Assembly (NCBI GenBank): GCA_023701285.1
Contig: JAMPXH010000024.1
Span: 1-42,708, forward strand
DNA length: 42,708 nt
Reading direction: 5' to 3'
Source of the DNA: Candidatus Didemnitutus sp.
Lineage (GTDB): Bacteria > Verrucomicrobiota > Verrucomicrobiia > Opitutales > Opitutaceae
A program made the position numbers and the translations under genes. Below, one piece after another: positions 1 to 42,708 of this stretch (its first letter is position 1; every line of letters begins with the position of its first letter). The notes under the pieces were generated by a model. It did not search any database, was not told where the DNA came from, and worked only from the letters and a program-made list of their open reading frames with translations.

Positions 1-379
1 CCCACATCGCGGCCTTCTCGACCGCCTGCGTGAGCGGCAGACCCGTGATCTTGTGCCAGACCCAGCCCAGACCGGCCAGCCACCACGCATAACCGGAGTT
101 CCAATGCACCTCGCGCCCGTGCGGCGCGTTGTCGATCGACGTGCGGCGCAACTGCGGCCCTTCGCCCGCCACGAGGTTCTCCGCGTGCCGGATCCACATG
201 TGCCCGTCGACCGTGAATTCCGGCCGGATCAATTGATGCGGCAGCGAGATCCTCAGCTCATCGCGCGCCAAGCTCGCCGCCCGGCGGGCCTGATCCGCCA
301 CGATCCACGCATGGAGCAACACGCCGACCGCCACCAGGAGCAACACGAGCGCGAGCGACCGGACGCGGGGTTTGAGCAT
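1..379 (-). CDS. Membrane protein, N-terminal fragment (possible GT-C glycosyltransferase)
   Basis: The reading frame starts at an ATG (complement of 377-379) and stays open to the left edge, giving 126 residues without a stop. A GGAGG lies directly against the start codon on the minus strand, with GGAGC further upstream, which is rare in this window. Residues about 8-27 form a hydrophobic membrane segment. After it comes a stretch with DGHMWIRHAENL and then APHGREVHW. This arrangement recalls the first periplasmic loop of STT3/PglB-type and related GT-C glycosyltransferases, where an acidic residue and a PHG..V.W motif follow the first helix. The family call is an inference from short motifs; the rest of the gene lies outside the window. 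It is divergent from the beta-repeat gene that starts at 586. Confidence 0.7.
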   Translation of the reverse strand, partial: MLKPRVRSLALVLLLVAVGVLLHAWIVADQARRAASLARDELRISLPHQLIRPEFTVDGHMWIRHAENLVAGEGPQLRRTSIDNAPHGREVHWNSGYAWWLAGLGWVWHKITGLPLTQAVEKAAMW

Positions 380-440
380 CCTCCAGCTCCATCGCGCCCC
401 GCCGTCCGTTTCGAGCAAATTAATGCCGGCAACCGGAGAT

Positions 441-507
441 GCGTAGTTCTACGCAAAAGTCCGAGTAGAGCCATCCATAGCAACCCGCCAGTCGCCGCCG
501 CTATACT
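441..507 (+). promoter_or_regulatory. Tandem-dyad operator and -10 box of the first beta-repeat gene
   Basis: A perfect dyad GCGTAGTTCTACGC lies at 441-454. A weaker copy, GAGTAGAGCCATCC (463-476), is centred 22 bp downstream. A TATACT -10 candidate is at 502-507, 57 bp from the centre of the first dyad. If transcription starts about 7 bp after the -10 box, the two sites centre near -66 and -44. The same layout precedes the next three genes. The region is also upstream of the divergent membrane protein, so the dyad could act both ways. Confidence 0.65.
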
Positions 508-585
508 GCGAGCACCCCGTTGCGTCCAAATCGGCCCCGTCGTGCCGAACATATCCGCAGAGGCCCAAACTCGCACCCGTTGCCC

Positions 586-3135
586 ATGAATCGGTCCCCC
601 TCCGTCGTCCGTCGCGCCATACTCGCCAGCGCCTTCATCCTCGGCATCCCCACCCTCGCCCTCGGCCAGCAGTTGACCTGGGTCGGCGGCACCAACGGCA
701 CCAATACGGCGATTCGCCTCGCCACCAACTGGAATCCCACATCTCCAGGGCCGACGGATGACACCGACCTCGTAATCGCCGCCACCGTCAACACGACAAT
801 CCCCACGCTGCTCGTGAACGCGGTCGCATCCCCGGCCATGTCCGCGCGTTCGTTCACCTTCGATAACAGTGCCGCGAAATTCAATTCGTCCAACGGTCTG
901 CGCATTGTTGCGACCACCAGCAGCACATCAAGCACGCAGGGCTACATCTTCTTCAATACCGCGACCACAATCATCACCGCACTGAACAATGCCAACGCGT
1001 CCTTCCGTGGCGCCAGTCTTTCGGCCGAAAGCAGCGCCGTGCCACTTCCCTCGCTGACCCTTGACCTCAACTTCTCGGGACTCGGCACGGTCGATGTGCG
1101 GGACACTTCCATCGTCTTGATAGCCGATGGCTCTCAGAACGTTCCCGGCGCCACCGTCGTCGGCACGGGCGGTTTCCGCAAGATCGGCCCCGGCACCCTC
1201 CGCCTCAACGGCAACCACACCTATTCCGGTGGCTTTGTCCTCGATGAAGGCACCGTCATTGTCACCACCAACGGAACGAATACGACGACCGAGGTCCTCT
1301 CGGGCGCCTTCGGCACCGGCACGCTGCGCCTCAACAACGGCACCATCACCTCGAACAGCACCGCGTCCCGCCAGATCCTCAACTCAGTCGTCTTTGGCGG
1401 CGGCACGATCACGCTGGGGGCCAACCCGACGTCCGGAAACATCAACTTTCCCAACACTGTCCCGGGCACCATCACGGTGCTCGACAACACCACCGTCAAC
1501 GTCGTCAGCGCGAGCTTCTGGAATCAAACGATCATCAGCGACGCGCTCATCACGAAAACCGGCACCGGCAATCTTGGCATCGGCACCGTCGCCGCAGACA
1601 GCACCTACGCAGGCGGCTTCGAATTGATCGAGGGCAACGTCGTCCTCAACAGCTCCGGCAGCAACGGCACGGAAGAGCCCAAATCCTCCGGCTTCGGCAC
1701 CGGCACGCTCACCTTGAGCGGCGGCACCATCGTCAGCTCGAACGTGACCGCGGGCGGCGGCAACCGCACGCTCTATAACCCCATTGCGCTCAATGGCACG
1801 GTTGCGCTCAGCGAAGCGGCCGCCGGGAGCGGCATCACCGTCTCCGCGGCTTGGGGGGACAGCGCGACCACCCTGATCTCCAACTCCACGATCGCGACGC
1901 CCGGCGGAAACATCACGTGGGCGCAGAACATTTCCGGCGGTTTCAGCCTGACGAAAACCGGTTCCGCCCAGCTCACGCTCAGCGGCGTTAATTCCTACAC
2001 GGGCGGCACCATCATCAGTGAAGGAACTATCCGCGGCGATGCCGAGGCCATCCAAGGCAACGTCGTCAACGATGCCGCGCTGGTCTTTGACGAAGAGACC
2101 GGCGGCACTTACGCCGGCGTCATCTCCGGCAGCGGCACCGTCACCAAGCAAGGCACCGCCGCGCTCACACTCTCCGGCACGCACACTTACACCGGCCTCA
2201 CCTCGCTCACGGAAGGCGGCCTCGTCATCGATGGCAGCATCCCCGGCGCGCTCGACACCGCCGCGGCCACCACCCTCGCCGGCACCGGCACCATTGGCGG
2301 CAATGCCACCATCGCCGGCACGCACACTCCCGGCAACTCCGCCGGCACCCAGACCTTCGGCGCCAACCTGACCTACGCGGCCGGCTCCAGCATCGCTTGG
2401 GAACTCGCCGCCAACGCCACCACCGGCGCCAACGCCGATCAGGTGATCGTCGCCGGCACGCTCGATTTCGCCGGACCCGTCACCCTCACACCGGCCTTCG
2501 CCGGCGACGGCTCCACCGTCGACTGGACAAACTCCTTCTGGCTCGAGGAGCATTCTTGGGTGGTCTTCGACGCCGCGACCGTCTCCAACGCCCAGAATCT
2601 CCAGCTCAGCCCGGCGACGTGGCCCGATTCCAAGGGTGCCAGCTTCGACAGCGCGCTCGCCGGCGCGTCCTTCAGCCTCTCCCAGTCCGGCGGCGACGTG
2701 CTGCTCCACTTCACGCCCGCGCCTGTGATCGCCGATCCCTACACCACGTGGCGCACGCAGTATTTCACGACGGAGGAACTCAATCTCCCCGCCGTGAGCG
2801 GCTCCCTCGCCGACCCCGACGCCGACGGCCTCGCCAATCTCCTCGAGTATGCGCTCGGCCTCGATCCGCGCGCCGCCAGCCCCGCAGTGGTGCCCGCGAC
2901 GTCCACCGACGGCGGCTACTGGGTCTTCCTCTACACTCGGCCCGCGAACCGCAGCGACGTGAACTACACGGTCGAGGTCTCCACCAACCTCCAGCAGTGG
3001 ACTCCCATCGCCGGCATCGATCACGAACAAGTCGCCTTGGTCGGCGAGACCGCCACGTGGCGCGCGCGCTACTCCCAAACCGGTGCCCCGAACGCGTTCT
3101 TCCGCCTGCGCGTCGCGCCCGTGACGGTGCAGTAA
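586..3135 (+). CDS. Secreted protein with autotransporter-associated beta-strand repeats, non-PEP-CTERM tail
   Basis: This 849-residue protein is predicted to be exported. I chose the ATG at 586 because it gives a proper signal peptide (basic MNRSPSVVRR, hydrophobic core, LALG-QQ cleavage region); an in-frame ATG 22 codons earlier adds a non-signal stretch. The body is rich in Gly, Thr, Asn and Ser and contains repeated units such as KTGTGNLGIG, SYTGGTIISEGTI and GTGTLTLSGGT. These are typical of the autotransporter-associated beta-strand repeat (a passenger-type beta-helix). No C-terminal beta-barrel is present. Unlike its two downstream paralogues it has no PEP-CTERM motif: the last ~135 residues hold DPDADGLANLLEYALGLDP and a YTVEVSTNLQQW segment, a module also found at the end of the large FGase-like fusion at 11452-14160. 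No Shine-Dalgarno sequence precedes the start. Function is unknown; a surface or extracellular structural role is likely. Confidence 0.9.
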   Translation: MNRSPSVVRRAILASAFILGIPTLALGQQLTWVGGTNGTNTAIRLATNWNPTSPGPTDDTDLVIAATVNTTIPTLLVNAVASPAMSARSFTFDNSAAKFNSSNGLRIVATTSSTSSTQGYIFFNTATTIITALNNANASFRGASLSAESSAVPLPSLTLDLNFSGLGTVDVRDTSIVLIADGSQNVPGATVVGTGGFRKIGPGTLRLNGNHTYSGGFVLDEGTVIVTTNGTNTTTEVLSGAFGTGTLRLNNGTITSNSTASRQILNSVVFGGGTITLGANPTSGNINFPNTVPGTITVLDNTTVNVVSASFWNQTIISDALITKTGTGNLGIGTVAADSTYAGGFELIEGNVVLNSSGSNGTEEPKSSGFGTGTLTLSGGTIVSSNVTAGGGNRTLYNPIALNGTVALSEAAAGSGITVSAAWGDSATTLISNSTIATPGGNITWAQNISGGFSLTKTGSAQLTLSGVNSYTGGTIISEGTIRGDAEAIQGNVVNDAALVFDEETGGTYAGVISGSGTVTKQGTAALTLSGTHTYTGLTSLTEGGLVIDGSIPGALDTAAATTLAGTGTIGGNATIAGTHTPGNSAGTQTFGANLTYAAGSSIAWELAANATTGANADQVIVAGTLDFAGPVTLTPAFAGDGSTVDWTNSFWLEEHSWVVFDAATVSNAQNLQLSPATWPDSKGASFDSALAGASFSLSQSGGDVLLHFTPAPVIADPYTTWRTQYFTTEELNLPAVSGSLADPDADGLANLLEYALGLDPRAASPAVVPATSTDGGYWVFLYTRPANRSDVNYTVEVSTNLQQWTPIAGIDHEQVALVGETATWRARYSQTGAPNAFFRLRVAPVTVQ

Positions 3136-3141
3136 AACCAC

Positions 3142-3227
3142 TTTCCCGAGGGGGCCGGACCGGGATACGGTTCGGATGTTTTCCGCTGTCCATCGCGAAT
3201 CGACGAAGGTCCGGCCCCTCTGGAAAT
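3142..3227. repeat. Long inverted repeat downstream of the first beta-repeat gene
   Basis: The arms at 3142-3161 and 3208-3227 are almost complementary. They contain a perfect 11-bp core, GGGGCCGGACC against GGTCCGGCCCC, separated by 46 nt. No T-tract follows, so this is not a classical rho-independent terminator. It could stabilise the mRNA 3' end or be a dispersed intergenic element. Confidence 0.5.
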
Positions 3228-3292
3228 ACTTTCTCTCCCACCACAGGGGACGAGAAGCAGGTGCAGAACGGATCGCCCCGCACGGCAGCGAT

Positions 3293-3358
3293 GCGTAGAA
3301 CTACGCCACGAAATGGCGAAGGCCATCCCTAGGACTCCATGTGCAGTCCGGGTATAGT
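3293..3358 (+). promoter_or_regulatory. Tandem-dyad operator and -10 box of the second beta-repeat gene
   Basis: A perfect dyad GCGTAGAACTACGC is at 3293-3306. A degenerate second copy, GGCGAAGGCCATCC (3315-3328), is centred 22 bp on. The -10 candidate TATAGT is at 3353-3358, 56 bp from the first dyad centre. The 5' leader would be about 30 nt. Confidence 0.65.
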
Positions 3359-3396
3359 CTGCGCGCGCCGATACCCCTTCGGTCACCTTTTCCCCT

Positions 3397-5601
3397 ATGA
3401 ACCGCACCTGCGCCTCCCGCCGCGGGCTGTCCGTTTGGACTGCCGCTTTTGCCGCCGCCGCTCTCGCCCTTCTTCCTTCCGTCACCGCCCAGACGCTCAA
3501 CTGGGTCGGCCCCGGCGGCAGCGGCAACTGGACCACCAGCACCAATTGGACTGACTCCACGCCCCTCAACACCGGCACCACATGGGATCTCGTGCTACAG
3601 ACCACGAGCGACTCTGCGCCCATGACCAGCATGCTCCCTGGCGGCAATTACACCATCCGCTCGCTCGCCATGGACAACACCGCCCAGGTCTTGAACAACA
3701 CCGCGAACGTCCTTCGCTTCGTCGCCACCACGGTCAGCAACAGCACGGCTATTCGCACGATCACCTTCGGCACGGCGGAGGTGTCGATCATCACGCTTAC
3801 GAACGGCATGAACCTGAACGTCAACGCCTCGACGCTGGGCACCAACCCCGGCACGCCCACGATGACGCTCAACCTCGGCTACACCGGCAACGGCACCATC
3901 AACATCGACGGCACCTCGCAACTCATCGTCTCCGGCGCCGGCGCCAGCATCGCCGGCACGGGAGGCCTGATCAAGACCGGCGAAGGCAGCATCCGCCTCT
4001 CCGCCAACCAAACCTACAGCGGCGGATTCACGCTGAATGCGGGCACCGTCGAGGCCACCGGCAACAGCACTTCCGTCGGCGTCCAAGGCGTCTTCGGCAC
4101 CGGTGTGCTCACCCTGAATGGCGGCACCATTATTTCCACCACCACCGGCAACCGCAACTTCACCAACCCGGTGCAGTTGAACAACGGCACCCTCACGCTC
4201 GGCTCCGCCACGACGGGCAGCATCATCATCTCCGATGCCGGCTCCCAGACCACCACCCTGTCGGGCAACACCACCTTGCAGATCGCCGTCGGCGCCAACG
4301 CCAATTGGGCGCAGCCGATCCACAGCCTCGGCTCCCTGACCAAGACCGGCGGCGGCACGCTCGGCCTCAACGGCACCAGCAGCACCAGCACCTATGAGGG
4401 CGGATTCGAACTGCTGGAAGGCAACGTGCGCGTCACGAGCTCGGGCAACAGCAGCGGCACCCTCTCCTCCTCGTTCGGCACCGGCACCCTCACCCTCTCC
4501 GGCGGCTCCCTCGCCAGCAGCAACAACAACGCCTCCAACAGCGGCAACCGCACCCTGTATAACCCGATCGCCCTGAACGGCACGATCAGCCTCGGTGAAC
4601 TCACCGCCAACAGCGCCATGACCGTTTCCACCGCTTGGGGCTCGGAAACGACCCTGTTGAAAAACAGCACCATCGTCACCCTCGCCAACTCGACCGCCAC
4701 CACCTTCAACTGGAACCAGAACATCACCGGCGGCTTCAGTCTGACGAAGGAAGGCGCCGCCACCCTGACCCTCAACGGCCTCAACTCCTACACCGGCGGC
4801 ACCACCGTCTCCGCCGGCACCCTCCGCGGCACCACCGACGGCCTCCAAGGCGCCATCACCAACAACGCCGCCCTTGTCTTCAGCCAGGAAACGGACGGCA
4901 CCTACGCCGGCGCGATCTCCGGCAGCGGCACCCTCGCCAAGACCGGCGCCGGCACCGTCACCCTCTCCGGCACCAACACCCACACCGGCCTCACCTCCCT
5001 CACCGAAGGCGGCCTCGCCATCAACGGCAGTCTCGCCGGCGCCCTCGACACCGCCGCCGGCACCGTCCTCTCCGGCGTGGGCACCATCCACGGCAACACC
5101 GCCATCTCCGGCGCGCATCAACCCGGCAACTCCCCCGGCACCCAGACCTTCGCGGGCGACCTGACCTACCACACCGGCGCCACCGTCGGCTGGGAACTCG
5201 CCACCAACTCCACCACCGCCGGTAACTTCGATCAGGTGATCGTCGGCGGCACCCTCGACTTCGCCGGCGCCACTCTCCTCAGCCTCGATTTCGCCGGCAC
5301 CGCCGTTGACTGGAGTCACTCCTTCTGGCTCGAGGACCACAGTTGGAAGCTTTACGACGCCGCCGCACTCGCCAACTCGGAGAACCTTTCGCTGACCATC
5401 GCCGACTGGCTCGACGCCCAAGGCGACCTCTTCTCCGCCATCCTCGCCGGCTCCACCTTCGGCCTCAGCGTCAACGGCAACGACATCTACCTGAACTACA
5501 CCGCCGCGATCCCCGAGCCCGCCACCACCGCTGCCCTGCTCGGCGCTGCCGCCCTCGCCCTCGCCGCCTGGCGCCGCCGCTCGCTCTCCCGTCGCGACTG
5601 A
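3397..5601 (+). CDS. PEP-CTERM protein with autotransporter-associated beta-strand repeats
   Basis: The 734-residue product has an N-terminal signal peptide (MNRTCASRRG followed by a long Ala/Leu core ending near VTAQ) and a Gly/Thr/Ser/Asn-rich repeat region. Units such as GGLIKTGEGSIRLS, NSYTGGTTVSAGTLRG and GTGTLTLSGG recur. The C-terminus is a textbook PEP-CTERM signal: IPEPATTAALLG, a hydrophobic helix and a basic WRRR end. Such tails are recognised by exosortase, which cuts and attaches the protein at the envelope, usually in bacteria that make an exopolysaccharide matrix. No exosortase is encoded here. The last ~150 residues before the tail are clearly related to those of the genes on either side, pointing to tandem duplication. 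No Shine-Dalgarno sequence is seen before the ATG. Exact function is unknown. Confidence 0.93.
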   Translation: MNRTCASRRGLSVWTAAFAAAALALLPSVTAQTLNWVGPGGSGNWTTSTNWTDSTPLNTGTTWDLVLQTTSDSAPMTSMLPGGNYTIRSLAMDNTAQVLNNTANVLRFVATTVSNSTAIRTITFGTAEVSIITLTNGMNLNVNASTLGTNPGTPTMTLNLGYTGNGTINIDGTSQLIVSGAGASIAGTGGLIKTGEGSIRLSANQTYSGGFTLNAGTVEATGNSTSVGVQGVFGTGVLTLNGGTIISTTTGNRNFTNPVQLNNGTLTLGSATTGSIIISDAGSQTTTLSGNTTLQIAVGANANWAQPIHSLGSLTKTGGGTLGLNGTSSTSTYEGGFELLEGNVRVTSSGNSSGTLSSSFGTGTLTLSGGSLASSNNNASNSGNRTLYNPIALNGTISLGELTANSAMTVSTAWGSETTLLKNSTIVTLANSTATTFNWNQNITGGFSLTKEGAATLTLNGLNSYTGGTTVSAGTLRGTTDGLQGAITNNAALVFSQETDGTYAGAISGSGTLAKTGAGTVTLSGTNTHTGLTSLTEGGLAINGSLAGALDTAAGTVLSGVGTIHGNTAISGAHQPGNSPGTQTFAGDLTYHTGATVGWELATNSTTAGNFDQVIVGGTLDFAGATLLSLDFAGTAVDWSHSFWLEDHSWKLYDAAALANSENLSLTIADWLDAQGDLFSAILAGSTFGLSVNGNDIYLNYTAAIPEPATTAALLGAAALALAAWRRRSLSRRD

Positions 5602-5626
5602 CCCCGCAGAATCACCTCCACTCATC

Positions 5627-5655
5627 GGCGGACCGTGGCACGGTCCGCCTTTTTT
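5627..5655 (+). terminator. Rho-independent terminator
   Basis: A 9-bp perfect stem GGCGGACCG / CGGTCCGCC with a 5-nt loop is followed by six T residues. It lies 26 nt after the stop of the second beta-repeat gene. The same stem sequence reappears in the terminator at 9469-9496. Confidence 0.9.
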
Positions 5656-5746
5656 GTGCCCGCGCCACCATGCCCGCGCGAAAACGCGTTCAAAACTCAG
5701 CAGCGTCCTGTGTGCGGACAGTAGGATGAAGCCCGACATCCTCCCT

Positions 5747-5812
5747 GCGTAGAACTACGCCATCGCAAACGTAGGCCTGTCACTAGGGGGAAATCCCGGG
5801 GGCCCCTATAAT
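5747..5812 (+). promoter_or_regulatory. Tandem-dyad operator and -10 box of the third beta-repeat gene
   Basis: A perfect dyad GCGTAGAACTACGC is at 5747-5760. A second copy, ACGTAGGCCTGTCA (5769-5782), is centred 22 bp downstream and keeps the CGTAG half-site. A consensus TATAAT at 5807-5812 lies 56 bp from the first dyad centre. Confidence 0.7.
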
Positions 5813-5875
5813 AAGCACACGGCAATCAACCTGTCGCGCCAAGCGTCCTCCCGCTCGGCCTCCCCTCTACCCCTC

Positions 5876-8314
5876 ATGAATATCTCCCGCTTCCGCGCTC
5901 TGCGCGGACTCTCGCTTGGTATTGTCGCAGCACTCGCCGGCAGTCTCTCCGCGCAGACGCTCAATTGGACTTCAGGCTCGGGTAATGTGCTCACGAACTC
6001 AGCCAACTGGGGCGGCACTGCGCCCAATTCCACCCACACATTGACGTTCAACAACGTCACCAGCGGCAACGCCAATGTCACCCTCGCCGGCGGCTCGCTC
6101 TCGATCAACAGCATGGCGTTCAACAATACTGCCATGCGCGTCTCTGCCGCCCTCGGCACGAACCTCGGCAATGGCGTCATCACTTTCAATAACGCGATCA
6201 CGCTCATCACCGCCTCGAACAGCGCGAACGTGAATTTCACCTCGGTGAACACGACGAGCACCAACGTCACCGTGCCGACATTGACGATCAACCTGAACTA
6301 CACCGGCGCCGGCACCATCAACGTCGATGCCACATCTCTGGTAAATATCTCCGGCAACACCAACAACAGTTTCGCCACCCTGACCGGCACCGGCGGGCTG
6401 ATCAAAACCGGCGCCGGTATGCTGCGGCTCGGCAACAACCACACCTACAGCGGTGGGTTCGAGTTGCAGAGCGGCTCCGTGGAAGTGACCGCCAATACCA
6501 CCGGATCCAGCAGCGCCTTCGGCACCGGCACCCTCACTCTATCCGGCGGCACACTCTCCTCCAACAGCACGGCCAACCGCACCATCGAAAATAGCACCCG
6601 TTTCAACGGCACCGTCACCCTCGGCAGCGCCACCAACACCGGCCTCCTGATCGTCCAAGCCGGCACCGCCACCCTCCTCTCCGACTCGCACCTCGTCACC
6701 GCCAGCAACGTCAATCTGAACCAGTCTCTCTCCGGCGCGTTCAAGCTCACCAAATCAGGCACCGGCAACCTCGCCCTCAATTCGAGCATGGTCTCGAGCA
6801 CTTACTCCGGCGGCTTCGAACTCGTCTCCGGCAACGTGCTCACCTCCAACTCCACGGTCGCCAGCGGCGGCATCCTCACCAACGGCGCCTTCGGCACTGG
6901 CACGCTGACCCTCTCCGGCGGCACCATCCTCAGCACCGGCACGAACCGCACGATCCACAACAGCATCACGCTGAACGGCACCGTCGCGATGTATACCAAC
7001 AACTCGACCCCGGTGACCCACTTCATCTCCGCCCTCGGTGGCGGCACCACCACGGTCGCCGCGGACTCGAACCTCAACGTCGGCGGCGACAACGCCGGCG
7101 TCACCCTCTCCTGGCAGCAGGTCATCTCCGGCTCCGGCAATCTCACCAAGACGGGCGCCGGCACCCTCAGCATCACCGATTCGAACCCCAACTTCACCGG
7201 CAACCTCTCCATCCTCGGCGGCACCGTCTCCGTCGACGCCCCCGGCAACCTCGGCGCCAACACCCTCAGCCGCACCACCATCATCGACAACGCCACCCTT
7301 CGCTTCACCGGCACCACCGCATCCGGCAACAACCGCACCTACTCCCTCGGCGCCAACGGCGCCACCTTCGACGTCACCTCCAGCGGCGTCTCCATCAACG
7401 GCGCCATCATGGACTACGCGGACCAGTCCGGCTCCCTCACCAAGACCGGCTCCGGCACCCTCACCCTCAACGCCACCAACAGCTACACCGGCGGCACCAC
7501 CGTCTCCGCCGGCACCTTGCAAGCCACCTCCGCCACCCTGCCCGGCAATGTGGTGAACAACGCCAGCCTCATCTTCGCCCAAGACAGCGATGGCACCTTT
7601 GCCGGCGACATCACCGGCACGGGCACGGTGACCAAATCGGGCACCGGCGTGCTCGCGCTCACCGGCACCCACGACTACTCCGGATTGACCACCGTTTCAG
7701 GAGGCGGACTCAAAGTCGAAGGCTCGCTCGCGGGTGCACTGTCGATCGAAAGCGGTGGCACACTCTCTGGTTCGGGCACCATCACAGGCGCCACCTCCAT
7801 CGCCGGCACCCATAGCCCCGGCAGTTCCCCCGGCATCCAGTCCTTCGGCGACAACCTCACCTACCAGGCCGATGCCACCGTCAACTGGGAGCTCTCCGCC
7901 AACACCGCCACCCAGGGCGACCCCACCGCCGTCTACGACCAGATCAACGTCACCGGCACGCTCGATTTCGCCGGAGCCACCTCGCTCGCCCTCTCCTTCA
8001 ACGGCGCCGGCTCCGGCGTGAATTGGAACGACGCCTTCTGGGACGCCAACCGCAGCTGGAAGATCTACGACACCGCCAGTGTCTCCAATTTCGGCAACCT
8101 CAGCCTCGTCACCAGCAATTGGGCCGACGGCTCCGGCAACCTCTTCGACACGGTCCTCGCCGGCGCCGGCTTCTCCCTCGCGCAGGTCGGCAACGACATC
8201 TTCCTGAACTACGCCGCCGCCCCCATCCCCGAGCCCGCCACCGCCGCCGCCCTCCTCGGCGCCGCCATCCTCGCACTCGCTCTCCAGCGCCGCCACCGGG
8301 CACCACGCCCGTAA
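5876..8314 (+). CDS. PEP-CTERM protein with autotransporter-associated beta-strand repeats
   Basis: This is the third tandem paralogue, 812 residues. It has a signal peptide (MNISRFRALRG, hydrophobic core, cleavage near LSAQ). Many beta-strand repeat units follow, for example GGLIKTGAGMLRLG, GAFKLTKSGTGNLAL, NLTKTGAGTLSI and NSYTGGTTVSAGTL. The PEP-CTERM tail is IPEPATAAALLG, a hydrophobic helix and a basic end (QRRHRAPRP). It has more repeats than the second paralogue and an extra central block around residues 380-520. The likely role is a surface or extracellular matrix protein anchored by exosortase. The start ATG follows a pyrimidine-rich leader without a Shine-Dalgarno sequence. Confidence 0.93.
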   Translation: MNISRFRALRGLSLGIVAALAGSLSAQTLNWTSGSGNVLTNSANWGGTAPNSTHTLTFNNVTSGNANVTLAGGSLSINSMAFNNTAMRVSAALGTNLGNGVITFNNAITLITASNSANVNFTSVNTTSTNVTVPTLTINLNYTGAGTINVDATSLVNISGNTNNSFATLTGTGGLIKTGAGMLRLGNNHTYSGGFELQSGSVEVTANTTGSSSAFGTGTLTLSGGTLSSNSTANRTIENSTRFNGTVTLGSATNTGLLIVQAGTATLLSDSHLVTASNVNLNQSLSGAFKLTKSGTGNLALNSSMVSSTYSGGFELVSGNVLTSNSTVASGGILTNGAFGTGTLTLSGGTILSTGTNRTIHNSITLNGTVAMYTNNSTPVTHFISALGGGTTTVAADSNLNVGGDNAGVTLSWQQVISGSGNLTKTGAGTLSITDSNPNFTGNLSILGGTVSVDAPGNLGANTLSRTTIIDNATLRFTGTTASGNNRTYSLGANGATFDVTSSGVSINGAIMDYADQSGSLTKTGSGTLTLNATNSYTGGTTVSAGTLQATSATLPGNVVNNASLIFAQDSDGTFAGDITGTGTVTKSGTGVLALTGTHDYSGLTTVSGGGLKVEGSLAGALSIESGGTLSGSGTITGATSIAGTHSPGSSPGIQSFGDNLTYQADATVNWELSANTATQGDPTAVYDQINVTGTLDFAGATSLALSFNGAGSGVNWNDAFWDANRSWKIYDTASVSNFGNLSLVTSNWADGSGNLFDTVLAGAGFSLAQVGNDIFLNYAAAPIPEPATAAALLGAAILALALQRRHRAPRP

Positions 8315-8360
8315 CGCGCACCCGTAGTGCCCCGCGAGCTTGCTCGCGCCCTCGCCACCA

Positions 8361-8391
8361 AGAGCCGCCATCGCGCGGCTCTTTTTCTTTT
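8361..8391 (+). terminator. Rho-independent terminator
   Basis: The stem AGAGCCGC / GCGGCTCT has a 6-nt loop and runs into a T-rich tract (TTTTTCTTTT). It ends the third beta-repeat gene. Just before it, CGCGAGC-TT-GCTCGCG (8333-8348) forms a second short hairpin. Confidence 0.85.
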
Positions 8392-8461
8392 GGCCCATCT
8401 CAGCGGCCCGCGAACGAGACGGCGACGCCGCGAGCGTCACCTCGTGACCGTGTGCCCCCGG

Positions 8462-8528
8462 TCGTAACCCTACGCCGACACCGGCGTAACCCCCACCCCT
8501 TCTCGCTGCCCCGCCCCGCCGCTATACT
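8462..8528 (+). promoter_or_regulatory. Tandem-dyad operator and -10 box of the 282-residue PEP-CTERM gene
   Basis: The first site is a diverged dyad, TCGTAACCCTACGC (8462-8475). The second, GCGTAACCCCCACC (8484-8497), is centred exactly 22 bp downstream. TATACT at 8523-8528 is 57 bp from the first centre. The spacing matches the three upstream beta-repeat genes although the dyad has drifted. Confidence 0.6.
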
Positions 8529-8588
8529 GACCGCGCGGTTATCGCCCCAATCACATCCACCGCCCGAAGCACCACCCTTGCCAAACCT

Positions 8589-9437
8589 ATGAACCGAACT
8601 TACCCCGCATTCCTCCGCCGCGCCGCCCTGCTTGTGGGCGCGGCGTTTTTCGCCGCCCTCGCTGGCCACGCGCAAGTGAGCATCACCTTGGGCAATCTGA
8701 CCTACACTCAGAATTTCGACTCTCTGCTCACCGGTAACACACCGACCGACTGGGCGAACAACGCCGGCAGCAACACGACCAACGGCCTGGTTGGCTGGTA
8801 TGCCGAAACAAATAGCGGCCTGCCGAGCCCCTTGCAAATAACCGGAACCAACGGCACCACCACAACCACCGGCCAGCTCAAAAGCTACGGCACCACCAGC
8901 ACTACGGAACGTGCCCTCGGCACCTTGCCCGGCGATACATCCGGTGCGATGCGCATCGGGGTGCGCTTCGTGAACAACACGGGCGGCACCATCACGTCAT
9001 TCTCCGTCACATACGATGGCGAGCAATGGCGCCAAAGCGGCGAAACTGCCGTCAACAATCAGTTCGTCTTCGCCTACCAAATCTTCGATGCCAATACCGG
9101 CAGCTTGAGCGGTGGCACTTATACGAGCATCGGCTCCCTGACGTTCAACACGCCGCAAGATGGCACCGGCACCGGCACTGGCCAGACCCTGGATGGCAAT
9201 CTCGCCGCCAATCGGGTGGCAGGACTGACTGGCACCGCCAATGTAGCCTTGGCCGATGGACAAGAAATCTGGTTCCGCTGGCTCGACGCCAATTCGTCGG
9301 GCGTGGACCACGGAATCTCCGTCGACAATCTATCTGTCTCTTTCACCGCCATCCCCGAGCCCTCCACCTACGCCGCGCTCCTCGGCCTCGCAGGCCTCGC
9401 GCTCGTCGCGTGGCGCCGCCGCGCACAGCAAGGCTGA
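8589..9437 (+). CDS. PEP-CTERM sorting domain protein
   Basis: The 282-residue product starts with a signal peptide (MNRTYPAFLRRAALLV, cleavage near GHAQ). The middle begins with YTQNFDSLLTG and continues with a GWYAE stretch and beta-strand-rich Thr/Gly/Ser sequence. This resembles the jelly-roll-like domain often found in secreted bacterial proteins with a TQNFD(S/T)L start. The C-terminus is a PEP-CTERM signal, IPEPSTYAALLGL, with a hydrophobic helix and a WRRRAQQG basic end. It has no beta-strand repeats of the type seen in the preceding three genes but shares their promoter layout. No enzymatic motif is visible; the function is unknown. Confidence 0.92.
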   Translation: MNRTYPAFLRRAALLVGAAFFAALAGHAQVSITLGNLTYTQNFDSLLTGNTPTDWANNAGSNTTNGLVGWYAETNSGLPSPLQITGTNGTTTTTGQLKSYGTTSTTERALGTLPGDTSGAMRIGVRFVNNTGGTITSFSVTYDGEQWRQSGETAVNNQFVFAYQIFDANTGSLSGGTYTSIGSLTFNTPQDGTGTGTGQTLDGNLAANRVAGLTGTANVALADGQEIWFRWLDANSSGVDHGISVDNLSVSFTAIPEPSTYAALLGLAGLALVAWRRRAQQG

Positions 9438-9468
9438 TCGCACCCCACCCTTTTTCGCACCGAATCCC

Positions 9469-9496
9469 GGCGGACCGATCACGGTCCGCCTTTTTT
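9469..9496 (+). terminator. Rho-independent terminator
   Basis: The perfect 9-bp stem GGCGGACCG / CGGTCCGCC has a 4-nt loop and is followed by six T residues. The stem sequence is identical to that of the terminator at 5627-5655. Confidence 0.9.
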
Positions 9497-9590
9497 CTGC
9501 GCCCTCCGAACCAAGAACCGTCCTCCGGCACGAGCCTCAACCCAGCATGCGAGCGCCGGTGCCGCAGTGCGAGTGCACCGCTTTCCTTCC

Positions 9591-9640
9591 CGCATACGTA
9601 GGCCTGCCCCATTGTCCGAAACGCCTGATTGTGGGAATCT
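9591..9640 (+). promoter_or_regulatory. Possible promoter region of the FGase-like operon
   Basis: The 308-bp gap between the preceding PEP-CTERM gene and the TTG start at 9746 holds the terminator and this region. ACGTAGGCCTG (9596-9606) is identical to the second operator site of the third beta-repeat gene (5769-5779). At the equivalent distance lies only a weak -10 match, GAATCT (9635-9640), and no first dyad is visible. Co-regulation with the PEP-CTERM genes is possible but not shown. I see nothing else in the gap. Confidence 0.25.
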
Positions 9641-9745
9641 TTCGCCTTGCGATATCCGGCTCCGTGCCGGCATCGCACCGCAGCGCGCCTGAGGACGAAC
9701 CCGACCGGAGCCCGCGGTGAGCAGCCCCTTGTCCCTCCCCTTCAC

Positions 9746-10741
9746 TTGACCTCCCTTCCGCTTCGCCGGATCGCCCGACCGTTCGTTCGCGTCATCACCT
9801 GCCTCCTGCTGATCGTCGCCAGCGGAGCCTCTGCGTCAGCGCAGACGAAGACGCTGAAACCCGGCACGGCCTACATCGATCCGGATAAATACGTCGAGTT
9901 CCAGCCGGGCGCGCTGCCCATCGTGCTGACTTCGCCACACGGCGGCCGCAGCAAACCCAACAAGATCGCCGACCGCACCAAGGGCGTGCTCGGCGCCGAC
10001 ACCAATACCCAGGAACTCACGCGCGCCATCCAAGCCGAGTTCATCCGTCGCACCGGCCTGCCCGCGCACACCGTCATCAGCCTCCTCCACCGCAGCAAGC
10101 TCGACCCCAATCGCGAGATCGTCGAGGCCGCCCAAGGCGACCCCGAAGCCGAGAAGGCCTGGCACCTCTTTCACAACAGCATCAAGGCCGCGTTGCGCAC
10201 CGCGGTGCAGACCCACGGCTTCGCCTTCCTCATCGATATCCACGGCCACGGCCACGAAATCCAGCGCCTCGAACTCGGCTACAGCATCGATGGCGGACGC
10301 TTCAACCAGACCGACGCGGAACTCGATCGCGACAACCTCGGCCCCGCCAGCACCCTCAACGACCTCATGGCCAGCGGACGCGCCTCGTCGTTCGCCCAAC
10401 TCATGCGCGGCCCCGACAGCCTCGGCGCACTGCTCGAGGAGCGCGGCTTCCGCTCCGTGCCCGGCCCGCGCGACCCCGGCCCCAAACGCTTTCCCTACTT
10501 CAACGGCGGCTACATCTCCCGCACCTACGCCCGCGACGTGCCCGGCGTCGACGGCGTGCAGATCGAGTCGCATCTCCGCGGCGTCCGCGCGACCCCGGAA
10601 GACCGCCGGCAATTCGCGCAGGCGCTCGTCGACACCATGATCGTCTTCCTCGAACGTCATTACCGTTACTCGATCGTTCCCGCCAATTTCACCCCGGCAC
10701 CGGGCGCCCCAGCCCCCGTCCAAGCCTCCACCCAGCCATGA
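9746..10741 (+). CDS. Secreted N-formylglutamate amidohydrolase-like protein
   Basis: The family (FGase) hydrolyses N-formyl-glutamate or similar N-acyl amino acids with a zinc ion. Visible family motifs are SPHGG, GADTNTQELTRA, HRSKLDPNRE and LIDIHGHGHEIQRLELGY; the His and Asp residues in these are the expected metal and catalytic positions. The protein has a signal peptide (basic LRRIARPFVR, hydrophobic CLLLIVASG, cleavage near ASAQ), so it acts outside the cytoplasm, whereas classical FGases are cytoplasmic. I chose the TTG at 9746 because it starts just before the signal peptide; an upstream in-frame ATG at 9629 would add 39 residues without membrane character. The stop overlaps the next start by 4 bp (ATGA), so the genes are co-translated. 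The substrate is unknown; cell-wall or peptide-derived acyl amino acids are possible. 331 residues from the TTG start. Confidence 0.85.
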   Translation: MTSLPLRRIARPFVRVITCLLLIVASGASASAQTKTLKPGTAYIDPDKYVEFQPGALPIVLTSPHGGRSKPNKIADRTKGVLGADTNTQELTRAIQAEFIRRTGLPAHTVISLLHRSKLDPNREIVEAAQGDPEAEKAWHLFHNSIKAALRTAVQTHGFAFLIDIHGHGHEIQRLELGYSIDGGRFNQTDAELDRDNLGPASTLNDLMASGRASSFAQLMRGPDSLGALLEERGFRSVPGPRDPGPKRFPYFNGGYISRTYARDVPGVDGVQIESHLRGVRATPEDRRQFAQALVDTMIVFLERHYRYSIVPANFTPAPGAPAPVQASTQP

Positions 10742-11448
10742 AATCGCTCTCCACTCTCCTTTCGCTCGCCGCGCTCTGCGCCCTCATCGTCCCGGCCTTC
10801 GCACAGGACGCCGCCTCCCTGCGTTGGACCTTCGATGGCCCCAAAGCTCCTCTCACGCAGCTCTCCCCGGCCTGGGCCAGCGACCTCGACCAGACGTCCA
10901 CCACCGGCCGTGGCGTGCTGCGTATCCGCCGCGGACTCGACACGCCCCCGAACGCCTTCATCGCCCTCCCCGCGGAAATGGCCGACCGCCCGCTTTGGCT
11001 CCTCGTCCGCATCTCCGAATGGAGCCTCAACGGCAAATCCAACGAGGTCATCCGCCTCGGTTTCTCCTCCAACGATGACGCCAAGAGCCCCAGCGTCGTC
11101 GCCCAGCTCAAGCTCGAGCGCCAGGAAGCCGTCTTCCAAGTCTCCGCCGAGTCCTTCCCCAACACGCTCACCGGCGCCACCACGACCCCGCAACCCGCCG
11201 GCAAATCCATCGCCGGCGGCAAGCTCGCCGTCCTGCTCCAGCTCGATCCGCAGACCGACACCTACCGCGCCAGCATCAAGACCGTGCAGATGAAAGCCTG
11301 GCAGCCGCTCGGCGAGGGCAAGATCTCCAAGACCCGCGTGCCCCGCTTCCTCCGCCTCGGCCTCAGCGGCCCGTTCAACACGAACAGCAGCGAGAAAGTC
11401 GACATCGACGAGATCGTCGTCAGCACGAGCGATCCCACGTCGCCGTAA
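10738..11448 (+). CDS. Secreted protein of unknown function
   Basis: The 236-residue protein has a clear signal peptide (MKSLSTLLSLAALCALIVP, cleavage near AFAQ). The rest is beta-rich and soluble, beginning with SLRWTFDGP; the segments LWLLVRIS, EVIRLGFSSN and KVDIDEIVVST suggest a jelly-roll or concanavalin-like fold, as in proteins that bind sugars. No catalytic motif is seen and I do not recognise the family. The gene overlaps the upstream FGase-like gene by 4 bp and is 3 bp from the next FGase-like gene, so all three form one operon and probably work together outside the cell. Confidence 0.85.
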   Translation: MKSLSTLLSLAALCALIVPAFAQDAASLRWTFDGPKAPLTQLSPAWASDLDQTSTTGRGVLRIRRGLDTPPNAFIALPAEMADRPLWLLVRISEWSLNGKSNEVIRLGFSSNDDAKSPSVVAQLKLERQEAVFQVSAESFPNTLTGATTTPQPAGKSIAGGKLAVLLQLDPQTDTYRASIKTVQMKAWQPLGEGKISKTRVPRFLRLGLSGPFNTNSSEKVDIDEIVVSTSDPTSP

Positions 11449-11451
11449 GCG

Positions 11452-14160
11452 ATGCGTCTGCGCCTCTCCGCCTTCCTCATCCTGCTCTGCCTCGTCCCGG
11501 CGGTCCGCGCGCAACCCTACGTGCCCGGAGAGACCTACTTCGGCACCAACAGCTACGTCGAGTATCAGCCCGGCGACACCCCCATCATCATCACGGCGCC
11601 GCACGGCGGCACCGTTTCGCCGAGCACCATCAGCTTCGTCACGGACGGTGGCCAAACCTACTCGATTCGCACCAACGGCACCTACAACGGAGTCACTTAC
11701 ACGGACATCGTCACGGGCACCGACACCAACACACAGGATCTCGCGCGGCGCATGGCCGCGGAGATTTTCGACCGCACCGGCAAGCGCGCGCATTTGATCA
11801 TCTCCCGCCTGCACCGCAGCAAGCTCGACCCTAATCGCGACCTCCCTGAAGCCGCGCTGGGCAACACGATTTCGGAGCGCGCGTGGCGCGAATATCACGA
11901 TTTCATCCGCGCCGCCCGCGTCGCGGCGGAAGCAGCCCACGGATTCGGCTTCGTCGTCGATGTGCACGGCCACGGGCACACCATCCAGCGCCTCGAACTC
12001 GGCTACAACTACGATGCCGAACTCGATCAGACCGACACGGCCTTGAACCACCCCGGCTACGCGCTCAAGGGCACGATTCACACCCTGTCGCTGCAGCGGC
12101 CCGGTTTGCCGTTCCCCACGTTGCTCCGCGGTGCCGGCAGCTTGGGCGACCTCTTCAACCGCCGCAATTTCCCCTCGTGGCCGAGTCCGGAGTTTCCCAC
12201 GCCCGGAGCAGCAGATTTCTTCGACGGCGGCTACACGGTGCAGGAACACAGCTGCATCGTCGACAACGGCCAGGTCAACGGCGTGCAGATCGAATGCAAC
12301 ATGACCGGCGTGCGCGATACGGAGTCCAATCGCGCGGACTTCGCCACCGCGTTCGCGCGCGTGATGCATATTTTTCTCTACAATCATTACGGCTACCTGC
12401 TCGGCGCGCAGTCCCTCGCGCGATTCGATCCTCCCGCCAGCACCACCCTCCGGCGCGGCGGCCCGCCCGTCACCCTCACCGCCACTCGCACCGGCGACTT
12501 GTCGCTCTCCAGTTCGCTCGCCCTCAGTTTCGGCGGCGACGCCATCTCCGGCACCGATTACACGGCGTCGCACACGTCTCTCTCGTTCGCCGCCAACGTG
12601 GCCACGGCGAGCCTGACCATCACACCCGCAGCCGCGGCGAATACCGGCGGCGATCGCGTCCTCACCGTGGCGTTTACGCCGTCGGTGACACAAACCGCCG
12701 ATACGACCCCGTTGCGCTTCACCATCGAGGACGGCCTCAGCCAGACGGTGCGCGCGGCGTTTCTTGCCCCGCAACTGTCCGAAGGCGCCGGTAGCGTCAC
12801 CTTGCGCCTCACCCGCACCAGCACGAGCGGCAGTCCCACGGTGCCTCTCACGTGGGGCGGCACCGCTCTGCGCGAATCCGACTATTACGGCGCACCCGAC
12901 TCGGTGCAATTTCCTGCCGGCGTCGCCACGCGCGACGTGCTGATCTCGCTGGTCGATGACGGTCGGGCCGAGCCCAACAAGACCATCGTGGTCAACGCCG
13001 TGGCCGGCTCAGGTTACCTGCTCGGAGCGCCCGCGTCGGCGCAACTCGAACTCATCGACGACGACCGCCCGAGCCAGCTTGTGGCCTGGCTGCGCGGTGA
13101 CTTGGCCAACAACGTCGCGGCCGACTCGTCCGGCCAGCAACGCCACGCCACGACCCTGCCCGCCGACAGCGCGATGGCGACCGGCCCCGGCAATACCACC
13201 GTCAGCAGCCAACCCGCCTTCACCTTCGACGGCGTGGACGACACCATCGTGCTGCCACGCTTCGCGCCCCAATCCGCGAGCGGCGAGATCACGCTCGCCT
13301 TTTTCTTCCGCCTCGAAGCCCACCCGCTCGGCGCGGTCACCAATCACACGTTGCTGAACTACGGCTCGCCGCGCGGAGCGGCCGGCACGCTGCAGATTTA
13401 TCCCGCCAGCAGCTCCACGCTTCGCGCCAACCTCGGCGGGATCAATCTGGACGTCGGCTCGCCCCCGTCGAATTGGCAGGATGGCGCGTGGCGCCACTAC
13501 GCGCTCAGCCTGGGCGCCAACGGGGAGGCGCGCGTGTATGTCGACGGCGTCTTGCGCCGCACGGCGTCCGTCGCCAGCGGATTGCTCAACGGCCAACTGC
13601 TGGAAAATCAGCTCTTCTGGCTCGGCTGGCGCGCGCTGGCCGGCGGCGGCTCGCTCTCGACGTCCTCGTTCATGAAAGGCGGCCTGCGCGACTTCCGCGT
13701 CTATCGCCGCGCGCTCGCGCAGCCTGAAATCGTGGCCCTCGCCAATAACGTGCAGACTTACGCCGCATGGCTCGCCCAGAACAATCTGCCGGCCAACCTC
13801 GCCGGAGCCAACGATGCGGATACGGATGGTTTCCCGGCGCTCGTCGAATACGGCCTCGGCGCCCGCCCCGCGGTCGCCGACCTGCCGCCCCGCTACCGCG
13901 TCGAAGCGCAAAATTCACGTCTCGCACTCACGTTCCTCCGCGACACCACCGCCACCGATCTCACGTGGACGATCGAAGCCTCGACCGACCTCGGCACGTG
14001 GCAGGCGCTCGCGACCCGCACCGGCGCCGCCTCGTCATGGACAATCAATGCCGCCGGCACCACCGCGACCGAGGATAACGGCTACGTCGTCGTCACCGAC
14101 TCCGTGACCGTCGGCGCGCAAACCGGCCGTTTTCTCCGCCTCCGCGTCAACGCCCCTTAA
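11452..14160 (+). CDS. Large secreted FGase-like protein with Calx-beta and LamG-like modules
   Basis: This 902-residue protein starts with a signal peptide (MRLRLSAFLILLCLVP, cleavage near VRAQ). Residues about 20-315 are an N-formylglutamate-amidohydrolase-like domain, paralogous to the one at 9746-10741: APHGG, GTDTNTQDLARR, HRSKLDPNRD and VVDVHGHGHTIQRLELGY are all kept. Two Calx-beta-like modules follow (about 325-420 and 430-525; FGGDAISGTDYTASHTSLSF and WGGTALRESDYYGAPDSVQF show the pattern). A LamG/concanavalin-like domain spans about 535-770 (WLRGDLANNVAADSSG, FTFDGVDDTIVLP, RVYVDGVLRR, FRVYRRAL). The tail holds NDADTDGFPALVEYGLGARP and a WTIEASTDLGTW segment, related to the tail of the gene at 586-3135. 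An FGase-like enzyme carrying extracellular adhesion modules is unusual; it may be a surface-displayed hydrolase. There is no PEP-CTERM tail. Confidence 0.88.
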   Translation: MRLRLSAFLILLCLVPAVRAQPYVPGETYFGTNSYVEYQPGDTPIIITAPHGGTVSPSTISFVTDGGQTYSIRTNGTYNGVTYTDIVTGTDTNTQDLARRMAAEIFDRTGKRAHLIISRLHRSKLDPNRDLPEAALGNTISERAWREYHDFIRAARVAAEAAHGFGFVVDVHGHGHTIQRLELGYNYDAELDQTDTALNHPGYALKGTIHTLSLQRPGLPFPTLLRGAGSLGDLFNRRNFPSWPSPEFPTPGAADFFDGGYTVQEHSCIVDNGQVNGVQIECNMTGVRDTESNRADFATAFARVMHIFLYNHYGYLLGAQSLARFDPPASTTLRRGGPPVTLTATRTGDLSLSSSLALSFGGDAISGTDYTASHTSLSFAANVATASLTITPAAAANTGGDRVLTVAFTPSVTQTADTTPLRFTIEDGLSQTVRAAFLAPQLSEGAGSVTLRLTRTSTSGSPTVPLTWGGTALRESDYYGAPDSVQFPAGVATRDVLISLVDDGRAEPNKTIVVNAVAGSGYLLGAPASAQLELIDDDRPSQLVAWLRGDLANNVAADSSGQQRHATTLPADSAMATGPGNTTVSSQPAFTFDGVDDTIVLPRFAPQSASGEITLAFFFRLEAHPLGAVTNHTLLNYGSPRGAAGTLQIYPASSSTLRANLGGINLDVGSPPSNWQDGAWRHYALSLGANGEARVYVDGVLRRTASVASGLLNGQLLENQLFWLGWRALAGGGSLSTSSFMKGGLRDFRVYRRALAQPEIVALANNVQTYAAWLAQNNLPANLAGANDADTDGFPALVEYGLGARPAVADLPPRYRVEAQNSRLALTFLRDTTATDLTWTIEASTDLGTWQALATRTGAASSWTINAAGTTATEDNGYVVVTDSVTVGAQTGRFLRLRVNAP

Positions 14161-14249
14161 GCTCCGCAGCCGCGTCGAGGGCGCGCACGCCGCGCAAAAA
14201 TCAGCGTTTACATTGCCCGGACGCCGGCTTTCCTTCGCAGCCTTGGTTC

Positions 14250-14337
14250 GCCCGGATGGCGGAATTGGCAGACGCAACGGACTCAAAATCCGTCGCCCTC
14301 TAAAGGCGTGTGGGTTCGACCCCCTCTCCGGGCACCA
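14250..14337 (+). tRNA. tRNA-Leu (anticodon CAA)
   Basis: The acceptor stem GCCCGGA pairs perfectly with TCCGGGC. Discriminator A and CCA are encoded. The anticodon loop CTCAAAA sits in the stem ACGGA/TCCGT, giving anticodon CAA (reads UUG). The D-arm (GGCGGAATTGGCAGAC) and a long variable arm (GCC TCTAAA GGC region) are typical of class II tRNA-Leu. The T-arm has the TTCGA loop; one T-T mismatch appears in its stem as I pair it. Confidence 0.95.
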
Positions 14338-14345
14338 ACTTCTCA

Positions 14346-14383
14346 GCAGGGATCAGACGAAGGGCGGGAATTCTTCGTCCTGC
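14346..14383. repeat. Inverted repeat after the tRNA
   Basis: GACGAAG (14356-14362) pairs with CTTCGTC (14373-14379). The stem can be extended by GCAG/CTGC across a 6-nt bulge. It lies 9 nt after the tRNA and could help 3'-end formation or act on the downstream PEP-CTERM gene. There is no T-tract. A TATGAT -10-like box follows at 14431-14436, with no good -35 partner. Confidence 0.4.
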
Positions 14384-14441
14384 CACGAAAGCAGTGGCGG
14401 CATTGATACACTTGTGTCGCGCGCGAGCGCTATGATTCCGG

Positions 14442-15089
14442 ATGGTTCTCACCATGACATCGCATAAATTCACGGGACTGATCACTCTATGCACGATGCT
14501 GCTCGCGGGCAGCATCACCAGTTGGGCGCAGGTAAAGGTCCTCACCTTCGAAGGACTCGCGGACTACGCCGAGGTCGGAAATTATTACCACGGTGGAACG
14601 GGTGGCGGTTATGGGATCACGTTCCTTCCGGGCTCACTGTCGCTCATCAGCGATACGGCCGGAGGTGAAGGCAATTTCGAGAATGCGCCCTCGGGTTCGA
14701 CCATTGTTTTCTTCACCAACGGCAACTCCGCCATCATGAATGTGGATGAAGGGTTCACGACCGGGTTCTCGTTTTACTACGCCGCATTCTCCGTCGGCAC
14801 CGTCACCGTCTACGCAGAGCCCAACGCAGGCGGCTCAGTGTTAGGCACGTTTGAGCTCCCCCAGACCGTGTTTGCAGGACGAGCCTCCAGTTGGCAGCCG
14901 ATCGGCGTCACGTTTGAGGGCACGGCGTTTTCTGTCTCTTTTGGCGGCGCGGCAGGTTCGATCGGGTTCGACGATATCACGATCGGCTCCGCTTCCGCCG
15001 GCGTTCCGGAGCCCTCGACTTACGCGCTCGGGCTGGGTGCCGTCACGCTGTTGGCCGCCGCCATCTCGCGCCGTCGCGGCAGAAGCTGA
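14442..15089 (+). CDS. PEP-CTERM sorting domain protein
   Basis: This 215-residue exported protein has a signal peptide (core TGLITLCTMLLAGS, cleavage near SWAQ), a compact beta-rich domain starting VKVLTFEGLAD, and a C-terminal VPEPSTYALGLGA, hydrophobic helix and SRRRGRS end. The motif SIGFDDITIG near the end of the domain is common in secreted beta-sandwich proteins of this class. Two ATG codons are possible, 14442 and 14454; the second gives a more typical signal peptide (MTSHKF...). If TATGAT at 14431 is the -10 box, the transcript would have almost no leader. The tandem dyads of the upstream PEP-CTERM genes are not seen here. The function is unknown. Confidence 0.9.
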   Translation: MVLTMTSHKFTGLITLCTMLLAGSITSWAQVKVLTFEGLADYAEVGNYYHGGTGGGYGITFLPGSLSLISDTAGGEGNFENAPSGSTIVFFTNGNSAIMNVDEGFTTGFSFYYAAFSVGTVTVYAEPNAGGSVLGTFELPQTVFAGRASSWQPIGVTFEGTAFSVSFGGAAGSIGFDDITIGSASAGVPEPSTYALGLGAVTLLAAAISRRRGRS

Positions 15090-15289
15090 AGGCGCCGGCG
15101 CCAGATCGCCGCGAGGAAGATCAATCCCAGCGCTCCCCAAGTCGCCGCCTCCGGGACCGGCGTGATCGGGATTGTATTCGCTGCACGTGCCGCGACACCT
15201 GCATCGCCGGCATTGCCTCCCGCCGCCAAATGCCGCAGCGTCCGCCCGCTTCCTCCGCCATGCCCGACTTCCGCGTCCATGCCCCCCAT
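15020..15289 (-). pseudogene. Orphan PEP-CTERM tail, antisense
   Basis: On the minus strand, 15089-15157 encodes VPEAATWGALGLIFLAAIWR followed by RR, a convincing PEP-CTERM signal (V-P-E-A, hydrophobic helix, basic cluster), preceded by ARAANTIPITP. The frame is open from an ATG at 15289 to a stop at 15020, but the first ~30 residues lie over the start of rsmE on the other strand and do not look like a signal peptide. The 3' part overlaps the end of the PEP-CTERM gene 14442-15089 tail to tail. I read it as the remnant of a PEP-CTERM gene whose 5' part was lost. A functional tiny membrane peptide cannot be excluded. Confidence 0.5.
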
Positions 15290-16015
15290 GCGCTGCCCGA
15301 TGCGGCTGAGATCCTGCTCGGCGCGGACGAGAGCCATCATCTCGTCGCGGTGAACCGCTGCAGCCGCGGCGATCCGGTGATCGCCTTCGACGGTCGCGGA
15401 CGCGAGTGGCGTTGCGAGTGCCTCGATCCAGCCAAGAGCGGGGCCCGGCTCCGCGTGCACGCCACGCTGCAGGCGCAGCCGCTCCCGCACGCCATCACGC
15501 TGGCCCAGGCGCTGCCGAAGGGCTCCACGATGGACGAGATCGTCCGCCAAGCCACCGAGCTCGGCGCCGCCCGCATCGTGCCTTTGCTGACCGAGCGCAC
15601 CCAAGTGCACCTCGACGGCGAGCGCGCGGAAAAGAAGGTGGAAAAATGGCGCACGACCGCGATCGAGGCGGCCAAGCAATGCGGCAACCCGTGGGTGCCC
15701 GAGATCGCGCCCGTGCAACGCCTCGACACCTTCCTCGCCACGCAGGCCGCGCAGCATGAGCTGCGACTGGTCGCCAGCCTGCACGCCGGCACGCGCTCGC
15801 TGCGCGAGGTCGTGGCCCATCATCGCGCCCATCATCCGCGTCCGCCGCGCTCCGCGCTCTGGCTCGTGGGGCCCGAAGGCGATTTCACGCCGGCCGAGAT
15901 GACCGCCTGCATCACCGCGGGCTGCACCCCGGTGACGCTCGGCCCGCTCGTGCTGCGCTGCGACACAGCGGCAATCGCCGCCCTGAGCGTGCTCGCGCAC
16001 GAACTCGGGAGCTAG
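15260..16015 (+). CDS. rsmE: 16S rRNA (uracil-1498-N3)-methyltransferase
   Basis: RsmE methylates N3 of U1498 in helix 44 of 16S rRNA using S-adenosylmethionine. The 251-residue protein matches the usual length (E. coli 243). The C-terminal SPOUT/knot motifs are visible: LWLVGPEGDFTPAEM, then VTLGPLVLRCDTAAIAAL, which form the SAM-binding knot. The middle has LPKGSTMDEIVRQATELGAA, also typical. The ATG at 15260 is chosen because it starts directly at the PUA-like N-terminal domain; an in-frame ATG ten codons earlier is possible. It is convergent with the lipoyl-domain gene on the other strand. Confidence 0.95.
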   Translation: MPDFRVHAPHALPDAAEILLGADESHHLVAVNRCSRGDPVIAFDGRGREWRCECLDPAKSGARLRVHATLQAQPLPHAITLAQALPKGSTMDEIVRQATELGAARIVPLLTERTQVHLDGERAEKKVEKWRTTAIEAAKQCGNPWVPEIAPVQRLDTFLATQAAQHELRLVASLHAGTRSLREVVAHHRAHHPRPPRSALWLVGPEGDFTPAEMTACITAGCTPVTLGPLVLRCDTAAIAALSVLAHELGS

Positions 16016-16034
16016 CCGCGGCCCAAGGCCGCGG
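16016..16034. terminator. Hairpin between convergent genes
   Basis: CCGCGGCC-CAA-GGCCGCGG is a perfect 8-bp stem directly after the rsmE stop codon and 7 bp before the stop of the lipoyl-domain gene. There is no T-tract, so a bidirectional terminator role is only suggested by position. Confidence 0.4.
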
Positions 16035-16040
16035 GAGTAA

Positions 16041-16508
16041 TCACTTCCGGCCGGCGAGGTATTTTGCGACGTCGTCGCCCGAGACGCGTCCGCCCGGACC
16101 AGTCGCTTCAATATCGGTCATTTGCGCCGGATCGAGGCCGGCTTCCTGCGCCATCTTCAACGCGCGCGGCGTCCAGACCAGGGCTTTCGCGGGCGCGGCG
16201 GGGGCCGCAGGCGCCGCGTCATGCTTCGCCGTGGCGATGGCGAGGTGCTGCAGGCTTTGGTCGCCGGTTTCCATGCGGAATAGCGTCTGTCCGGAAGACT
16301 TCACTTCGCCTTTCTGGCCCTTCACCTCCAGAATGACGCCCTCGGCAGGCGATTCGAAATCGAAGGCGGACTTGTCGCTCTCAAGCTCGGCCAGCTTCTG
16401 GCCTTTAGCGACCTTGTCGCCGGGATCGACGACGATGTTGATGATGGTCAGTTCGCTGACAGTGGCGCCCATCGAGGGCATGGGAACATCGATGACGAAG
16501 GTGGACAT
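16041..16508 (-). CDS. Stand-alone lipoyl plus E3-binding domain protein
   Basis: The 155-residue protein has the first two domains of a 2-oxoacid dehydrogenase E2 subunit and nothing else. Residues 1-80 are a lipoyl domain with the lipoylation motif ESDKSAFDF (Lys46). Residues about 108-153 are a peripheral-subunit (E3) binding domain (TPRALKMAQEAGLDP, then ATGPGGRVSGDDVAKYL). An Ala/Pro linker joins them. The acyltransferase domain, normally about 230 residues with an HxxxDG motif, is absent, and the frame ends at a normal stop. The protein could carry acyl groups for an E1/E3 encoded elsewhere, as an adaptor, or be a truncated E2. It is followed convergently by rsmE and separated from kdsA by 141 bp in which I see no other feature. 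Confidence 0.85.
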   Translation of the reverse strand: MSTFVIDVPMPSMGATVSELTIINIVVDPGDKVAKGQKLAELESDKSAFDFESPAEGVILEVKGQKGEVKSSGQTLFRMETGDQSLQHLAIATAKHDAAPAAPAAPAKALVWTPRALKMAQEAGLDPAQMTDIEATGPGGRVSGDDVAKYLAGRK

Positions 16509-16649
16509 GGGGTGGATGCTTTAGCGCGCAAACTTGGCGGAGTCAGCGCGCCGGTCAATGCCGCGTCCCACCGGGAATTGCCGACTCCGGCGATATGAAA
16601 ACCCGCGAGACCGGCCGGATGCTGTCTAATGCTCCGCGAATGCAGGGGA

Positions 16650-17444
16650 TCAGCTGCGCACGGCACGCCAAATGGCGAGGCACTGTGCGATCAGTGCGGG
16701 CAGCTCGGTGAGCGGCACCATGTTCGGGCCGTCGGAAATGGCGTTGGCCGGATCGGGATGCGTCTCGATGAACAGGCCGTCCGCGCCCGCCGCGAGCGCG
16801 GCCTTGGCGAGCGGCGGCACGAACTCGCGCTTGCCGCCCGATTTGCCGCCGGCGGCACCGGGGAGTTGCACGCTGTGCGTGGCGTCGAAGATCGCGGGGT
16901 AACCGAGCGCCTTCATCAGCATGAACGAGCGCATGTCGACGACGAGGTTCTGGTAACCGAACGTCGTGCCGCGCTCCGTCTGCCAGATCTCGGCGGCCTG
17001 CGCGTCGCGCAGCTTGCCGACGACGAACTCCATCTCCTGCGGCGAGAGGAACTGGCCCTTCTTCACGTTCACGACGCGGCCCGTGGCCGCGGCGGCGAGG
17101 AGCAGATCGGTCTGGCGGCAGAGGAACGCCGGGATCTGCAGCACATCAACGACCTGCGCGACGCGGTCGGCCTGCTGACGTTCGTGGATGTCGGTGAGAA
17201 CAGGAAAGCCGAACTCGCGCTTGATGAGCGCGAGGAGTTTCAGGCCTTCCTCCATGCCCGTGCCGCGATCGCCGGCGAGCGACGTGCGGTTGGCTTTGTC
17301 GAACGAGCCCTTGAACACGATGGCCAGCTCCGGGTGCGCGGCGGCGAGCTGCTTGAGCGTGGTGGCGACGGCGCGGCAGACGGCCTCGTTCTCGAGCGAG
17401 CACGGACCGGCGATGAGGAGGAGTTTCTTCGGGTCGAAAATCAT
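16650..17444 (-). CDS. kdsA: 3-deoxy-8-phosphooctulonate synthase
   Basis: KdsA condenses phosphoenolpyruvate and arabinose-5-phosphate to Kdo-8-phosphate, the first step towards Kdo of lipopolysaccharide; this supports a Gram-negative envelope with LPS. The 264-residue length fits. Family motifs include [10 protein letters not shown] at the N-terminus, [48 protein letters not shown] and FIETHPDP. Cys15 in AGPCSLE marks the metal-dependent class (the non-metal enzymes have Asn at this place). It is downstream of pyrG on the same strand, a common pairing, but the 112-bp gap holds a large hairpin. No Shine-Dalgarno sequence is seen before the ATG. Confidence 0.97.
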
Positions 17445-17458
17445 GGGGAAGGAGAGTT

Positions 17459-17556
17459 AACCACGAATGGACACGAATGAACACCAATGAAGAGAGGACG
17501 CAGCGCGACCCGTTGGAGGCACCGCGGATTCGTGTCCATTCGTGTTCATTCGTGGT

Positions 17557-17557
<1 letters not shown>
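17459..17557. repeat. Inverted repeat of ACGAATG-type units between pyrG and kdsA
   Basis: Arms 17459-17487 and 17529-17557 are complementary at 26 of 29 positions, with a 41-nt spacer. Each arm is itself built of 10-11-bp direct units close to ACACGAATGA. The right arm abuts and includes the last base of the pyrG stop codon. The AT-richer composition differs from the neighbouring genes. It could act as a 3' stabiliser, attenuator or partial terminator before kdsA, or be a dispersed intergenic repeat. Confidence 0.75.
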
Positions 17558-19633
<2,076 letters not shown>

Positions 19634-19657
19634 CGCCGCCCGCCCGGCGCTCCTTTT

Positions 19658-20662
19658 ATGGCCCGTCCCACTTTCGATCTGATCGGTGTCGGCAATCCCA
19701 TCATGGACGTGCTCGCGCACGTCGATGACGCCTTCCTCCAGCAGCACGTCGCCGGCGACAAAGGCGGCATGGTCCTCGTCGACGACGAGGATATCGCCGA
19801 CCTTGTCCGCCGCATCGGCTCGCAGCTCGCGATGATGCCCGGCGGCGCCGCCGCCAACACCACGCTCGGCGCCACCAAGCTCGGGCTGAAGACCACGTTC
19901 CTCGGCAAGATCGGCGGCGACATCACCGCCGAGCATTACTACGTCAACTTCACCGCCGCCGGCGGCGACGGCACACGCTTCAAGCGCGCCACCCTGCCCA
20001 ACGGCCGCTGCCTCTCCATGGTCACGCCCGACGGCCAGCGCACCATGCGCACCCACCTCGGCGCCGCCATGACGCTGCACCCCGACGAGGTCACGCACGC
20101 CGACTTCAAGGGCTGCCGCCACGCCCACATCGAGGGCTACCTGCTCTTCAACCCCGCCCTCGCCAACAAGGTCATGGACACCGCGCGCGCCGCCGGCTGC
20201 ACGCTCAGCCTCGACCTCGCCTCCTTCGAGGTCGTCAACGTCGCCCGCGACTGGATCTTCGCCCAACTCCGCGCCGGCGTCGACATCGTGTTCGCCAACG
20301 AGGACGAGGCCCGCGCCCTCTTCCAGCGCGACGCCGAATTCGACGACTACGCCCGCGAGCTCGCCCAGTTCGGCGGCATCGCCGCTGTCAAGATGGGCAA
20401 GGACGGCGCCTGGGTCGCCCGCGGACAGGACCTGCAACGCATCTTCCCTGTCTCCGTCGAGCGCGTCGTCGACACCACCGGCGCCGGCGATGCTTGGGCC
20501 GCCGGCTTCCTCTACGGTTTCCTCCGCGGCAAGACGCTCGCCCTCGCCGGCGCCATCGGCTCCATGATGGGCGCGGAGACCGTGCAGCACCTCGGCGCCT
20601 CCATCCCCGACATCCACTGGCCGCGCCTCCGCGCGCACGCCGAGGATTTCGGCCGGCCCTGA
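19658..20662 (+). CDS. PfkB-family carbohydrate/adenosine kinase
   Basis: The enzyme transfers phosphate from ATP to a sugar or nucleoside hydroxyl. The 334-residue protein has both PfkB signatures: the N-terminal GGAAANTTLGATKLG with FLGKIGGD, and the C-terminal DTTGAGDAWAAGFLYG with the catalytic Asp and anion hole. GVGNPIMDVLAHVDD at the start and MPGGAAAN are the layout of adenosine-kinase-like members, so adenosine kinase is the most likely specific activity, but substrate cannot be fixed from sequence alone. Confidence 0.93.
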   Translation: MARPTFDLIGVGNPIMDVLAHVDDAFLQQHVAGDKGGMVLVDDEDIADLVRRIGSQLAMMPGGAAANTTLGATKLGLKTTFLGKIGGDITAEHYYVNFTAAGGDGTRFKRATLPNGRCLSMVTPDGQRTMRTHLGAAMTLHPDEVTHADFKGCRHAHIEGYLLFNPALANKVMDTARAAGCTLSLDLASFEVVNVARDWIFAQLRAGVDIVFANEDEARALFQRDAEFDDYARELAQFGGIAAVKMGKDGAWVARGQDLQRIFPVSVERVVDTTGAGDAWAAGFLYGFLRGKTLALAGAIGSMMGAETVQHLGASIPDIHWPRLRAHAEDFGRP

Positions 20663-20738
20663 CGCGCGCCCCGCGCGCCGCCGGCCGCGCACATAAGTTT
20701 TGACCGAACCAAGCCCGCTGCGCACTGTCCCCAGCGAC

Positions 20739-21245
20739 ATGCGGACGATCCTTCCCCTCCTCGCGCTCTGCTGTCTCGCGCCCGCCGCGCCGGCCCAAAA
20801 CGCCGAGCCCGTCTCGTCCCCCCGCACCCAGCAGGCCGTCCGCGACCGCCTGCCGAAATACAACCCCGCCGCCAGCGACGCCGCCCGCAAGGCCGCCGCC
20901 GAGGCCAAGGCCCGCCAGAAAGTCGAGACCAGCACCAAGAAGGTCAACGAACAGGGCGAGGAAGTCGTCGTGTTGCCCGATTTCCAAGTGCTCGACCGCA
21001 AGGTCGCCCAGCCCGACCCCGACCAGTGGCTCAGCCGGGAGGAATTGGCGAAGAAAGCCATGCGCAACTACGCCGCGAAGCAGAACGACCTCGAGCTCGC
21101 GCTCAACCGCTGGCACATCCCCCTGCTCTCCCCTTCCTTCGCCTCCCGTGCGATGGCCGACTACGAAGCCGAAAAACGCCGCGAGGAAACCGAACGCCTC
21201 GAACACCTCAACAAGATCGGCGAGCTCGGCGGCGGCAAACCCTGA
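20739..21245 (+). CDS. Secreted coiled-coil-rich protein of unknown function
   Basis: From the ATG at 20739 the product is 168 residues with a short signal peptide (MRTILPLLALCCLAPAAPAQ). An earlier in-frame TTG at 20700 would add 13 residues before the signal peptide. The mature part is highly charged with Ala/Lys/Glu-rich helical stretches (AARKAAAEAKARQK, ADYEAEKRREETERLEHL). In the middle is a conserved-looking EEVVVLPDFQVLDRK segment. I do not recognise the family. A periplasmic location is likely. Confidence 0.75.
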   Translation: MRTILPLLALCCLAPAAPAQNAEPVSSPRTQQAVRDRLPKYNPAASDAARKAAAEAKARQKVETSTKKVNEQGEEVVVLPDFQVLDRKVAQPDPDQWLSREELAKKAMRNYAAKQNDLELALNRWHIPLLSPSFASRAMADYEAEKRREETERLEHLNKIGELGGGKP

Positions 21246-21480
21246 CGGCGCTCCGCGCCAAGCCGCTCCTCCGTCACGCAGGCAGCGACCTTGTTCGCGC
21301 CCCACCGCGCACTACGCCCGGACACGACGCTGACGGCGCGTGCGCGCCAACCCTCGCCACCGCAGCCCGGCGCGGCCTTCGCTCAAGTTCGACTTCGTCA
21401 CCGCACCGAATCCGGCAAATGAAATTTGCCCCCACCTGATTCTCTCCTTTGCTGACCACCGGCGCCGCCCGCGCCGCCCC

Positions 21481-22470
21481 GTGCCTCCGACCGAAGTCAT
21501 CATCCTGCGCGAACTCCTCACCCACGGCGACGAGCCCGTCTCGGGCACCCGCATCGCCAAGCTCCTCGGCATCTCGCGGGTCGCGGTCTGGATGCAGCTG
21601 CAGAAACTGATGAAACAGGGCTTCGCCTTCGAGGCCGTGCCGCGCCGCGGCTACCGCCTTGTCAGCTCGCCCGCGACGTTGAACGCCGCCCTCATCGGCG
21701 CCCACCTCGGCCGCCAGCGCGTGCCGCGGATCATCTGTCTCGAACAGGTCGACAGCACCAACAGCGAGGCCGAGCGCCGCCTCGCCGATGGCGAGCCCGC
21801 CCCGCTCGTCATCCTCGCCCGCGCCCAGACCGCCGGCCGCGGCCGGCGCGGCCGCACCTGGCACAGCGCCGCCAACGGCAACCTCTACGCCACCTTCGTC
21901 TTCCGCCCGCACCTCGATCCCGCGCGCCTGCAGGACTTCACGCTTTGGATGGGCCTCGTGGCCTGCGCGCTCGTCGAAAGTTTCTGCCGTCTGCAACCCG
22001 GCCTGAAATGGCCCAACGATCTCCTGCTCGGCGGCCGCAAGGCCGGCGGCATGCTCACCGAAGCGCGGCTCGACGCCGACGAGGTGCGCGACCTGGTCTT
22101 CGGCCTCGGCCTCAACGTCAACGGCACCGCCGCCGACCTGCCGCCCGAGCTGCGCCGCACCGCCACCTCGCTCGCCGAGAGCGCCGGCGGCCCGATCGAT
22201 CTCAACAAATTCGCCGCCGCCCTCATCAGCCGCCTCATGCGCGGCTACGCGGAATTCATCTCCGGCACCTACCGCGAACGCTTCCGTCCGCTGTGGGAAC
22301 GCTACGACGTCCTGCGCGACCGCCCCGTCACCGTGATCCAGGGCCCGCGCAGCGTGCGCGGCCTCGCCGCTGGCATCGACGACGAAGGTTCGCTGCTCGT
22401 GCAGACCCCGGGCGGCGCCACGGAACGCTTCCGCGCCGGCGAAGTCACGCTCGGCAAGGACGCCGTCTGA
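21481..22470 (+). CDS. birA: Biotin-[acetyl-CoA-carboxylase] ligase / repressor
   Basis: BirA activates biotin with ATP and attaches it to the biotin carrier of acetyl-CoA carboxylase. The 329-residue form has an N-terminal winged helix (about 1-60; ISRVAVWMQLQKLMKQG and RRGYRL), so it may also be a DNA-binding repressor. The catalytic domain contains DSTNSEA, the adenylate-binding GRGRRGRTW (119-127), and KWPNDLLLGGRKAGGML. A C-terminal SH3-like domain holds VRGLAAGIDDEGSLLV. I chose the GTG at 21481; the longer frame from 21340 adds 47 residues unlike any BirA. Confidence 0.95.
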   Translation: MPPTEVIILRELLTHGDEPVSGTRIAKLLGISRVAVWMQLQKLMKQGFAFEAVPRRGYRLVSSPATLNAALIGAHLGRQRVPRIICLEQVDSTNSEAERRLADGEPAPLVILARAQTAGRGRRGRTWHSAANGNLYATFVFRPHLDPARLQDFTLWMGLVACALVESFCRLQPGLKWPNDLLLGGRKAGGMLTEARLDADEVRDLVFGLGLNVNGTAADLPPELRRTATSLAESAGGPIDLNKFAAALISRLMRGYAEFISGTYRERFRPLWERYDVLRDRPVTVIQGPRSVRGLAAGIDDEGSLLVQTPGGATERFRAGEVTLGKDAV

Positions 22471-22532
22471 CACGAGGCTTGCGACACGGCGCAAAACCCC
22501 GTGTTAATGGCGCGGCCTGCGCAATTTGCCAC

Positions 22533-23543
22533 ATGGCAGAGTCACCCGAAACCACCATCGAAGTTGAGCACCTCACGAAGCGCTACGGCGCCACTGCGGC
22601 GGTGAACGATTTGAGTTTCACGGTGCGGCGCGGCGAGATCGTCGGCCTCCTCGGCCCCAACGGTGCGGGCAAGAGCACCACGATGCGCATCCTCACCGGC
22701 TTCCTGCCGGCCACCTCCGGCGCCGTGCGCATCTGCGGCCACGCCGTCGCCAGCCAGCCCGAGCTCACCAAGCGCCACATCGGCTACATGCCGGAGAACA
22801 ACCCGCTGCCCGAGGACATGCGCGTGGCGGAATACCTCTGGTTCCGCGGCCGCCTCAAGGAGATGCCCCGCGCCAAGCTCCGCGCCCGCATCGACGAGGT
22901 GCTCGAGCTCTGCGACCTCAAGCGCAACCGCCACAAGATCATCGGCCGACTCTCCAAGGGCAACAAGCAGCGCGTCGGCATCGCCGAGGCCATCCTCGCC
23001 GAGCCCGATGTCATCATCATGGACGAGCCGACCATCGGCCTCGACCCGCACCAGATCCTCATCGTCCGCGACCTCATCGCCAACCTGCGCGGCCGCATGA
23101 GCGTCATCATCTCCTCGCACATCCTCCCCGAGATCGAAGTCACCTGCGACCGCGTGCTCATCATCAACGGCGGCCGCATCGTCGCCCAGGGCTCGCCCAC
23201 GGAATTGCGGCACGAGATCTTCGGCCACTCCACCTACCGCCTCGAACTCGCCGGCGACACCCTCGCGCTGCCGCTGCTGCTGCTCGACATCGAGGCCAGC
23301 GCCAAGATCGCCAATCTCACCGAGCCCGGCCCCGACGGTTTCGGCGTCGTCACGCTCACGACCCGCGACGAGACCGACATCGGCGAACGCCTCCTGCAGG
23401 AACTCCCCCGCCACGGCTACCGCGTGCGCGCGCTCAGCCGTTCCCTGCCCAGCCTTGAGGACGTGTTCCTCGCCGCCACCCGCCGCAGCTGGGACGCCCG
23501 CGTCGGCGAAGCTGCCGCCCACCGCCCCGCCACCCCCGCCTGA
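22533..23543 (+). CDS. ABC transporter ATPase (GldA/CcmA type)
   Basis: This 336-residue ATPase powers an ABC-2 type exporter. Walker A is GPNGAGKST (41-49), the signature is LSKGNKQRVG, and Walker B is VIIMDEPT followed by GLDP and the switch SSHILPE. A C-terminal extension of ~100 residues after the ATPase domain resembles that of Gld-type ATPases and ends LPSLEDVFLAATRR. It is the first gene of a tight five-gene operon; the permease starts 5 bp after its stop. The ATG follows birA by 62 bp. Gliding itself is not implied: this gene set occurs in non-gliding bacteria too. Confidence 0.93.
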   Translation: MAESPETTIEVEHLTKRYGATAAVNDLSFTVRRGEIVGLLGPNGAGKSTTMRILTGFLPATSGAVRICGHAVASQPELTKRHIGYMPENNPLPEDMRVAEYLWFRGRLKEMPRAKLRARIDEVLELCDLKRNRHKIIGRLSKGNKQRVGIAEAILAEPDVIIMDEPTIGLDPHQILIVRDLIANLRGRMSVIISSHILPEIEVTCDRVLIINGGRIVAQGSPTELRHEIFGHSTYRLELAGDTLALPLLLLDIEASAKIANLTEPGPDGFGVVTLTTRDETDIGERLLQELPRHGYRVRALSRSLPSLEDVFLAATRRSWDARVGEAAAHRPATPA

Positions 23544-23548
23544 GTCCG

Positions 23549-24310
23549 ATGCGTCACTTCCTCACCATCCTCTCGCACGAGGTGCGCACCCTGCTCTTCA
23601 ACCCGAGCACCTACGTCGCCGCCGTGCTGTTCCTCGGCGTGATGGGCTTCATCTTCGCCGGCATCCTCGACGCCTACAGCCGCGCCCCGCAGGAAGCGCC
23701 GCCCGCGGCCGTGTTCTTCCAACTCTTCTGGATCCCCGTGTTCTTCATGGTGCCGTTGCTCACGATGAAGTCGCTCGCGGAGGAGCGCCGGCTCGGCACG
23801 CTCGAGACCCTGCTGACCACGCCGGTGACAACCACCGAGGTGGTGCTGGGAAAATTCGGCGCCGCCTACCTGCTTTACCTCGCGATGTGGGCCTGCACCG
23901 GCGGCTTCCATTACGTGCTGCACTACTACGCGCGCGACGCCCGCTTCCTCGACGCCGGCCCGCTCATCGGCGGCTACGCGTTCATCGCCCTGAGCGGCCT
24001 GCTCTTCATCGCGCTCGGCGTGCTCGCCAGCGCGCTCACCCGCAGCCAGTCGGTCGCCGGCATCCTGTGCTTCACGCTGCTGTTCGTGCTCATCATCGGG
24101 CTGCGCTTCCTCGGCGACAGCGCCCTCCTGCAGCAGGAAACCCTCGCCTCGGTGCGCGGCACCGTCGAGTCGCTCCAGATCTTCACGCACCTCGAGGATT
24201 TCACCCGCGGCGTCGTCGACACCCGGCAGGTGATCTTCTACCTCACCGGCTCCACGCTCGCCCTGATCTTCAGCATCCTCGGGGTGGAGGCGAAACTCCT
24301 GCACGGCTGA
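23549..24310 (+). CDS. ABC-2 type permease (GldF-like)
   Basis: The 253-residue integral membrane protein has about six predicted helices. It starts with LTILSHEVRTLLFNPSTYV, and the motif EERRLGTLETLLTTPVTTTEVVLGK is the hallmark of ABC-2 permeases of the GldF/NosY group. It sits between its ATPase partner and the GldG-like gene with gaps of 5 and 4 bp, so the three most likely form a complex. The exported substrate is unknown. Confidence 0.93.
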   Translation: MRHFLTILSHEVRTLLFNPSTYVAAVLFLGVMGFIFAGILDAYSRAPQEAPPAAVFFQLFWIPVFFMVPLLTMKSLAEERRLGTLETLLTTPVTTTEVVLGKFGAAYLLYLAMWACTGGFHYVLHYYARDARFLDAGPLIGGYAFIALSGLLFIALGVLASALTRSQSVAGILCFTLLFVLIIGLRFLGDSALLQQETLASVRGTVESLQIFTHLEDFTRGVVDTRQVIFYLTGSTLALIFSILGVEAKLLHG

Positions 24311-24314
24311 ACGC

Positions 24315-25793
24315 ATGAACTTTGCCGACAGCTTCCGCACCGCGCGCTGGATCCGCATCGTCAACCTGCTCCTGCAGGCCGTGCTCTTCCTCACGCTCTT
24401 CGCCGGGCTGAACTACATCGCCCTGAACCACGCCTGGCGCTTCGACCTCACCCAGAATCGCCGCCACTCCCTCTCCGCCGAGACCAAGTCCTACCTCGAA
24501 AACCTCGCGCAACCCGTGCGCATCGTCGTCACCTTCACCGGCGACTCCGACAACGAGGAACTCGACCAGGCCCACCGCGACCTCAAGGGCCTCCTCCGCG
24601 AATACGTCTACGCCACGCGCCACCTCGAGGGCGGCCCGCTCGCGGTCGACTTCCTCGACATCTACCAGCGCCGCCGCGAAGCCGAGACGCTCGGCATCGA
24701 ACAACCCAACGTCGTCGTCGTCATCAGCGGCGACCGCCGCCGCCTCGTCACCATCGACGAGCTCTACCACCTGCGCAACAAGTCCACCCGCGAGGCCTTC
24801 CGCGGCGAGTCCGCCCTCACCGCCGCCATCCTCGATGTCACCTCCGCCGAGCGAAAAAAAATCTACTTCATCCAGGGCCACGGCGAGCTCCGGCCCGACG
24901 ACGTCGGCGAGCGCGGCCTCTCCCTCCTCAGCGACGCCCTCCGCCAGCGCAACTTCGAGCTCGCCGGCCTCGACCTCTCCCAGACCCGCCGCGTGCCCGA
25001 CGACGCCGCGCTCCTCATCATCCCCAGCCCGCGCGACCGCTTCCGCCCCTTCGAGGAGGAGCTGCTCCGCAACTACCTCCAGACCCGCGCCGGCCGCCTC
25101 ATCCTCATGCTCGACCCCGAGCCGCGCACCGCCAGCGGCCTTGAGAACCTGCTCTTCGACTGGGGCGTCTGGGCCGACGACAACCTCATCCTCGACACCA
25201 GCGCCAACTTCCTCTCCGACACCGGCGAACTCATCCTCAAGCACTTCCTCGCCGACCATCCCATCACGCGCAGTCTCATCGCCAACGATATCCCCGTCCT
25301 CGTCGGCCCCGCGCGCGTCGTGCGCGACGACCTCGGCCGCGCCCTCGACGACGGCCTCAACGTCAAGAAACTCGTCGCCACCAGCGAGAGCGCTTGGGGC
25401 GAGAAAAATTACCGCAACCGCGCCGTCCGCCACAGTTTCACTCCCGGCGAGGATCTGCGCGGCCAGCTGGGTGTCGTCGTCGTCTCCGAGCGCGTTCGCC
25501 CCGCCAGCCTCCCGCTCAGCGTCCGCGGCGGCCGCCTCGCCCTCTTCGGCACCTCCGACGTCGTGACCAACAACCGCCTCATCAACGTCGGCAACCTCAC
25601 GCTCTTCCTCAACACCGTCAACTGGGCCACCGAGCGCAACGTCGACATCAACATCGCCCCCCGCGCCATCGAGCGCTTCCAGCTCACTCTCTCTCAGGAG
25701 GAACTCTCACGCCTCCGCCTCGGTCTGCTCTTCGTCGTCCCCGGCATCGTCGGCCTCCTCGGCCTCCTCGTTTACTGGACCCGGCGCGCCTAG
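24315..25793 (+). CDS. GldG-like ABC transporter auxiliary protein
   Basis: The 492-residue protein has an N-terminal helix (about 16-38), a large periplasmic part and a C-terminal helix (VVPGIVGLLGLLVYW) ending in TRRA. The N-terminal part (RFDLTQNRRHSLSAETKSYL) and the IYFIQGHGEL and LLIIPSPRDRF motifs are characteristic of the GldG / ABC_transp_aux family. It is encoded directly downstream of the ATPase and permease and probably forms the extracytoplasmic part of the complex. Confidence 0.92.
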   Translation: MNFADSFRTARWIRIVNLLLQAVLFLTLFAGLNYIALNHAWRFDLTQNRRHSLSAETKSYLENLAQPVRIVVTFTGDSDNEELDQAHRDLKGLLREYVYATRHLEGGPLAVDFLDIYQRRREAETLGIEQPNVVVVISGDRRRLVTIDELYHLRNKSTREAFRGESALTAAILDVTSAERKKIYFIQGHGELRPDDVGERGLSLLSDALRQRNFELAGLDLSQTRRVPDDAALLIIPSPRDRFRPFEEELLRNYLQTRAGRLILMLDPEPRTASGLENLLFDWGVWADDNLILDTSANFLSDTGELILKHFLADHPITRSLIANDIPVLVGPARVVRDDLGRALDDGLNVKKLVATSESAWGEKNYRNRAVRHSFTPGEDLRGQLGVVVVSERVRPASLPLSVRGGRLALFGTSDVVTNNRLINVGNLTLFLNTVNWATERNVDINIAPRAIERFQLTLSQEELSRLRLGLLFVVPGIVGLLGLLVYWTRRA

Positions 25794-25894
25794 CGCTCAG
25801 CCACCCGTTTCATTTTCACCATGCGAACGCCGTCACTTCTTTCCGCCTGCCCCCGGCTGCTCGCAGCCAGCTGACCGCCGATCGCCCCTCCGCC

Positions 25895-27838
25895 ATGCGC
25901 TCCAAAGTCACCGTCGTCCTTCTCTTCCTGAACGTCGTCCTGTTCTACTACATCTTCCAGTTAGCGGACCGCGTGAAGATCCACGAAAACTCCCGCCGCG
26001 TCCTCGGCTCGGAGGCCGCTGGCATCGACGGCTTCATCCGCACCAGCCCCACCGTCCCGACCGTCGCCGCCGAGAAACGCGACGAAAACTGGTGGCTGAC
26101 CCAGCCCTTCGAGTGGCCGGCCAATCCCAACGCCATCGCCCGCATCGTCAACGAGCTCCAGTTCCTCGATCACGAAACTAGCTTCGCCGTCGCCGATCTC
26201 GCCAAGACCAACCAATCCCTCGCCGACTACGGCCTCGAGAATCCCGCTCTCACGCTCTCCTTCCGTTCCGGCGGCCGCGATTTTCCGCTGCGCATCGGCG
26301 ACCGCACCGAGATCGGCAACCGCCTCTACGTGCTCTCGCCCGACGGCGCCCGCATCCACGTCGTCAACCGCTCGCTCGCCGACAGCCTCGGACTCGACCT
26401 CGCGCAACTGCGCTCCAATTCCATCTTCACCGTTCCCGTCTTCGAGGTGCGCTCCCTCGCGATCCAGACCGCCGCCCCCGCCAACCTCCGCATCCGCCTC
26501 CGCCGCGAGGGTCCGCGCTGGCTCTTCGAGACGCCCATCCTCGCCCGCGCCAACAAAAACGAAGCCGAGCTCGCGATCAACGGCCTCAACGCCCTCCAAG
26601 TCCGCCGCTTCCTCGACACCCGCGAAGCCGATCCCGGCCGCACCGGCCTCGCCACCCCGCAGCTGCGCATCACGCTCGAAGGCAACTCGCGCCGCGAGAC
26701 CCTGCTCATCGGCCTGCCCGTCGCGCCACCCACCGCCGATCAACCCGCGGCCCCACTCGAAGTTTACGCCAAGATCGAGGACAAGGCCGCCGTCTTCGTC
26801 ACCGCCATCTCACCGCGCCTGCTCGAGACGCTGCGCACCGCGCAGGAATCCCTCCGCGAGCAACGCGTGCTCGACTTCGAGCCCGCCAGCGTCACCGCGC
26901 TCACCCTCGCCGCGCCCGACCAGCCGGAGATCAACCTGCAGCGCCTCGAACAAAGCACCGAAGGCTGGCAGCTCGTCGTCCGTGCCGCGGGCGGCCAGGC
27001 CCCGGCCACCCAACCCGCCGACACCGAAGTGGTCGCGACTCTTCTCCAACGCCTGCAGCTGCTCGCGGCCACCCGCTTCCTCAGCGACGCGCCCTCCGCG
27101 GCGGATTTGGAAAACTACGGTTTCAACCGCCCCGTGCGCGAGTTTACCCTCCACCTCAGCACTGGCGGCGGCCTGCAAGGCAGCGAGCCCACCACCGTCA
27201 CCCTGCAGATCGGCGCCAAGCCCGGCGAGCGCGCCGTCGCCTACGCACGCGTGACCAACGCGCCCTTCGTTTACCAGATCGAGCCCGACTTGCTCGAGGA
27301 CGTGCCGGTCGACGCCCTGTTCTTCCGCCAACGCCTGCTTCGCGAACTCCCCGAAGGCACGCGCATCACCGCCCTGCGGCTCGTCGACCTCACCCGCGAG
27401 CGCACCCTCGTTGAGAAATCCGCGCCAGCTGACAACGCGCTCACGCCCGCGACCATCGTCGCCGGCGAGACCGACGAGGCCCGCCGCACCACACTGACCA
27501 CGCTCCTGCAGAACCTCCGCCGCCTGCGCGCCAAGCGCTTCGTCGCCGACCGCTTCGAGCGCGAGGGCGCCACGGTGAACGGCGAAATGGTCGCCTGGCG
27601 CTACCGCCTCGAGCTGAGCCTGAGCCTCACCGGCGGCGTCGCGCAGAACGTCACCTCCGCGCTCTACCTCAGCGACCGCCTCGGCGGCACCACGCAGCTC
27701 GCCGGCACGGAGGAATTCAACGGCGTCACCTTCGAAATCACCCAGGAGCTGATCGACGCCATCTTCGCGCTCACCTACGCCCCGCAACACGATCCGGGTG
27801 CCCCGTCCGCCGAAAGCCTTCCGCCCGGTTCGCCGTAA
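25895..27838 (+). CDS. DUF4340 membrane-anchored protein
   Basis: The 647-residue protein begins with a membrane anchor (VTVVLLFLNVVLFYYIFQLA) and is otherwise periplasmic. It has repeated segments of the DUF4340 type: W.LTQPFEWPAN, ADYGLENPALTLSF, LRIGDRTEIGNRLYV and, near residue 400, LENYGFNRPVREFTLHL, so it holds at least two copies. DUF4340 genes typically follow GldG-like genes. The ATG at 25895 is chosen because it starts just before the anchor; the longer open frame upstream reads through the end of the GldG gene. The gap to the previous gene is 101 bp, to the next 3 bp. The function is unknown. Confidence 0.9.
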   Translation: MRSKVTVVLLFLNVVLFYYIFQLADRVKIHENSRRVLGSEAAGIDGFIRTSPTVPTVAAEKRDENWWLTQPFEWPANPNAIARIVNELQFLDHETSFAVADLAKTNQSLADYGLENPALTLSFRSGGRDFPLRIGDRTEIGNRLYVLSPDGARIHVVNRSLADSLGLDLAQLRSNSIFTVPVFEVRSLAIQTAAPANLRIRLRREGPRWLFETPILARANKNEAELAINGLNALQVRRFLDTREADPGRTGLATPQLRITLEGNSRRETLLIGLPVAPPTADQPAAPLEVYAKIEDKAAVFVTAISPRLLETLRTAQESLREQRVLDFEPASVTALTLAAPDQPEINLQRLEQSTEGWQLVVRAAGGQAPATQPADTEVVATLLQRLQLLAATRFLSDAPSAADLENYGFNRPVREFTLHLSTGGGLQGSEPTTVTLQIGAKPGERAVAYARVTNAPFVYQIEPDLLEDVPVDALFFRQRLLRELPEGTRITALRLVDLTRERTLVEKSAPADNALTPATIVAGETDEARRTTLTTLLQNLRRLRAKRFVADRFEREGATVNGEMVAWRYRLELSLSLTGGVAQNVTSALYLSDRLGGTTQLAGTEEFNGVTFEITQELIDAIFALTYAPQHDPGAPSAESLPPGSP

Positions 27839-27841
27839 ACC

Positions 27842-30619
27842 GTGACCGCACCCGACGCACCCCGTCCGATCGAGGCTGCCGCGCGCTTTTGTTTCTCGTG
27901 CGCGGGCACGCTCGTGTGCTGGGCCGTCTGGCTCGCGCTCGGCGGCGTGCTCGCCGTGCAACTCTACGTCGCGGTGGTGGAGGAATTGCCGGTGCCGGAC
28001 TTCATCCTGCGGCGCTTCGATGCGCGCCTGCGCGAAGCCGGGCTCGACGCCCGGTTCCGCCGCGCGCAGTTCGACCCCGCGGGCAAGATCCTGTTGGAGG
28101 ACGTGGAGGTGCGCTCCAGCCGGTTCGAGGACCCGCTGCTGCTCGCCGGTTCCATCTACGCGGAGAAAAGCATCTGGTCGCTGCTCTCCGGCGAGCACGC
28201 CCCCGACGAGGTGCGCATCGACCGCGGCACGCTGCGACTCCCCGCCCCGCTCTCGCCCACCGGACTGCCCGCCGCGTTCGTGGAAAATCTCTCGGTCACC
28301 GTGCGGCTTGAGCGCCATCTCGCACACCTCGACCACCTCTCTTTCCGCATCGGCAACGTCGCCGTGAGCGCCCGCGGCGATTTCCAGCTGCCCGCCGCGC
28401 CCGGCGGCCCGCAGCCGACCATGCCCGACCTGATCGCCCGCACGTTGCAGATCGCGCGGCAGCTGGTGCGGGAGCTGCCGCAACTCGAGGCGCTGCGCGC
28501 CCCCACGCTCCACGCCGAGCTGCACGCGCGGCCCGGCGTCGGCAACGTCGCGGTGCTGCACCTCGCGGCCGACGGCGTGGAAGGCCTCCGCGGCCTGCCG
28601 TTGCACACCGGACCGCTGCTCGCCCGCGCCGGCGTGCGGCTCGACGGCGCCGGCGCCCGGCCGCTGCGCATCGAGTTCCGCACCACCGAGGCGCGCTGGG
28701 CCGATGCGGTCGCGGCCTCCGGCGTGGCCGGCGTGCTCGCCCTGGAATTCACGCCGGGCACCGAGTCCGCTTTCCCCGACGCCCGGCTGCAGGTCACCGC
28801 GCACGAGGTGCACGCCTTCGACGAGACCGCAGTCGGTCCCGCGGTGGAGCTCCTCTGGCGGCGCGATCGGCCGCTGCACTTCTCCGTCTCGGCCGACCTG
28901 CGCGGCGAAATCATGGCGGTGCGCGGACGCGCCGACCTCGCCACCCGCGAGCTGGCGCTCGCTTACGACGGTCGCGTGGCCCCGGCGTTGGTGTCCACGG
29001 TGCTGCCGGAGCGCGCGCCGCGCCTGGCACCTTACTTCCAATTCGGCGATCCCGTCGCGTTGCACGGTCGCGCCGACTTCGCGTCCGGCTGGAAATTCAC
29101 CAGTTTGGAAACACGCGTGCGCGTGGGACGTCTGAACTCGAACAACGTCCGCATCACGTCCGCGCGCGGTCGCATCACGGTGGATGCCGCGGGCAACTTC
29201 CTCGCCGACGATGCGGCCGTGGTGGCCGACCGCAGCCACGCGCGCGGCTCGTATTGGATGAATTTCCGCAGCTTCGACTACCGCATGCTGCTCACCGGCG
29301 GGCTCGAGCCGCCGCACATCGCCGGCTGGTTCCGCAGCGACTGGTGGCTGATGTTCTGGACGAATTTCCGCTTCGGCGCGCTGCCCACGGCCGATGTCGA
29401 TGTCGGCGGTTGCTGGCGCGATCCCGCGCGCACGGTCTATTTCGGCTCGAGCGAGGCGCGCGGGGCACAGGTGCTCGGTGCGGAGTTGGAGACGGCGCGG
29501 GCCCGCGTTTTTCTGCGGCCCGGTTTCGCGCACGCGTTCGATCTGCACGCGACACGCGCCGGCGGCGCGGAGAGGGCGCAGGGCTGGTTCAAGCGCATCG
29601 CCGATCCCGCCACCCGCGAGCTCGCCCGCTTCGAATACGACCTCGCCGGCAACCTCGCGCCGGAGGCCGTGCGCCACCTCGGCGGCGCGGCGGCTGAGAC
29701 GCTGCTCCAAGGCTGGACCTTCAACCGCCCGCCGCACATCGCCTTCCGCGGACACAGTGACTACACCGCGGGCGTGGCGACGCCGGATTTGGAATTCGAA
29801 GGTCAGGCCACCGGCGGTCTGAGCTACCAGGGTTTCCCGCTCGAAGCAGTCGAGACCCGCGGCCGCGTGCAGGGCGACCGCGTGCAACTCGAACGGATCG
29901 CCTTGCAAGTCGCGGACGGACGCGGCGACGCGACGGCGACGCTGGAGGGCACGGGCGCGCAACGCCGGCTCGCCTTCGATCTCCGGCTGGCGGACGCCGA
30001 CATGGTGCGCACGATCGGCGCCCTCTCGGAATTCGAGCGCGCCCGCGCCGGTCAGGACGCCCCGCCTTCGCCGAACCGCGAGCTGCTCAAGCGCGCCAGC
30101 GGCGGCAAGCTGCAGTTCGCCCTCGCCGCCAGCGGCGCGCCGGCCGACCTCGCCTCCTTCGCCGGACAGGGCTCGCTGCAGATCACCGGCGCCGAGCTCG
30201 GCGAGATCCACCTCTTCGGCCTGCTTTCCCAAGTGTTGAGCGGGCTCTCGTTGAACTTCTCCTCGCTGAAGCTCGATTCGATGCGCGGCAACATCGTCCT
30301 CGCGCGCGGGCAGGCGAACTTCCCCGATCTCCGCATCACCGGCCCGTCGGCCGTGATCGAGGCCAAGGGCGATTACCGCCTCCTCGACCAGACGCTGGAT
30401 TTCTCCGCACGCCTCAAGCCCTACGAGGAGAACCGCAACCTCTTCACCGCGGCCATCGGCATCGTCATCAATCCCCTCACGAGCATCCTCGAGCTGCGCC
30501 TCACCGGCCCCATTCATAAACCGAGCTGGTCACTTTCGCTCGGCGGCAACACGCCCATGCGCGAGGCGCCGGCCCCGCGCACCACTCCGCCGGAGCCGCC
30601 CGCCCAGCCGACTTCCTAA
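27842..30619 (+). CDS. Large AsmA-like membrane-anchored protein
   Basis: The 925-residue protein starts at a GTG 3 bp after the DUF4340 gene. A helix at about 22-46 (LVCWAVWLALGGVLAVQLYV) anchors it to the inner membrane. The long remainder is beta-rich. The C-terminal ~170 residues show the AsmA-like C-terminal pattern: GQGSLQITGAELGEIHLFGL, SSLKLDSMRGNIVLARG, DLRITGPSAVIEAKGDYRLL and a final TGPIHKPSWSLSLGG. AsmA-like proteins bridge the periplasm and help lipid transport to the outer membrane. Its place in the Gld-type operon suggests an envelope export function. Good terminators are not visible after it. Confidence 0.88.
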   Translation: MTAPDAPRPIEAAARFCFSCAGTLVCWAVWLALGGVLAVQLYVAVVEELPVPDFILRRFDARLREAGLDARFRRAQFDPAGKILLEDVEVRSSRFEDPLLLAGSIYAEKSIWSLLSGEHAPDEVRIDRGTLRLPAPLSPTGLPAAFVENLSVTVRLERHLAHLDHLSFRIGNVAVSARGDFQLPAAPGGPQPTMPDLIARTLQIARQLVRELPQLEALRAPTLHAELHARPGVGNVAVLHLAADGVEGLRGLPLHTGPLLARAGVRLDGAGARPLRIEFRTTEARWADAVAASGVAGVLALEFTPGTESAFPDARLQVTAHEVHAFDETAVGPAVELLWRRDRPLHFSVSADLRGEIMAVRGRADLATRELALAYDGRVAPALVSTVLPERAPRLAPYFQFGDPVALHGRADFASGWKFTSLETRVRVGRLNSNNVRITSARGRITVDAAGNFLADDAAVVADRSHARGSYWMNFRSFDYRMLLTGGLEPPHIAGWFRSDWWLMFWTNFRFGALPTADVDVGGCWRDPARTVYFGSSEARGAQVLGAELETARARVFLRPGFAHAFDLHATRAGGAERAQGWFKRIADPATRELARFEYDLAGNLAPEAVRHLGGAAAETLLQGWTFNRPPHIAFRGHSDYTAGVATPDLEFEGQATGGLSYQGFPLEAVETRGRVQGDRVQLERIALQVADGRGDATATLEGTGAQRRLAFDLRLADADMVRTIGALSEFERARAGQDAPPSPNRELLKRASGGKLQFALAASGAPADLASFAGQGSLQITGAELGEIHLFGLLSQVLSGLSLNFSSLKLDSMRGNIVLARGQANFPDLRITGPSAVIEAKGDYRLLDQTLDFSARLKPYEENRNLFTAAIGIVINPLTSILELRLTGPIHKPSWSLSLGGNTPMREAPAPRTTPPEPPAQPTS

Positions 30620-30661
30620 TCCGCGCACAACTCCTTCGCAGCGAAAAGGAAAACGCCGACG

Positions 30662-30681
30662 AATAGGTAAAAACACCTATT
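30662..30681 (+). promoter_or_regulatory. Palindrome upstream of the hybrid kinase gene
   Basis: AATAGGT-AAAAAC-ACCTATT is a perfect 7-bp dyad with a 6-nt A-rich spacer, 44 bp before the kinase ATG. It may be a regulator binding site. A weak TTGCCC (30688) with an 18-nt spacer and GAGAAT (30712) could be the promoter just downstream. Confidence 0.5.
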
Positions 30682-30725
30682 TCCGCATTGCCCCACGGCG
30701 ACATTGCGACTGAGAATCCGGGTCC

Positions 30726-34673
<3,948 letters not shown>

Positions 34674-34748
34674 GTCCGGCGCTCCAGCCATCCCGGGTTT
34701 GACGGAATCGCGCCGCAGCATCAGCTTCGCGCGTCCCCCAGCCCCGCC

Positions 34749-36101
34749 ATGCCTGCCCCGCGCCTACACTCACTCGCCCTGCTTTTCTTCGCCCTGCTCT
34801 GCGGCTCAGCCCAAGCCGCGCCCGTCACCGCCTTGGTCGGCGGAAGACTCATCGATGGCTGGGGCGGCGCACCCGTCAACGACAGCGTCATCCTCATCGA
34901 AGGCGAGCGCATCCAAGCCGTCGGCACCCGTGACACCGTCACGATCCCGGCCGATGCACGGATCGTCGATTGCCGCGGGATGTCCGTGCTCCCGGGCCTC
35001 TGGGACATGCACGTCCATACGATGCTGCTCGGCCACTCGGACTACACCCACTGGGACAAAACCTACCCGAAGCGCTTCGAGACCGAGATCATGCCCGCCG
35101 CCGCGCAGCAACTCCTGCTGGCCGGTGTCACGAGTGCCCGCGATTTGGGCGCACCACTCGAGGCGAGCATCAACGTCCGGGAGCGCATCAAGCGCGGTGA
35201 GATCCCCGGCCCCACTCTCTACGTCTCCGGTCCCTTCATCCAGCATGAGCCCTACCCCGGGACCGAGGATTTCCGCTGGGGCGTCGACAGCGTCGCGGAC
35301 GCGCGAGAAAAGATCCGCCGTCTGGCCGCCGCCGGCGTCGATGTCGTCAAGCTGATCGATCAAGACCAGATGACCTTCGAGGAGGTGCAGGCCGTCGTCG
35401 ATGAAGCGCACCAGCATGGACTGCCCGTCGTCGCCCACTCCCATCGACCCGACGAGATCCGCATCGGCCTCAAAGCCGGCGTCGACTGCTTCGAACACAC
35501 CGGCCTCGCCATGGCGCCGGATTACCCCGAGGACATCCTCGAGCTGCTGCAGGAGCGCACCGGCAAGATGTCGCTCGGCCCGCTCTTCTGGTGCCCGACG
35601 ATCGAGGGCTTCTTCAATTACGAGGACAACGTGCGCAATCCCATGCACATCGAGGACACCGGCTGGCAATTCGGCGTCCCCGCCGACATCGTTGCCGACA
35701 TCCAGCGGTCCCTGAAGCACCCCGGCTGGCTCGCCTACTATCAGATCACGCCGCTCCGCGCGCAGACCTCCGCGAAGAAATTCCAACAACTGCGCCAATC
35801 CGGCGCCGTGCTGCTGATCGGCACTGACAGCGGCATCCCGATGAAATTCCACAACCAGTCCACATGGCGCGAACTCGACATCTGGGTGAACAAGCTCGGC
35901 ATGGATCCGATGCAGACCCTCCGCGCCGCCACCTACTGGCCCGCCGTCGCCATGAAGGTGGAGCGCGACTACGGCACCATTTCACCGGGCAAGATGGCCG
36001 ATATCATTGCCGTCAAGGGCGACGTCCTGCGCTACATCAATCTGCTGCAACGCGTCGACCTCGTCGTGAAACACGGCCGGATCGTGAAGCTGGGCTCCTG
36101 A
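34749..36101 (+). CDS. Secreted metal-dependent amidohydrolase
   Basis: The 450-residue protein has a signal peptide (MPAPRLHSLALLFFALLCGS, cleavage near AQAA). The amidohydrolase barrel carries the metal-binding motifs DMHVHT (HxH), VDVVKLI (probable bridging Lys), VVAHSH, CFEHTGL and IGTDSGIP (Asp). The C-terminal KMADIIAVKGDVLR...VVKHGRIV is typical of imidazolonepropionase-like and prolidase-like enzymes. Being exported, it may cleave peptides or related cyclic amides outside the cytoplasm; the substrate cannot be told from sequence. It lies 75 bp after the kinase gene and is convergent with the sulfatase-like gene. Confidence 0.92.
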   Translation: MPAPRLHSLALLFFALLCGSAQAAPVTALVGGRLIDGWGGAPVNDSVILIEGERIQAVGTRDTVTIPADARIVDCRGMSVLPGLWDMHVHTMLLGHSDYTHWDKTYPKRFETEIMPAAAQQLLLAGVTSARDLGAPLEASINVRERIKRGEIPGPTLYVSGPFIQHEPYPGTEDFRWGVDSVADAREKIRRLAAAGVDVVKLIDQDQMTFEEVQAVVDEAHQHGLPVVAHSHRPDEIRIGLKAGVDCFEHTGLAMAPDYPEDILELLQERTGKMSLGPLFWCPTIEGFFNYEDNVRNPMHIEDTGWQFGVPADIVADIQRSLKHPGWLAYYQITPLRAQTSAKKFQQLRQSGAVLLIGTDSGIPMKFHNQSTWRELDIWVNKLGMDPMQTLRAATYWPAVAMKVERDYGTISPGKMADIIAVKGDVLRYINLLQRVDLVVKHGRIVKLGS

Positions 36102-36109
36102 GCGCCGGC

Positions 36110-37345
36110 TCACAGCCACTGCCGCCACTCGCGCAACTCCCCCGACCTCGCCGGATCCTCGGCGAGGTTTCTCATTTCCAGCGGATCGTCCGCCAGGTCG
36201 AAGAACAGCCACGGCGTCTCGCGCCCGTCCGGTCCGGTGTGCAGCACGAGCTTATGCCGCGCCGTGCGGAATCCCCGCCACGCATGCGGACACTGCAACG
36301 GGATCTCCGTCGGCGCGGGCATGCTGATCGCCGCGCTGTCGCGCTTGCAGTGCCACTCATGCCCCTCCGCCCACGCCACCGCCATGTGCGGCAGGTCGAC
36401 CAGACTCACCGGCGAGTCGTCCTTGCGCCCGCGGTTCTGCGCCCGCAGACCGCGGATCAGCAGCGGCACGCGCACGCTCTCTTCATGCGGCCACGCCTTG
36501 CGGAACAGCCCGTGCGCACCATGCATGTCGCCGTGCACTGACGTGAAGACCACGATCGTGCCGGCGAGATCGATCTCCGAGAGCAGGCGGCCGATCGCGC
36601 GATCCGTCGCCTCGATGTGCGCGTAGTAGCCGGCCAGTTCGTCCCGCGCCTGGCGCTCGACCTCACCGCCGCGCGGCACGTTGGCGCGCAACTGCAGCTC
36701 CTTGCCCGCCGGCTCGTGCACATGCGGCACAGGGGCGTGATAAGGCGGATGCGGCGCCTCCAGGCTCACCACCACGAAGCAGGGGCGCGTGCCGTCCGTG
36801 TTGCGGGCCGCGGTCTCGCGCAGCCAGTGGCCGGCCCGCGTGCACAGCACGTCGGCTTGATAACCTTTGAACTGCGCCGGCTCGGGCAGGCGCGTGCCGT
36901 GCAGCCACGGATCGTTGAGCAGGAACCCGCCTTCGAATCCCTCCCAGAACGCAAAGCCACCGCGCTCCGCCGCCGGCACGATCTGGCGCGCGTGCGCCTC
37001 GCCGACGAAAGGCACGTCCCGCGCGCGCGCGCCCAGATGCCATTTGCCGAAAAAACCCGTGACGTAGCCGCGATCGCCAAGCGCATGCGCCACCGTGCGC
37101 GCCGTCGCGGGCAGCGGGTCCCAGTAGTCGCGCACGCCGTTCTCTGGACACAGCCGGCCGGTCAACAACGCCGCGCGCGCCTGCGGCCCCAGCGGATGCG
37201 GCGTGACGGCCTGCCGGAAATCCACCGCCTCGCTGGCCAGGCCATCCAGCCACGGCGTGCGTGCATTCGCATCGCCGGCGTAGCCGCAGGCCATCGCCCG
37301 CCACTGCGTCGTCACGATCCAGAGAATGTTCGGTCGCCTGCTCAC
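36110..37345 (-). CDS. Sulfatase-family protein lacking catalytic residues (probable pseudoenzyme)
   Basis: The fold is that of the sulfatase/alkaline phosphatase superfamily: RRPNILWIV at the start, RTPWLDGLASEAVDF, ARAALLTGR, FGKWHLG, and HEESVRVPLLIRG. The catalytic set is eroded. The formylglycine motif C/S-x-P-x-R is LGPQAR (Leu52) with no Cys or Ser nearby. The first metal-binding acidic residues, usually DDQ or TDQ, are TTQ (12-14). The second set, usually SDHGD, is SVHGD (Val270). The frame is otherwise intact over 411 residues. The GTG at the complement of 37343-37345 is the natural start. No signal peptide is seen, whereas most sulfatases are exported. It may have become a binding or regulatory protein, or use another chemistry. 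Confidence 0.85.
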   Translation of the reverse strand: MSRRPNILWIVTTQWRAMACGYAGDANARTPWLDGLASEAVDFRQAVTPHPLGPQARAALLTGRLCPENGVRDYWDPLPATARTVAHALGDRGYVTGFFGKWHLGARARDVPFVGEAHARQIVPAAERGGFAFWEGFEGGFLLNDPWLHGTRLPEPAQFKGYQADVLCTRAGHWLRETAARNTDGTRPCFVVVSLEAPHPPYHAPVPHVHEPAGKELQLRANVPRGGEVERQARDELAGYYAHIEATDRAIGRLLSEIDLAGTIVVFTSVHGDMHGAHGLFRKAWPHEESVRVPLLIRGLRAQNRGRKDDSPVSLVDLPHMAVAWAEGHEWHCKRDSAAISMPAPTEIPLQCPHAWRGFRTARHKLVLHTGPDGRETPWLFFDLADDPLEMRNLAEDPARSGELREWRQWL

Positions 37346-37390
37346 GTCGGCGGGATGAATGCCAGAAATCCGCGTGGAAACCCAGCCGGC

Positions 37391-37426
37391 ATTAAAAAGG
37401 ACGCCGGAGTTTCCTCGCGGCGTCCT
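37391..37426 (-). terminator. Rho-independent terminator of the NfeD/FloA operon
   Basis: On the minus strand AGGACGCCG pairs with CGGCGTCCT (9 bp, 11-nt loop) followed by five or more T residues. It lies 29 nt after the stop of the small membrane protein gene and separates this operon from the sulfatase-like gene downstream. Confidence 0.9.
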
Positions 37427-37454
37427 GATGAAAAACGACGGCGTCCAGCGCCGC

Positions 37455-38051
37455 TCAACGCAAGCCGACCGGCGGCCCGAGCACTTCGCGCAACACGAAG
37501 GCGCGGCGCAGGGCAACCGGGTCGCGCAGATCGTCGAGCAGAGCGCCGCGCCGTTGCTGGCGCTGGCCCGCTTCCGGAGCGACCGTGCTGGCCTCAAAAG
37601 CCGCGCGGCGCACCGCGGAGGCCTTCATCTCCTCCACTTGCCGGAGGCGGTCCGCCAAGGCAGCCTGCTGCTCGAGGATTTCCGCCGCCCGCTGGGCATC
37701 CAAGCGCGGTTGCGCCTGGGCCGCGGGTGAGGCCGGCTCCAACCGAACTTCACGGATCAGCGGAGGCGGCTCCTCATAGGCGGCCGGCTCGGGCGCCAAC
37801 TCCGGTCCGGGCACGCCACCGGTCTCGCCGCCGCGCTGGCGGTCGGCGATCTTGCGGCGGATCTCCTCGCGAATCTGGCGCGTGCGCTCGGCGAGCTCCG
37901 GATCCTCGAACTCGTATTCCTTCGGCGGCGCCTCTTCCGGCGCCGCTTCGGGGTTCTTCTTGCTCCGGATCGCCTGGAACAGCTGCGCCAGCACGCCGCC
38001 GATGATCAGCAGCGTGAAGAGATTATCGAGCGCCCATTGGATGAGCTTCAT
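37455..38051 (-). CDS. Small membrane protein with coiled coil, unknown function
   Basis: The 198-residue protein has one N-terminal membrane helix (LFTLLIIGGVLAQLFQAI), then a charged region rich in Pro, Glu, Arg and Ala. Stretches such as PELAERTRQIREEIRRKIAD and the segment about 118-150 may form coiled coils. I do not recognise the family. It starts 3 bp after the floA stop, so it belongs to the same operon and may be a partner of FloA or NfeD in the membrane. Confidence 0.85.
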   Translation of the reverse strand: MKLIQWALDNLFTLLIIGGVLAQLFQAIRSKKNPEAAPEEAPPKEYEFEDPELAERTRQIREEIRRKIADRQRGGETGGVPGPELAPEPAAYEEPPPLIREVRLEPASPAAQAQPRLDAQRAAEILEQQAALADRLRQVEEMKASAVRRAAFEASTVAPEAGQRQQRRGALLDDLRDPVALRRAFVLREVLGPPVGLR

Positions 38052-38054
38052 GGC

Positions 38055-39059
38055 TCACTTCTTGCCACCGTCAGGATGGGCGATGGAGCCGCGCATGGCC
38101 GTGTCGGCCTGCACGTTTTCCATCTTGTAGTAATCCATCACGCCTAGACGGCCGGCGCGGAAGGCCTCGGCCATCGCCATCGGCACCTGGGCCTGGGCCT
38201 CGACGACCTTCGCCTGCATCTCCTGCACGCGAGCCTTCATTTCCTGCTCAAGCGCGACGGCAGCCGCGCGGCGGATTTCCGCCTGCGCCTGCGCCATGTT
38301 CTTGTTCGCCTCGGCCTGGGCTTCCTGGAGCTTGGCGCCGACATTCTCGCCGACGTCCACATCCGCGATGTCGATCGAAAGGATCTCGAAGGCCGTGCCG
38401 ACGTCGAGGCCGCGCTGGAGCACGACCTTTGAAATGCTGTCCGGCGACTCGAGCACGACCTTGTAGGTCTCGGCCGAGCCGATGGTGGTCACGATGCCTT
38501 CGCCCACGCGGGCGATGATCGTGTCCTCCTTCGCGCCGCCAACGAAGCGATCAAGGTTCGTGCGCACGGTGACGCGCGCCTTCACCTTTACCTGGATGCC
38601 GTCCTTCGCGACACCGTCGATGGTGGTGCGACCGCCCTCGGGATTGGGGCAGTCGATGACCTTCGGGTCGACGGAGGTGCGCACGGCCTCGACGACGCTC
38701 TTGCCCGAGCCCTTCGTGGCAAGGTCGATGGCGCAGGCGCGGTTCCAGTTGAGTTCGATGCCGGCCTTCTCCGCGGCGATGAGTGCCTGCACGGTCGGGA
38801 TGACGTTGCCGCCGGCGAGGAAGTGGGCTTCGATCTCGTCGACCGAGATGTCGATGCCGGCCTTGCGCGCCGTGACGCGGGCGTCGGTCACCAGCGCATA
38901 CGGCACCTGGCGCAAACGCATGGCCAGGAGGTTCAGCATGCCCACGGGAGCTCCGGCGAGACGCGCACGCAGCCACACGCTGAAGAACGAGATGACAATG
39001 CCGAAAATAATCAGGGCGATTACACCGGCGACGATAAATCCAACGAGGGTTAGGTTCAT
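38055..39059 (-). CDS. floA: Flotillin-like membrane scaffold protein FloA
   Basis: FloA organises membrane microdomains. The 334-residue product has the usual N-terminal hairpin anchor ([20 protein letters not shown]), an SPFH-type domain ([40 protein letters not shown]) and a long Ala/Glu-rich C-terminal helix ([18 protein letters not shown] and on). The length matches Bacillus FloA. Its ATG overlaps the stop of the short nfeD by 4 bp. The pairing of floA with nfeD genes is widely conserved. Confidence 0.96.
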
Positions 39060-39523
39060 GATTTGGAAACGATGAGACGGAAATTATCGAGGCCGGTGAC
39101 CTTCACGGCGGTGCCCTTCGGCAGCAATCCGCTCTGGGACGCCGCTTCGTAGGACTTGCCGTCGATCTGGACCAGGCCGGAAGGAGCCAGCGTCGTGAGC
39201 GTCTCGCCGCTGCGACCGACGACATCCCCGGCGCGCGCCGGCGGTGGCTGGCTGGTGGCGGCAATGGTGCGCTCGAGGAACAGCCGCTTGCCGAACGCGG
39301 TGCGCGGCAGCACGAAAAGTTCGAAATAAAGCATCAGGCCGATGAGCACCAGCGCCAGCGCGGTGGCGATGCCACCGCCGTTCACGCCAAATTCGGCGAA
39401 CGCGACACCACACCCGGCGAGCATGAGCAGCGCGCCCAACAGCCCGAGCACGCCGCCTGGGATGAAGACCTCGAAGAACAGCAGCACGAGGCCGATGGCG
39501 AAGAGCAGGATGATACCGGTCAT
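39056..39523 (-). CDS. Short NfeD-family membrane protein
   Basis: The 155-residue protein has two to three helices ([53 protein letters not shown]) and a C-terminal OB-fold-like domain with [20 protein letters not shown], the NfeD signature of added-value lipid-raft partners. The ATG at the complement of 39521-39523 overlaps the stop of the long nfeD by 4 bp. It lacks the protease domain of its neighbour. It likely partners with FloA. Confidence 0.93.
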
Positions 39524-41076
39524 GAGGATTTCCTTTCCACGAGCAGGCCGAATGCGGCGCGACGCGTCACCACCACGGGCACGCCGGCGGGGATGTGCCC
39601 CAAAGCGGATTGCGCGGCATAGCGCCGGCCACCCACTTCGACTTCGCCGCTCGGGAACATGCCGGTGAGCGTGATGCCCTCGGCGCCGATCAGCGTATCC
39701 GGCGCAGCTTCGCCGCGGACGTCCGCGGCGCGCCCCTGCGACTGCGCATCGATGGCGGTCGAGAGCACCAAACGATCCCAGAACCAAGTCTTCGGCAGGT
39801 AGCGCAGCAACAGCACCGCAAGCACCGCCGTGATGATCAGGGCGAGACCGAGGTTCACCGCCGGTTGGAGGAAAAGATCACTCGAGAACGCGATCGGTTG
39901 ATCCGGCCAGATGTCAGCCATGGCCCAGAGCAGCGAGACGAGCATCAGCGCCACGCCCGTGAGCGCGACGAACACCACGCCCGGAAAGAAGAGCAGTTCC
40001 ACGCCGAGCAGCAGCAGGCCGACCGCGAAGAGCACCGCCGGCTCCTGTCCCGAGAGGCCGGCAACGTAGTGCCCGAAGAAGACCACCGCAAGCAGGCTCA
40101 GCCCGGTCACGCCCGGCCAGCCGAAGCCCGGCGTCTTGAATTCGATGAAGAGCAGCAGCATGCCGAGGCCCATCAGCACCGGCGCGAACGTCGTCAGGTA
40201 TTGCGCGAGCGATTCCGACCACGTGACGCGGAATTGCCGGATCTCGTAGCCGCCCTCGCCGTATTTTTTCGCCAGCAACTGTTCCACGCTGTCCGCGATC
40301 CCATTCGCCAGCAGCGGCTCGGGCGGATCGCCGTAGGGCGCGATGGCACGCTTGGCGGAGACCGTCAGCAGCTCGCCCTTAGGCGAAATGACCTCGTCGC
40401 CGATCTTCAGCTCGAAATCGGCGTTCATCATCGCCTTCAACACCTCCGCCCGCCGGGGCGTCGGGCTGGCCGAGAGCGCCTCGGCCTTGGCGGCGATGTA
40501 GCTCGTCATCTTCCGCTTCAACGCCTCGGGCGCGTCCTGTCCGGTGCCGAGGATCAGCTCCGCCGCGCCCATGACGCCGGTGGGGGCGAAATAAATCTCA
40601 TCGGTGATCATCGCGATGATCGCACCGGCCGAACCCGCCTCGGTGTTCACGTAGGTCACGGTTTCGCCGGGGAATTTCTGCAGCGCCTCCATGATCTCGA
40701 GCGTCGTGCCGGCATCGCCGCCCGGCGTCTTCATGTCCAGCAAGACGACGTCGGCCTTCTGCTCGATCGCCTCCTTCAACCCGCGGCGCAGGATATAGAG
40801 CGTGGGTTGCGCGATCTGGTCCTGCACCGGGATGACATAGGCGACCGCCTTGCGGTCGCGCTTCGGCCGCGCCGCCGCCTCGGGCAAAATGGCCGCGCTC
40901 GCCGCCGGCGCAGCCGCATCCGCTTTTGCTTCCGCCTCGGCCTGGACCGGAGCCTCGGCGGCCTCCGCCGGCAACGTCGCAGGCGCCAGCGCCGGCGCAG
41001 GAACGACGGATTCGTCGGCGTGCACCGGGATCATCACCAGCGAGGCCAGCAGCCAGCAGAGGGAGCGAAGATTCAC
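39520..41076 (-). CDS. Long NfeD-family protein with ClpP-type serine protease domain
   Basis: The 518-residue protein has a signal peptide (MNLRSLCWLLASLVMIPVHA), an Ala/Glu/Pro-rich linker (about 25-70), and a ClpP/SppA-like protease domain (about 75-270) with the nucleophile Ser149 in EAGSAGAIIAM and a likely Lys partner around 187-197 (KRKMTSYIAAK). Four or five helices follow (about 295-435), then a C-terminal OB-fold domain with GAEGITLTGMFPSGEVEVGG. This is the long NfeD form whose archaeal homologue cleaves the C-terminus of a stomatin. It is the first gene of a four-gene operon with short NfeD, FloA and a small membrane protein. Confidence 0.94.
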   Translation of the reverse strand: MNLRSLCWLLASLVMIPVHADESVVPAPALAPATLPAEAAEAPVQAEAEAKADAAAPAASAAILPEAAARPKRDRKAVAYVIPVQDQIAQPTLYILRRGLKEAIEQKADVVLLDMKTPGGDAGTTLEIMEALQKFPGETVTYVNTEAGSAGAIIAMITDEIYFAPTGVMGAAELILGTGQDAPEALKRKMTSYIAAKAEALSASPTPRRAEVLKAMMNADFELKIGDEVISPKGELLTVSAKRAIAPYGDPPEPLLANGIADSVEQLLAKKYGEGGYEIRQFRVTWSESLAQYLTTFAPVLMGLGMLLLFIEFKTPGFGWPGVTGLSLLAVVFFGHYVAGLSGQEPAVLFAVGLLLLGVELLFFPGVVFVALTGVALMLVSLLWAMADIWPDQPIAFSSDLFLQPAVNLGLALIITAVLAVLLLRYLPKTWFWDRLVLSTAIDAQSQGRAADVRGEAAPDTLIGAEGITLTGMFPSGEVEVGGRRYAAQSALGHIPAGVPVVVTRRAAFGLLVERKSS

Positions 41077-41224
41077 AGTCCGTCACGATACGGCCCGCAT
41101 CGCATGCTGCAAGCACCGGCGACTTATAAAGCACCGCCTGATTTCAAGCGGAACCGCACCTCGACACACGACGAGCGCGACTTTGGCATTGGTGACGCAA
41201 ACGGATTCGCCTAAACACACCGGC

Positions 41225-42145
41225 ATGGAACGCATCCCTTACCTGGGGCAAACGATTCTGCGCTGGCAGGTCGGCGCCTCGACTTTTCTCGCGCTGCCGG
41301 AAAAGGGCGCGCGGCTCATGCACTGGAATGTCACGCTCGGCGACGGCTCCGTGCGCGACCTCATCCACTGGCCCGAGGCGGCCTCGCTCGACGACTTCGC
41401 CAAGATCCGCGGCGGCAACCCGATCCTGTTCCCTTTCTGCGGGCGCAGCTACGACCGCGGCGAAGAGGGCTTCTGGCGCGCCGACGACGGCCAGCGCCGG
41501 CCCATCCCCATCCACGGCATCGCACGCCAGGGCGACTTCCGCATCACTCGCCTCGACGAGCGCGGCTTCTCCGCGCAACTGGTGCGCAGCGAGGAGACGC
41601 AGGCCTCCTACCCCTACGACTACGAATTCGTCGTCAGCTACCGCTTCGAGCCCGACGGCCTCCACGTCGAGCTCGAGCTCACCAACCTCGGCACGACGCC
41701 GATCCCGTGGACCGGCGGCCACCATTTCTATTTCAACCTGCCCTGGACGGCCGGGCTCACGCGCAAGGACTACTTCATCGAGGTGCCGGCCGCCCGCACC
41801 TACCGCCGCAGCGAGACCGGCCTGCTCGTCGACGGCCCGCGCCTGCAGCCGCGCGAGACGCTCGATAACCCCGCGCTCATCGACACCCTCCACACCGCGC
41901 TGCGCGGCCATCAGTTCCAAGTTGTCGAGCGCCCGAGCGGGTCACGCCTGCTCTTCCGCACCGGCTTCACCAACACCGCGGCCAAGGACGCCGCCGTCGT
42001 CACGTGGACCCTCGACGACAAGGCCCCCTACTATTGCGTCGAGCCGTGGATGGGCTCGCCCAACAGCCCCGAGACCAAGCACGGGCTGCACCACGTCGGC
42101 CCCGGCCAGACGCAGAAATTCCTCGTCAGCATCACCCACGGCTGA
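41225..42145 (+). CDS. Aldose-1-epimerase-like mutarotase
   Basis: The enzyme family interconverts alpha and beta anomers of sugars. The 306-residue product has the expected active-site pattern: PIHGIARQGDF (first His), TGGHHFYFNLPW (second His) and the catalytic Glu in YYCVEPWMGSPNSPE, which is the arrangement of LacX-like members. The ATG at 41225 is chosen; the frame is open far upstream but that part lies opposite the nfeD gene. No signal peptide is present. It is divergent from the NfeD operon, with a 148-bp gap in which I see no clear promoter. Confidence 0.92.
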   Translation: MERIPYLGQTILRWQVGASTFLALPEKGARLMHWNVTLGDGSVRDLIHWPEAASLDDFAKIRGGNPILFPFCGRSYDRGEEGFWRADDGQRRPIPIHGIARQGDFRITRLDERGFSAQLVRSEETQASYPYDYEFVVSYRFEPDGLHVELELTNLGTTPIPWTGGHHFYFNLPWTAGLTRKDYFIEVPAARTYRRSETGLLVDGPRLQPRETLDNPALIDTLHTALRGHQFQVVERPSGSRLLFRTGFTNTAAKDAAVVTWTLDDKAPYYCVEPWMGSPNSPETKHGLHHVGPGQTQKFLVSITHG

Positions 42146-42222
42146 CGCGGCGCGCGACACGGTCCGGCCCGCGCGGATTTTTCTCCGTTACTTTTCCGCG
42201 CGGGCGATTCTAGTTTCCGGTC

Positions 42223-42525
42223 ATGGCATATCCACTGGCATTCATCGAGGGACTCGGCGGCCCCGAGCTGTTCATGGTGCTGTTCGTGGTCATGCTGCTC
42301 TTCGGTGCGAACAAATTGCCCGAGCTGGCCCGCGGCCTCGGCAAAGCCATGCGCGAGGTCAAGAAGGCCACGAGCGGCGTCGAGGACGAGATCCGCAACG
42401 CCATGGACGAACACCCCGAGCCCACGGCCGAGTCGAAACGCTTCGCGCCGAAACCCGTCGTCGTGCCGCCCACGCCCGCCGCACCCGCGCCGCCGGCCGA
42501 GCCGCCCGACGAGACCAAGGCCTGA
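42223..42525 (+). CDS. tatA: Twin-arginine translocase subunit TatA
   Basis: TatA forms the pore that moves folded proteins across the inner membrane. The 100-residue protein has one N-terminal helix (ELFMVLFVVMLLFGANKLP), the Phe-Gly hinge (FGANKLPELARGLG), an amphipathic helix (KAMREVKKATSGVEDEIRNAM) and a Pro/Ala-rich tail. No tatB or tatC follows within the window, which ends 183 bp later. Confidence 0.95.
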   Translation: MAYPLAFIEGLGGPELFMVLFVVMLLFGANKLPELARGLGKAMREVKKATSGVEDEIRNAMDEHPEPTAESKRFAPKPVVVPPTPAAPAPPAEPPDETKA

Positions 42526-42632
42526 CACCGCGCCAGGGCCCGTGCCATTCCGTGTCGCGTCGTGCCACACGCTCAGCCGGACTCATGCAGTTGGACGCGA
42601 TTCCCGACTGATGAGCTCCTGCCCATGGAGTG

Positions 42633-42680
42633 GTCGCCGCTGTCCCAGCGGCGACAGGCGTCGGTAGGGACACCGACGCC
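42633..42680. repeat. Double hairpin at the right edge
   Basis: GTCGCCGCTG-TCC-CAGCGGCGAC is a perfect 10-bp stem (42633-42655). GGCGTCGGT-AGGGAC-ACCGACGCC is a 9-bp stem (42657-42680). The pair sits about 110 bp after tatA without a T-tract and looks like a REP-type intergenic element. Confidence 0.6.
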
Positions 42681-42708
42681 CACCTCCTGCATGCTCCCGG
42701 CTCAGTCG

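Follow-up and report, generated by a model that had tools for sequence, protein, structure and literature searches.

The locus and its product

The window, a stretch of 42,708 nucleotides from Candidatus Didemnitutus sp. (assembly GCA_023701285.1, contig JAMPXH010000024.1), was found to contain the following features:

520..8314: genes for three consecutive long, repeat-rich, secreted-looking proteins, the second and third with PEP-CTERM-like tails (by eye)
9629..10741 and 11452..14160: genes for neighbouring proteins that share LHRSKLDPNR and HGHGH (by eye) and look like a duplicated hydrolase domain
34749..36101: amidohydrolase gene (PF01979), between the putative pseudo-sulfatase gene and a histidine kinase gene
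36110..37345, minus strand: putative pseudo-sulfatase gene, 411 aa, GTG start, TGA stop, probably without signal peptide
37438..37454: terminator-like hairpin
37455..41076: block of nfeD (518 aa), a short nfeD, floA and a gene for a 198-aa protein

The frame of the gene at 36110-37345 was intact with no internal stops, and its 411-aa product matched the profile PF00884 (Sulfatase) with 112.7 bits (E 2.8e-32, cut-off 25), which bears out the original prediction of an intact sulfatase-family gene. The structural model for which that prediction had called was obtained with AlphaFold from the protein together with 67 orthologues (mean pLDDT 94.2, pTM 0.94). The top solved structure for this model was 2qzu, with Z 42.3 over 397 residues, rmsd 2.7 and 26% identity. 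Among the matches listed (50 solved structures) Z ranged from 42.3 to 32.7, and the titles named nearly always a sulfatase, a sulfamidase or a phosphonate monoester hydrolase. An in-frame stop was found at most 12 codons upstream of the aligned start in 48/143 orthologues (L052, in which a contig end truncates the gene, was excluded from this count); such a stop leaves no space for a signal peptide, which makes a cytosolic location of the protein most likely. This pattern was also present in 8/32 Cys-type relatives, so the stop before the start is not specific to the clade of the window protein.

Residues of the former active site

In S1 sulfatases, the formylglycine residue was reported to lie four residues before an Arg shared by 99% of 4058 sequences; the precursor of formylglycine was found to be Cys in 78.9% and Ser in 21.1% (PMC5066984). 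The same source gives Asp13, Asp14, Asp317 and Asn318 as the metal ligands of AtsA, with Asp317 acting both as ligand and as activating Asp, Arg55, Lys113, His211 and Lys375 as residues of the pocket, and His115 as the elimination base (PMC5066984). The conserved Arg of the window protein is Arg57, and by the published pattern the formylglycine position is therefore Gly53 (PMC5066984). The codons that correspond to these positions, with two further clade-specific ones, are given below, where fractions without a label refer to copies of the family sample described in the following sections and the relatives are the 32 Cys-bearing sequences (only partly readable copies: G014, G068, G070, G079 and G111).

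37307..37309, minus strand: Thr13 codon, replaces the first metal-ligand Asp; T 109, S 2 of 111; relatives D 31, E 1 of 32
37304..37306, minus strand: Gln14 codon, kept, 111/111
37196..37198, minus strand: His50 codon, clade 143/143 vs relatives 0/32
37187..37189, minus strand: Gly53 codon, formylglycine position; G 111, A 1 of 112
37175..37177, minus strand: Arg57 codon, kept pocket residue, 111/112, the exception being the broken G111 copy
37043..37045, minus strand: Lys101 codon, kept pocket residue, 112/112
37037..37039, minus strand: His103 codon, catalytic base position; H 81, G 18, Q 13 of 112
36749..36751, minus strand: His199 codon, kept pocket residue, 111/111
36536..36538, minus strand: Val270 codon, replaces the second metal-ligand Asp; V 101, A 9, T 1, M 1 of 112; relatives D 32/32
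36533..36535, minus strand: His271 codon, kept, 112/112
36497..36499, minus strand: Lys283 codon, kept pocket residue, 112/112
36290..36292, minus strand: Cys352 codon, clade 143/144 vs relatives 0/32

The Cys or Ser that S1 sulfatases require at the formylglycine position was found in 0/112 readable family copies, the place being held by Gly53 in the window protein. The places of AtsA Asp13 and Asp317 were held by Thr13 and Val270, and Asp was found in 0/111 copies at the first and in 0/112 at the second. The places of AtsA Asp14 and Asn318 were held by Gln14 and His271, and these two residues were also found in 25/32 and 27/32 of the Cys-bearing relatives, respectively. By the same register the pocket contained Arg57, Lys101, His103, His199 and Lys283; the AtsA-type residues R57, K101, H199 and K283 were thus present in the window protein and near-invariant across the family, followed by a position of the elimination base (AtsA His115) that was occupied by His103 in the window protein and by G or Q in 31/112 family copies.

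The claims of the original prediction on single residues were upheld to differing degrees. The replacement of the Asp of the SDHGD motif by Val270 stood in full (D in 0/112 family copies and in 32/32 relatives). The loss of the Cys/Ser was likewise upheld (0/112), but the residue at the formylglycine position is Gly53, and Leu52, which had been named, only adjoins it. The replacement of acidic ligands by a TTQ stretch held for Asp13, which has become Thr13, but not for Gln14, which is normal in the Cys-bearing relatives (25/32) and essential in the arylsulfatase EfAS (Q21, PMC12421950).

No Cys or Ser was found within residues 39-65 of the window protein, so no small shift of the alignment restores a catalytic residue. 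The alternative register that had been named as able to overturn the prediction was accordingly rejected, with none near and the Arg57 register in agreement with the published pattern (PMC5066984).

Comparison with known sulfatases

The Cys-type S1 enzymes L125-L131, which come from other Verrucomicrobiota and contain the motifs GDQHRAQ, C-P-x-R and SDHGD, were 34-37% identical to the window protein. They were found to share with it Gln14, Arg57, Lys101, His103, His199, His271 and Lys283, followed by an HGDMHG motif in L125-L130, but they retain Asp13, Cys53 and Asp270, of which the clade has none. Second matches inside the family reached 37-43% identity as calculated in a separate search, and the one that was read, that of genome G095 (L241), was of the Cys type. 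The best fold match, 2qzu, is the putative sulfatase YidJ of Bacteroides fragilis; its residues aligned with Thr13 and Gly53 of the window protein are Asp and Ser, respectively.

The Mn-dependent arylsulfatase EfAS of Enterococcus faecium, which was taken as structure 9koq from the entry title, was matched at the profile level with E 1.3e-37. The spacings of its D20-Q21, C61...R65, K110...H112 and D311-H312...K324 agree with those of the clade protein (PMC12421950). The pocket residues Q21, R65, K110, H112, H220, H312 and K324 of EfAS were all matched in the window protein, whereas D20, C61 and D311, which correspond by spacing and motif to positions 13, 53 and 270, were replaced (PMC12421950). 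In EfAS, Q21 was reported to be essential, and D20N, C61A and D311N were each reported to abolish the activity on all three substrates tested (PMC12421950). The scores for two narrower profiles lay below their cut-offs, with 82.7 bits against 850 for NF052527 (Mn-dependent arylsulfatase) and 118.4 bits against 433.45 for TIGR03417 (choline sulfatase).

In SulfAtlas, nine sequences of Lentisphaerae and Planctomycetes were called possibly inactive (PMC5066984). They resemble the clade as S1 homologues suspected of inactivity, but they have lost the conserved Arg, whereas the clade keeps Arg57, and the section of the source that deals with them reports no conservation throughout a lineage (PMC5066984).

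Distribution in Opitutaceae and limits of the clade

From the family Opitutaceae, taken in the broad sense, 120 evenly sampled genomes were searched at a threshold of E 1e-30, and matches were found in 115/120 genomes, 49/49 genera and 94/96 good genomes. The match of G095 was found to be a Cys-type sulfatase (one of the 114 loci read besides the window). The clade gene was therefore present in 114/120 genomes (113 fetched loci and the window) and in 93/96 good ones, with a copy in every one of the 49 sampled genera. The three good genomes of the 96 without a clade gene were G082 and G109, with no match, and G095, with its Cys-type match, so either the gene is dispensable in places or the assemblies miss it. 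A scan of the GTDB genome collection gave at least 71 clade members by motif (L001-L071) among the matches listed (79 of 568 relatives). The alignment with close homologues thus answered a check proposed with the original prediction, since the substitutions are fixed in the clade, and orthologues with normal residues, which would have spoken for simple decay, were not found at positions 13, 53 and 270 (0/111, 0/112 and 0/112, respectively). The same losses in all readable family copies are more than chance, and the clade is wider than a reading of the single sequence could show.

The copies of G052, G053 and G111 (L202, L203 and L254) were split over frames, for which decay and assembly error are indistinguishable from the sequence. 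A second match of clade strength was found in G033 (C73:3281-4471, 333.6 bits, 50% identity; this genome is 7% contaminated), and in G071 a fragment of 36 N-terminal residues, 86% identical to the query, precedes the full copy as a partial duplication (L097:3391-3498, minus strand).

A profile of the clade was run against 288 sampled genomes from the phylum and 132 from the order (at most 6 and at most 14 candidates scored per genome, respectively). It gave 538-708 bits for the clade genes inside the family and at most 294 bits both for genes outside the family and for second copies within it. With a second profile the lowest clade row scored 464.5 and the highest Cys-type row, that of G095, 306.9. 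In the 23 outside matches that were read (L125-L147), position 13 was D or E, position 53 was Cys and position 270 was D. Among 253 aligned rows, which include repeats, 221 were without all three residues (in one of these, 13 and 53 could not be read), followed by 32 rows with Cys53 and Asp270 and with Asp or Glu at 13; no row held an intermediate, mixed set.

In a tree of 144 distinct clade rows and the 32 Cys-bearing rows, the clade formed one branch, supported at 100, whose stem measured 1.19 changes per column; the tree was built by a quick method with SH-aLRT support only, and several of its outgroup branches are long. Score and the absence of the three residues had served to select the 144 clade rows, so the tree tests the unity of the clade and not the losses, for which the tally of the 111 or 112 readable family copies and the table of 253 rows are the only independent counts. 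The 32 Cys-bearing relatives are what the searches returned and not a balanced sample. A single loss before the family diversified would be the simplest account.

Selection and conserved residues

The dN/dS values (NG86) for 19 pairs, another of the checks proposed beforehand, ranged from 0.075 to 0.391 with no visible relaxation, the estimate being rough in the 2 of the 19 pairs with dS >1. The window gene and that of L055 gave a dN/dS of 0.084 (dN 0.025, dS 0.295), and six neighbouring genes of the same pair gave 0.038-0.110. The catalytic losses have thus become fixed in a clade of orthologues on which purifying selection acts, as is expected of a pseudoenzyme.

Among the 33 columns that are at least 95% conserved in the relatives, R57, K101 and K283 were conserved at 100% in the clade as well as in the relatives. 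From the same set D13, C53, P55 and D270 were wholly absent from the clade, and the clade was loose at T321 (15/144), L258 (45/144), N6 (98/143), T263 (103/144) and H103 (102/144). Fifteen residues were found in at least 99% of the clade and in at most 25% of the relatives, namely H50, G53, P67, Y74, D76, G140, F141, Q163, P200, E236, H243, F281, R282, W285 and C352, with Arg282 and Trp285 each in 144/144 clade rows. By these residue counts, the pocket seems to have been retained for binding and adapted to a different use.

Presence without other strong sulfatase-family matches

The clade gene was found to be the sole PF00884 match at 1e-15 in 14/79 good family genomes, belonging to 10 genera; these 14 also hold weaker PF00884 matches of at most 45.3 bits, several of them over the cut-off of 25, and one of the 14, G052, has the frame-split clade copy. 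The anaerobic maturase profile TIGR03942 was matched at 1e-30 in 27/79 good family genomes, and among the 14 sulfatase-poor ones 13 contained no such match, with a split match below the cut-off in G009. A strict catalytic-site pattern was absent from the central ORFs of at least 200 aa in 27/30 loci from the sulfatase-poor genomes, a scan without a positive control, and the remaining L278, L282 and L285 lay outside its ORF filter. A loose pattern gave two matches: at L263 in an ORF that overlaps in another frame, and at L280 in an ORF next to the one hit. With a sole strong match in 14 genomes and a near absence of matches to the anaerobic maturase, the gene is retained where little of its own family remains for it to help. 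The genome of the window was found to contain other sulfatases with the Cys motif (L081-L083) and one maturase over the cut-off.

Genomic neighbourhood

The neighbours of the gene differed between lineages, and so variable a context names no partner. The counts that follow are lower bounds, since the flanks extended to no more than about 5 kb and were often cut short by contig ends. A large hybrid histidine kinase was found downstream in 52/114 loci and was convergent in all 52, so there is no shared transcript and the kinase was rejected as a co-transcribed partner. A gene like that for the TamB/YhdP-type protein of the window was found downstream in 33/114 loci. An upstream pair on the same strand was found, with c3 (a membrane protein by eye) in 29/114 loci and c4 (a coiled-coil protein by eye) in 32/114, followed by a gap of 9-35 bases from c4 to the aligned start in six loci; the pair may form an old operon with the pseudo-sulfatase. 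The tested copies of c3 and c4 (L224:1941-5031) gave no Pfam match. Under looser clustering the histidine kinase, c3 and c4 were found in 56, 30 and 31 loci, respectively.

In the window and in L055, the gene comes after nfeD-nfeD-floA and the gene for the 198-aa protein, and in the window the hairpin at 37438-37454 separates this block from it, a weak signal with 3 such sites vs 1.2 (sd 1.4) in shuffles. A floA gene was found in 59/61 sampled family genomes, most of the 29 other floA loci that were read carry parts of the nfeD-floA block, and the block also precedes the gene in a distant Pelagicoccus-type genome (L061, L213). The FloA operon was not leaned on as a partner, since among the loci examined the block precedes the gene only in the window, L055 and L061/L213. 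The amidohydrolase of the window had no match in L055, where the other neighbours were 93-98% identical. In nine loci (L159, L163, L170, L198, L207, L213, L226, L235 and L253), the gene precedes a flagellar run (flgB, flgC, fliE, fliF and fliG type by eye), and in some of these it lies after a ferritin-like gene.

Interpretation

The reading of the protein as a pseudoenzyme, which the original prediction had coupled with a new role, is well supported by the fixed losses and by dN/dS, and the protein is almost certainly not a sulfatase; a different role is probable from the conservation. A pseudoenzyme of the formylglycine-sulfatase fold would have been founded once, before the family diversified, and then retained in nearly all of its genomes. 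With the nucleophile (53) and the acidic metal ligands (13, 270) lost and the elimination base (103) variable, the sulfatase reaction should not run. Arg57, Lys101, His199 and Lys283, with Gln14 and His271, which in active relatives bind the sulfate or phosphate group, are kept, and an anionic ligand (a sulfate or phosphate ester, or a free anion) would be bound and not cleaved. The bound state may be passed on to a partner, or the ligand may simply be held. That this putative cytosolic pseudoenzyme works by binding an anion without cleaving it is given an even chance, and the invariant pocket residues may instead serve the stability of the fold.

A scaffold or partner-binding protein, in which the fold is kept and the old pocket is irrelevant, would suit the 15 clade-fixed residues that are rare in the relatives, several of which may form a new surface; it has no obvious need for K101, H199 and K283 in all readable copies and for R57 in all but the broken one, and is judged rather unlikely. 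The pocket may also have been rebuilt for a new reaction without formylglycine or the old metal, for which His50 (143/143) or Cys352 (143/144), each 0/32 in the relatives, could be used and with which the retention of the entire fold (Z 42.3 to 2qzu) agrees. No member of the sulfatase fold is known to work without its metal ligands, and a new enzyme is held to be improbable. As a tentative and broader reading, a core protein of Opitutaceae is conceivable in which the sulfatase pocket, with the new His50, Arg282, Trp285 and Cys352, would have been rebuilt into either a metal-free enzyme or a sensor dedicated to an anionic metabolite; if so, the sulfatase fold would include a lineage with a function other than sulfatase activity that is important to an entire bacterial family.

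The sulfatases and the maturase in the genome of the window would permit a role in assisting or regulating active sulfatases or the enzyme that matures them, but this role is weakened by the genomes with no other strong sulfatase match, in which the clade gene is the only PF00884 match at 1e-15 (14/79) and 13 of which have no TIGR03942 match at 1e-30 (G009 split and below cut-off), and it is considered very unlikely. A decaying or mis-assembled sulfatase gene, as the frame-split copies of G052, G053 and G111 could suggest, is hardly credible and was refuted for the clade as a whole by the low dN/dS, the clade copy in each of the 49 genera and the same losses throughout, while single copies may be decaying. 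The preferred reading remains the pseudoenzyme that would bind an anion without turnover.

Among kinases and proteases, pseudoenzymes are a familiar phenomenon. In the literature searched (titles, abstract starts and passages of openly available journal papers), no description of a lineage-wide pseudo-sulfatase or of an inactive sulfatase clade was found. The clade gene scores well above the Pfam cut-off for sulfatases, so surveys of how Verrucomicrobiota use polysaccharides will probably include it among the sulfatases. The pocket predicts anion binding without turnover, which is testable on one purified protein. The putative pseudo-sulfatase is near-universal in the sampled family and is retained even where no other strong match to the sulfatase family exists.
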